From contig NC_030385.2 of assembly GCF_001625215.2 (NCBI RefSeq), positions 44,789,598 to 44,853,597 on the forward strand: a stretch of DNA of 64,000 nt. The letters are read 5' to 3'. Positions 1-64,000 of the stretch are shown here, piece after piece; position 1 is the first letter of the stretch, and each line of letters opens with the position of its first letter. The stretch is from Daucus carota subsp. sativus (taxonomy: Eukaryota; Streptophyta; Magnoliopsida; Apiales; Apiaceae). The translations under genes and the position numbers were made by a program. The notes under the pieces are model-generated. The model did not search any database. It saw only the letters and a list, made by a program, of their open reading frames with translations, and was not told where the DNA came from.

Positions 1-543
1 GCAGCAAACAAGATCATCTTCCACGGAATCAAGAAGCGCCTTGGAGAAGCTAAGGGACTATGGGCCGAAGAGCTCCCTTGGGTCCTGTGGGCATACCGAA
101 CCACTCCTCGCTCTTCGACAGGAGAAACCCCATTTCGGTTAGCTTACGGGACCGACTCGCTTGTCCCGGTTGAGGTTGGCCTGGAATCTTACCGAACCCA
201 GGTCTTCAATCCTGATACCAATGAATATGGCCTCCGAGGCAACCTGGATCTCTTAGAAGAAGAAAGAGAAGCCGCCCATCAGAGGAACGTCCGATACCAA
301 CAGCAAGCATCTCAATATTATGATTCGGGTATCCGAAAACGTTCTTTCAGAGTTGGGGACATGGTTCTCCGAGACTTGGCTACTTCCATGCCGACGAAGC
401 AAGGAAAGCTTATGCCAAACTGGGAAGGCCCCTACACTGTTGTTGAGATAGTTCGGCCGGGAACGTACAAACTTGCCACTCCAGATGGAAGCCCCATTAA
501 GAACACCTGGCATGCTTCCCAGCTCCGGAAATATTATCAGTAA
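1..543 (+). CDS. Retrotransposon integrase, C-terminal part
   Basis: The frame is open from base 1 to the stop at 541-543, giving about 180 residues. The first part has the end of the integrase core (PWVLWAYRTTPRSSTGETPF, then LAYGTDSLVPVEV). A helical linker follows, then the C-terminal GPY/F-type module (NWEGPYTVVEIVRPGTYKL) and a WHASQLRKYYQ end. Integrase inserts the element's DNA copy into host chromosomes. This module is typical of Ty3/gypsy integrases. The start lies upstream of the window. It is treated as a fossil retroelement part, not a host gene. Confidence 0.9.
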   Translation, partial: AANKIIFHGIKKRLGEAKGLWAEELPWVLWAYRTTPRSSTGETPFRLAYGTDSLVPVEVGLESYRTQVFNPDTNEYGLRGNLDLLEEEREAAHQRNVRYQQQASQYYDSGIRKRSFRVGDMVLRDLATSMPTKQGKLMPNWEGPYTVVEIVRPGTYKLATPDGSPIKNTWHASQLRKYYQ

Positions 544-1256
544 GGCTTCCCGCCCGAATATTTTACTTTCAGTAATACATTACAATTATGTAATTGTTTC
601 CTTTCCAATGAATAAAAACTCCTACTTCAAATTTTTTGAGTAATTTCAACTTGTTTAACACTCCGACCGATCCCGTAACTAGGGGCAACCTGATCAAAAT
701 TACGGGACCAAAGGAGTTATCCTTGATTTAACTTAATATTTGCACGATTGTTTTTATCTACAATGGGGCCGATCGAATACATAACTTAAAGATAATAACA
801 ATCCCCAAATATTGGGGGATCGAGGCATTGTGCTGAAGCCAATTTTTAAGGCTAAAGACGCACATTTCCGAATTCAATTAGTGTGTATCGAGATTTGTCG
901 GTCAGACGTAAAACTGAGACCGAACGGTCAAAGACGTACATATAAAAAAAAATATATATATATCGAACATGTATTGAAACCCTTCGGTTTAAGACATACA
1001 TACAGTCGCAAAAAAGCTTACTGGTCGGCCTAAAGGTTGCGACAACAAAAGTATGGAGACCGACCGGTCGAAGACATACACTATCTAAGACATACATCAG
1101 AAACAAAAACATGTATGGAGATAAAACCAAGTATGAAAAGCAAGCCCGAAGGCAAAATTAATTAGAAGCCCGAAGGCGAAATATTTATACAAAGCCCGAA
1201 GGCAGATCGTTTTTACAAATAATGGCCCGAAGGCCAATGAAAGTACAAAATTAGAA
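544..1256. other. Spacer between pol and antisense ORF, with short degenerate repeats
   Basis: No gene is seen here. The spacer has two sets of short repeats. A GACCGA...CGGTC...AAGAC(A/G)TACAT motif recurs about four times between 900 and 1100. The word GCCCGAAGGC recurs four times between 1143 and 1232. Variable repeats in this part of the element are common in Tat-lineage retrotransposons. Confidence 0.6.
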
Positions 1257-3033
1257 TTACTCCGAGTAGTCAGTCTCGGGATCGGATGAAACAACAAGGG
1301 GTTCGTCCGGATCCTCACGGCCGACCGGATCAGAAGCTCCTTCGTCCAAAAGTAACTTGTGATCCAAGCCTTCCTTGTGAGCCCGACGGACCGCCTCGTC
1401 ATATCCAATGTCGAGGAACCGATCCTCGGTCTTCTCAAGAAGCTTCCTCGTCTTCTTCTCCTTCTTTCGGGCAGCCTTCAACGCCAGGTTGCGGCGCTGA
1501 ACCCTCCTGGTCAGAGTATCGACTTGCCCCTTCAGACGGCCTTCCGACTCCCGAAGGTCCTTCAGGTCCTGGTGGGCAGCATCCAGCTCCGTCTTCAGGG
1601 CCGCCAGGGTATCTTCAGCTAGATTGGCTCGAATAGTAAGGGCGTTCACCCCAGCCATCTGCTTCTGCATGTCCTGGACCTTATCAGTCACCGCCGCCGC
1701 CCAAGGAGAAGCCTGCACATAAATGGACAAGTTAAAAAAGATATACCGGGCCCATAAAGTGGAAGGGACTAAAGGATGAGAACACTTACCAGAGATAGGA
1801 AGCACATCAGCTGCTCGCACGCTTGCAGAGCAGTCGCCGACTCATAGGTCCCCCGGTCGGCCGGCAACATTTGCGATCGGCAGAGATCGCCCGCAACTTC
1901 CTTGATCCGATCAGGAGCCTGGATCGCAATCGAATCGGTCGCCAAAACCGACCACTCCGGAATGTAAGGCCGGACCTCCGATGAACCGTCCGGCCTGTTC
2001 CTCTTCCTAGAGGCTTCGGCGGCCGGAATCTCCACCACCTCGGAGGCTTTCTCAACCGTCCCCTCCGCACGACCAACCTCCGGGGTCTTCTCCTTCGCCA
2101 CATCCGCCTGGACTATGGCACCAACTGTTGTTTCGCCGCGGGCCTTTGCTTCGGCCTCCTTCTTTGCCGCCATGGCCTTCGCCGTCTTCCTCTTCAGGGC
2201 TTCGGTTCGGGAAGACACTGCACAAAGAAGACAGCGTTAAAACAATAAACAGGTACAAATCAAGTGATCAACTATCGAGGGAAAAGCAAAGAAGAAATAG
2301 AAAGACTACCGTCACTACCCCAAAGAGTGAAGAGCCACTCCTTCTCCCGACTGGTCGACAGCAGAATCCGGTTCGGCTCCTGGACTTTGTTCAATTTCTC
2401 AAAGTCCTCCAGGTCCTTACCGACCAGAGGGGGAGTGGTGATGATGGAGGGGTCTACCTCCCTCCACAGAGAGAACTTGTGGATCGAGTGACCCCCCAGG
2501 TAGAACCACCGTTCGTGGGTACCCTTGTTGCTCGAGTTGGTTTCACACCAATTCGGTCGGCCGGTCTTGCGGCCGATGGTATAAAAGCCATTGCTCTTGG
2601 CGTTTTTCTTGAAATCATGATGATTCCAGAAGAGAGCTGGCCGAGGAGACACGCCGGCCATCAGACACCGATGCTGGAATACGTTTATGTACGTAAATCC
2701 GTTCGGGTCCAACTGGCCTAAGGCGATCCCCGTCTGCTTCAGAAGTTTCTTCAGCAGGGGGAGCATCGGGAGCCGAAAGCCGCACTTAAAGGCGTTTTCG
2801 GAGATGCCCACACACTTGTGCCCTTCTTCCGACTCAGGTGTTTGGTAGATACAATCGCTCTCTATGGCTGGATAAATATCCCACGACCGATGTATCTGGT
2901 ACTTTATCCGAAACGACTTCAGATCCGCTTCGGTCAGTAAGGAAGGAAAGTTGGCCATAGGAAACTTCAGCACATCGCTAAAGTGATCCGCGGCCGAATA
3001 AGACGTCCCGACTATGTCACCCGACCGATCCAT
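1257..3033 (-). CDS. Antisense ORF region of the Tat/Retand-like retrotransposon
   Basis: Three open segments run on the minus strand: 3033-2272, 2218-1769 and 1820-1257. The first begins MDRSGDIVGTS and is rich in Trp, Phe and Pro (SFRIKYQIHRSWDIYP, GVSPRPALFWNHHDF), like the plant 'putative gypsy-type transposon' proteins. The second is Ala/Lys/Glu-rich. The third is a predicted coiled coil of Leu, Arg and Glu heptads (for example DLRESEGRLKGQVDTL). Antisense ORFs of this kind are known from Tat-lineage elements and their role is unknown. Plus-strand ORFs overlapping this stretch are shadows. The segments may be exons of one transcript, but I have not joined them. Confidence 0.65.
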
Positions 3034-3902
3034 TTGCCTGCAAACGAGAGAAGGCAAACATGAGCCATGTACTCGGAAAGAAAGAAAAAGAAGAAAAAGA
3101 AGCAAGCCCGAGTACAGAGGGCCGAATCGGGTCGGGCCAGCAGGACTCGACTAACCTAACCCTAGAAAGCCGACTCAGGCAACAAACATTCAAAACTCAA
3201 ACAAGAATTAAAGCACAAATAACACAATAAGTGGAGGAAGCGACGGCGACAAGTCACCGGTTATAAACTCAGAGACCGCCGGAAAACCCCTACTGCGATC
3301 CTGATCTACGACTACCAGTACAATGCAAGCACATAACAAGAACAAAAAACCCCCCAAAAATCGGTAAGCCGGCGGGACAACTCCTACCAGGAAAGAAAAT
3401 ACGCAAAGCAACAAAATACAGTGCACTAACATCTAGCAGCATCCTAAACATAAAGGATGATAACTGACAAAGAGGGGAGAACAACTTACTTGTCGTAGAA
3501 GAGATGTGGAGAAAACGGGTGAAAGAAGCCGGAAAAAGAACCACCGCCGGTTAACAACTATCGCCTGGGAGCAAGAAGCTTGAGAGAATGGAGAGTTGAG
3601 AGGAAAACAAGAGGATATTGGAAATATGAAAAGAAACGGGTGGTAATGATTTGTATTTATAAACGAATTGTGAAAAGGCGCGCCCTATTAATGGCACCCT
3701 TTGGAATGCACGGCCCAGATTCAGCGCGTATCTCGAGGCCACGCCATCCGGCGCCCAAACGACACCACGCGTCCATCGGACCAAGCATTTTGAAATCAGA
3801 CCGAAACAACTGCTCAGCTCCCACTACAGCCTCACCCTGTCGGTCGGTCAAAGACAACTTAGGCTTCGGCCGCGTTTGAAACCCGACCGAAGCCTGGGGA
3901 CA
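3034..3902. other. Non-coding stretch between antisense ORF and 3' LTR
   Basis: This probably holds the promoter and leader of the antisense ORF on the minus strand and the 3' untranslated region of the element on the plus strand. It ends in a purine-rich run (AGCCTGGGGACA) directly before the LTR, which fits a polypurine tract used for plus-strand priming. No host gene is seen. Confidence 0.55.
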
Positions 3903-4372
3903 TGTTGGGTTATAAGCCTTTCGGCCCAATCCATTACGGCCCAAAGCAGGTCCAGCCCACCGTTTGAACTTAAACGTTACTATGGCAACGGTCGAGGCGA
4001 GAGAATCCCGCCTCCTTTACTCATCATAACTTCCCTCCCGCATCGGGCGGGAACGTTACATAGCAGGGCTCCTCCTCCTCCTATAAAAAGTGGGTAAATC
4101 AGTGGTAAAATTCATTCACAACTTTATACATTCTTACATACTCGCTTGCAGTTCTCTAAACCCTTCCTAGAGCCACTAATTTATTCTCACACCGGAGGTG
4201 AATCGGGGGGACAAACCCTCGCATTCTTCTCTGTTTCAGGTCATACTTCGGCTTTGGTATCCGGCAGAACTTTGGCTCTAACAGATGAGTTCGTCGTGCC
4301 AACCTGTTAAAGTATGAATATTTATATGCAGTATATAAAGTATTCTTGGTTTCGACCATGTTGAATTCGACA
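3903..4372 (+). repeat. 3' LTR of the Tat/Retand-like element
   Basis: The LTR begins TGTTGGGTTATAAGCC right after the purine tract. It has a good TATA box (TATAAAAAG) at about 4082-4090 and ends in CA at about 4358 or 4372. Length is near 470 bp. The exact right end is uncertain because the partner LTR and the left target duplication lie outside the window. Confidence 0.7.
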
Positions 4373-4935
4373 GTTAAAAAAATGGATTTATAAACTTTTG
4401 ATCAGAATAAAGTAACAGCAAACAATCTAAGAGTAAATTATTAAGGTCCTTTATGGTAAAAAAGGAGGGGCGATGAACACGTGTAACGAAGATGTAGGTT
4501 GATAAAACCGCTTAAAGTCAAAAGTGATTCAAACTCGAAACACGTGAATCAATTTATCCAGGCTGTGTCTGGGCCCGACCCATTCGGAAGCAGTTGAACA
4601 ACAAAAACTCCAGTTTAGCTTACCAAATTCCGACCAAGGACACGCACGGGGGCCTAGGACGTCGTGGAACAAGTTATCCGTGATGGGTATTTTGCATTTT
4701 ATTCTTTCCGGGCTTCTTATTTTTACGGTTCTTTTTATATTTTTTTATCATATTTTTTAAAATTTATGTAAGTTTGAAGAGTTTTTAAAATTTGTTTCTA
4801 AAAAATTAAATAATTACGAATATAATCCCGATTATGGGAAAAGGAGTATTCCGTCAGCCAGACTAGATTTATATGTCCAGAGCTCACATCGACTACATAA
4901 AGGGAATGTGAAACTTTTATGAGCACAGTCAAATA
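4373..4935. other. Intergenic DNA, no gene seen
   Basis: AT-rich sequence between the retrotransposon and a Stowaway MITE. No ORF, RNA gene or clear repeat can be supported. Confidence 0.6.
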
Positions 4936-5102
4936 CTCCCTCCATCCCCATCCCTATGTTCTTTACGCTACTTTTTAACACGCATTTTGAGAATCCTATA
5001 AAATATAATTTCATAACAAATTTTTTTTAAAAAAAAATTATACTATATAAAAGCTTCAAAATGCGTGTAGTGAACGTAAACATGCTGGTGGGACGGTGGG
5101 AG
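4936..5102. mobile_element. Stowaway-like MITE (Tc1/mariner), 167 bp
   Basis: The element starts CTCCCTCCATCCCCATCCC and ends in the imperfect inverse GGGACGGTGGGAG. It is flanked by the TA dinucleotide on both sides (4934-4935 and 5103-5104), which is the Tc1/mariner target duplication. The inside is AT-rich and partly self-complementary (ACGCATTTTGA against TCAAAATGCGT). There is no coding capacity. Confidence 0.88.
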
Positions 5103-5104
5103 TA

Positions 5105-7387
5105 ACTAACCTATATCGAATTGCTAACATCTCCGTCTGCTAGTTTACCGGGAGGAAGAGGGTTCAAAACCCTGATAATTAGATTGATAGTTTTGATTTT
5201 TTGATTAATCCGATTGAATATTTAAATATCTAAAATGGTTACTTAATATTAAATGACTAATTATTGGTTGTTGATTATGTGTTTATTAAAATTCTATCAT
5301 ATTTTTTAAACATCCTCACTCAAATATGCATTTTTTGAATTATAAAATAGGTTCTTAAATTGTCCTTGACTTTTTATGATATTGGCGAGAAAGACTCTCA
5401 CAACTAAAACTTCTCTCAAAATCTCTTATTTAAAAATCTATTTCCGGTCTTGGCAAAAAAAAAAAATCTATTTCCGGTCAAATAAAGTTCGTCGCCTAGT
5501 ATCGAATAAAAATATTGAGATCACGTCAACTTGAATTCGTCCTTAATAAGATCGTACTAACATTTTTAACAAGATGTTATTGAAAAAATTTTAACCAGCA
5601 AAATAGAACTGCCAAAAGAAAATATATCTGTTTTTATTTAAGTTAAATGCTTTTAACTTGGTATATAATCCAAAAAATATCATAACGTGTCTACAAGAAA
5701 GTAAGACGAAATTTCTCGCGATAAATGCCGTAACACTAGCCATGTAAATCTTAATCACAAGATTAAAAAGAAATCTAAAAATTAAATTAGTTAAAGTCGT
5801 ACTCGTCCTTGCCTATTTGGTAAAGGCGTTAGAGATTCTTTGTACGAAGACAGAATTATAATAGAAGTACGGAGAAGTATCTGAAATAACTCCTTTCAGG
5901 CCACCTGAAAAACCCTGGTTCAATGAACTCGAAACGATTAATTATTGTTACGTTATCTGTCTCAGATATTTTGCTCCTTAACAATTTACAGGCTCTGTCG
6001 TTTTGCTATATTACTGGAATAAACTAACAACCAGCCGCTACATACAATCTTCTGACAGCCAGATACGAAGTTTGAAATAGAAGCATTAAAAAAAATATAA
6101 AATGATACTATTGTTCTTGAAATGGATAAACAGCGAAATAAGTGCGAAAAGAATATTGCTGAATATACATGTTCGTCAAATAAAATAGACTGAAATAAGT
6201 GTACAAAAGTACGGGTAAATAATAATTATATATGCCTATGAGTGACCGAGTCATAAAACCAAAAAAAATCCTACAATAATCTAGATAAGAATGGATTATC
6301 CCGGAAGGTATCTTTTTAAATGTGCTCTTCTATGTGAATAAAAATTTAATATTTATATTATATTATATTATTATACATTATTTTTAATTGTTTGCTTTTT
6401 TAAAAATTATTTAATAATAAATTAATATATTTCGATAGTTGACTTGTTATTAGAGATGCAGATTCAAATATGAGCAATATCATTACTATTAAATATTTAT
6501 AATGTTAGGATGTGTTAAATATATGTCACTATATTCCTCGCACAAATTTATTATGTTATGTACAATTTTTTATAATCAAATATTTTAAAATCGTGTGATC
6601 AAAAAAATAAAAAAACTTAAAACTAATGCATATAATTTATTTTAAAAAGCCAATACAAAATAATTCTAAAACGAATTCGCTACTTAAAGTTCATACACGC
6701 AGCTAAACTGTTAAATTCATACCCGCTATAATAGTATCGAATCTCCGACATGTAATAATCAATTTGATTTGTAACGAAATTACAGTCCATCCCAATTAAC
6801 CACACGGTCATCAACCGCTCGGTCATCGACCCGTTACGAGATTTTTTCAGTCCCCAATTAATTCTAGGTGTTAACTAAGTTGTTGAGATGTTACAAATTT
6901 GATTTGAATCAACTGTATTCAATGTTTTTGGTTCATTTCAGTTACACCCTTTAAAACTCCCGTTACCCAATATTTTTGACAAGACATCCGTTACTGATTT
7001 AAACCGTTACTGATTTAAACGCGTGATAATTGGCAATTAACCATGCATTCGATACATACCCCTACCCTAGTTAACTCTGATTTTGTAAATGTGAAACGCT
7101 CGCGAAAAATTCAGCTATTTTAACTTATTCGAAAAATCTCAAACGGAACAAGAATATTACTATAAGCAAAGAAATCCGTGAGAAAGAGAGATTTGGTCAC
7201 AAAACTATTAAAATAGTTACATGGGATGTGGTGCGCATCTAAACAATATTTTGAGTTTTGTACACAAAACCCCTACCAACTTTACAAAAGGTAGTTTCCA
7301 AGAAACAAACTAATGTACATTTCTCATTTTATTGCAATTCTACTTTAACGCCCCAAGTTCATGCACCACACTTCACTACTCGTTATC
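5105..7387. other. Intergenic DNA upstream of the MYB gene
   Basis: 2.3 kb of AT-rich sequence without a supportable gene. Minor items are a repeated word AAATCTATTTCCGGTC near 5435 and 5464, and two adjacent copies of the 17-mer CCGTTACTGATTTAAAC at about 6987-7020. The last few hundred bases presumably hold the MYB promoter. Confidence 0.5.
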
Positions 7388-7395
7388 TATATATT
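7388..7395 (+). promoter_or_regulatory. Probable TATA box of the MYB gene
   Basis: TATATATT lies 123-130 bp upstream of the MYB start codon. That predicts transcription starting near 7420 and a 5' leader of roughly 100 nt. No other TATA-like motif is better placed. Confidence 0.55.
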
Positions 7396-7435
7396 CACAA
7401 CTCTCAAACTAAACCAACACTCCTCTTCACTTAAC

Positions 7436-7517
7436 TCCTCTCTCTCCCAACAAATCTCTCCCTCTCTCAACAAATCTCTCTCTCCCTCTCTCTCTCTCTC
7501 TCGTCTCTCTCTCTCTG
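7436..7517 (+). repeat. CT-rich microsatellite in the MYB 5' leader
   Basis: An almost pure pyrimidine run of CTCTCT and CTCTCCC words with two interruptions (CAACAAAT) ends directly at the ATG at 7518. CT-rich leaders of this kind are common in plant genes and may affect transcription or translation. Confidence 0.8.
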
Positions 7518-8225
7518 ATGGAACCGTTTAGCTTATGTTTATCTACAAACACTTCATCCGATTCATCATCATCCGACTCTTCGTTAAATGGAGCCAAGGC
7601 TCCGAGAGATGTGAACAAGCCCGAGAAGATTAAAGGCCCGTGGAGCGCGGAGGAGGACCGGATCCTGACCCGACTCGTTGAGCGATTCGGAGCTAGGAAC
7701 TGGTCACTCATAAGTAAATACATCAAGGGCCGCTCAGGAAAATCGTGTCGTTTAAGGTGGTGCAATCAATTAAGTCCCGATGTTCAACATCGTCCGTTTT
7801 CGCAAGACGAGGACGAGACTATTTTAGCGGCACATCAGAAGTACGGGAATAGGTGGGCCACTATTGCGCGGTTGCTTCCGGGGCGCACCGACAATGCGGT
7901 TAAAAATCATTGGAATTCGACGCTTAAAAGACGTCAACTCGACTCGGTTCAAACTCGATTTAACGAAAACGAGACAAATGATGTACAAATAAACCGGGGA
8001 GATTCGAAATGTGGGGTATCAGGATCATTGGACATGAATGTGGGCCCGGACGAGATTGATCCCATGACCACGCTGACGTTAGCGCCACCGGGTATGGGGA
8101 GCGGGTCGGACCGGGGAGGGGAAAACGGGCCGGAAGTGTTTTGGGATGTCATGAGAAATGTGATTGCGAGGGAGGTTAGGGATTACGTAACGACGTCGTT
8201 TCAGGAAGGTTCTGGTTATAGGTAG
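7518..8225 (+). CDS. R2R3-MYB transcription factor, subgroup 22 (MYB44/70/73/77) type
   Basis: A 235-aa intronless gene for a nuclear DNA-binding protein. R2 (about residues 40-88, [11 protein letters not shown]...[14 protein letters not shown]) has its three Trp. R3 (about 92-140, [12 protein letters not shown]...[17 protein letters not shown]) has the usual Phe in place of its first Trp. The near C-terminal motif [17 protein letters not shown] (about 208-224) matches the VMxxMIxxEVRxYM motif of Arabidopsis subgroup 22, whose members act in stress, ABA and auxin responses and are usually intronless. A degenerate TLTLAPPG motif (about 185-192) sits where related proteins have an LxLxL repression motif. 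The GLYMSPxSP motif of the subgroup is missing and the protein is shorter than MYB44 (about 305 aa). The start is the first ATG after the CT-rich leader, followed by a Ser-rich stretch. The family is certain; the exact orthologue is not. Confidence 0.95.
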
Positions 8226-8652
8226 GATTTTATTTAATTAAATGAAATTAAGCAAAATTATTTCTGGTGGGTTAATTATATTAAAGTGAAGTACGATGTA
8301 AAAGTACATAAACGGCCAAAGGGCCGGTTTAAAGTGAAGACTTTGTGGAGCGGTTTAATCACATTCTTCACGTGGATAAATATAAATTATATTATCCCTC
8401 CTTTTTCTCATCAAAAACAATGTGCAAATGTGCTGAACACTGTTGTGTTGTCCAGTAGTATATTGATTATTATGGTTGTGCAGTGTTCACATGTATCCGA
8501 AATTCAGAACTCATAAGCGTGATGAGATGAGATGATAAGATTAATTTCTGTTCTGTACTATTTTTTTTAATAGTTTCGGTTAGATTTTTGTTTGGACGGT
8601 TCTCTTCTTTTTATTACATTCGGACCTGACAAATAGAAGTGTTGTCTGTTGC
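8226..8652 (+). other. 3' flank of the MYB gene
   Basis: Probably the 3' untranslated region and terminator of the MYB gene. A 76-codon ORF here (8286-8516) resembles no family and is taken as chance. Confidence 0.5.
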
Positions 8653-8751
8653 CAGGGACGTATTTAGAGGTAGGCACTGATCTTCCCAATAGAAATTGTT
8701 TATTTGCTTTCATGGTTGAGGCGTGTTATGTTAATTCTGGCTCCATCCCTG
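8653..8751. mobile_element. Tiny hAT MITE, 99 bp, with 8-bp target duplication
   Basis: The ends are inverse copies (CAGGGACG at the left, the complement of CAGGGATG at the right). Identical 8-bp flanks TCTGTTGC lie at 8645-8652 and 8752-8759. The CAGGG end and 8-bp duplication place it in the hAT superfamily (Tip100-like ends). A 70-codon ORF running through it is not a gene. Confidence 0.88.
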
Positions 8752-8759
8752 TCTGTTGC

Positions 8760-10007
8760 GTTCATGTTTGGATCACTGTTTATATGATACTTTTTAGTAA
8801 AATAAATCTAATAAATGTTTATTATTTTGAAAACAAAAAATTATATTTTAGAAGAATATAAATAAAAGAAAGTCTTTAAAAAGAATATTAAAGGACAAAA
8901 TATAAAAAGAATATCTTTGATAGTTTAGAAAACATAATTTTAAGGTTTAAATATAAATTCTTGAATAAAATATCAAATTATAAATTATATTAACAACTAA
9001 AACATCTCCGTTCTTGACGGAAAGGAAGAGCATATCTGACGAGCTTTAGTACACTCTGTAACGGAAAAGAAATCACGGCTGTTGAACATACAATACAAAT
9101 TACAACGGGATGGATTTTTGTAGGATTTTTATTTTCGGTCGAAAATTGACTATTTTAACCATAAAACCCACCCCCGGCTAAATGGCTTAGGAGTTAGGAT
9201 GATTCAAGATATTCGAAATCAACTAGCACCGTTCCGCCAGTGCTATGATCAAATAATTCTGTTTTTTTCTCAAATATTAATTATATATAATACATCGTAT
9301 ATTGGAAATAAAAATGCTAGAGCTAAAAAAAAACATTTCATTTTTTCAAATATTAGTTAATGATATTTGATTGATTTTAATCACATTAATAATAATGATA
9401 CTGTGTGAGTAATCAATTAACTCTGTTAGTGCTCATTTTTATTTTTTTTTTGATTATTCTTAACTGCTACTATAGAATTTGGACTTAATACATACGGCTA
9501 AACATCGCATGTTTTGTGCAAGTAACGTTAATCAACCGTCGACCTCATACAAACCTAAAATTCAAAACAGTTTCGACCCTACTTTGACCTCAACATGTAT
9601 AAACATATTTAGAACGTTTTAAATTCTGAGCGATATGAATCCCTATCTGAATGGCTGAATGGGTACTGTTGTACTCCTACACATTCTGTCCCCAAGCAGT
9701 AACTGATATAAACATCTTCTGGACCGATACATAGAATTGCCATGATTTCATGCCACATATGTACGAGCATTTCTATTTTTCAATTATTTCGTTTTCAAGC
9801 ACGTGTACTTATTCAGTCCGTGGCCTCCGTGACAATTGATTATTTTTGCTTTTCAGTTATTTTCATTTCTAGTGCTGCTTGATTTAGTAGAGATGTATAT
9901 AAATTATAGTTTCATAATTTATTTTTATTTTCTTATAAAAAAAAATTAATGTAATTTAAAAAATTATATTTTATAGAAATATTAAAGTCCGTCGAACTCT
10001 TTGTCCT
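8760..10007. other. Intergenic DNA, no gene seen
   Basis: AT-rich sequence between the small hAT MITE and the large Mutator-like element. Nothing further can be supported. Confidence 0.55.
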
Positions 10008-10028
10008 AATATAAAAGGGGGAAATTAA

Positions 10029-10045
10029 ATGTACACAATTGTACA
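10029..10045 (+). repeat. Left terminal inverted repeat of the MULE (core)
   Basis: ATGTACACAATTGTACA is perfectly complementary to 14733-14749. The 12 bases outside it are less well matched but share a GGGGG start and a TTA. The 17-mer is itself nearly palindromic. Confidence 0.9.
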
Positions 10046-10107
10046 ACCCATTTTTACAACCAACAAATCGTGATCGTTGGTTGGGTGAGATCTACGGCGC
10101 TGGTTGC

Positions 10108-10375
10108 GTGCATCAGTGACTTAAAGTCACTGATCAGTGACTTTATATCACTGATGTCCCCTCCATAATTTCTTTTCCTATCATACCCTTACCGCATTAA
10201 TAACAACAGTGAGTTCAAGTCCCTGATGGTGTATACATTAATAACAACAGTGAGTTCAAGTCCCTGATGTGTACAATGTTATTTACATTTTTAATAAATG
10301 ATCCATACTTACGGGTCTTAATGTCTAAATGTATCAGTGATATTATATGAATTTCAGAAGAAAAAAAATAACTCT
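10108..10375. repeat. Left-arm palindromes of the MULE
   Basis: Two neighbouring palindromes lie at about 10111-10156: CAGTGACTTAAAGTCACTG, then a variant with TTTATATCACTG. They are followed by two adjacent ~43-bp copies of a unit containing CAGTGAGTTCAAGTCCCTG (about 10195-10270). The same palindrome family fills the right arm. Confidence 0.8.
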
Positions 10376-10399
10376 ATTTGTATTGAGATTTTATCAATC

Positions 10400-13300
10400 A
10401 AGTAGTGGTTTGTTATGGTTTCAAAAAAAAAAAAAAAGTAGTGGTTTGTTTGACTTGTACTATTATCGTGTACTTTATCATGTATTGCTCTTTAAATTTT
10501 TTAAAAAATATTGATCAATGATCTAACCGTACGGATGTGAAGATGTATATATTTTGATGCTAATTAAGAAGAAGTTCCAGGAAAAAATAATTATATTTGG
10601 ATTGAGATTTCAGCAGTCAACTAGTGATTTGAGTTGTACCAGTATCTAGTGTTTTATCATGTATTACTGCTTATATTTTTTTAAAAAATATTTCTGGATG
10701 ATCCATCCGTACGGATGTGAAGATTTATATATTTTGATGATATTATTAAAGTTTTAGAAAAATATAATTATATTTGGATGGAGAGTTTAGCAGTCAATTA
10801 GTGGTTTGACTTGTACTAGCATCCAGTGTTTTATCATGTATTACTCCTTACATTTTTTTAAAAATATTTTTGGATGATCTAACTGTACGGATATAAAGAT
10901 TTATATATTTTGATGATATTAAAAAAATTTCAGAAAAAAATAATTTTATTTGGATGGAGAGTTTAGCAGTCAACTAGTGGTTTGACTTGTACTTGCATCT
11001 TGTGTTTTATCATGTATTACAGCTTACATTTTTAAAAAAATATTTCTGGATGATCCAACCGTACGGATGTGAAGATTTATATATTTTGATAATATTAAAA
11101 AAGTTTCTGAAAAAAATAATTTTATTTGGTTGGAGAGTTTAGCAGTCAACTAGTGGTTTGACTTTTAGAAGCATCTAGTGTTTTATCATGTATTACTGCT
11201 TACATTTTTTTAAAAATATTTTTGGATGATCCAACCGTACGGATGTGAAGATTTATATATTTTGATGATATTAAAAAAATTTCAGAAAAAAATAATTTTA
11301 TTTGGATGGAGAGATTAGCAGTCAACTAGTGGTTTGACTTGTACTAGCATCTAGTGTTTTATCATGTATTACAGCTTATATTATTAAAAAAATATTTCTG
11401 GATGATCCAACCGTACGGATGTGAAGATTTATATATTTTGATGATATTAAAAAAGTTTCGGAAAAAAATAATTTTATTTGGATTGAGAGTTTAGCAGTCA
11501 ACTAGTGATTTGACTTGTAGAAGCATCTAGTGTTATATCATATAATACTGCTTACATTTTTTTGAAAATATTTTTGGATGATCCAACCGTACGGATATCA
11601 ATATTTATATATTTTGATGATATTAAAAAAATTTCAAATAAAAATAATTTTATTTGGATGGAGAGTTTAGCAGTCAACTAGTGGTTTGACTTGTACTAGC
11701 ATCTAGTGTTTTATCATGTATTACAGCTTATATTTTTTTAAAAAAAATATTTATGGACGATCCAACCGTACGGATGTGAAGATTTATATTTTTTGATGAT
11801 ATTAAAAAAGTTTCAAAAAACAAATAATTTTATTTGAATGGAGAGTTTATTAGTCTACTGACTACTAGTGGTTTAATTTGCACTAGCATCCAGTGTTTTA
11901 TCATGTATTACTGCTCACATTTTTTAAAAATATATCTGGATGATCCAACCGTACAGATGTGAAGATTTTTATATTTTGATGATATTAAAAGAGTTTTAGA
12001 AAAAAATAATTTTATTTGGATGGAGAGTTTAGCAGTCAACTATTGGTTTGACTTGTACTAGCATTTAGCGTTTTATCATGTATTATTACTTACATTTAAA
12101 AAAAAATATTTTTGGATGATCCAACCGTACGAATGTGGAGATTTATATATTTTGATGATATAAAAAAACTTTCATAAAAAAATAATTTTAGTTGGATGGA
12201 GAGTTTAGCAGTCAATAGTGGTTTGACTTGTACCAGCATCTAGTGTTTTATCATGTGTTACTGCTTACATTTTTTTAAAAATATTTTTGGATGATCCAAC
12301 CGTACGGATGTGAAGATTTATATATTTTGATGATATTAAAAAAGTTTCAGAAAAAAAATAATTTTATTTGGATGGAGAGTTTAGCAGTCAACCAGTGGTT
12401 TGACTTGTACTAGCATCTAGTGTTTTATCATGCATTACAGCTTACATTTTTTAAAAAATATTTCTGGATGATCCAACCGTACGGATGTGGAGATTTATAT
12501 ATTTTGATGATATAAAAAAAAATTCATAAAAAAATAATTTTATTTGGATGGAGAGTTTAGCAGTCAACTAGTGGTTTGACTTGTACTAGCATCGAGTGTT
12601 TTATCATGTATTACAGCTTATATTTTTTTAAAAATATTTCTGGATGATCCAACCGTACGGATGTGAAGATTTATATATTTTGATGATATTAAAAAAGTTT
12701 TAGAAAAAAATAATTTTATTTGGATGGAGAGTTTAGCAGTCAACTAGTGGTTTGACTTGTACTAGCATTTAGCGTTTTATCATATATTACTATTCACATT
12801 TTTTAAAAAATATATCTGAATGATCCAACCGTACGGATTTTAAGATTTATATATTTTGTTGATATAAAAAAAATTCATAAAAAAATAATTTTATTTGGAT
12901 GGAGAGTTTAGCAGTCAACTAGTGGTTTGACTTATACTAGCATCTAGTGTTTTATCATGTATTACTGCTTACATTTTTTTAAAAATATTTTTGGATGATC
13001 CAACCGTACGGATGTGAAGATTTATATATTTTGATGATATTAAAAAATTTCATAAAAAAATAATTTTGTTTGGATGGAGAGTTTAGCAGTCAACTAGTGG
13101 TTTGACTTGTACTAGGATCTAGTGTTTTGTCATGTATTACAGCTTAAATTTTTAAAAAAAATATTTCTGTATGATCCAACCGTACGGATGTGAAAATTTA
13201 TATATTTTGATGATATTTAAAAAGTTTCAAAAAAAATAATTTTATTTGAATGGAGAGTTTAGCAGTCAACTTGTGGTTTGACTTGTACTTGTAACGTGAC

Positions 13301-13650
13301 ATTTATCATGTATTTGTGTTTCTATTTTTTTTGAAAATATTTCTCGACGATCCAACCGTACGGATGTCAAAGTCTATATATTTTGATGATATTAAAAAAG
13401 TTTCAGAATAAAATAACTATTTTACGTTTGAAATCTTAACAGTCACTAGTGGTTTGACTTGTATATGTAAGTAGTATTTTATCATGTATTGTCGTTTCAA
13501 TTTTTTAAAAATATATCTCGATGATCCAACCGTACGGATGTCAAAATTTATATATTTTGATGGTAATTAAAAAGTTTTAGAAAAAAATAATTTTTTTTGT
13601 TTGATATTTAAATAGTCAACTAGTGGTTTGACTTGTATTTTGGTTATTCG
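10400..13650. repeat. Tandem array of about 18 units of ~176 bp inside the MULE
   Basis: The landmark CCGTACGG (a few variants) recurs at 10527, 10707, 10883, 11059, 11235, 11411, 11587, 11766, 11949, 12125, 12300, 12477, 12653, 12829, 13004, 13180, 13356 and 13530. Spacing is 174-183 bp, mostly 176. Each unit also holds the words GGATGGAGAGTTTAGCAGTC, TGGTTTGACTTGTACTAGC and TGTTTTATCATGTATTAC. Units at both ends are more diverged than the middle ones, as in a satellite-like array. No unit codes for protein. Confidence 0.93.
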
Positions 13651-13939
13651 TAGGTAAAATTATTTTTCAAAAATATGTCTGGATGATAATAAAAAATATA
13701 AATTATATTATTAGTTATAAGTGATGAGTTTTTATGTCAAGCAAAATAATCATTTAATTTGAAAAGATAATATGTGTTGTGTTGAACTTGTGCAAAATTC
13801 CATCCTTTTCATTTTATTATTGTTCTTAAAAAATTACGGACTTAATTTTTTTCGTTAATTATAGATATAACGAAGCTCCTATACCTTATGTTAATCAAAT
13901 GCTAAACAAGAATCAACATTTTTTTTTAAGTTTTACTTA

Positions 13940-14720
13940 AAATCATGTCAGTAACTTGAAGTCACTAGTATTTACTTGGAATTTTTTTTTCCCGTGTCGC
14001 TTATTTGTTATTTGAGATTCTTTCCAAACCTCTAAATTAATCTCCAAAATTACAACAGTGACTTGAAGTTACTGATTTTCTTTACTTAGAATATTTTTTC
14101 CAAAATTACGCATTAGTGACTTCAGCTCACTAATGTTCTTTACTTAAAATTTCCAGCCCTCTAGTTTTGGGAAGCTTCTTTAACGATTTCATCAGTGACT
14201 TAAGGTTATGAATATCCCCAGAATTATATTAGTGACTTCAAGTCACTGATGTTTTTGACTTAGAATTTTTTCCAGCCCTCTAGTTTTGGGGAGCTACTGT
14301 AACATTTTTATCAGTGACTTAAGGTCAGGGATATCCCCAGAACTATAACAGTGACTTGAAATCACTGATGTTTTTTACTTAAAATTTTTTCCACCGCTCT
14401 AGTCTTGGGAGCTAATATAACGATTTCATTTCATCAGTGACCTTATTTATGAATTTTTACTAGGTAGTTGGGGTGTTGGTACATTGTTGGCTGATGTAAA
14501 TTAAATGCAACATCAGTGATTTCATGTCACTGAAGGTGAGAGGGATAATACCGACATTTTAGGTTTTTCGCTCAACATCGGTGACTTCCAGTCACTGATT
14601 AGTGACTTGAAGTCACTATCGTAGCTATTTAATATTTTTTTCATGCGTTCGGAAGATCATGTCACTGATGTACTTCATTTAATGCACACCATTAGTAAAT
14701 TCAAGTCACTGATGGTGTAC
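13940..14720. repeat. Right-arm palindromes of the MULE
   Basis: About twelve copies of a ~20-bp imperfect palindrome, consensus AGTGACTTGAAGTCACT, recur between 13948 and 14715 at 40-100 bp intervals. Examples are near 14056, 14229, 14350, 14580 and 14600. Between them a ~110-bp background (CCAGCCCTCTAGTTTTGGG...) is itself repeated three times (about 14153, 14273 and 14392). Confidence 0.85.
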
Positions 14721-14770
14721 ACCTACCTTTCCTGTACAATTGTGTACATGTAACCGCCCCCAATATAAAA

Positions 14771-16010
14771 TAGTTAAGAGGGTGGGGAAAATATTATCCT
14801 TACAACGCCTGAAAACAGAAAATAAAACAAAGAGCTGAAATATATCAAATTAAATCAACATACTCGATACATTTTGTTTAAGATCACATCCGGGAAATAT
14901 CAGACTATTCTATTAGATAATGATAAAGAGGCTATACATAATAAATTTTTATTATATATATACTAAATTTTAAAGATAAAAGCTAAAAATTATTTTATAT
15001 TAATCTTTATGCTAAACATGAGTTTCAGTAAGAATTAGCTTCTCTTAACATGGAACCTGAATGTGGCATGATCATGGACTATAAAAGAGAATAACAAGGT
15101 CTACACGACTTTGACCACTCGTTTTCATGTTTATGTCACCATTATTTAAATTTGCAACGCTGATAATTAGTTAATTAAGGGGAATTATGAGAAGATAACA
15201 GGAAAAGGCATGTAATTACAAGTCCTTAAAAAGAAGTTTCGGTCAAACCTAACGTTAGGTCTTGTGCCTAACAGCAAGGTGGTTAGTTTGTTATTATAAG
15301 GAAGCCATGCATATATGTCGATGTCGCAAATTATAATTAACGGAGCATAATGTTAGGTTCTTTGATAGAAGATGTGCTTTCAAAAACTTACAGACAAGGC
15401 ATCACGTTTACAGTTCATTCCACCTGAAATGTACAGTACCCACGCATGTATCAAACAGTTGGATGATAGTAATTTAGAGTAGAGATTGTTAAAGGGATTT
15501 TTCAGACACATGTTAATAAATATTGGTTAGATTGACATATTTTTATTGTCTCAATTTTAGTCTATAGTCTTCAACGTTTGATGATTATCTTTTTAAATTT
15601 TATATGTCAATCATAATATTGGCTAGATATAATATTCCATCAAACTAAAAAAAAATATTTGTCCACGACCACACTCCAAACACCCGATATTTAATTCCTA
15701 ACTCTGCCCAGTCATCCGATCAACGGAGGATTAATGGACTACGTCCTGTACAAGAATATTTATATTTAATTAAATAAATATTATCTAAATTTTATATTTT
15801 TAAAGCTACAAGTCCTAACTATCGACTGAACTTTCACTTTTAAACTTAAAATTAGTTTAATATATTTGAATCCAGTTAAAAGATCAGAATCAATTCAACT
15901 ATATATTAAAAAAGGTTGAATTATATACATACAAATAATATTTAATATATTTGAAAATCATATCAACAAAAGCTTGATCATGATCATAAACTTAGGCTGT
16001 GTTCACTTCA
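14771..16010. other. Intergenic DNA, no gene seen
   Basis: AT-rich sequence. A word of about 45 bp beginning TCTATAGTCTTCAACGTTTG (about 15550-15595) recurs as a direct repeat at about 16586-16630; its origin is unclear. Confidence 0.5.
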
Positions 16011-16336
16011 TGGAATGGAATGAGGGGAGAATGGAATGAAAAAATTATACAGAAATTTTAAGAAGAAAGAAGAAAGTATGAAATAATAGTGACAAACTAT
16101 GAATGTAGTTAAATTTCTAGTGAGGAAGATTGTGAAGAAACATGATGTAGAAAAAAAAATTCCTTCCAACACCCAAAAAGAAAAAGAATGAGCATTCCTT
16201 ACAAAACATGTGGGTTCAAGTTATAGTTAAAATAGTAAGATTGGAATGATGGAAGGAATGAAAATTATTTACATTTTCTTTGATAACACCATTTTATAAT
16301 ACAAAATTCATTCCATTCTCCCTCCATTCCATTCAC
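16011..16336. mobile_element. MITE-like element with ~28-bp terminal inverted repeats
   Basis: The left arm TGGAATGGAATGAGGGGAGA (continuing to about 16039) is the inverse of the right arm ending TCCCTCCATTCCATTCA (16307-16335), with few mismatches. Length is about 326 bp and there is no ORF. I could not find a convincing target duplication, so exact ends and superfamily are open; the left end may extend to the GGCTGTGTTCACTTC at about 15995. Confidence 0.65.
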
Positions 16337-17844
16337 TAGTAAGTCGAGTAACTGAAATATGGATACTATATAGAAAATGATATATAGTTGTATGGGGATG
16401 AGTGTATTTATTTCGGATTTTTGATGATCTTTTGATTAATGTGATTTAAGTATATTTAATTTTAATTAAATTTTAGAATATTCAATAAGAAATTTAACTA
16501 ACCTTAAAAATATGATGGATTCAATTATTATTTTAGATTACTCATTAAAAATTTGGTGGCATATTATTTAAAAATTTATTAAAATCTATAGTCTTCAACG
16601 TTTGATGATTTTTTTTTTTTAATTTTATAAAAGTTATGGATCTGGTAAATTTGATAGAATATTTTATATATGTAGAAAATTCTGTTTGTATTTAAATTCC
16701 AAAAATTCTGCATCAACTTTAAGAGATCTTAACTAAATTTCATTAAATTTTAAATTTAAAATTTGTGTGCAGGGTATTCCAGAGATACTTTAACAGTACT
16801 AAAGATCGACCGACACACATGAATAGTAGTGTGCTAAATGATTCCCTGTTCTTTCCTATCAATTTCTCTGCAGTGGCAAGTTAGACAATTCCACAACTTT
16901 ATTTAGTACATTAATTTAGTGATAATTAAAAGATGGATTACAGTTGGGGGTGTAATGATCAATTTGGAGAAGTGAAAAGAATAATAGAAAAGTGGCTATT
17001 TTGTTTTATCAGGCTGCAAATTAAGCAACTAGTCAAATGGTGATCGGACATGATGTTTCTCTTTTGGGCTGCAAAACCTTCTGCAACTTTATGGTTAGGC
17101 AAAGATTGTGATCTTCTTGTACATGTGTTTATATTTTCTTCAACTGGGTCACATAATTTGGGAGATTCTGAAAAGGTTCGGAAAGTAACGATTGGAGAAA
17201 TTTGAACATTTAGCTTCTGGTTTTTTTATAACTAGATTCTCCTAAATCACAAAAAATCCTTAGATAGAACATGACTCAATTCAATAAATTCTCCGAAATC
17301 ACAAGAATCTTTAGTTAAAACAGGATTCCAACCAAGTATCTTTTGAATCCTTAGTTAGAAGGAAATTCCAACTCGGCATCTTTTGAGGTTACAGAAATTT
17401 AAATACTTAGACCGAATATCAATGATTTTAATGTATGAAACCTACCTCAATTGTGCTTTGATTCTCTTCATATTCCAAGTGATGGAAATGAAAAGTATAT
17501 GGTATTTACTTCTGGTTCAACCAGACAACCATAAAATGCAATTACAATGACTACATGCTCTTGAGTGTGTTGACAACTCTATGGATGATTCAACTGAAAC
17601 AAGCACCAAAAGGGAAACAAGAATGTAACAAATCAATAAAATATATAAGGAAAAAGATGGCATTCCACGAAAAAACCCCAGATTTGAATCCAAGAATGTT
17701 ACATTATGCGCCAGCCATTAGCTAAGCAGATGAACCCTAAGTAAAATAAGCGAAGACTGCTCCTCGCTTGAAAATTAAGAAGGAAAAAGAGAACAGTTCT
17801 GATTTTGTATCTTCTGATGTACAGTTTGTGCTGAGTACTATACT
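16337..17844. other. Intergenic DNA, including probable NAT 3' untranslated region
   Basis: No gene is seen. The part next to the NAT stop codon (about 17500-17844) is the expected 3' untranslated region of that minus-strand gene. Confidence 0.5.
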
Positions 17845-20800
17845 TCACCGGAATCTGGAAGGAATGTAATCTTTGAACCTGATAGCCATTGGGTAGCTGT
17901 AGAACTCCTCGTTTCTGCTATCTCCCCTCTTGTGCTGGAATGGAACCCACCACGGAATACCTCTGTCTTCGTGTGTATTCCACGCCTCAAGTGTATTGTC
18001 GAGAAGGGTAGCAACTATCATAGCCACCGTAGGAGGTGAAGAGAAGATTGCATTGAATATATTGTTGAACTGAAATCAAAATTAATAAAAAAAAAAAGAA
18101 GCAAAAACGGCGTTAGCATGCTTTAGCAATACCATATACAACTACTTGATGATCAGTAGATACAAAATGAAGCGGCTTCTAAAGATCAATGTCACATCAA
18201 GCATTTAATATAGATAATAGAATTAGAATTAGTCACAACTCACAACACCAGGGCTGGGTAACTAACTACGATAACCCCTATTCCCCTATCATGTAATCTA
18301 ACATTATTTAATAGTCATAGTATCATCCCCTTCAGAAAATTGATTAATATGCAATGGCAATTGATCTTAATATGCGATGACGATTGATCTTAATATGCAA
18401 TCATGTTGCTAATCGCTAGGGAAACTCTCTTGTTTGTCATATGTTGTGAACAAGAATCAGGTTAAGATGGAGTAAAGAAACTCGCATAAGTTAAACTAAT
18501 GGTCAATCTTCAAGTAGCAGCTAATTTAGATATTTCCTTTCACAGAATCCTATGGGAAGTCCTAGGAGAATTCGAAGCTAAATAACAGGAAGTACGAATA
18601 TTTTTATCTTACCCATCCACCATCAGTTTTAATAGGTCCATGGCCAGCTGGATCGGTGTTCGACATAAAATACTGTGGAATAGATATTCCAAGGAACAGA
18701 GAGAGACCCAGTATATAGATGTTTCGCATTGAATTATTGTTTGCGAATTGTATGAATGAAACCCCAATAGCAGCTGTATAAACAAGATAATGCATATTAA
18801 TTCCCAATTAAGTACGTTATTGGAGTAAAATAGCAGTGATGGCAGAAACACTCACCAACGATACCATATAAGACACAGTATATAGCCGCAAATATCGGTA
18901 ATGGTATCGATGCAAAGAAAGCCCCAAACTTTCCTGCAAATTTGGACTTTCTAATCAACATTTGTCGAAATGAAAGGAAAGAGTTCAAGACAAATATAAG
19001 ACAGAAAACACACCAAATATAGAGAAGAAGATCATGAAAACGGTGGATATCTGCACTACTCTTCTGCTTCCAACATGAGTTAATCCAAGAAGCCCAACAT
19101 TCTCACTGCAGGGTTGTTAAAATATGTAAGTAAGAGATATCTGTTAAAATGAAGCTGATATGGTATCTATGCAGATTTTGGTTCATGCAATAAAACCATT
19201 CATGCTCGTAGGGTAAAACAAACTTTTGGTCTCCAAACTAGCCAAAAACTACCACTTCAGTAATTATGCAAAAAATGCTAAATGTAAATTACCTAAACGT
19301 CAATGACTATCATATCAATTAATATGATTTGATTCAAACAATGCCGTCGAATCTCATTGACCTTTAACGGAAACAAGGCACAGAATCTCACGCGCCCTTT
19401 GAATATTGCTGATCAGATAAACTAGCAAGACACATATAGTAACTAATGACTTGAACACAAAAGTAAAGCTGTATCATGTATGCATCAAGTTTCACCGGTA
19501 AAATCTACACTGGATTGCAATTATAAAAACCTAAAGCTACAAATCAGTGAACGAATGCACTATGCAGTAAAGAGGGTAAAGTTTAACAACTAGGATAAAT
19601 ATAACAAATATATTAACATCAATTCCTTACACAGATGCAGTAGTGCCAACAACAGAACCAAATAACCCTTCGAGCAGCTGTCCAATGCCCTATATTCGCA
19701 AAGCAAACATGATCAGAAACACACCATTAATAAGCAGGCAGCAGATAAAAGGAAAAACAAAGGTTCTGCTGGCCTGAGTATACCTGAAGACCAATGCTTC
19801 GAGTAAGCACATATGTAGGAGGAGCTGTGGCACCAGCAAGCCGCGCTGCTGCATAAATTGTCCCAGTTGACTGCAAGAAATGTTAAATACTAACTTTATG
19901 AAAAGAATTATTGCTATGATTGCATGCATCTCAACAAGAAAAATATGCTGGACGCATCTTAGAAAGATCTAAGTTAATGAAAAATCTCAAAGGAGGGCAA
20001 TCCAATATCCACTGAAGCAGCTTAAAATAATTAGAAAAGCCAAAAAAAAAAAAAAACACTGAAAAAAATTCAAGGTTTAGATTTCAGCCAGCCACATTCA
20101 CATCTTTCCTCCCACAGAACAGAATAGTTGGTTAGAATTCATCATGTTCAGATTGTACAGGTTATTATAATGAAACTTTAACATTAAATATGGAATGTTT
20201 CGAGTCAAATTGATAGTGATCTACTCATTTAGTTTCTTGTACTTAAAAAGAAAAAAGAAGACCTCTTTAAGCCTCCACCATACAAGATTAATGCAAAAAT
20301 AATAAACTTTGCCTATAAAAAAAATCACATCACACAGAATCAAATTGTGACAGCAACCAACCTCTGCTGAAGCAACAAGGGCAGCTCCCATCATTCCAAA
20401 GACATGACCGGCTCTAAATATGGGTACACCCCACTGGAATGGATGTGGAATCCGGATCCTAACATAATAGCAAGAATTTTAGAATGCCTGAAAAAATAAC
20501 TCTTCCAAAGGAGCCTTATAGATAAATATGTGACCATATGAAGGTTACCAAGGAGCAGATGACAAAAGGCCCGAGCGATCAGTACGGCAACTCAGCTTTG
20601 TTTGCTGCCCCACAGTATTGTAAGCTCCAGACACAGTTAGGATAACAGCAAAAACCCAGACGAAGGCAATGCATAAAAGCAGAGCAAACCTCTCTAGTAC
20701 AGAATGTGCCTTCGGGTGAATACCCTTCAAATACTGCAAAAAAGGAACATGTTTTGATTATATATTCTTTTAAAGTCATATTAAATAGTTTAAGAAATTT

Positions 20801-23631
20801 ATAAAACAGGAACATTTGAAGAAAATATTACTTGTTGGCACACCACCAATAAAATTAGCATGGGGAGGCCAATCTCAACACAATTTGCAAGCTGCAAGAG
20901 AAATACAAGGAGAATCAAAATTATGTATGCTGATGTGGGCGTTGGACTTTTAATGCTCTACAAGGAAAGCATACCTGTGGGAATCCTCTTCCAAATAAGC
21001 CAAGACCAACCACACAAACGACTGGCACAATTACAACAGGACTGAAGAGCCTGCACGGAAAGTTAAAATAATTATGCAAATGGCAACAAAACTCCTAAAT
21101 AAATGATTACACAAATATATGCTGATGCACAAAGCAGTTACAGTACCTTGTAAGTTTGGCCCAGACCTGACCATATCCAAGTATAATGTTGATGAAGGAT
21201 GACACAATGAGAGCTCCTTGAATTGATCTCATGCAATGAATAAATCTCTACATGCACCCATATGAAGGTCATTAGGACAAAATTTAACAAAGATGCTTTA
21301 AGAAATATTGCTTGGTTCTCCAAGATATGTAAATAAAACATAAAAGATCTTAAAAAGTTAAACAAAGAAAAAGTCCCTTGTGAGATTGCTGTAGTACATT
21401 TAAATGGCATATCCAAAGATTCTGTAAAGGGGAAAACCATAAAGAGATTCCAAATGTAGAGAAAATCTTAAAGGGTTATGATAGATAATAAGCTACTGAT
21501 GAGAATCTGGGCAGGATCTAACAAGATATAAGTTGGGATCTACAAATTACATTGACAGTCAACCATATACTGCATTGCATAATATAGAAATTTAAAAGTT
21601 ATAGACTATAAAGATGCGAAATGTAAAGGACATCTGAAGGTCAAGATAGATAATGAACGAGCAGTGAGAATCTGATTCTGAGCAGGAGCTAATGAGATAA
21701 GTTGAAATCTACAAAGAACATTGACAGACAACAATATACTGCAGTGCATAAAACAGACATTTAAAATCTATAGCGCACCACCTAGAGGAGTAGACAACAG
21801 TACGTAGATGTTGACAAAGGGATATGCAGGAGACACAACTAGAGCTGGGAGTCAATGCATTGATCTTGTCACCATTAGCAGCTAGTTGGATCACCAGGCA
21901 TTCAATGTTGATTATGAGCATTTTAGCAAGACTATGAAAAAGGGCTGCATTCATGAGAGTCGGCCATACTATCTGATAAAAATATACTCTATAGAATTAG
22001 GGGTTTTCCAATTAAGGGTGTATCCCCTTTATTTATAAAGTTGCACTTTCTAGAAAGTCGTTTGTTTGGTTTATCATCCCAAGTTTTCGGAACAAAAGGC
22101 TCCTGCATCAGCAGAGTCTCGAAAAGGTCTCGGTATGCGCAGCCATGCCCTTCTCTTTTTTATTAAGAGGCTTTCCGGGTCATCCTAAATCGATTTGAAT
22201 ATCTTTAATGCAGAAGCCTCGGGATGTAGCACTGGTCGAATATATCATTGACGATTTCTTGAGAAAATAATCACGAAATGTCTAATTTAGTATTATTTGA
22301 ATATTCCAAATCTATTTAAATATCTTTAATGCAGAGGGCCCTGGATGTAGCACGAATCAGACCAATTATTGACGGTTTCTTGAGAAAATAATCAAGAAAT
22401 GTGTAATCCAGTAATCCAACAGCCCAAAAGACTTCACATATTATTGGAAAGTAGGTTAAGCATACCTGCGCTATCATCAAGTATATAATAAAATAATTTC
22501 CCACGTAATTCTAAACTTCATCTATATTTCAGTTCAATAAAAAGTTTTGCGCACCTGGTGCTCGCTTGAGAAGTTACTATCAGAAAAATCGTTGATGATG
22601 CCCAATGCTGAAATCACATAAGCAAATGACGGCCCCATCACTGTAGGAAGTCTTGTCCCAATCAAGGTCTGGAGAAGTGTATTGATACCAGACATAAACA
22701 GCAATGACTGGATCACTCTGGCCTTATCACCCTAATGAATGTACAAATGAAGCAGAAATGGAATTAAATCATGCACCGACTATCAAATAAAGATACGATC
22801 AGTATTAGTAATACTAACTGGACTTCCACCCATTCGAGGGACAAGAATGGTGGCAATCATGACAGCACTTCCGAGCATTACAATGTAGTGCTGGAATCCT
22901 AGTAAAACAGTTTGAGCTGCAAAACATTGAAATGCACAATTCAGATGATATAAACACTAAACAACACTGAATCATGTAATGCGGGGCAAAGGCAAATCAA
23001 CAAGATATTCAATCCAAGACCAAAATTTACAACACCCAATACAAATCAATGGAAAAACCCTTGATTCCTTATAAAGCACATAGAACACAAAAAATTGATC
23101 AATCAATACAAAAAAATTGATCTTTTTCTTTGGCGAAAGATTAAAGATCTTCGGAGAATCAACGAATTATTCTTAAACATATATATACACACATGTAAAA
23201 AAATGAAGGCTTCCACAAAAAGAACAAAACTTTAGTCAGGTGAGAATAAAGTTGCAATTTTTAAAAGAAACTTTACAAGAAATAGACCTTTCTTGGTGAA
23301 TTATATATGTATGTGCAAGAGAGAGAGATTAAAGAGAGAGAGGGGGAGAGAGATAGAGGGAGAAAGGGAGGGAGAGAGAGAGAGAGGGAGAGAGGGAGGG
23401 AGGGAGAGAGAGGGAGAGAGAGAGAGAGAGAGGGAGAGACTGACGCCAGGAGGGGTTAGAGTGGATGCAGTAGTTGAGCTGGATGAGTTGTTCATTGGGA
23501 GGAAAAGAGGGTCCTCTGGCAGCACCAAGGGGCGGAATAATCACCGGAGGAGGCTGATGATTGGCCGGAGGGTGAGGGTGTTGATGCTGATGCTCATGCT
23601 CATGAGGGTGGTGATTCGCCTTGTTGTCCAT
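17845..23631 (-). CDS. NAT3: Nucleobase-ascorbate transporter, NAT3/PDE135 type (14 exons, 560 aa)
   Basis: A complete gene for a membrane permease of the NAT/NCS2 family, expected to move nucleobases (uric acid, xanthine, uracil or similar) with protons. Exons: 23631-23445, 22916-22819, 22731-22555, 21247-21147, 21050-20975, 20891-20832, 20733-20549, 20458-20362, 19870-19784, 19689-19631, 19105-19014, 18933-18856, 18773-18613, 18069-17845. All junctions are GT-AG with matching phases and the total is 1683 nt. The His/Pro-rich N-terminus (HHPHEHEHQHQHPHPP) and ends such as NEEFYSYP...IPSRFR recall Arabidopsis NAT3 (551 aa). Visible landmarks are the QH motif in the first membrane segment (GFQHYIVMLG), GTRLPTVMG, SCRTDRSG, the ESTG motif (AESTGTIYAAAR) and the family signature as ENVGLLGLTHVGSRR. 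His follows the signature Thr where Arg, Lys or Gly is usual. Arabidopsis pde135 mutants have pigment defects, so the exact substrate is unsettled. Confidence 0.95.
21481..21790. repeat. Diverged tandem duplication in NAT intron 3 (~166-bp period)
   Basis: Two copies of a segment with ATAGATAAT, GAGAATCTG, AACATTGACAGnCAACnATA and TACTGCAnTGCATAA words run one after the other within the 1.3-kb third intron, between exons 22555 and 21247. They are diverged and non-coding. Confidence 0.7.
22190..22420. repeat. Second diverged tandem duplication in NAT intron 3 (~121-bp period)
   Basis: ATCTTTAATGCAGA, GGATGTAGCAC, ATTGACG and TTTCTTGAGAAAATAATCA occur in the same order in two adjacent copies starting near 22201 and 22322. 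With the neighbouring 166-bp duplication this explains why intron 3 is the longest intron of the gene. Confidence 0.75.
23316..23439. repeat. GA/CT microsatellite in NAT intron 1 next to the splice donor
   Basis: An (AG)n/(GGGA)n purine run on the plus strand reads as a (CT)n pyrimidine tract on the coding strand. It begins only about five bases inside intron 1, after the donor GTCAGT at 23444. Long ORFs on both strands here are artefacts of the repeat. Confidence 0.9.
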
Positions 23632-23743
23632 GTTTTTAATTTCTTACAAGCTTGTGTTTTTCGCGTTTAATAATATTATCTTAATCTCTTTTTTGGGTTG
23701 TGTACTCTCAACTCAGTTACTGGAACAAGCACAACTAGTATGA

Positions 23744-23812
23744 GTATTTAAAGAGTCGTACGCGTTCTCTCTTTCTCTCTCAATCTCTCTCGCAATCTCT
23801 CTCTCGCCTATT
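23744..23812 (-). promoter_or_regulatory. Probable NAT core promoter region
   Basis: On the minus strand a TATA-like TTTAAATA lies at about 23744-23752, some 115 bp before the ATG. A GA/CT-rich run lies just upstream at about 23763-23812. Position fits a plant core promoter, but the motif is weak and no transcript start is known. Confidence 0.4.
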
Positions 23813-24904
23813 GTGTCTTGCGGCTGTCAAATTCGGGTCTTCTAGTAACTGTTTTCGTCCATAACTTCATTTTTATTCCCGTTACAATCAATAAAAATTA
23901 TAAATTAATTACCATGAGAAGAGATTTTAAATTTATGAAATCTATCTATAATCCACCAAGATATAGTCGATTTGGGAAGGAAAGATGAAAAAAATCTAGT
24001 GGGACCACTGAGGTATTAAGATATTTAGATATTATAAAATAATTAATGACAAGTACCATGTATCATAATTTAATCTTAATCATACATGAGTATTTGTAAA
24101 TATAAGATTTGTAGTGGTGGAGCAAGCAGAACTCCGAGATGGAGAAGAGAAATAATTCAAAGATATGTTATTGATTACGTTAAGTTGGTTGTTCGTATTT
24201 GCATCTTTAATACTCTGGGCTGGCTAGCTGGGTCCTACATTTTCATCTTTGCATATCTTTGTACTATATCATGATATTGGTGTTAAATATTTTTCAAGAG
24301 GCGAAAGTTTCAAGATTTAACGTATCTGTTCAGGAATGAATATTTAGATTTATGTGTAACCGAATGTATGAAGAAATCGACGATATCACATAAAACTGTC
24401 AATTCCAAATATTATATTTACCCATGCATTCTTCACATTTTTCATTCATATTAGTGGTAATAATGAGATTTTGATAAATAAAAAAATTAAATTGGAGCTT
24501 AAATAGTAAAGTTGGGAGTTTATTTATCGATTCCCTATTTTTATTGTCATGAATTTAATTTTATGGGTGCAGGTCTCCGCCCCACTCATTTTGTATACTT
24601 TTTTTTGTTAAACGTCCCATCAATTTTATATATTTCAAAAGAAGTAAGATTTTATAATATAAAAATTTAATTATATTCATTACTTTCTTTCATTACGCCT
24701 ACTTCATATATTAAATATTAATTTGTCTCATCATTTTACACACTGTACATCCACTTTATACATTAAATATTAGTTAGTCTCGTCACTTCGCCCACTTGGA
24801 CTACTTTTTTTCCACTAAATTGCCGACAGTTTTTCTTTTGTGTGCCCATGGGCACATGCTAAGTGTCAAATTTCATTCATTTAACTTATATTAGTAGACT
24901 ACTA
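23813..24904. other. Intergenic DNA, no gene seen
   Basis: AT-rich sequence upstream of the NAT gene. A 62-codon ORF at 24086-24274 has no recognisable features. Confidence 0.5.
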
Positions 24905-25140
24905 GTCCCTCCATCCCAGCCAATTCCTTACGTTTGGTTCGGGCACGAAAGTTAAGGAATATGGATACAGTAGTGGAAACGAGAAAGAAAAGTGGTGGAA
25001 CTCATTAATTTTTAATGTATAAAAGGGAAATACTGGAGTAAAATTAGTGTGAAAATGGAGGAAAAATGGAAAAGTGGTGAGACTCATTGACTATTTTCGG
25101 TAATTTTTGAAATGTGAAAAATTGGTCGGGACAGAGGAAA
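24905..25140. mobile_element. Degenerate Stowaway-like MITE, 236 bp
   Basis: The left end GTCCCTCCATCCCAGCCAATT is matched inversely by the right end AATTGGTCGGGACAGAGGAAA, with a few mismatches. TA flanks both sides (24903-24904 and 25141-25142). The inside has no coding capacity. Confidence 0.75.
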
Positions 25141-25374
25141 TATTTATTAATAATGATGAATCCCTGAATCCCTGCATATACAAAATCTCCATCAATCAAA
25201 ACAAGTTAAATAGATCAAATTTAACGCTTAGCCTGTACCCATGGACCCACACTAGTTAAATCCTAATATTGTTTTAACTTGACTCGGTTAAAATAGAGAA
25301 ATTTATAAAAATGTTTATATTCTCAAAAATATCGTCAAAACTGCATATGAGGCTTCAACGTTGGTTGAAATCAG

Positions 25375-25458
25375 TTGAAATTTAGATCATAAGAGTTGCA
25401 GAGATTGCATAAATAATTGAAATTTAGATCATAAGAGTTGCAGAGATTGCATAAATAA
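25375..25458. repeat. Perfect 42-bp tandem duplication
   Basis: Two adjacent identical 42-bp units start TTGAAATTTAGATCATAAGA at 25375 and 25417. The identity indicates a recent slippage or local duplication in non-coding DNA. Confidence 0.9.
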
Positions 25459-26164
25459 TTCTACCGTATTTTTGAAAATAAAATTTATAATTATTTCAAA
25501 TAAAATCATGAGTCAAATTTTTAAAATTTGGTACACAGAAATTTGTGTATGAAATTTGGTAAACAGAATTTCATTATATGAGGAAATCATCCAAATTCCA
25601 AAAGCTATTCTTAAAAATACGAATGAGCCACGAGGCATTATTTTTATTTTCCGGAAGGAGTGAGGACTGAGAAGTGACGCTAAATATTGAAGACAAAGGA
25701 CAGATGTTGAGATTTTAAACTTGGTACAGAGTAGGTGGCTTAAAGCCTTAAACAAATAACTTTTTCTTAATTAAATTATTACCCTCCTAAATAAGTCAAT
25801 ACTCTGATCACAAAAATAGACTAATCACCTAGAATTAGTAGTCACAGTATATAATACTCCTAATTTACTATAGATCATAGATAATAGAACCTGTAAGATA
25901 AACTTTATATTAAAAAAAACAAGAATAAGATAAAGCAATACATGTGGACTCCAAATGGTAGGTAGTTAAACATACAGTATCAAACAGACTTATTGCTGGA
26001 TCCTAGCTGCTGCTTTTGAACTAACTCAAGAGTGTTGAGAATTGACAGGTACAGGAAAACATAACTGGCAAGGCTGTAAAGTTCATCAAGAGGGCTAAAT
26101 GTAATGTCAGCAGTTGATCAGGTATTATTATGAGACTCCGAGAAAGGTTTACAACGCGGCATGT
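25459..26164. other. 3' flank of SRP-A
   Basis: No gene is seen. The right part is the expected 3' untranslated region and terminator of the minus-strand serpin SRP-A. Confidence 0.5.
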
Positions 26165-29121
26165 CTAGGTAGCGAGAGGATTATGGACTTGTCCGATGAA
26201 CTGCACAACTCCGGTCATGTCTTCTCTGATAAGGAAGAGAAATGGGCGGTCTGCAACAAAGTCGATCTTATCGAACATTTGTAAAGACCTCAGTTTTATG
26301 ACACCAGCTGATGCAGCAGCAGCTTCTGTGCCTTCTTCGTTGACTTCGATGAAGGATTTGTGGAATATGCTTGAAACATACAGCTTTTGACCCATAGGAG
26401 AATCCACCATCTCGGTAAGACCGTCACCGGAGAAGGGCAAAACCAGCCCTAGTTCCTTTAAGACTTCCGATGCTTCGAAGCCAAATGAGATTTTGAATTT
26501 GGGAATGCGGAAGTCGCCAACTTCTACTTTCTGGTATGGAATATGGCGCTCGAGGAATCCAGCTACTGAACCAACTTCCTCCACTAATTTCGGCAACCCA
26601 TCTTTTGCATCTGGAAGAAAGAAGTACATGGAAAATTGGCGTTTGTCACCTCCTTGTTTATAAGGAAGCCCCAACACTTTGAAACCATCAAATGCGCTGA
26701 TCAATTGCTTTTTCTTGCTGGTCATGAAGGGAACTTGAATTGAGCTACCATCGAGGAGGTGAAACTCATCCTCTTTAGTAGTGGATGCATCAAACTTGTC
26801 AGTCCATGCTCCTTTAAAATAGAGGGCGTTGGCAAAAACAAGCCTAGTTGAGCTGTCAACTGATCCAGAAGGAAGAATCTCTTTGATAAGGCCATTGGTC
26901 TTCTTTTCAGCCCACGAGTTCACTGAATTGGTCACTTCAGTAGCCTGTATGCAGATATATACACATAGTTAAAATAAACAGTACGACCTATACACCATAG
27001 GAACATTAATACAATGATACAAACATAGAGGACCAAAAACAGAGGATCTTGGGGAGAATCAACTAGAACCAAATGCAAATTATTCAAATAATGACCTTAA
27101 GGAACTCTTTAAGCATAATTGTATTTGACAAAGAAAGATTCACATAAGCATAACTTGTACATCGAACTAGTCATTTTATGTCCATTATTATTGATTCCTG
27201 ATTATAGACGGTTATTACTATGTTATTAATAAATATTAAAAGCAGACAAGAGATTGCAAATAGAGTGCATATGTAGAGAAAGTAGCTACATCACAGCACC
27301 ATCATGTAAAGAATAGGCCCTCCACATTTATCTATGAATAACGGAAAGTAATTTGGGGTCCATTTGTGGTGTCATATAACAATAATTTTATTATAAGACA
27401 AATTAAAAAGTAACAAGTAACAACTAAAGGATAACATAAATGGCTAGCATACAACATTACCCTACAAAGATAACAATCAAGAACAGACTCCATAACATTT
27501 TCCATAAGAGCCCTAGAAAATAATTTCATAAAAGAATAATCAAGTAGCTTTCGCGTCGTAAACTAAGTAGTACTATAATTGCAAAAGAAGAAAAGAACCA
27601 CAGACACAAACTACAAAGAAGCAGGGACAAACACACAAAGGATCATATTGGTTAGTTACATACAGTATAAGTTAAATAATCCTTATTCACGGGGTCAATT
27701 GATTAACTTCTGTTTACTTAAGGGAGACGATTAATGTTAAGGTGCAAACAATACAAAAACAAACATTGGTACATGAATGTAGAAATTGTTCAATTTTTCA
27801 GTAAAAGAGTAAAATTTAAGAACATCTAATTCCTTTGTACAGAAATCTGTATTCAGTGATGCAACATCTCATATTCAGAAGCAATAAGGCCTAAGGCGGA
27901 CGCAGTTCTGGAGGGTCTCCCACATCACACAACTGCAGCCCGCAATGCACGGATTTGTTTTTGGGCTCTTCCCAAAAGAGCCCATACTAATGGAATTGTT
28001 TGACTGCTTACGACGTGTGACTTGGTCGACAACCACTCAACAGTTAACTTTTGATATAAAAACCAATTCTATTACAAGTCAGCATATCATAATAAATATT
28101 TTTCGAGGGGTTGCCATTAATCTCATCAGGTAAACAGCATTATCACTTCTTCACGCATATAGCAGTATCATTCCTACCTCATAATGCATCTAATTAAACC
28201 TTGGGTTTACTCCATCATTCTGACTAGTTATATTATATCCCTAAATTGAATATCGAAAAACTGGAAAACAAAACATGATCATTAGGCGTGATAGGCTGAT
28301 GTTTAATAATTTTTCCCGAGCAATTGTTAGCATATCTGAAGACTGAAGTCTGTTTATCCCTCATAGGAGTCAGAATAATCAGCCAATCATGTAATTTCTA
28401 TTTCCACAAAGCAACCTCTCTTCAATTACAACTTTTTCACGCATTTCTCAAATGTACTAATTGAAAATTAAGAAGTATCCGAGATGTGGGCAAAAGCATC
28501 CTAGTGCTATAAGAGTTCAAGAATCAGATCTCCCCCAGTCCCCCTCCCATCTATACTCGAAACAAGATACAGCAACTACCAAAAATTAGAAATATCAGCA
28601 TCATCCAATTCATACAAATCTAAATATCTAACACCATCAAAACCAACACAAACAAGCAACATAAATAAACATGATTGCAAACACAAATAAAATCGAAAAA
28701 TTAGTATTAAAAAAAAAACCCAACCAACCTTGGTCTGAAAATCAACATGAAGAGAAGCAGCCTTATACACCCCTTCCACCACCTGTTTAAACAAGGGCTT
28801 AAGAGCAAGAGACTCATCAATCCAGACCCCATTAGCAAAACTCACACAAGGCCCACCAGACCCAGACCCATCAGCAAACACAAGATCAACCAACTGCCCA
28901 GACAAAGAATTAAGATCATCACTTGACCCAGCTTTAAGAAAAGACAGAAGCTGCTTTTGGGTCTGTGCAGATGATCCAGCTGTGATCAGACCAAGAACTA
29001 CATGAACAGAAAGAGGGGAGAAGACAGTGTTTGAGTGGCTGTTATTGTTGTTTAGTAGTATGTGTTTTGCAAGTGTGAGGGAGACATCAGTTTGGTTCTT
29101 GATTGATTGTCTTAAGTCCAT
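26165..29121 (-). CDS. Serpin SRP-A, Arabidopsis Serpin1-like with IKLR loop
   Basis: A two-exon serpin (29121-28729 and 26944-26165; 390 aa, the usual plant size) with the intron where plant serpins have it, in phase 0. Serpins trap proteases by presenting a loop that the target cleaves. The start [20 protein letters not shown] matches the family N-terminus better than an in-frame ATG 14 codons upstream. The hinge [10 protein letters not shown] is the canonical small-residue hinge of an inhibitory serpin. The loop ...VIKLR/SLQ has the P4-P1 residues IKLR of Arabidopsis Serpin1, which inhibits metacaspase 9 and the papain-like protease RD21. The C-terminus [19 protein letters not shown] is the standard serpin end. 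No signal peptide is seen, so it is probably cytosolic. It is the most conventional member of the cluster. The intron is 1784 bp. Confidence 0.95.
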
Positions 29122-29405
29122 TTTTTGGGGGAGTTTAGGGAAGATTGGCAACTGGGGTTTCAAGAAAATGGGTCACAAGTTTGTATGTGTTGTGTGTGTT
29201 GCAGTTAAACATAAAATAAGACAGCGCCACGCGTTTGGAGACACGGTTGAGTTGTGCTAGACTTGGTTGCTAAGATATTAGATTCGGCTTTGCACGTCTG
29301 ATTTGATAAATCTGACTTCCAGATTGTGGTTGACCGTGAAAATTAACTTAATTTACAGAGGATTCCACCTCTCATTTTAATTTTCTACATGATTGTATAT
29401 TGAGA
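29122..29405. other. Promoter side of SRP-A
   Basis: This sequence lies directly upstream of the SRP-A start and should contain its leader and promoter. No motif is strong enough to name. Confidence 0.4.
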
Positions 29406-29414
29406 TAAAAAAAA

Positions 29415-29718
29415 GTTTATTGTACTTTGTAACCCCATATTTTGGCTGATTAGCAAATCAGATCCTACATTTTGAAATGTGACATTTTGTAACTCTAAGT
29501 TTTATTTAGCTTTCGGTTTATAACCCTAGCCCACGCATCCGTTAAAAACAGCCGTTAACTTTAACTGTTTGAGAGGTAACTGTTTTTAACGGATGTGTGA
29601 GCCAGAGTTACAAACTGAAAGCTAAATGAAACTTAGGGTTACAAACTGTCATGTTTCAAAGTGTGGGGTCTGATTTGCTAATCAGCCAAAGTGTGGGGCT
29701 ACAAAGTGCAATAAGCTC
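29415..29718. mobile_element. Foldback MITE of MULE type, 304 bp, with 9-bp target duplication
   Basis: The two halves are long inverted copies: TTATTGTACTTTGTAACCCC at the left mirrors GGGGCTACAAAGTGCAATAA at the right, and AACGGATG mirrors CATCCGTT near the centre. Flanks are TAAAAAAAA on both sides (29406-29414 and 29719-29727), a 9-bp duplication as in Mutator-like elements. The flank is low in complexity, so the duplication is suggestive and not decisive. Confidence 0.75.
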
Positions 29719-30018
29719 TAAAAAAAACTATGATTGTGCTTATGATTTATCAAAGTGTACGTGTATTTATCAATCAGACTCTCTCTAAATTAAGTGTTCT
29801 TCTTTTTTGTGGTTAAATTATTTAAGTTTAGATTTAATTTTATAATATTTGTTTTTATTTGTAAAATCATTATTTTTTATTTTATTTTTGTTAAATATGT
29901 TTTACTATTTTTTTACAAAATAAATTCTTTTCTGTGATATTTATAATTCAGAGGAGAACTAAATAAAATATATATTATTTTTTCGAGGTTAGGGCTCTAA
30001 TATCCAGACCCCTGTGGT

Positions 30019-30761
30019 TAGGGCTGTAAATCGATACGGACTATCCGGTGTCTCGGCTCATATCCGGCTCGAAAATATGATACATGTCTCATATTCGTTT
30101 TGAAAACGATCCAAATCTGGCGGAAAAATTAAGCCCGTATAATATATGATCCCGGATACGAGCACACCTATACCCGCTCAGATTCGGGCTCATATAACTT
30201 TTCATAATATGATCCTACCCGAATAACCGAATATGATCCGCGGTTCATATTCGATTCAAACTCATATACATATTATATTTTAACACCATCATATTTGCAA
30301 GTAAATAGTTATCATTTTATAAAATTTTAATATCTTATTTAAGTTTATATCTTCATAAAATATGATTTATTTAATGTGATCATACTTATTATCTTCATAT
30401 ATATTTAATAAATGATATATATCAATATATAACTATAAGTTTTAATTTAAAATTATTATACTTTATAATATTATGTTTACTTAGACTAATGATAGTTATT
30501 TGAACAAATGAAATAATAATGATACTTAGTGTTAGTGGATCATATCCGGCTCATATTCGATGGATCATAAACTACCCGGTTAAAAAATAGAAAATACGAT
30601 ACTGGATCATATCCGGTTCAGATCCGAATCTCAAATACCCGGGATCGGTTTAGATCCGAATAAAACGATCCCGGACCCAAATCTGGACAAGCTAAAAATA
30701 ATATGATCCGGTACTTGAGCAGAGGGGTACCCGGGATCACCCGGATCATTTTACAGCCCTA
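30019..30761. mobile_element. Non-autonomous hAT element, 743 bp, with 8-bp target duplication
   Basis: TAGGGCTGTAAA at the left is the perfect inverse of TTTACAGCCCTA at the right. The 8-bp flanks CCTGTGGT are identical (30011-30018 and 30762-30769). Both arms are dense in GATCCGG, CATATCCGG and similar words; the middle is AT-rich. There is no transposase. Confidence 0.92.
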
Positions 30762-30959
30762 CCTGTGGTTCCCTTACTCGTACATGATAGTATTTTCATA
30801 TTTATTAATCTGCCAATTTTACGGAGAAAAGCGTTACCCGGCCGGAGAACATCAACGACAGAGACAGAGACAAGAGAAAACAATGCTACTGATAGAGGAG
30901 GAATGTTTGCACTTTGCAAGGCCCAAGAGCTTATTTATGTGGGCCATATAGTTTAAATT

Positions 30960-33605
30960 GCGAAAAAGAAGGGGTCAAAATTTGCTCCACAAGATCATTC
31001 TTTGAATCAATTGAATGTTTTAACATATTTTTACAAAGAAGTAACTAATCATATGTACTTACAGTTTCATAGTTGTCCTCGACGATTTTTCATATGCTGA
31101 AACCGCTGGATAATTGATTCATTTAGCACACCATCGAACACTGCTTTTTCAATATATGTAACGAGACTATCATTCAGCAGCTGATCTCCCATCCGATTCC
31201 TTAGCCTACTTTTCACAATCTTCATTGCAGAGAATGCTCTTTCAACACTTGCAGTAGAAACTGGTAATATCAGTGCCAATTTTATAAGTAAGTAGATCAA
31301 AGGATATACCATGTCCTTCTTTGTTTGAACTAACTTTTCTGCAAGAACAGCGATCCCATTTAAAATTAAAAATTCATTGTCAGACCGCATATCAAAAATA
31401 TAAGTACCCAACTGGTTTCCCAACATCATAAGCTCTACTGAGGAGAAGTCGTTTGGATAAAATTGAGCCAGCCGAATTAATTTTTTCTTGTCAAAAGCAG
31501 CAAATGCATCATTTGGACTCAAACAGGACATACAAAGCAGTAGTTCCATGTTAGATTCATTAAAACGAGTGTTGAGCTCTTGAAGTTGCATATCCAAAAC
31601 ACCATAAAAGAATTCCACCTTATAATAATGTATATTTGTAACCTGGTGCACTTTACGTCGAGAACGTCCTTTCATTTGAAAATTATCTTCCATGTTTGGG
31701 CAAATGATATTAAATTTCTCACAGAACATAGAAACTTCTGCTAATAAATCATCCCAGCCATCATCCCTTAGCATTTGTATCCTTAACTTTGATAATTTCA
31801 CTAATTTCATTGCATTCACAATATCCTGGTCTTTTCTTTGCAACGAAATCGATAATTCATTTGTAATGCCCAAAACATTCTTCATTAAGTGCAAACTATA
31901 AACAAAATCAAAAGATTGTACAAACTCCAACAAAGCAGAGGCTTCAGCTCTTTGTTCAGAACTCGGGCCATCATCAACAATAGTATCAAGAACATCAATA
32001 ACAGATTCAAACATATTAATAAGAGATAGAAGTGTACCATAATGTGAGCCCCATCGTGTATCTCCGGCTCTTTTCAGAGTTGTTTCCTGATTTAATCCAT
32101 GTCCACTTGCAAGTTCTCCAATTGCTAATGCTTCATATATATGAATAGCTTGACGATCTCGAAGTATATCTCGACGCTTACAAGAAGCTCCAACAACATT
32201 CACTAAATTTGCAATCATGTTAAAGAGGCTCCCAACATGAACATTATTTTTAGCAATAGCAACTAATGTGAGTTGGAGTTGGTGAGCAAAACAATGGATG
32301 TAATGAGCTGATTCATTTTCTCTCATAATTAAACTTTTTAAGCCATTAAACTCCCCCCTCATGTTACTCGCCCCATCGTAGCCTTGTCCCCTTATCCTGG
32401 ATATACTCAATCCATGCTTGGCAAACAATGAATCAATGCATACTTTAAGTGACGCAGCATTTGTATTGGGAACATGTGCAATACCAATAAATCTCTCAAT
32501 TACATGACCTCTTTTATCAACATACCTCAAGATAACAATCATTTGTTCTTTCACTGATATATCACGTGATTCATCAATCAAAATAGCAAACAAATCATCT
32601 CCTAAATCATGAATAATATAATTAAGAGTTTCTACCGCAGAAGCATTGACAATGTCATGTTGAATGTCTGGAGACGATATCTTAAGATTGCCAGGAGCAT
32701 TTTTCCCAACAACTCCATCAATTTCCTTATTATGTGCAGCCAGAAATTTTAATATTTCAAGAAAATTTCCTTGATTTATTGATCCATCAGATTCATCATG
32801 ACCACGTAAAGCAATACCTTGTCTTAAAAGAAAACGGAGACAATCAACTGAAGCACCCAAACGAATTCGATATTCATTTTTAATCTGCTCTGAATGCCTA
32901 TTTAATGTCACATCTATATGCTGATTTTGTTTCATCAAATCTTCACATTTTCTCCGGGCTTGATTATGTCCACTGTTAGGACCTCCTACGTGCAAATCTA
33001 ATCTCTCTTTTTTGTTCCAAGCATCAAAACCCTCTTTAACAAAAGCATCCCCACTTTGTTTATTATCAGACTTAAAAAGATAACAATACAGGCAAAACGC
33101 AGCTTCTTTTTCTACACTATACTCCAACCACAATTTATATTCATTGAACCAATTAAGATTGAAACGTCGTAACAAATTCTCAATTTTACGTTTCTTAAAA
33201 TTATGAGATGGTTGACATGCTCCTTTCTGTAAATAAGCTCTTCTTACCTTATCTTTGAGATTGGGATGATAATCTGAAATTGGAATTCGCAACCCGGGAT
33301 CTGCAGGAAGGTTGCCCAATTCAACTTCTTGTTCTTCAACGGGAGCTCTGCTTCTTGTTACAAACTTATCCATTCTTGTTTTGTGCTTTAGTGGGTGGGT
33401 GAATATTGTAAAGTGGTAGGTGAAAAGTAGAGGGGAGTGGGTTTTGTTACTTTAGTCTTTACTGCTTTATTTTTTGTTTATACAGAGGGGTCAACCCAAT
33501 TTTTAATAAGGGTTCAAAATTTATTATAATAATAATTATATACATAAAATTAAAATTTTTATGGGTTCAAGTGACCCCTATATCATGGCCATAGCTACGC
33601 CTCTG
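30960..33605 (-). mobile_element. hAT transposon with open transposase gene (left end unresolved)
   Basis: The transposase gene at 31067-33373 is followed on its 5' side by a typical hAT end at 33586-33605, which reads CAGAGGCGTAGCTATGGCC on the minus strand. The words GGGGTCAA and its inverse occur near both ends (about 30975 and 33567), as in Tip100-like hAT elements. I could not find a matching left terminal repeat, so the left boundary given is only a guess. Confidence 0.7.
31067..33373 (-). CDS. hAT transposase (TTF zinc finger, DUF4371, hAT dimerisation), 768 aa
   Basis: A single open frame of 768 codons. The N-terminus has a TTF-type zinc-finger region (about 70-150, WLEYSVEKEAAFCLYCYLF). 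The body is the DUF4371 region typical of 'zinc finger MYM-type protein 1-like' transposases. The likely acidic catalytic triad is Asp267 (ILIDES), Asp333 (GQGYDGASNM) and Glu711 (STASVERAFSAMK). The C-terminal hAT dimerisation region is at about 700-745. Such enzymes excise and insert hAT elements and leave 8-bp duplications like the several seen nearby. It lies between SRP-A and SRP-B in the same orientation as both. The frame is unbroken and all three acidic residues are present, so it may still be functional, though activity cannot be judged from sequence. It could instead be host-domesticated; the neighbouring transposon end argues against that. Confidence 0.93.
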   Translation of the reverse strand: MDKFVTRSRAPVEEQEVELGNLPADPGLRIPISDYHPNLKDKVRRAYLQKGACQPSHNFKKRKIENLLRRFNLNWFNEYKLWLEYSVEKEAAFCLYCYLFKSDNKQSGDAFVKEGFDAWNKKERLDLHVGGPNSGHNQARRKCEDLMKQNQHIDVTLNRHSEQIKNEYRIRLGASVDCLRFLLRQGIALRGHDESDGSINQGNFLEILKFLAAHNKEIDGVVGKNAPGNLKISSPDIQHDIVNASAVETLNYIIHDLGDDLFAILIDESRDISVKEQMIVILRYVDKRGHVIERFIGIAHVPNTNAASLKVCIDSLFAKHGLSISRIRGQGYDGASNMRGEFNGLKSLIMRENESAHYIHCFAHQLQLTLVAIAKNNVHVGSLFNMIANLVNVVGASCKRRDILRDRQAIHIYEALAIGELASGHGLNQETTLKRAGDTRWGSHYGTLLSLINMFESVIDVLDTIVDDGPSSEQRAEASALLEFVQSFDFVYSLHLMKNVLGITNELSISLQRKDQDIVNAMKLVKLSKLRIQMLRDDGWDDLLAEVSMFCEKFNIICPNMEDNFQMKGRSRRKVHQVTNIHYYKVEFFYGVLDMQLQELNTRFNESNMELLLCMSCLSPNDAFAAFDKKKLIRLAQFYPNDFSSVELMMLGNQLGTYIFDMRSDNEFLILNGIAVLAEKLVQTKKDMVYPLIYLLIKLALILPVSTASVERAFSAMKIVKSRLRNRMGDQLLNDSLVTYIEKAVFDGVLNESIIQRFQHMKNRRGQL

Positions 33606-33613
33606 TCTATGAG

Positions 33614-34393
33614 TTGGGGTGTACGCGGGTCGGGTTGGGCCGGTTTAAACTTTTTATCGATCCAACCCATTAAATTTGGTTTGCCAATTTTCGAACCCAA
33701 CCCATTAAAATAATTTTTTAACCCAACCCAATTTGTCGTATAACGGGTTGGGTTGGGTTGGACTGGTTTGTACGGGTTACTAACTATTAAATTCTGAAAA
33801 TAAAAACTCTACGATATAAAAAAAAGAAACAAACAGAGTCAAAAAAATGTTTAGAATTTGGTGGAGGTAAAACAATACAGATTAATAGCTGTGCATGTGG
33901 AGGGATTGTGGTCCCTCTTTGTAATTCTTATTTTTACAGCATAGGAAATTCTGATATTACTTGTATTTTTCTGTACTGATGTGACCAAAATGTTTATTAT
34001 GGTTGATGAGAACACTAACTTCCAACTTAATCTTTGTTCATGTTACATTAGAATAAAAGTAGAAAAACAAATGGTTATATATTATCAGAACATGTATATC
34101 ATCAGGTACTAGTCACTCACTCAACTACTAAATTGATAAGTATGAGCATGCAAAAAACACAACAAAAACTAACCTTATTATATAAAGTATATATTATATA
34201 TTTTTATTGAAATACCCTCGGGTTGGGTTGGGTCGGCCCAGTAAAATCTAAAACCATACCCAACACATTAAAGTCGGGTTGGAGCCGATTCAACCCAATT
34301 AAGTAACGGTTTAAAATTTTCGGTTTGATTCGACTGAAAATAAGATCGGTTTGGGTCAGGTTAAACGGTTTGGACAACCCGTGTACACTCCTA
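33614..34393. mobile_element. Non-autonomous hAT element, 780 bp, with 8-bp target duplication
   Basis: The left end TTGGGGTGTACGCGGGT mirrors the right end ACCCGTGTACACTCCTA with few mismatches. Identical flanks TCTATGAG lie at 33606-33613 and 34394-34401. The left flank starts at the very next base after the transposase-bearing hAT element ends (33605). Arms are full of GGGTTGGGTTGG and AACCCAACCC words. Confidence 0.92.
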
Positions 34394-34401
34394 TCTATGA
34401 G

Positions 34402-35177
34402 CATGGGATCGTCAGATTAGTAACAATCAAACCGAATATCTTATTTTCCAGATCAACAAAATTTCATTTTGATTTCGATCTAGTCCGATATCCATTTCAA
34501 TTAGATTAAAGAATTGGATTATCGAAACTCGAATTAGCTACGTTTAGTTAAATTTTGTTTATAAATTATTAATTAATTTAATTATGTTTTGATCCATTAT
34601 AATTATTTTTAAGAATTATAAATTGATTATAGGCTCTTCAAAAACTAAAATTTTAGAATTTGACAATTACAAACTTATTTTTTATATTTATTTTGATTTA
34701 ACAAAAAAAATCGAATCCCATCATATTCACATCAATATCATTAATTATAATATTTCATGCATATTATAATTAACCTGAAAGAGATATCATAAAATTTAGA
34801 AAAATATATATATATGGGTTATGTTCAGAAGAGAACCATCAGAGTGATAACCATAGAACCCTACCTAAATAACCCTTAGCTAGGGTTCTGCAGCAGAACT
34901 TCACATGCAAAAAAATGTCAATATCTATATATTATATTTAAATTATTTTTGAATACACACAACAATGAAAAAATATGAAAAAAAAACATGTATTTAGATT
35001 TAAATCCAGGGACAATCAACCCAAATCATGACATAGACACTTTGATAAATAGAACATAATTCAAATCTCAAAATTCAGATGATAAATATATGATAAACTT
35101 AAAACAATAACAATGCTTCTGATGAAAAAAGTTGCATACTCACACTAAAGGCTCAAGAATCTGCGAAAATCATGTGT
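34402..35177. other. Intergenic DNA and 3' flank of SRP-B
   Basis: AT-rich sequence without a supportable gene. The right end should be the 3' untranslated region of SRP-B. Confidence 0.5.
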
Positions 35178-37133
35178 TCAAGTAGGATTAAGCACCTGTC
35201 CAATAAATTGCACACTTCCGGTATTGTTTTCTCTGATGACGAACAAGAATGGGTGGTCTGCGACAAAGTCAATATAAGCTATTAGACATAATCGAACTTT
35301 AGAAACAGATGCAGCAGCAGCTTCAGTGCCTTGTTCATCAACTTCAATGAAGGATTTATGAAATATGCGAGAAACACAGAGCTTTGGACCCACAGGAGAA
35401 TCCGCCATCTCGGTAAGGCCATCATTCCTGGTAAAGGGCAAGACCAGGCCTAGTTCCTTTAAAACATCAGATGCTTCAAACTCAAATGAGAACTTAAATT
35501 TTGGAACGTGGAAGGCGCCAACTTCTACTTCCTGATATGGAATATGGCGCTCCAGGAATCCAGGTACGGAACCAAATTTCTCTACTAATCTGGGCAACCC
35601 ATCTTTTGCATCCGGAAGAAAGATGTACATTGAAAATTGGCGTTTGTCACCTTGTTTATAAGGAAGCCCCAACACTTTGAAACCGTTGAAAACCCTGATC
35701 AATTGCTTTTTCTTGTTGCTGGTCATGAAGGGGACCTGAATTGAGCTGCCATCGAGGAGGTGGAACTCATTGTCTTTTGTCCTGGATGCATCAAACTCGC
35801 AACTCCATGCTCCTTTAAAATAGAGGGCGTTGGCAAAAACAAGCTTAGTTGAGCTGTCAACTGATCCTGAAGGAAGAATCTCTTTGATAAGGCCCTTAGT
35901 CTCCTTTTCGGCCCAGGAATTCACTACATTTCTTGCGTCTTCCTCCTGAAAAGAGCGGAAAAATTAAATCACATCACCTACATTCATATGACAAATATAA
36001 TGACGAACCACATATGACCTTAAAAAATAGTATGTATTTATCATAAATTGAAACAAGAGTATGTTATTAGCAAAAAAAACAAAGACAGGAAACAGAGGTA
36101 TGCAGAATTTCGTATAGATTGTGTAGCTTAATACAATTCCAAACCAAGTAGAATTCTGAAATGCTGCATATATAGTACTAAAGTAAATCTATCTTACTGC
36201 AGAAAAATTTGTCCAAAATGGGAAAAACTAATTTTATAGTTCTCTGAAATTCTCAGTTCAACACATTGTTCTCTTCAATTGAATTTTAGCGCATAATACC
36301 CAAATATTGATTTCCCTGATTCAAAATGCCTGAAATTCATCACCACTGCCGCGTATAAATAACACTTTACAAAGGTTGTCCCGGGCCCGGGTTCGACTCA
36401 TCCGAAAAGTATTAGAACATTTGTAACGCATATAAGCCTGCATTGTCAAAAAAAAAAATACTCCCTCCGTCCCTTTTTACATGTCCCTTTTGAAATTTTT
36501 TTTTGTCCCAAATTACTTGTCCACTTCTCTTTTCAAAGCAACTTTTTGTATGTTTTTTCAAAATGTAACAACTTCCAATGTTTGACTAGCATATATATAT
36601 ACACAACTCTATCTAATTCATTACATTTATTAGGGATATGTATGAAAACAAGATATCCACCTAACATTTTCTTAAGATGCGTTATTTTTTCAAAAGGGAC
36701 AAGTAAAAAGGGACGGAGGGAGTATATAAAAAATACTGTATGAAGTGGCCCTCACCTTGCTTTCAAAATCAACCTGACGACATGCGGCTTTGTACACAGT
36801 TTCAACAACCTCTTTGAAAGAAGGCTTGAGAGTGAGTGACTTCTGAAGCCAAACACCATTGGCTAAGGACAAACAAGGACCACTGGAGGAGGAATCTTTG
36901 GCGAAAACCCGATCGACGATACTTGAATAAAGATAGTTAAGCTCATCTATAGTTCTGGCATTAAGAAAAGAGAGAAGTTGATCAAGGGTTTGGCCACTCG
37001 AACCAGCTGCAACCAAGCCAAGAATAACTTGTATGGAAATTGGAGAGAAGACAAGGTTTGAATCTTTGCCATAGTTTAAAAGAATGTGCTTTGACAGGTT
37101 TAGTGAAACATCAACTTGTTCTTGTTGAGCCAT
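35178..37133 (-). CDS. Serpin SRP-B, apparent hybrid of C/E-type exon 1 and A-type exon 2
   Basis: A two-exon serpin (37133-36756 and 35945-35178; 381 aa) with intact frame and GT-AG junction. Exon 1 (MAQQEQVDVSLNLSKHILLN) is nearly identical to SRP-C/E, with only a few changes. Most of exon 2 ([32 protein letters not shown]-like stretch) follows SRP-A. The very end (RENNTGSVQFIGQVLNP) again resembles C/E. The hinge GTEAAAAS is canonical. The loop is VSKVRLCLIAYI, three residues shorter than in SRP-A, with Cys at the predicted P1 (RL/C/L). The upstream ATG used in SRP-C/E is TTG here, so the start is MAQQ. The 810-bp intron holds a Stowaway MITE. It is likely a cytosolic protease inhibitor with altered specificity, but its target is unknown. 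Confidence 0.92.
36461..36722. mobile_element. Stowaway MITE, 262 bp, in the SRP-B intron
   Basis: The left end CTCCCTCCGTCCCTTTTTAC is matched inversely by the right end GTAAAAAGGGACGGAGGGAG. TA flanks both sides (36459-36460 and 36723-36724). The near-perfect ends show a younger copy than the one at 4936. SRP-C/E introns lack it. Confidence 0.93.
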
Positions 37134-37139
37134 TGACAA

Positions 37140-39389
37140 GTTATAGAATAATAGAAATGATCATCTCCCTTCTATCCCTATTTATTTAGAATAAAATGAG
37201 CCAAATCCATATAAAAATACAAAAACGGTTACAAAATGAGCTGGATTTCACTACTTCTAAAAGGATAGAGACTGAGCTGGATCCCAATACCGTCTAAAAA
37301 GATACATAGAATGTACTGGATTCCACTATCTTTAGAAATAGATAGAGACGGGCGGATAGAGACTAAGTTGGATCCCACTACCTCCTAGAAAAATATAAAA
37401 AATGTGTTGGATTCCACTACCTCAAAAACAAATAGAGACGAGTTGGATCCCACTACCACCTAGAGTACATAGAATGTGTTGGATTCCACTATTTCAAAAA
37501 ACGGATAGGCAATGATCTTGATGCATTACTTTCAAGAAAGAGATAAAAAAAAATGAGTTTGATTGAGGGAAGCAGGGGTGAGCAAAAATTCTCCGAACCG
37601 ACCGAAACCGGCCGATCCAATCCGTCCAAACCGAATTTAACGGTTTAATAATGGTTTGGTTTGGTTATGGTTTCAAATTTTAAATACCGAATTATTTCGG
37701 TTTGGTTTCGGTTTTTACCTCCAAACCGATCGATAAATCCGAACCGAACCGAATGTGTAGATTTAAACATTAATATACATGTGCTAATAATGTAATACTA
37801 AAAATAAATTTATAATCTACAAAAAAATGTAAAATCTTAAACATATAAAAGGTATCCTAGTAAAGATTTTCTTTAAAAATATTATTTATTCTATTTTATG
37901 ATATTAATTTTGATGTATGTATTATGATTTTATTCTTTTTATATATATTTTTATAAAATTATACGAATAACATTTTTTTTATTTTCTTCCGTCTCTTTTT
38001 ATTTATCAAGCTAATATATTGTTGTATCCTCTTTAAATATGATTAAATAGAAAATATAAATTGAATTTTTCATTCCTTATTTTTCAAGTTAAAATTTAAT
38101 TTTGTTGCTAACTTTGTTTTACATTTAAAAAACGGTTTAAACCGAAACCAAACCGAGCTAAAACGGATTGGTTTGGTTTGGATTTTAAACATAATGGTTT
38201 GGTTTTGGATTGAGATTTTGAAAAACCGATTATTTCGGTTTGGTTTGGTTTAGACCCTCCAAACCGTCCAAACCTGCCGATGCTCACTCCTAGAGGGAAG
38301 CATACAAAAACAAATACCAAATCCCACTATTTTCATAGGAAAACCGATGAAGAATGTGCAAACCTCAAAAATGGATACAAAATGAGTTGGATTCCTTTAT
38401 CTCTTTTTTTTTATAGCTATATCAACTTATTTTCTTTCAACGGATAAGTCTAATAACAAATTTTGAAAGTTAAAACATCAGTTTGAAATTTTAGGGGTGA
38501 TCGATATTCAAGTAATGTCATTGGACAATAGAGTTTAACCCTTATCAGGTAGATTCCCCGATCTTGTGAAGGTAGATGTTGAATTAAATATTAATATGGA
38601 TTTTGCTAATAATATCAATATGAGCCAGATTCACAAAAAGATACAATAACGGTTATAATATGAGTTGGACTTCACTACCTCTAAGATGGATAGAGACTTA
38701 GTCCCACTATCTCTCCGAAAAATAGTGAGAATGTGTTGGATTCCACTACCTCTAACAATGTATGGAGACCGAGCTGGAACCATTACCTCCTAGAATAATA
38801 TACAAAAATGAGCTGAGGGAAGCATACAAAAATAAATACCAAATCACACTATGTCATAGAATAATCAATGAAGAATGATCTAATCTAAAAAACGGATATA
38901 AAATGAGTTTGATTTTTTTACCTCCTTTTTTCGTTAGCTATATCTATACTTATTATTTTTCTAACAAATAAGTCTATAATAATAAATTTTGGGATGACCG
39001 AGAGTTAAAACATCAGTTTGAAAATTTTAGGAGTGAACAATATTTAAGCAATGTCATTGGACGATAGAGTATTAACCATAATTAGATTTCACAATCTTAT
39101 ATAGGTATATGTCGAATTAAATATTAATATGAATTTGGCTAAAAATATCATTAAGAACTTTTTATTTATTTGAATCCTGAGACATGGTATGAATTTTATA
39201 AAATCATTTTGTATATTAAATTGTTTTGTTTCGTAAATTAAATTGTTTGAGTTTTAAAAGTTAAAATAAATAGTTTTGTTGGCAACATTTGGTGGGATAA
39301 TATTTATATATCACAAAATTTTAATCAGTATGAATGTCTTATTATAGTAGTATAATAATTATTATCAGCAAAAAAATTATATAATAACC
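37140..39389. repeat. Repeat-rich 5' flank of SRP-B, shared with other serpin flanks
   Basis: The first ~400 bp hold degenerate copies of a ~37-bp motif containing GAGTTGGATCCCACTACC and GGATAGAGACT. The part after the hAT insertion (38300-39389) is homologous to 47400-48900, 51380-52920 and 56160-57660. Two internal stretches (about 38295-38570 and 38820-39060) resemble each other. No gene is present apart from the inserted hAT element at 37573. Confidence 0.7.
37573..38292. mobile_element. Non-autonomous hAT element, 720 bp, with 8-bp target duplication
   Basis: The left end CAGGGGTGAGCA mirrors the right end TGCTCACTCCTA except at the outermost bases. Flanks GAGGGAAG are identical (37565-37572 and 38293-38300). 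Arms are made of GGTTTGGTTT and AACCGAACCG words. The homologous flank of SRP-C (near 47410) lacks it, which confirms the boundaries. Confidence 0.92.
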
Positions 39390-40339
39390 AAACACTACAA
39401 CAGATTCAGCATCACACAACGGTTTTTGCCCGTTGTCTGAGACCACGGAAAACCGTGGTCTATCGAGACGCCGTCCGATATGCGTATCAGACAACGGTGC
39501 GCACCGTTGTGTGATAGTGCTGAACACGATGGTTTACGTTAAAAAAATTATTGTGCAACACCCAGAACCAACAACCTTTTCTCTTAAACGTGGTGTTGTT
39601 AGAAACTCTTCATTACAATAGTTGTTTTCAAAAATGATGTTGTTAGAGAGGATATCCACAACAGTTTTTGGATATATTTACTTGTTAATAAGAGTATCAG
39701 ACAAGATTGTTTGCGTTATAGAGGCTTGTGTTTTAGTACCTTGCACAACTGGTTTAGAGTACTGGTCACTTGTGTAAAGCTCCTTATAACAATAGTTTAT
39801 ATAATGAAACAATTGTGTGAAAGCTCTTCTACAACGGTTTTTGTCCCGAATGCTCGAATAATATTGATTTAGACAATGGTTTGTTACTACTATATACTTA
39901 TTTGTATATGTCTTAGACAACGATTTTATTCTTAAAATTGTGTTGTTTGTGGGGCCTGAGACAATACTTTTTATCACAGTAACCATTGTATAATGTTGTT
40001 TATAACAATTGTCATTTACATGTCTCATTAGTTAAAAATATCATAGACAATGGTTTTACCACAGTGACCATTGTATTATGTAACTTGTAACAATGGCCAT
40101 TTCATTGTCCCATTAGCTAAAAGTAAAACCATGAATCAAATAAACTAGACTAGACAATATAATTAACAATGCCAAAAATTGGTAAACAAAAGTTTTCATT
40201 ACCATCATAACAACCAACCAAGTACAAACAAAATATCAATTACCAATATCCACCAACTAAATATCCACCAACTAATTATATTTACCAACTAATATTCACC
40301 TTTCAACCAACAATTCCATCCAACAAACATACGGATTTA

Positions 40340-41070
40340 TACCCTGCTTCTAACTCATCTTTATACATTGATCGTGCCTTTTCCCATGGTCGTTCATTGA
40401 TTGACTCTTCCCATATTACACGATCTCCCTTGCACTGTTCGCAAGTATTCATTCCCTGTAATTGATAAACACTTACAATTAAAGCTCTTAATAAGATACA
40501 TAACGGAAAATAGATAGCTTTCTATATATTTATATCGACAATCAATATGGACTATGAACTTTATACCTAACAGAAATACAGAACTTGTAACACGGATTCT
40601 CCAACAGAAATAGGCTAAAGGCATTTATGTAGCATTAGGTCACTAAAAAATATTTGAAGTACTATAATATCTTTGCATTTTATATTTTGCACTATTTATA
40701 TGCAGAAAAACAATACTGTCTATAGTCAAGACCGTGTATTCCATTTTCATATCAAATAAGATACATAAATAAGAACAGGGCAAAAATACATGTAGAAATA
40801 GAAGCTAGAAAATAAAATTGAAGAATGCACATATCTCTTGGTCTCTCTACCAAGTTTAGTACTGGTCAACATGTATATTAAAGCAATTCATAACTAGTAA
40901 ACGATTCAATATTTACCTTGCCATCACACTGGGAACAATCTTTTTTAGATTTTTCTATTCCGCATTCTGTACATAAGAGTGTAACCTGTTCCCCTGCAAC
41001 TTGGGCAAGGCAGTTCCCTTATATACAAAACCACGACCTTGGCTTTATAGTGACAGAATCTGAAGTTTCC
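40340..41070 (-). pseudogene. Captured fragment of a Cys-rich (CxxC) host gene, two exons with intron
   Basis: Two exon-like pieces lie inside the CACTA element. Piece 1 (41070-40917) has [20 protein letters not shown] and a GT donor (GTAAAT). Piece 2 (from 40455 to about 40340) follows an AG acceptor in matching phase and reads GMNTCEQCKGD, then VIWEESINERPWEKARS. The repeated CxxCxG pattern resembles the zinc-binding Cys-rich region of DnaJ-like proteins, but I do not recognise the parent gene. One in-frame stop is seen in piece 1. The retained intron shows that genomic DNA was captured, not cDNA. Confidence 0.65.
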
Positions 41071-41136
41071 CTGAGATTGAAACATGTGACAAAAGAATGT
41101 CAAATCACAGGTAGCATAATATTTTAGATTAATACA

Positions 41137-41412
41137 ATCATACCCGACACAAATCACGACCCCTGTAAGTAGAATGTCAATATTGGGATGCATAGTCAAG
41201 CAATAAACTCCACTTAGGTGATCATGGTAAGACCTGATAACCTTTAGAAGGTGGAGAAATATCAATAATTAAGTTTATTAGAAACACTAGCATAGCCATA
41301 GTCCATAAAAAAGGTTTTTATAAAACCTTATTTTATTCAAGATCCCAGCATTTAACTTATTTGTCATCACCCGCAAAGAACATATAGGTACGTCTCTTAC
41401 TAACAACAAGGC
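41137..41412 (-). pseudogene. PRL1: Captured PRL1 (WD40) gene fragment, two exons with intron
   Basis: Exon A (41412-41327) encodes SKRRTYMFFAGDDK, then VKCWDLE and NK, with two stops where PRL1 has Gln. Exon B (from 41241 to about 41137) encodes [19 protein letters not shown] and NIDILLTG, then drifts out of frame within the GRD-CRVW segment. These match the WD repeats of Arabidopsis PRL1 (SAGDDKQVKCWDLEQNKVIR...), a spliceosome-associated WD40 protein. The intron between them (41326-41242) has GT and AG ends and phase 0 as expected. It is a broken passenger inside the CACTA element and not a functional gene. Confidence 0.85.
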
Positions 41413-42949
41413 CTACAAGAAAGAGACATTAAAACTTTAACAACAGGTTAATAGTATAAGTGTGGAAGGAGTGAACTGGCAGGAACTAAACTCAGCAAAA
41501 TTCTGCTTCAACTCAGCCTTTCAAAACCACAGTAAACATAAACCCAAATGAGCAAACACTTCAAATACCACATTTTATTGGTCAAACTATAACACACTTC
41601 TCAACTTTGATTCCAGACGTAAAATTGTCAAGGTTATAAATTGCCAAAGAGAAGAAGACTTAACAAGTCATAGTTATTTCGACAAAAAAAATTAGCAGAA
41701 AACCATATCCCCAAACATTACTAATTCATCTTTTACCATTTCAGACTTGTCCTGCATCCTGCACATATAAAAAAACTAAAACATGGCATGGGTTCAAATT
41801 ACACATTACACACAAAAATAGAGTATTGCATTTTCACACAGAAATAAAAAAACAAACCAAAGCAAATCAAACCACATAAACATAAAAACAAATAATACAT
41901 AATACAAATGTAATAAACCCAAAAACACAGAAATCCTAAATTCATAAATACCTTAAAACAAGTCTCGAAGTGCTAACCTAGATGAAGAACACCTGAAATC
42001 AAAGAGAGATAGGGAGGTTAGATGAAGTTTAAGGGATTATATGTAAGTACTTGAACTTTAATTGAAGTTTAATGAAGAATCAAAGCATGATTGAAGCAGC
42101 CACGCCCTAATTGAAGAATCGAAGCCTCGACCCTCAGTTCGATTGTCCCCAATTAGAAATATAAATCCATGGAAAGTGGTGGCGTAACTGAGAAAATAGT
42201 GGCCAGAGAGACATTAATGAGAGAGATTAGCCCTAGATTAGCGAGAGAGGGTATTTCGAGAGAGAGTGAGCGGGGGTATTGAGAGAGAGATTGAGGCTGT
42301 GAGTTTGAGTAAAAATTTCAAAGTTGTTTGAAAATTTGGGCGGACTGTATGTCTGAAATTTACCCGCTTGAGTCCAATATTTGCCCATTTGATAGAGTCC
42401 AAATATTCGCATATATTTATATCTTAATGAATAAAATTTAAATATTTATTATATAAAAATTTAATTACTTATATGTATTTTATAATATTTATAAGTTCGT
42501 ATATTGACATTTTTAAATTTTCTTTTTTTATTTTATTACCTATTATATATTGGTTTTTCATATCAAAACAAAGGGAAATAATATTTTTTTGTTTTTCACT
42601 TAATAAAAAAATTGTTTTTATTTTAAAATTTTTATTACTCTAAAAATTCATATTTTACTTTTTATAAAATTTATTATGGACAAACTCTGTATATCATCAT
42701 TATCTTATTTATTTCATTTGTATATCACTTTCAATTCTTGTAAAACTAATTTAAATTAATATTTTATTTAAAAAAAATTATATTAATATTTTAATATTCT
42801 AAGCTAACGCTTTTACAACTAGGTCATAAGTAGCATAACTAAGCTTCGGGGAAAAAAAGAAGTAGCATAACTAAACTAACTAAGCTAACATATTAGCTAA
42901 CATTTATGGTGGGGAAGGGACCGTTGTATATTTATATTATGCATATATA

Positions 42950-44510
42950 ATATATTTTTGTACTTTTTGTCTTAATAAATATATTTATATTATGCATATA
43001 TGCAAATATGTATTGTTGATTTGTAATACCAAGACAATTTTGTAGTTCAGATATGAGTATTAGTATGTGTTTTATGTTTACAATTTAGAAAATACTAGAT
43101 AGAATCATTGTTATGTATAAGATTAGCTCTATATATATTTATAAATATTTTTTTCGATCATCTAACCGTACGGATGTCGAGAACTAACAATATTAGTCAT
43201 GTATAAAAAAATCAATTTTTTTAATGTTTATTTTGTATGTTTGTTTAACAATACTAGTTAAACGTAAATTTTGTCTTATTATATAAAGGTAAATTTTGTC
43301 CTTTAGTATCTACAGACAACGGTTTTCATACGCACTTATGTTGTATCATTGAAAATGACACAACCATTACGAAATGTATACCGTTGTAAGATAATCTATT
43401 GTCTAAATTAGGCTCAAACAACGCTTCAGGCAAAATCCGTTGTATAAAAGTAATGTAGACAACGGTTTATGAGAAGAAAACCGTTGTATAATAACTTTTC
43501 ATTTTATGAATTAAAAATTCGCATTTCCTTGATCAATCCTTATTTTTGTACTATTTTTCTTAATAAATATATTTATATTATGCATATATGCAAATATGTA
43601 TTGTTGATTTGTAATACGAAGACAATTTTGTAGTTCGGATGTGAGTATTAGTATGTGTTTTATGTCTACAATTTAGAAAGTACTGGATAGAATCTTCGTT
43701 ATGTATAAGATTAGCTATATATTAATTTATAAATATTTTTTTCGATCATCTAACCGTACGGATGTCGAGAACTAACAATATTAGTCATGTATAAAAAAAA
43801 TAAAAATTTTTTATGTTTATTTTGTATGTTTTTTTAACAAGACTAGTTAAACGTAAATTTTGTCTTATTATATAAAGGTAAATTTTGTCCTGTAATGTCT
43901 AATAGACAACGGTTTTTATACGCACTTATGTTGTATCATTGAAAATGACACAACCGTTACGAAAGGTATACCGTTGTAAGATAATCCATTGCCTAAATTA
44001 GGCTCAAACAACGCTTCAGGGAAATTCCGTTGTATAAAAGTAATGTAGACAACGGTTTATGAGAAGAAAACCGTTGTATAATAACTTTTCATTTTTATGA
44101 GTTAAAAATTCGCATTTCCTTGATCAATTCTTGTTTCTATACTATTTTTCTTATGAAATATATTTATATTATGCATATATGAAAAATATGTATTGTTGAT
44201 TTGTAATACCAAGACAATCTTGTAGTTCGGATGTGAGTATTAGTATGTGTTTTATGTCTACAATTCAGAAAGTACTGGATGGAATCATTATTATGTATAA
44301 GATTAGCTCTATATTAATTTATAAACATTTTTTTCCATCATCTAACCTTACCGATGTCGAGAACTAACAATAGTAGTCATGTATAAAAAAAATCAATTTT
44401 TTTAATTTTATTTTGTATGTTTTTTTAACAATCCTGGTCAAATGTAAATTTTGTCTTATTATAAAAAGGTATTTTTTGTCCTATAGTGTCTAACAAACAA
44501 TGGTTTTATT
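42950..44510. repeat. Three tandem copies of a ~590-bp unit within the CACTA element
   Basis: The landmark TATTGTTGATTTGTAATAC occurs at 43011, 43599 and 44191 (spacing 588 and 592). Each unit contains CTAACCGTACGGATGTCGAG (degenerate in the third) followed by CCGTTGT/ACAACGG subterminal motifs. Units one and two are closest. The repeat multiplies the probable transposase-binding motifs on the right side of the element. Confidence 0.88.
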
Positions 44511-45459
44511 AGTTAGTAAAGGCTTGTCTATAAGGCCATCATACAATGCTAACAAAAACACTTGTATGTTAGCTTCCCAGTCACACAACACTATTTGAAA
44601 CCTTTGTTTGAACTGCTCGTAAACAACACAACAAATAAAACACTTGTCTAATTACAACAACGGTTTCTTGAACTATTGTCTCAAGTTTCTTCCCACATCG
44701 GCTCTCAAAACAGTTGTCTAACATGCATCATTACACAATACTACAGTTAAGAAACCGTTGTCTGCTTGAATTTAAGAGACAACAGTTTTTTTAACCGTTG
44801 TAGGTCGTAGGTGTTAGACAATAGTTTTTCGAAGACGAAAAGAAAGTGTTGTGTCTTTTTTCCAAACAACGCTTTTTTCACCGTGCGTTGTCTGATCAGT
44901 GTTGTCTAATGGTGTTTTTGTTGTAGTGAAATTAGAGTTGCTTCTTAGACTAAATTGTTTGAGTTCTAAAAATTAAAGCGTAGGTGGGATAATGGTTATG
45001 TATTACTAAATCCTGATCAATATGAAAGTCTTTTCTTTGTAGTGTAATAATAATAATAATAAGAAAATCATATTTTGATAACCAAATTTTGGTATTTTGG
45101 TATCAATATGTACTCCTTATATATTTGAATTTTGAAAATTATTGAAAATTTATAGAGTTGTTTCAAAAATTAAATTATTTAAGTTTAAAATTTAAAAGAA
45201 ATAGTTCTAACATGCGGATACAGCAGAAGGGACTAGGGAGCCAGGAGAAAACTAAGCCCTTGAAAAGGGGTTAACTCCAGGCTATACAAAGAGACTAAAC
45301 CAGGACAACAAAAGCTTGACACAAACATTATAATACTTATAGGAAAGCAGGCCAACTGAGAGTACTACTATAGACTCCTGCAGCAGCTAACCATGCATGC
45401 ACCAGTTAATCTAGATCGCTGAAAGGAGGTTCACGAGCAAGAAGAGACTAGCAAGCAGT

Positions 45460-46859
45460 TCAAGTAATTGAGGGATTTAGCACTTGTCCAATAAACTGCA
45501 CAATTCCAGAATTATTCTCTCTGATGACGAACAAGAATGGGTGATCTGCAACGAAGTCAACCTTAAATAAACAACATAACTGAAAAACAGGACCAGTTGC
45601 AACAGCAGCTTCGGTGCCTCTTTCATCAACTTCAATGAAGGATTTCTGGAATATCTTTGAGACATGGAGAGGCCTAGGATCATACACCATCTCGGTGCAA
45701 CCATCTTGTGGCTTAAAGGGCAAGACCAGCCCAAGACTCTGTAAAGCATCTGATGCTTCAATTGCATATTCAAATTTAAATTTTGGAATCCAGAAGTTCC
45801 CACCATTGGCTGCCATCCATGGAATATATTTGTCGAGGAATCCAGATTCTGACCCAACTTTCTCTATCAGTGCTGGCAGCCCATCATTCGCATCTGGGAG
45901 ATATATGTACATGGAAAAGGAATGCTTGTCCGAGCTTTGGATCCCACCATTACCATAAGGAAGCTTCAACACTTTGAATCCATCAAATCTACTGATATAT
46001 CGCTCCTCATTCCTGGACATAAAAGGAACCTGAACCCTGTCACCGTTAAGGAGGTGAAAATCAAAGTGTTTTGTTTTGGATGCATCAAACTCGCAACTCC
46101 ATGCTCCTTTGAAGTAGAGGGTGTTGGCAAAAACAAGCCTAGTTAAGCTATCAAATGATCCAGCAGGAAATAGCTCTTTGATAAGGCCCTTGGTCTCCTT
46201 TTCAGCCCAGGAATTCACTACATTTCTCGCCTCTTCCTCCTGGAAAAAGAGCGGAACAATTAAACCATATATGACCTTGAAAAATAGTACTATGTATTTA
46301 TCATAAATTGAAAAAAGAGTATGTTATTAGCAAAAAAACAAAAACAGGAAACAGAGGTATGCAGAATTTCGTAATGATTGTGTAGCTTAATACAATTCCA
46401 AACCAAGTATAATTCTGAAATGCAGCATATATACTGCAGAGATAAAGTTAATCTATCTTTACTAAGTGCCCTGACCTTGCTTTGAAAATCAACCTGACCA
46501 CATGCCGCTTTGTACACAGTTTCAACAACCTCTTTGAAAGAAGGCTTGAGAGTGAGTGACTTCTGAAGCCAAACACCATTGGCTAAGGACAAACAAGGAC
46601 CACTGGAGGAGGAATCTTTGGCGAAAACCCGATCGACGATACTTGAATAAAGATAGTTAAGCTCATCTATAGTTCTGGCTTTAAGAAAAGAGAGAAGTTG
46701 ATCAAGGGTTTGGCCGCTCGAACCAGCTGCAACCAAGCCAAGAATAACTTGTATGGAAATTGGAGAGAAGACGAGGTTTGAATCTTTGCCATAGTTTAAA
46801 AGAATGTGCTTTGACAGGGTCAGTGAAACATCAACTTGTTCTTGTTGAGCCATTGACAT
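45460..46859 (-). CDS. Serpin SRP-C with Cys at the predicted P1
   Basis: A two-exon serpin (46859-46476 and 46239-45460; 387 aa from MSMAQQ, 385 from MAQQ) with a 236-bp intron. Features are SNLVFSPISIQVILGLVAAG in exon 1, NTLYFKGAWSCEF and VPFM in exon 2, the hinge DERGTEAAVATG and the end FLFVIRENNSGIVQFIGQV. The loop is PVFQLCCLFKV: counting from the conserved P15 Gly as in Serpin1, P2-P1-P1' is Leu-Cys-Cys. Val at P10 is a small change to the Ala-rich hinge. Exon 1 is the same as in SRP-E at the protein level. It is probably a cytosolic inhibitor whose protease target is unknown. Confidence 0.93.
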
Positions 46860-46919
46860 GTCATAGAATAATAGAAATGATCATCTCCTTTCTATCCTTA
46901 TTTATTTAGAATAAAATGA

Positions 46920-47420
46920 GCCAGATCCATATAAGAATACAAAAACGGTTATAAGATGAGCTAGATTTCACTACTTCTAAAAAGATAGAGACCGAGCTGG
47001 ATCCCACTACGGTCTAGAAAGATACATAGAATGTGCTGGATTTCACTGCTTCTAAACGGATATAAGATGATCAGCTGGATTTCACTGCCTCTAAACGGAT
47101 AGAGACTGAGCTGGATCTCACTACCTCCCGCAAAAATACAGAGAATGGGCTGATTCCACTAACGATAGAGATTGAGTTGGATCCCACTACCTCTAAAAAA
47201 CATACAAAGAATGTGCTCCTCTAAAACAGATAGAGACTGAGTTGGATCCCACTACCTCTCAGAAAAATACAAAGAACGTGCTCCTCTAAAATAGATAGAG
47301 ACTGAGTTGGATCCCACTTCAGAATGTGCTAGATTCCACTATCTCCAAAAACAGATAGAGATTGATCTAGATTTGTTACATCCTAGAAAAAGATAGAAAA
47401 TGAGCTCGATTGGGTGAAGT
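46920..47420. repeat. Degenerate ~37-bp minisatellite upstream of SRP-C
   Basis: About a dozen imperfect repeats of a motif like GAGCTGGATCCCACTACCTC, then AAAACGGATAGAGACT, lie 60-560 bp upstream of the SRP-C start. The same array is found upstream of SRP-E (55690-56190) and in weaker form upstream of SRP-B (37220-37540). The rest of the flank to 49370 is AT-rich and without genes. Confidence 0.8.
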
Positions 47421-49374
47421 ATACAATACCAAATCCCACTATTTCATTTCATAGAAAAACCGATCGATGGATACAATTGGATTTCTTTACTTTTTTCATA
47501 TCTACTTATTATTCCTATAACAAATAAGTCTATAATAACAAATTTGGGATGAGCGAGAGTTAAAAATTAGTTTGAAAATTTTAGAGGTGAACGATATTCA
47601 AGCAATGTCATTAGACAATAGAGTATTAACTCTTATTAGTTAGATTTCGCATTAACTCTTATTAGTTAGATTTCGCAATCTTATGAGGTAGATGTTGAAT
47701 TAAATATTAATATGAAATTGGCCAATAATATCAATATGTGCGGGATCCACATAAGAATACAAAATGATTAGAATATGGTTATAATATGAGTTGAATTTCA
47801 CAACCTCTAAAACCGATAAAGAATGAGATGGATCCCACCACTTTTCAGGAAAATACGGAGAATGTGCTGGATCTCACGATTTTTGAAAACGGATAAAGAC
47901 TAAGTTGGACCCATTACCTCCCATGAAAAGATAAAAAATGATATGGATGGAAGGAAGCATACAAAGACAAATACATAATCCCACTATTTCATAGGAAAAT
48001 CAATAAAAAATGAGCTAATCTAAAAAACGCATACAAAATAAGTTGGATTTTTTTACCTCTTTTTCATTTTAGCTATATTTACTTATTACTTTTTTTAACA
48101 AATAAGTTTGTAAAATAAATTTTGGGATGCGGGCAGTTTGAAAATTTTAGGGGTGAACGATACAATGTGATTGGACTATAGATTACTAACCTTTATCGGT
48201 TAAATTTCGCAATCTTGTGAAGGTAGATGTTGAATTAAATATTAATAGAAATTTGACTAATAATATTAATATGAATTTTTTATTTATTTGAATCCTGAAA
48301 CATGGTAGGTATCTTATAGAATTGCTTCATAAATTAAAATATTTTGCTTCGTAAATTAAATTATTTGAGATTTAAAAGTTAAAATGAGTAATTTTATTGG
48401 CAATATAATTTTGTTGGTGGGATAAGAATGTCTTTTCATAGCAGTGTAATAGTTATTATTAACAAAAAAGATATATAATGATAATATAATTAAAGTCGTT
48501 TCTTGTATTAGACTGTTTGAATTTTAAAAATTAAACCGAATAGTTTTATTGGCAATGTAATAGTACTGTTGGTAAGATAATCATTTACATTAACAAATCC
48601 TGATCTACATGAGAGTCTTTTCTTAGTAATATAATAATAATTATAAAAAAAATTATATGTTGATAAACAAATTTTGGTATCAATGTGGACTACTTATTTA
48701 TTGCAATTCTGAAATATAATAGAAAATTTATAGAGCTGTTTTAAAATTAAATTATATGTGTTTTGAAATTTAAAAGAAATAATTTTGTTAAAAATGTATT
48801 AATTATGTTGGTGGAGAGCCGGGACGTCGTGACTCGTGATCATGAAAAAGTCTTGTCATAATAGTATTATAATTTTTATTAAATAAAAAATTATATGAAG
48901 ATAAACGAATTAGAGTTTTTTTATAAATTAAATTAATTGATTTTCAAAAATTAAAACGAATATTATTATCTGTAATAATAAATTTATTAGCTAATTTCAA
49001 CATAATGTCGAATTTAGCTATTTTTGATATAATTCAGCGCCATCGAAAATAAGGGCATCAAAATTAATTAATTAATCGAAGTTAACCAAATTGTAGAAAA
49101 TAGTTAAATAATAGTGTTGAAAATAGATATATAATAGCTTCGAAAATAACCAATTAGTCACAAGAATAACCATATGCAAGACACAGTAAATGGAATATCG
49201 AAAAGGAGTTGAGTTTCTAGGGCAACAGTACATGTACAACAATACAGGATGCAATCTTTAAAGTACAGCAGTACAAGATATACATATATATCTAGAAACA
49301 ACAAGCTGATCTTTTTCTTTAGAAAAAACAACAAACTAGCTAGAGAATTATCATAATGCTGTGTGCACAGCAGG

Positions 49375-51145
49375 TCAGATGGCTAGAGGATTAAGAACTT
49401 GTCCAACAAACAGCACAACTCCAGTACTGTCTTCTCGGATGATAAAGAGAAAAGGGTGGTCCGCAACAAAGTCAATGGAAAGAGGAGGAACTTCGGGTGG
49501 AGGCATTGCAATACTGGTACAAGGGGAAGCTTCTGTGCCTTCTTCATCAATCTGAATGGATGATTTCTGAAGTATGTTTGAAACATATAGCAGCTCATTC
49601 CTCTCAGAGTCCATCATAGTATTGAGTCCACCCGGAATAAAAGGTTCCCTCAATCCAAATTCCTTTAAAGCCTCAGTTGCATCGAATCCAAATGACACTT
49701 TAAATTTGGGAACCCGGTACTTGCCACGTACCTCAGAGAGGTCTGGAATGTCCAGGTGCTCAAGGAATCCTGTCCCAGTGGCAAGTTTATCGACCAATGG
49801 TGCTAGCGCATCTTTAGCATCTGGAAGAAGGATGTACATGGATATCTGGCATGTAGCGTAGGGAAGTTTTAAAACCTTAAACCTGTCACAGACGTTAATG
49901 AATGCCTGCTGCATGTAGTAGGACATGAAGGAAACTTGAACCTTCTCATCATTCAGCAGGTGGAAGTCAAAAGTGTCTGTCATCCAGTCACTGAAAGGAA
50001 CAGCCCATGATCCTTTGAAATAGATTGCATTGGCAAACACAATCTTACTTTGCTCGTCGAATTGATCAGGAGGAACAGTGTTCTTAACAAGGCCATTCGT
50101 TTTGTTCTGGATCCAGGAGTTCACATTATTGGTCGCCTCGCTTGCCTGTGCACAAAGAACAGGTACGCAATTACTATGATTTTAATCAAAGATGGTAACA
50201 CATTTACCTAAACAAGATATAGATGTATACACATTAAAAGAGCAAAAGAAAACACAACCTAATTAAGGAGTAACTTGCGATATAGTTGGCAAAGACAAAG
50301 AGAAATCCAGCCTGATTTCATGAATATTTTTTCCTTTAATATAAGAGCTGATAGCATTTCAATGACAGTAGAATGGACGGACAATAAATTTTACCAAAGA
50401 TAAACTCCCAAAGATAATTACCATTCATGAGGATTGACATGGCAATCCATCCAAAACCATCCCCATACTCAGTCACTTCTGTGAACTCTCCAAAACCTAA
50501 CTTTCCAAATCTAATTTTCTCCTGAATCCAAGACCCAATTCAAGCAAATAAATCTAATGGCCGCCATCCTTAGATCTAGCAAGCCTGGTACATATTAGTC
50601 ATAAGTTCTATTTACAAAAGCATCAGGAAATGACCAAATCAACTTCACAATTGCGAAATTTATAATATAATATAGCAGATCGAGAAGCAATAAAAACAAT
50701 CAAAAACTCACCTGGTTCCGAAAATCAACAACATGAGGCACAGCCTTATACACCGAATCCGCCACCTCTCGAAAAAAGGCTTAAACGACACAGATCTATC
50801 AGTCCAGACCCCATTGGCTAATGACAAGCTAGCCGGCCCCTCAAAAACATTCTGAACAACGTGAGATGCAAGTGCATTAAGCTCCTGCGTGCTGTCAACT
50901 TTGAGGAAGGACAAAAGCTGGTTTAATGCGTGCCCTTCAGAACCAGCCGCAATTAAACCAAGTACGAGTTGCACCGAAATGGGAGAAAATACAACGTTAG
51001 AATTGCTGCCCTTTGGCAGGATGTGTTTTGCGAGGGCCAGTACAACATCTGTTTGGTTCCTGATGATCTTCTCTACATCGTAAATTGGTGTGAATTTCAT
51101 TGGATTACTTGATTTTCTTTGCCTCTTCCTTAAAGACTGCTCCAT
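49375..51145 (-). pseudogene. Serpin SRP-D, frameshifted in exon 1, proline-rich loop
   Basis: Closest relative is SRP-F. Exon 1 (51145-50712, MEQSLRKRQRKS start) is 434 nt, not a multiple of three. An A run at about 50772-50777 has six A where SRP-F has seven, and after PFFE the reading frame leaves the serpin pattern. Exon 2 (50145-49375) is open and ends FLFIIREDSTGVVLFVGQV. The hinge is GTEASPCTS and the loop IAMPPPEVPPLSI. With Pro in the hinge and Pro at the predicted P1, protease inhibition is unlikely even if the frame were intact. The single-base difference in a homopolymer could also be an assembly error. The basic KRQRK stretch near the N-terminus is not seen in SRP-A/B/C/E. Confidence 0.85.
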
Positions 51146-51730
51146 TGTTATTATCGATGAGAAATGTGACACCCTAACTCGATCGGGATATTTGTAGATA
51201 GTAGTGGACAGCACTCAGCAGTTAGTGCCAAAAATCAATGCAGTGTTGAGCTGAATTAAGGGTTCAGATTATCCTAGCTAGCTAGTTGGCAACTTAAGAG
51301 CCCTTGGATAATCATATGCTAAAGATTGTTGTAACGGGTATGTCTGACGAAATGGATCTAGACTGCTGACCTACAAAAATTTAAAAGTTATTTAAATCAC
51401 ACTATTTCATAGAATAATCGATGAAGAATGATCTAATCTCAAAAACGGATATAAAATGAGTTGGATTATTTATCTCTTTTTTTGTTTGCTATATCTACTT
51501 ATTATTTTTCTAACAAATAAGTCTATAATAATAAATTTTGGGATGGCCGAGAGTTAAAACATCAGTTTGAAAATTTTAAGAGTGAACAATATTTAAGCAA
51601 TGTCATTGGTTGATAGAGTATTAACCATGTTAGTTAGATTCCGCTATCTTGTATAGGTATATGTCGAATTAAATATTTATATGAAATTGGCTAAAAATAT
51701 CATTATGGATTTTTTATTTATTTGAATCCT
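51146..51730. other. 5' flank of SRP-D, homologous to the SRP-B flank
   Basis: From about 51380 the sequence matches 38850-39185 closely, showing that this is a second copy of the serpin flank. No gene is seen. Confidence 0.65.
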
Positions 51731-51738
51731 GAGACATG

Positions 51739-52675
51739 TAGGCATGTAAATGGATCGGATATCCGATCCGACCCGACCCGATCCGTGGTTAAATAAATGG
51801 ATATGGATCCTTATTAAAAAATCCGATCTGCTAATAATCCGATCCGATAATAATCCGGTCCGATAAAGAATGGATATGAATATGGTCAAATCCGATCTGT
51901 TAACGATCCGATCCGATTCATGCTTAACTATATTATATATTTTATATTATATTGTATTATAATATAATATATTATTATTAATATATTACATACAAAATAA
52001 TAATTTCTAAAGATACAAGACAAAATAATAATTTCTAAAGATACAAGACAAAACCCTAAATCATATTTTCTTATAATCGGTCAGCCGCTCTTAATTCTTG
52101 ACATGGCTCTCACTCTTGTTATCCGGTTAATTTAATAATCACTCTTTTTTATGTAGAGTGAGTATAAATACTGGAGCTAACTCTTTCACTTAAAACCTCC
52201 TCAATCACCTGGTTCCGTATTTAAGACATATTTATCGATTTTATCTTTATTAACAGAGGAGCAAATCATAATTTGCTTCCTCCAAAAGTATTAAGCAACT
52301 TATTTATTATTTTTCTATTTACTTGATAAATTCTGTGTGAAGTTTTTATAGGAACAACCAACAAATTTTTTATTAAATACTGTTTTATTAGTTTTTTTTA
52401 CCTATTACGCTAAAATTTATGAATTAATATAGCTATAAATATCATTTTTTTTTGTATGGAAGTTAAAACATTGTTCACGGTGAAAAAATATATTTCATAA
52501 TTTTTAGTAGATCGGGGCTCCGATCCGATTATCCATGATCCGAGTGGACCGGATATGGATTGACTTGTAAAATATCCGACTCCTGATCCGATCCGATCCG
52601 AATCCGATAAATTTAAATGGATTAGGATATGAATTTAGCTAGATCCGATCCAAATCCGATCCGTTTACAGGCCTA
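51739..52675. mobile_element. Non-autonomous hAT element, 937 bp, with 8-bp target duplication
   Basis: The left end TAGGCATGTAAATGGATCGG mirrors the right end CGATCCGTTTACAGGCCTA-like sequence (TAGGCCTGTAAACGGATCGG inverted). Flanks GAGACATG are identical (51731-51738 and 52676-52683). The homologous site at about 39178-39186 has GAGACATG only once, so it is an empty site. Arms are rich in GATCCGATCCG words and the core is AT-rich. There is no transposase. Confidence 0.94.
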
Positions 52676-52683
52676 GAGACATG

Positions 52684-54227
52684 GTATGAATTTTATAAAA
52701 TAATTTTGTAAATTAAATTGTTTTGTTTCGTAAATTAAATTGTTTGAGTTTTAAAAGTTAAAATAAATAGTTTTGTTGGCAACATTTGGTAGGATAATAT
52801 TTATATATCACAAAATCTTAATCAGTATGAATGACTTATTACAGTAGTATAATAATTATTATTAGTAAAAAAATTATATAATAACCAAATTAGAGTTGCT
52901 TCTTAGACTAAATTGTTTGAGTTATTATATACTTATATATAATAAGGGTAAGGAAGATAATTTGGTCGTTGTATGGTCCAAAGTTGGATCGTATAGTGAA
53001 CAAATAAGCACCTTTTAGATCAGAACAAAATTAACTTCTGTTCAATAAAACAACTAATATCTATTTACATGTTTATAATTTCTTTTCTGAATCCAAAATA
53101 AATTGTGTCTTCACGTGTATATGATTTTTTTTAATCTAAAATAAATATTTCCTACCAGTTTTATCTATAGAATCATATAAATCGCACCGTCACAATTTTT
53201 ATATAATATATTTTAAAATTAATAAGCCAAATTTATGTAAGATCCGAATACAAAAAAAATTTCTTAATCCAAAACAGATTCTACCTTCTTTTTGCATGTT
53301 TATGATTCTTTTTCTTAATCCAAAACAAATTATGTTTATCAATTTTAATCTAGAACTATATAAATTTTTTTAAAAAATATTTAAATCACATTATAATAAT
53401 TTTAATATAAAATACATTTATAAATATAATCTAATGGAAGTTGGCATCACATATTATACTCAAAATATATTAAAATTTGATAGAAAAAATTTAATACTTT
53501 GGATGGCATGATACATATGGGAAACGGAATGGCTTGATTACAACAGTTTATTTGAAGCCATTAATGGCTGTGATGGTGTACTTACAATAGTTCTAACTTA
53601 CAAACGAATCATAATTTCAAATTTTATTTTATTGAAAGTTAAAAATTATTATTTATAAATTAAATTTTTTCACATCATTTAAATATATTTAAAAAGTTTA
53701 TAAATAATTAAAAATTAAAGCGAATAGTTTTGTTGACAATATAATTCTGTAGGTGGGATAATTGTTATGTATTACAAATTAATCCTGATCAATATAAAAG
53801 TCTTTTCTTTATAGTATAATAATAATAATTATAAGAAAATTATATGTTGACAACCAAATTTTGATATTTTGGTATCAATATGAACTCCTTATTTATTTGA
53901 ATTTTGAAAATTATTGAAAATTTATAGAGTTGATTCAAAAATTAAATTAGTTAAGTTTAAAATTTAAAAGAAATAGTTCTAACATTAGGATACAGCAGAA
54001 GGGAGCCAGGAGAAAACTAAGCCCTTGAAAAGAGGTTAACTCCAGGCTATACAAAGAGACTAAACCAGGACAACAAAAGCTAGACACAAACATTATAATA
54101 ATACTTATAGGAAAGCAGGCCAACTGAGAGTACTACTATAGACTCCTGCAGCAGCTAACCATGCATGCACCAGTTAATCTAGATCGCTGAAAGGAGGTTC
54201 ACGAGCAAGAAGAGACTAGCAAGCAGT
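52684..54227. other. Serpin flank DNA with CACTA empty site, then 3' flank of SRP-E
   Basis: 52684-52925 matches the DNA on both sides of the CACTA element near SRP-C, joined without interruption at 52887-52889. 52926-53700 is AT-rich and unassigned. From about 53745 it matches the 3' flank of SRP-C (45000-45459). No gene is seen. Confidence 0.7.
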
Positions 54228-55630
54228 TCAAGTACTAATTGAGGGATTTAGCACTTGTCCAATAAACTGCACAATTCCAGTATTATTCTCTCTGATGACG
54301 AACAAGAATGGGTGGTCTGCAACAAAGTCAACAACATAATAACATAACCTCCTGAAACCAGAACCAGTTGCAACCGCAGCTTCGGTGCCTCTTTCATCAA
54401 CTTCAATGAAGGATTTCTGGAATATCTTTGAGACATGGAGAGGCCTAGGATCATACACCATCTCGGTGCAACCAACTCGTGGTTTAAAGGGCAAGACCAG
54501 CCCAAGACTCTGTAAAGCCGCTGACGCTTCAATTGCATATTCAAATTTAAATTTTGGAATCCAGAAGTTCCCACCATTGGCTGCCATCCATGGAATATAT
54601 TTGTCGAGGAATCCAGATTCTGACCCAACTTTCTCTATCAGTGCTGGCAGCCCATCATTCGCATCTGGGAGATATATGTACATGGAAAAGGAATGCTTGT
54701 CCGAACTTTGGATCCCACCATTACCATAAGGAAGCTTCAACACTTTGAATCCATCGAATTTACTGATATATCGCTCCTCATTCCTGGACATAAAAGGAAC
54801 CTGAACCCTGTCACCGTTAAGGAGGTGAAAATCAAAGTGTTTTGTTTTGGATGCATCAAACTCGCAACTCCATGCTCCTTTGAAGTAGAGGGTGTTGGCA
54901 AAAACAAGCCTAGTTAAGCTATCAAATGATCCAGCAGGAAATAGCTCTTTGATAAGGCCCTTGGTCTCCTTTTCAGCCCAGGAATTCACTACATTTCTCG
55001 CCTCTTCCTCCTGGAAAAAGAGCGGAACAATTAAACCATATATGACCTTGAAAAATAGTACTATGTATTTATCATAAATTGAAAAAAGAGTATGTTATTA
55101 GCAAAAAAACAAAAACAGGAAACAGAGGTATGCAGAATTTCGTAATGATTGTGTAGCTTAATACAATTCCAAACCAAGTATAATTCTGAAATGCAGCATA
55201 TATACTGCAGAGATAAAGTTAATCTATCTTTACTAAGTGCCCTGACCTTGCTTTGAAAATCAACCTGACCACATGCCGCTTTGTACACAGTTTCAACAAC
55301 CTCTTTGAAAGAAGGCTTGAGAGTGAGTGACTTCTGAAGCCAAACACCATTGGCTAAGGACAAACAAGGACCACTGGAGGAGGAATCTTTGGCGAAAACC
55401 CGATCGACGATACTTGAATAAAGATAGTTAAGCTCATCTATAGTTCTGGCTTTAAGAAAAGAGAGAAGTTGATCAAGGGTTTGGCCGCTCGAACCAGCTG
55501 CAACCAAGCCAAGAATAACTTGTATGGAAATTGGAGAGAAGACGAGGTTTGAATCTTTGCCATAGTTTAAAAGAATGTGCTTTGACAGGGTCAGTGAAAC
55601 ATCAACTTGTTCTTGTTGAGCCATTGACAT
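54228..55630 (-). CDS. Serpin SRP-E, near-twin of SRP-C with a different reactive loop
   Basis: A two-exon serpin (55630-55247 and 55010-54228; 388 aa) with a 236-bp intron. Exon 1 protein is identical to SRP-C. Exon 2 differs at only a handful of residues outside the loop (for example ISK for ISR, ASAALQ for ASDALQ, KPRVG for KPQDG). The loop is SGFRRLCYYVV where SRP-C has PVFQLCCLFKV, so the predicted P1 is Leu (P2 Arg, P1' Cys). The hinge GTEAAVATG is unchanged. It is probably an inhibitor with a specificity different from its twin; the target is unknown. Confidence 0.93.
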
Positions 55631-55689
55631 GTCATAGAATAATAGAAATGATCATCTCCTTTCTATCCCTATTTATTTAGAATAAAATG

Positions 55690-56190
55690 AGCCAGATCCA
55701 TATAAGAATACAAAAACGGTTATAAGATGAGCTAGATTTCACTACTTCTAAAAAGATAGAGACCGAGCTGGATCCCACTACGGTCTAGAAAGATACATAG
55801 AATGTGCTGGATTTCACTGCTTCTAAACGGATATAAGATGATCAGCTGGATTTCACTGCCTCTAAACGGATAGAGACTGAGCTGGATCTCACTACCTCCC
55901 GCAAAAATACAGAGAATGGGCTGATTCCACTAACGATAGAGATTGAGTTGGATCCCACTACCTCTAAAAAACATACAAAGAATGTGCTCCTCTAAAACAG
56001 ATAGAGACTGAGTTGGATCCCACTACCTCTCAGAAAAATACAAAGAACGTGCTCCTCTAAAATAGATAGAGACTGAGTTGGATCCCACTTCAGAATGTGC
56101 TAGATTCCACTATCTCCAAAAACAGATAGAGATTGATCTGGATTTGTTACATCCTAGAAAAAGATAGAAAATGAGCTCGATTGGGTGAAG
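55690..56190. repeat. Degenerate ~37-bp minisatellite upstream of SRP-E
   Basis: Copy of the array at 46920-47420, nearly base for base. The remaining flank to 58124 is AT-rich and without genes. Confidence 0.8.
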
Positions 56191-58139
56191 TATACAATAC
56201 CAAATCCCACTATTTCATTTCATAGAAAAACCGATCGATGGATACAATTGGATTTCTTTACTTTTTTCATATCTACTTATTATTTCTATAACAAATAAGT
56301 CTATAATAACAAATTTGGGATGAGCGAGAGTTAAAAATTAGTTTGAAAATTTTAGAGGTGAACGATATTCAAGCAATGTCATTAGACAATAGAGTATTAA
56401 CTCTTATTAGTTAGATTTCGCATTAACTCTTATTAGTTAGATTTCGCAATCTTATGAGGTAGATGTTGAATTAAATATTAATATGAAATTGGCCAATAAT
56501 ATCAATATGTGCGGGATCCACATAAGAATACAAAATGATTAGAATACGATTATAATATGAGTTGAATTTCACAACCTCTAAAACCGATAAAGAATGAGAT
56601 GGATCCCACCACCTTTCAGGAAAATACGGAGAATGTGCTGGATCTCACGATTTTTGAAAACGGATAAAAACTAAGTTGGACCCATTACCTCCCATGAAAA
56701 GATAAAAAATGATATGGATGGAAGGAAGCATACAAAGACAAATACATAATCCCACTATTTCATAGGAAAATCAATAAAAAATGAGCTAATCTAAAAAACG
56801 CATACAAAATAAGTTGGATTTCTTTACCTCTTTTTCATTTTAGCTATATTTACTTATTACTTTTTTTAACAAATAAGTTTGTAAAATAAATTTTGGGATG
56901 CGGGCAGTTTGAAAATTTTAGGGGTGAACGATACAATGTGATTGGACTATAGATTACTAACCTTTATCGGTTAAATTTCGCAATCTTGTGAAGGTAGATG
57001 TTGAATTAAATATTAATAGAAATTTGACTAATAATATTAATATGAATTTTTTATTTATTTGAATCCTGAAACATGGTAGGTATCTTATAGAATTGCTTCA
57101 TAAATTAAAATATTTTGCTTCGTAAATTAAATTATCTGAGATTTAAAAGTTAAAATGAGTAATTTTATTGGCAATATAATTTTGTTGGTGGGATAAGAAT
57201 GTCTTTTCATAGTAGTGTAATAGTTATTATTAACAAAAAATATATAGAATGATAATATAATTAAAGTCGTTTCTTGTATTAGATTGTTTGAATTTTAAAA
57301 ATTAAACCGAATAGTTTTATTAGCAATGTAATAGTACTGTTGGTGAGATAATCATTTACATTAACAAATCCTGATCTACATGAGAGTCTTTTCTTAGTAA
57401 TATAATAATAATTATAAAAAAAATTATATGTTGATAACCAAATTTTGGTATCAATGTGGACTACTTATTTATTGCAATTCTGAAATTTAATAGAAAATTT
57501 ATAGAGCTGTTTTAAAATTAAATTATATGTGTTTTGAAATTTAAAAGAAATAATTTTGTTAAAAATGTATTAATTATGTTGGTGGAGAGCCGGGACGTCG
57601 TGACTCGTGATCATGAAAAAGTCTTGTCATAATAGTATTATAATTTTTATTAAATAAAAAATTATATGAAGATAAACGAATTAGAGTTGTTTTATAAATT
57701 AAATTAATTGATTTTCAAAAATTAAAACGAATATTATTATCTGTAATAATAAATTTATTAGCTAATTTCAACATAATGTCGAATTTAGCTATTTTTGATA
57801 TAATTCAGCGCCATCGAAAATAAGGGCATCAAAATTAATTAATTAATCGAAGTTAACCAAATTGTAGAAAATAGTTAAATAAGAGTGTTGAAAATAGATA
57901 TATAATAGCTTCGAAAATAACCAATTAGTCACAAGAATAACCATATGCAAGACACAGTAAATGGAATATCGAAAAGGAGTTGAGTTTCTAGGGCAACAGT
58001 ACAACAATACAGGATGCAATCTTTAAAGTACAGCAGTACAAGATATACATATATATCTAGAAACAACAAGCTGATCTTTTTCTTTAGAAAAAACAACAAA
58101 CTAGCTAGAGAATTATCATAATGCTGTGTGCACAGCAGG

Positions 58140-60977
58140 TCAGATGGCTAGAGGATTAAGAACTTGTCCAACAAACAGCACAACTCCAGTACTGTCTTCT
58201 CGGATGATAAAGAGAAAAGGGTGGTCCGCAACAAAGTCAATGGAAAGAGGAGGAACTTCGGGTGGAGGCATTGCAATACTGGTACAAGGGGAAGCTTCTG
58301 TGCCTTCTTCATCAATCTGAATGGATGATTTCTGAAGTATGTTTGAAACATATAGCAGCTCATTCCTCTCAGAGTCCATCATAGTATTAAGTCCACCCGG
58401 AATAAAAGGTTCCCTCAATCCAAATTCCTTCAAAGCCTCAGTTGCATCGAATCCAAATGACACTTTAAATTTGGGAACCCGGTATTTGCCACGTACCTCA
58501 GAGAGGTCTGGAATGTCCAGGTGCTCAAGGAATCCTGTCCCAGTGGCAAGTTTATCGACCAACGATGGCAGGCCGTCTTTAGCATCTGGAAGAAGGATGT
58601 ACATGGATATCAGCTGGCATGTATGGTAGGGAAGTTTTAAAACCTTGAACCCATCACAGACATTAATGAATGCTTGCTTCATGTAGTAGGACATGAAGGA
58701 AACTTGAACCTTCTCGTCATTCAGCAGGTGGAAGTCGAAAGTGTCTGTCATCCAGTCACTGAAAGGAACAGCCCATGATGCTTTGAAATAGATTGCGTTA
58801 GCAAACACAATCTTACTTTTCTCATCGAATTTATGAGGAGGAACCGTGCCCTTAACAAGGCCATTCGTTTCCCTCTCGATCCACGAGTTCACATTACTGG
58901 TCGCCTCGCTTGCCTGTGCACAAAGAAAGGTAAAGCAATTACTTTCATTTTAATTAAAGATGGTAACACATTTACCTAAACAAGATATAGATGTATACAC
59001 ATTAAAAGAACAAAAAAAAATACAACCTAATTAAGGAGTAACTTGCGATATAGTGGGCAAAGACAAAGAGAAATCCAGCCTGATTTCATGAATGTTTTTT
59101 CCCTTAATATAAGAGCGGATAGCATTTCAATGACAGTAGAATGGACGGACAATAAATTTTACCAAAGATAAATTCCCAAAGATAATTACCATTCATGAGG
59201 ATTAACATGGCAATCCATTCAAAACCATCCCCATACTCAGTCACTTCTGTGAACTCTCCAAAACCTAACTTTCCAAATCTAATTTTCTCCTGAATCCAGA
59301 CTCAAACCCATCTCTTTAATGTGAACAAAACTCACAGTTGTCACAGGACTCGTCGCGCAATCTTTCTTATATGACCTAGTAATTTGTGCTGACTTGCCCG
59401 GATTTTCTAAAACCCTAATTTTCGATCTGAAAATTGTTGTCAGCTGAGGATAGAGGAGATAATATGAAAGAAATACCTAGCCAAATCAGCAAACCTGACA
59501 CACCCTAGCATTGAACTGGACAGGTTTTGAACTCTAGATCAGAAATACCTAGCTAGATCAGCAATCCTAACACCATAGCATTGAACTGGACAGAGGTTTT
59601 AAACTCTAGATCATGGATTCTAGGAAGAGCAAGCTGCTTAAGAACAGGGACAGGATCCTAGAAACAGATCCTGCACAATGAAATATTTGTTAGCAAGAGC
59701 TCTAGTTTGATAAAAAAAAGTTGGAGGCTAAAGAATAATATCATTTGTTTCCCAAAAAATTATTCTTTGTTAGAACTTTAAATACTCGTTGGAAGTAAAG
59801 AAAATTTCACTATATATTTTCCCCAATACATATAGACTATGTGCTCCCCAGTTCAGAAAAGAAAAGAGTGGAAAAATAGTTATTCTCTTTGAAATTAGTT
59901 TTCTTTTTCTTTCCTCCTAAAAATAAACTCAGGAACCAGTTCAAGAAACAACACCTTTCTCTTTCTAATCTTTTCTTTCAAATTAAATAAGATCAGTAAC
60001 ATGATAATAAGTAGGGACGACAATCGGTCGATTGGTACGGTTCGGTCGAATATCCGTCGGTTCGGAAAATTTTGTCATCGATAAGTTATGATACATCTTG
60101 CAACCTAAGTTGGCGGACTGTTACATTTTCAATCCAATTCATGTTGAATATCCGTCGGTTCGGTCGAATATCCATCGATTGGAATGAACAATTCATGTTG
60201 AACTGTTACATTTTCAATCCAATTGAAGTTCATCAGGTAAGACCACATGTATTTAGCCTGAATTTGCACTACAATATAAGCTATTAGATCACAGAATTGG
60301 CATAGATACAATAGCAATTACGATAATCCCTCATTATTGTCTCTATACTAAACATCAAAGACCCAATTCAAGCAAATAAATCTAATGGCCGCCATCCTCA
60401 GATCTAGCAAGTCTGATACATATTATTCATAAGTTCTATTTACAAAAACATTTGGAAATGACCAAATCAACTTTACAATTGCAGAATTCATGATATAATA
60501 TAGCAGATCAAGAAGCAACAAAAACAATCAAAAACTGACCCGGTTCCGAAAATCAACAACATGAGACACAGCCTTGTACACCGAATCCGCCACCTCTCGA
60601 AAAAAAGGCTTAAATGACACAGATCTATCAGTCCAGACCCCATTGGCTAATGACAAGCTAGCCGGCCCCTCAAAAACATTCTGAACAACGTGAGATGCAA
60701 GTGCATTAAGCTCCTGCGTGCTGTCAACTTTGAGGAAGGACAAAAGCTGGTAATTTAATGTGTGCCCTTCCGAACCAGCCGCAATTAAAGCAAGTACAAG
60801 TTGCACCGAAATGGGAGAAAATACAACGTTAGAATGGCTGCCCTTTCGCAGGATGTGCTTTGCGAGGACCAGTGCAACATCTGTTTGGTTCCTGATGATC
60901 TTCTCTACATCGTAAATTGGTGTGAATTTTGTTGGATTACTTGATTTTCTTTGCCTCTTCCTAAAAGACTGCTCCAT
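58140..60977 (-). CDS. Serpin SRP-F, intact, proline-rich loop and basic N-terminal extension
   Basis: A two-exon serpin (60977-60540 and 58913-58140; 403 aa, slightly longer than usual). The N-terminus MEQSFRKRQRKSSNPTKFTP precedes the conserved IRNQTDVALVLAKHIL; RKRQRK could act as a nuclear signal. The start is the ATG before EQSF; an upstream in-frame ATG at 61064 is less likely since SRP-D has no matching sequence there. There is one extra Tyr relative to SRP-D (LNYQLLSF). The donor reads CGG/GTCAGT. The hinge is GTEASPCTS and the loop IAMPPPEVPPLSI, the same as in SRP-D. Pro in the hinge should hinder loop insertion, so a non-inhibitory role is likely. The 1626-bp intron is about 1.06 kb longer than that of SRP-D. 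Confidence 0.9.
59300..60355. other. ~1.06-kb segment in the SRP-F intron absent from SRP-D
   Basis: Intron sequences of SRP-D and SRP-F align on both sides (CTCCTGAATCCA on the left, AGACCCAATTCAAGC on the right), but this segment is only in SRP-F. It includes two ~70-bp repeats with CTAGATCAGnAATCC and GCATTGAACTGGACAG (about 59475-59610). It also has a TAGGGACGACAATCGG start (60013) followed by CGGTTCGGTCGAATATCC words, which resembles one arm of the non-autonomous hAT elements in this window. Whether it was gained in F or lost in D is not clear. Confidence 0.6.
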
Positions 60978-61144
60978 TTTTGAAAGTCGATGAGAAATGT
61001 GGAACCGTAACTCGATCGGGGGATTTGTCGATAGTACTGGACAGCACTCGGTAGTGAGTGCCAAAAATCAATGCAGTGTTGAGCTGAATTAAGGGTTCAG
61101 ATTATCCTAGTTGGCAACTTAACAGCCCTTGGATATTCATATGT
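60978..61144 (-). other. Promoter side of SRP-F
   Basis: The segment is homologous to 51146-51330 upstream of SRP-D and is the expected promoter and leader of SRP-F. No motif is strong enough to name. Confidence 0.45.
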
Positions 61145-64000
61145 TAGAGATTGTTCTAACGGGGTCTGAGATTAAAAGTTATTTTACAGTATATTTTTTA
61201 TTTATTTTCAAAGATATGATTTGCTAAAATTCCGATAAAAACTTCTTTAAAGAATTCTTTTTTGAAAATTCAATTGTTAACATTTACCATCCAAAATTTA
61301 TTAATTTCAGTTTTCTTTAAGATTTCTTCTAAATTTGATTTCATATTGCAACCGTTGTATTTCTTGTTGTACTTTTAATTAACACAAAATTATAATTAAA
61401 CAAAATATAAGAATGAATTTCACCTCTATATAATCTTAGAACTATATTTTAATTTCTAGAAGTAGGAAACTAAAATTTGAAAACAAAAACTTAAACCAGT
61501 ACTTTTTACCGTACATGCATGAAAATATATTTTTGAAAATTGTATTCGTGATAAAACTCTAGAGAATTATACATTAAATTTAAAGTTTGCTTTTAACTCA
61601 AAATTAAATTCCACTTTTAAACAAAATTTAGACTTATTTCATGTCAAATAAAATAATTATTTAAACATATACACACTACATAAAATTGAAAATTCCACTT
61701 TTAACTCAAAATAGTATATAGATTTGAATAATTTATTTTAGAGGTTTTTTCACAAATATAAAAAGAAAGGCCTTCTAATAAAATCTTCATAAAAATTTGT
61801 TTAATAAATGATTATACTCATTTAATCAATAAACTTTTCTTCCCTTAACTTTTTCAACTTATGATGGAAGTCATTATCTGGAAAGAAAATAAACTCACCT
61901 TCAAGCATTATAAAATAAATCGTAGAACTTTAAATTTTTCTTAAAAATTATATGTACAATTTATATACACATTCAATATATATTTATATAAGTCATAAAA
62001 TATATTATTAGAATAAATAAATATAAAAACATTAATATATACACATTTATCAATAAAAGGATTATCTCGAAAAATGTATATATCTTCTTACTTTCCAATA
62101 TAATTTTATATTTAAGAGTAAAACAAAGATCAAAATTATATACACAAGCAATAGTAGGCATGGGTTCTGTGGAGACACACATTCTTTGGAGTATTGGAGA
62201 CCCTAATCCTGATCTTCGGTTTTGTTATAATCTAGTGGCTATCATAATTAACATTTATAATTAAAAAAAATTATACAGCAGTATGTGTGTACGATGTGTA
62301 ACCTCTTGTGTAACTGGTAATCTTTAACTGTAGCGTCAATTCAGGGAGCGATTTCTCCGGTTAATCAAATCCAGCTATATGTTTATCGAACTAATGTCCC
62401 CTTATTCTGTTGTTTCCTGTAGTTGTGATTTTACATACTTTCGATTTAGAGTACCGTTAATTCACTTCCAGGCTTTCATCTTCCCTCTGATTTTCATCTT
62501 TCCTCTGATGTTCAAATGTTGTTCGAGAAAAGAATTCAGGCATATGAGTTTATGTCTTGTTCTTCAATTCGAAGATGTTAGTTTTTGTTTAGTTTCTTCC
62601 AAATTTTGTTTCCCTTTTAGTCCATTGTTCTCATAATCTCTAATTACAAGTGAAAAGATTTTGTTTATTTCGATTATACTCTGAATTTTCCAGTTAGAAG
62701 TAGATTATTCTTTTTTATGGTGTTCAATACTCTGCATATAGAAGATAAGCTGTTGAGTTTTTATTTTTTATGTTGGGTACATATTTGGCTAATTGTTTCT
62801 ATACTGAACTCTGCTTTAAACATTAAGAAATGTTGCAGGGCTATCCTGGAAAATATGATTGTTTTGCAATTGGATCAAGCAATACTAGACAATCTGCTTT
62901 TCATCTCCAGTAGCGATGGATCATATATATGATGTTAATTTTATATTGAGGTTTACAAGATCATTTTTAGGGACTGGATTTCGTCATGTCCACCTGATTC
63001 AAGTGCAAAAAGTAGCTAATCTAATGGATTCGTATGTAGGTGAGGTATCCCCTGCTCCTTCTTTTAAACCATCAAAATTTTGCAGCCTGATCAAAGTTAT
63101 ACCTAATTCAGCAAGGGAATTTTGTGATGGTATCTACCATGCCAAACTACACAGTACCCTTTTAACAAAAAATCATATCAAACATCAACAATACCAGATT
63201 TGGCCACCAAAATTTTTTTCCAAGCAACTGCCAAACAACAATTACAGCTATGCATAATTTATTTCATCTGCCATTGTAATTTAAATACCAAGGCACAACA
63301 ACAATTGACCAATATCACAGTTTAAAATAATCATGTTGAACTTGGCATGAATTTCAAACTAAACAAACATGATAAGTATTGGAGAGAATCGTTCTTCTCT
63401 TCAATACTTTTCTTTTGTAATCTTCGGTTTTGATTTAGAGGCGATTATTTAAGGGAACAGAGTACATGTAACTGTCACTTGAATTGCTATTTATGCGGGA
63501 CTACACTTTGATACACACACGCTTGTATACGGGACCGTATGCTTACTACTGTATACGGTAGTTTTAAATTTTAAAAAAAAAAATCAATCTGTCACCCATC
63601 TCTGCCGTACAATTTTGTTTAGATTTGATGGTTCTAAGGAGGGTCTCCAAGTACAGTACTCCAAATAACAAAGACTCTAAAGAGCCCAACTCACTATAAT
63701 AAATATTGAAATCTTAACCACCGGAAAATGCTTCAAAATTAATACACACGCGCAGTCGCGCATACTGCCATAGATACTGAAAATTTGAGCACCCTCACCC
63801 CTGGTCGTGGACTACGACAATACTCAGCAATCAACGGCACTAAACTGCAGCCCTCTTGAAAGGTTCAGATTGAAAAACGTAATTTACATGAACCATCTAA
63901 GTGAGTTCGACTCAATATGTAGTCTAAATACACATAAAATAACGTTTGGAGCAAAAATTTAGACGGACGTATTTTAATGTTTCTATAATATAGAGTCTCA
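61145..64000. other. AT-rich intergenic DNA, no gene recognised
   Basis: Several plus-strand ORFs of 70-113 codons lie at 62379-63257, but none shows a known domain, consistent composition or splice structure. The stretch 62330-63260 is less AT-rich and could be leader or intron of a gene that continues beyond the window; this cannot be shown from sequence alone. Confidence 0.45.

Follow-up and report, generated by a model that had tools for sequence, protein, structure and literature searches.

A Mutator-like transposon family of carrot that carries and disperses an array of 176-bp tandem repeats

Introduction

How satellite DNA is born has long been asked, and in most cases the answer has been read from end products. 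Transposons that carry arrays are already known. In Chenopodium quinoa, a CACTA element of 16.5 kb, present in several copies and dispersed by FISH, contains 32.5 monomers of 171 bp (PMC8978399). Satellites have also been traced to MITEs and Helentrons, as for miDNA4 of Xenopus and CgHINE of oyster (PMC9659126). In Arabidopsis VANDAL21 elements, the targets of VANC21 occur as tandem repeats in non-coding parts, and VANC6 motifs are also found in an unrelated element, AT9TSD1 (PMC5735166). In Meloidogyne nematodes, CENP-B-box-like motifs are common to different satellites (PMC3694981). Finally, the centromeric repeat of carrot, CentDc, has monomers of ~40 bp arranged in a higher-order repeat (PMC8259371).

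The carrot element described here shares features with each of these systems. Like the quinoa element, it is a DNA transposon with an internal satellite array, but it is a Mutator-like element (MULE); the printed 171-bp monomer of quinoa lacks, by eye, the ~20-bp box of the carrot unit, and the parts of that report drawn on here describe no series of growing arrays such as the carrot family displays (PMC8978399). As in miDNA4 and CgHINE, a satellite unit was amplified inside a non-autonomous DNA transposon, which then dispersed it, although those elements belong to superfamilies other than MULE (PMC9659126). The likeness to VANDAL21 is that of a MULE-type element in which a short motif has built up in non-coding tandem repeats, with units both gained and lost; however, the VANC21 motif has 9 bp and is unrelated, the carrot box also occurs in CACTA elements, and the carrot ends are inverted repeats (PMC5735166). 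With Meloidogyne the carrot repeats have in common, by description rather than by letters, a short conserved motif in different satellites, whereas that work concerns nematodes and, in the parts drawn on here, mentions no transposon context (PMC3694981). CentDc is likewise a tandem repeat of carrot, but the present unit, which is found in dispersed elements, is 176 bp long, and no shorter period is reported for it (PMC8259371). The MULE series and the common box are new to us.

Results and Discussion

The window, the whole 64-kb stretch of carrot DNA that was analysed, contains a non-autonomous Mutator-like element at 10017-14761 (4745 bp). It is flanked by the sequence AATATAAAA at 10008-10016 and 14762-14770, and the 9/9 match between these copies bears out the perfect 9-bp target duplication claimed in an earlier note on this DNA. 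The terminal inverted repeats at 10017-10045 (5', plus strand) and 14733-14761 (3', minus strand) are 29 nt long and 86% complementary, and consist of GGGGG, 7 variable bases and the 17 perfect bases ATGTACACAATTGTACA. Because this perfect stretch is the inner 17 of 29 nt, the "17-bp inverted repeats" of the earlier note describe the perfect part only. Even at 29 nt, these ends are short beside the long ends of maize Mu. TRF found a single array on the plus strand at 10448-13637 (period 176, 18.1 copies, 87% matches, score 4627), assigned to subfamily A and containing 18 GATGATCCAACCGTACGGATG-like boxes, the first at 10517. The description of the element as about 18 units of ~176 bp that occupy two-thirds of its length therefore stands (3190 of 4745 bp, 67%), as does the absence of a gene, since no ORF of at least 60 aa (ATG, GTG or TTG start) overlaps 9900-14900. 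Viewed at the level of ORFs, the interior consists of the array and of blocks common with a relative on C8, with no ORF of at least 60 aa that could represent the captured gene fragment of a Pack-MULE. The palindrome CAGTGACTTnAAGTCACTGA (up to 3 mismatches) occurs at 13 places, four near the 5' end (10113-10267) and nine near the 3' end (13948-14712), all within the element; none was found in the rest of the 64-kb window or in 100 shuffles. These subterminal palindromes were not mentioned in the earlier note. A 119-bp subterminal tandem repeat (2.7 copies, plus strand) lies at 14112-14429, and similar repeats (72-76%) are present in the C8 relative.

The element belongs to a MULE family with common ends. 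A 9/9 target duplication flanks 18 of 30 family end pairs compared with 6 of 870 mismatched pairs, and an 8/9 duplication flanks two more compared with 25 of 870; two other pairs of the original 32 were dropped for want of a 5' end match (L033, L047/L046). Two of the 18 perfect duplications sit in TA repeats, where chance matching is easy, and the 12 pairs without a 9/9 duplication include one, L022, that is void because the same end was matched twice. The Mutator-type identity is further supported by the C8 relative, a 14.6-kb element with the same ends and a 9/9 target duplication, within which an 843-aa ORF (C8:28898165-28900693) encodes a transposase with FAR1 and MULE (PF10551) domains (E 8.4e-29). 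Its second coding block is a plant-mobile-domain (PMD) ORF, and Pfam scans of five C8 ORFs returned MULE, FAR1, ZSWIM, two hAT models, PMD, DUF7745 and a weak HROB match. Inside the 5' end lies an array of 8 units with 8 boxes; it is followed, ~1.4 kb further on, by the PMD ORF, which has the same direction. When aligned to this relative, the window element is 72-88% identical over the common blocks and has no match across the stretches with the PMD and transposase ORFs. Given this level of identity, another transposase may have moved the window element; the C8 relative is the one transposase-bearing member found among the 150 scored of 813 candidates, and its next relative by score is 62% identical.

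Does the array also exist apart from the family ends? Among the matches listed, 36 close array clusters were found, 29 with both family ends, 7 with one and 0 with none. On these matches we reject the view that MULE ends came by chance to lie around a free satellite; array sites without MULE ends, and chance insertion, were what the earlier note had named as its refutation. The genome searches scored the best candidates only, and one query, a 1.6-kb stretch of array, failed to recover the array from which it was taken, so the completeness of this set is an estimate from counts; the counts point towards there being no free arrays above 80% identity. Family loci that were found via their ends (L023, L031, L033, L039, L064 and L068) are unable to test the question and were left out of the 36. 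Of the 33 clusters with a 5' end, 30 have an array that begins 257-404 bp away from it; on the other side, the distance between array and 3' end is 0.97-1.20 kb in 21 of 32 clusters. At C3:31403049 the family ends are 13 and 22 kb distant, and at C3:50459516 the 5' end is 35 kb distant.

Comparison of closely related copies indicates that the array moves as cargo, since three sister pairs (L013/L015, L018/L019 and L024/L027), with the sisters on different chromosomes, share their arrays nearly unit for unit, largely colinear and with ~1% divergence. Arrays of 9-29 units have moved in this way. For 270 units, the nearest relative lay in another element in 218 cases, in the same element in 36 and was tied in 16, and the difference in relative position between nearest units was 0.108 as opposed to 0.335 for random units. 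These results support the view that the array is an integral part of the element and is dispersed by transposition. Change in array length inside the element is also supported: units 8-11 of L024 are present again as units 12-15, whereas its sister L027 has the 4-unit block once, and unit number per family member ranges from 2-3 to about 81. Loss of the block from L027, instead of gain in L024, is an alternative for this pair. The largest array among the matches listed (C2:26765920-26780226) extends over ~14.3 kb within an 18-kb element, with 74 exact boxes among the matches listed and ~81 units; the 3 kb that were read consist of 160-bp units in which a block recurs six units on, indicating higher-order structure.

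The earlier note suggested that such elements may be a source from which satellites spread. Dispersal of the array with the element agrees with that suggestion, but no free array of the 176-bp unit was seen outside an element among the matches listed, and since even the largest array is still inside its element, the seeding of free satellites is unsupported. The C2 locus has the long, homogenised tandem array of a satellite, but within an element, and arrays independent of the transposon were found at none of the 36 listed clusters. The earlier note also likened the unit to plant centromere satellites by its length. A length of ~176 bp is uninformative about centromeres, and identity with a centromere satellite by length alone is rejected: compared by description rather than by letters, CentDc has monomers of ~40 bp in the account drawn on here (PMC8259371), and TRF found only period 176 in the window element. 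Nothing supports a centromeric role of the unit.

Taken together, the window element is very probably a deletion derivative of its MULE family, whose array was moved as cargo and altered between moves. The C8 relative encodes a transposase and a PMD protein and has its 8-unit array inside the 5' end. In derivatives both coding blocks are missing, while the ends, the subterminal palindromes and the array are retained. A transposase acting in trans, perhaps by binding the palindromes, would then move the whole element including the array and produce the 9-bp target duplications, and block duplication and loss between moves, by unequal exchange or slippage, would alter the array. This would account for members that range from 2-3 to ~81 units and for the higher-order pattern in the largest. 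One genome thus shows many stages together, from an 8-unit coding element through cargo arrays of 9-29 units and a duplicated 4-unit block to ~81 units with higher-order structure, all bracketed by transposon ends.

The ~20-bp box GATGATCCAACCGTACGGATG within the 176-bp unit links the family to other repeats. The box has 1517 matches in the genome, compared with 660 for a control segment that is just as common in the family loci examined; from the difference of these two counts, as opposed to a direct count, we estimate that it recurs ~850 more times outside the family. A variant box pattern gave 70 matches, 48 of which, at 41 places, lie outside family clusters. Four of these outside sites, picked by exact match to the box variant, were read; all are short arrays of ~175 bp, and two adjoin CACTA-type ends. 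The unit is therefore one member of a broader group of ~175-bp repeats with a common ~20-bp box, some of them in CACTA elements, as judged from the arrays read at 4 of the 41 places. The earlier note missed this wider set. The box letters, in five spellings, had no match in the literature searched, and no carrot paper using the repeat names CL80 and CL81 was among the matches listed.

We lean somewhat towards neutral hitch-hiking as a sufficient account of the array, in which repeats born by slippage in a non-coding stretch are carried passively and the box is shared because its carriers descend from a single old repeat. Between copies, and also within sister copies, unit number varies freely, and at L076 similarity extends beyond the box over ~100 bp (E down to 5e-13), which fits common descent. 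On its own, this account leaves unexplained why the box is the best-kept part across transposon types, with ~175-bp spacing at the four sites read.

It is also possible, though we hold it tentatively and by analogy with the VANC targets of VANDAL elements in Arabidopsis, that the array is selected cargo, the box being a putative binding site of a transposon or host protein with an anti-silencing or regulatory role, so that many boxes would help the element. If the box binds a protein, this would explain why certain repeats multiply inside transposons. In subfamily A the box is better conserved than the remainder of the unit (0.955 versus 0.927; at G/C sites 0.933 versus 0.865), but at L075 it is not (0.864 versus 0.887). 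In the outside units, box identity is 0.83-0.88, a value biased upward because the loci were chosen by exact match to the box variant, versus 0.58-0.63 for the remainder, a level that shuffled sequence also reaches (mean 0.50-0.55, maximum 0.62-0.65). The excess of box matches over the control segment and the position of the C8 array upstream of the PMD ORF are in keeping with selection, as are the tandem VANC21 targets and the VANC6 motifs of AT9TSD1 (PMC5735166), whereas no protein is known to bind the box. A broader proposal, which we consider doubtful, is that the box is a genome-wide putative protein-binding module, taken up and multiplied separately by different kinds of transposon (the present MULEs, CACTA elements and one or more unplaced elements), mostly at a nucleosome-like spacing of ~175 bp, because the bound host or transposon protein would help them to be expressed or to escape silencing. 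If so, transposon-borne satellites would be arrays of a common binding site and would parallel, in plants, the CENP-B box or VANC targets.

It is most improbable that the array was a pre-existing satellite locus with MULE ends around it by chance, or a recent capture from a free satellite: related short arrays with the box do exist outside the family and could have been the source of an old capture, but no listed cluster is without family ends, whole arrays are common to sister copies, the transposase-bearing C8 relative has its array at the same place, and the four outside sites match the unit only locally (~70-77% over ~40-125 bp, with the shorter stretches closer), which speaks against recent capture.

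The window itself contains a second element that carries the box. This element, at 39393-44928, has CACTACAACA at both ends and AAA on both sides, and is classed as CACTA-type from its ends and the 3-bp AAA duplication, the latter being weak evidence in A-rich DNA. Its three boxes (starting at 43156, 43744 and 44336, within 43156-44358, plus strand) differ from the MULE box by 3, 3 and 6 mismatches and lie in direct repeats of 588-592 bp, so that box spacing here is 588-592 bp instead of ~175 bp.

A Mutator-like element with a 176-bp tandem array

The Mutator-like element (MULE) that the earlier note placed at 10017-14761 is real: it is flanked by a perfect 9-bp target duplication, AATATAAAA, its ends are inverted, and a tandem array of 18.1 units with a period of 176 bp fills 10448-13637. 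The window corresponds to C5:44789598-44853597 of the genome. The inverted repeats had been described as 17 bp long; 17 bases are indeed perfect, but the full ends comprise 29 nt at 86%. The description of the element as devoid of genes was borne out, since an ORF of at least 60 aa is absent from it. Just inside both ends, the palindrome CAGTGACTTnAAGTCACTGA (at most three mismatches) occurs at 13 places, and none was found elsewhere in the window or in 100 shuffles; these palindromes look like candidate transposase binding sites. An ORF of 235 aa at 7518-8225, about 1.8 kb left of the MULE, contains a pair of Myb DNA-binding repeats.

The arrays lie within a family of elements

Genome searches with the two ends and with the array converged on matching places. 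The earlier note had proposed counting arrays inside and outside MULE ends; when array matches (part of 288 and 100 of 1517) were grouped by hand, 29 of the 36 resulting clusters had both family ends, seven had one, and none among the matches listed lacked family ends. The array starts 257-404 bp from the 5' end in 30 of the 33 clusters having that end and stops 0.97-1.20 kb from the 3' end in 21 of 32. Two clusters on contig C3 with ends more than 10 kb away were taken as elements split by insertions. At C3:50424005-50462814, a family element apparently split by inserted DNA, the 5' end is 35 kb from the array and the outer ends still carry a 9/9 target duplication. Thirty-two end pairs were tried and two without a 5' end match left out; target duplications were 9/9 in 18 and 8/9 in 2 of the 30 pairs scored, compared with 6 and 25, respectively, of 870 mismatched control pairs. 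For L022, among these 30, the same end was matched twice, which voids the pair, and two of the perfect pairs sit in TA repeats.

Since the DNA search ranks and scores the best candidates only, completeness was judged from motif counts. A control segment of 23 bases taken from the unit, GTCAACTAGTGGTTTGACTTGTA (at most three mismatches), occurred 660 times genome-wide and its reversed control three times. The 36 clusters span 134 kb, including some insertions, which is close to the 116 kb that 660 units at 176 bp each would fill; in addition, the 100 of these 660 matches that were listed come from C1 to C3 and, by eye, every one falls in a family cluster. Nearly all close units thus seem to reside in family elements, as an estimate rather than a proof.

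The array is transposed as cargo and changes in place

The array has transposed whole, as cargo of the element. Of 270 units from 15 elements of subfamily A, which shares the array type of the window element, 218 have their nearest unit in a different element and 36 in their own, with ties for 16, and the relative positions of nearest units differed by a mean of 0.108, versus 0.335 at random. In two sister pairs of family loci (L013/L015 and L018/L019), corresponding units differ by 0-3%, one unit excepted in each pair, and the units of a third (L024/L027) match in order apart from a four-unit block. The members of each pair are on different chromosomes, and all six have their own target duplications (9/9 in five, 8/9 in L027).

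The array also changes in place inside elements. Units 8-11 of L024 are repeated as units 12-15, and L027 has this block once; gain in L024 or loss in L027 would both fit. The largest array is in an 18-kb element at C2:26765149-26783013 (9/9 duplication, within a TA repeat), where the matches listed include at least 74 exact copies of the box, a motif of about 20 bases within the unit, over 14.3 kb. At the observed spacing this array therefore extrapolates to about 81 units, the 2.8 kb up to the 5' end lying mostly outside the reading. Within the 3 kb that was read, units of 160 bp occur repeatedly and a block of units returns six units further on, the kind of higher-order pattern known from true satellites. 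The small members of the family (L023, L033 and L064) carry 2-3 boxes each.

Satellite arrays inside DNA transposons are already established: two papers describe a 171-bp array inside quinoa CACTA elements (PMC8978399) and arrays inside MITE and Helentron elements (PMC9659126). The main text of a carrot MITE survey contains neither "tandem" nor "satellite" (PMC8227079), and no paper describing the carrot array-bearing MULE family was among the literature matches listed, although an earlier description is possible. The suggestion that such elements are a source of satellites is supported insofar as arrays spread inside elements, but release of free satellites is unsupported, as is a link to centromeres.

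A transposase-coding relative

An element on C8 (C8:28896549-28911160) has the same ends as the window element and a 9/9 duplication. It encodes an open frame of 843 aa that combines FAR1 and MULE transposase domains, and a 407-aa plant mobile domain (PMD) frame (minus strand, 2900-4123 of locus L073; E 1.1e-68) about 1.4 kb downstream of the array, and contains eight boxes near its 5' end and a hAT fragment. According to PMC5418596, PMD is a transposon-related domain also active in Arabidopsis gene silencing. The window element aligned to this relative over 1-1800, parts of 5851-9428 and 13161-14318, and 14343-14613 (72-88%), with no alignment over the PMD frame (3039-4262) or the transposase frame (10466-12997); from these alignments, it reads as an internal-deletion derivative. 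A single copy of the C8 transposase scored 100% and the next-ranked match 62%, and by eye the best 150 of 813 candidates included no further MULE-domain match inside a family element. A 224-aa ORF of the relative (plus strand, 3807-4481 of locus L072) matches an OB-fold model (HROB, E 0.02) weakly and below threshold.

A box shared with elements outside the family

The box, GATGATCCAACCGTACGGATG (at most three mismatches over 23 bases), occurred 1517 times genome-wide and its reversed control 0 times, exceeding the control segment by about 850 occurrences; within the family loci examined, the counts were 383 for the box versus 373 for the segment. A variant box pattern gave 70 matches. Of these, 48 fall beyond the family clusters; they occupy 41 places spread over every one of the nine large contigs except C8. 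The four of these places that were read (L075-L078) are each a short array with the box at a spacing of about 175 bp. Putative CACTA-type ends adjoin the array in L075 and L076, and L077 (C5:10257001-10259801) and L078 (C9:25461183-25463983) are two copies of one element. By eye, these copies have 3-4 box units, each about 175 bp long, then what looks like another, shorter repeat and a stretch resembling a promoter. The window itself contains a CACTA-type element (39393-44928; CACTACAACA at both ends, flanked by AAA on either side, with subterminal repeats of the ACAACG type) with three boxes at 588-592-bp spacing within internal direct repeats.

Box identity to the family consensus was 0.83-0.88 in L075, L076, L077 and the window CACTA element (L078 left out), and is inflated for the outside loci, as L075-L078 were picked out through exact matches to a variant of the box; in the same four sets the remainder of the unit was at 0.58-0.63, inside the shuffled-sequence range. 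In L076, BLAST similarity extends locally over about 100 bp around the box (E as low as 5e-13), which makes old common descent of the outside arrays and the family unit possible. Within arrays, conservation of the box exceeded that of the remaining unit sequence in L076, in L077 alone and in L077 combined with L078, and not in L075. In subfamily A it is moderately better kept (0.955 vs 0.927; at G/C sites, 0.933 vs 0.865) despite containing two CpG sites, a kind of site prone to rapid decay in plant transposons. Its letters had no match in a literature text search with subscription papers mostly outside its coverage, and an earlier description is possible. In Arabidopsis, PMC5735166 reports that VANDAL21 elements have tandem repeats in which the target of VANC21, an anti-silencing protein, is multiplied, and that VANC6 motifs are present in the unrelated AT9TSD1 too. 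The shared box is a lead worth following.

Other genes in the window

A serpin gene cluster occupies the minus strand at 26165-61064, and all six ORFs scanned (26165-26935, 35178-35924, 45460-46218, 49375-50124, 54228-54989 and 58140-58892) match Pfam Serpin (E ≤2.5e-57). Tandem repeats detected by TRF at 46943-47318 and 55714-56089, about 8.77 kb apart, have the same consensus, and the serpin ORFs at 45460-46859 and 54228-55630 are near-identical, which together point to a recent tandem duplication of about 8.8 kb. The 768-aa ORF at 31067-33373 combines DUF4371 with a hAT dimerisation region and encodes a hAT-type transposase.
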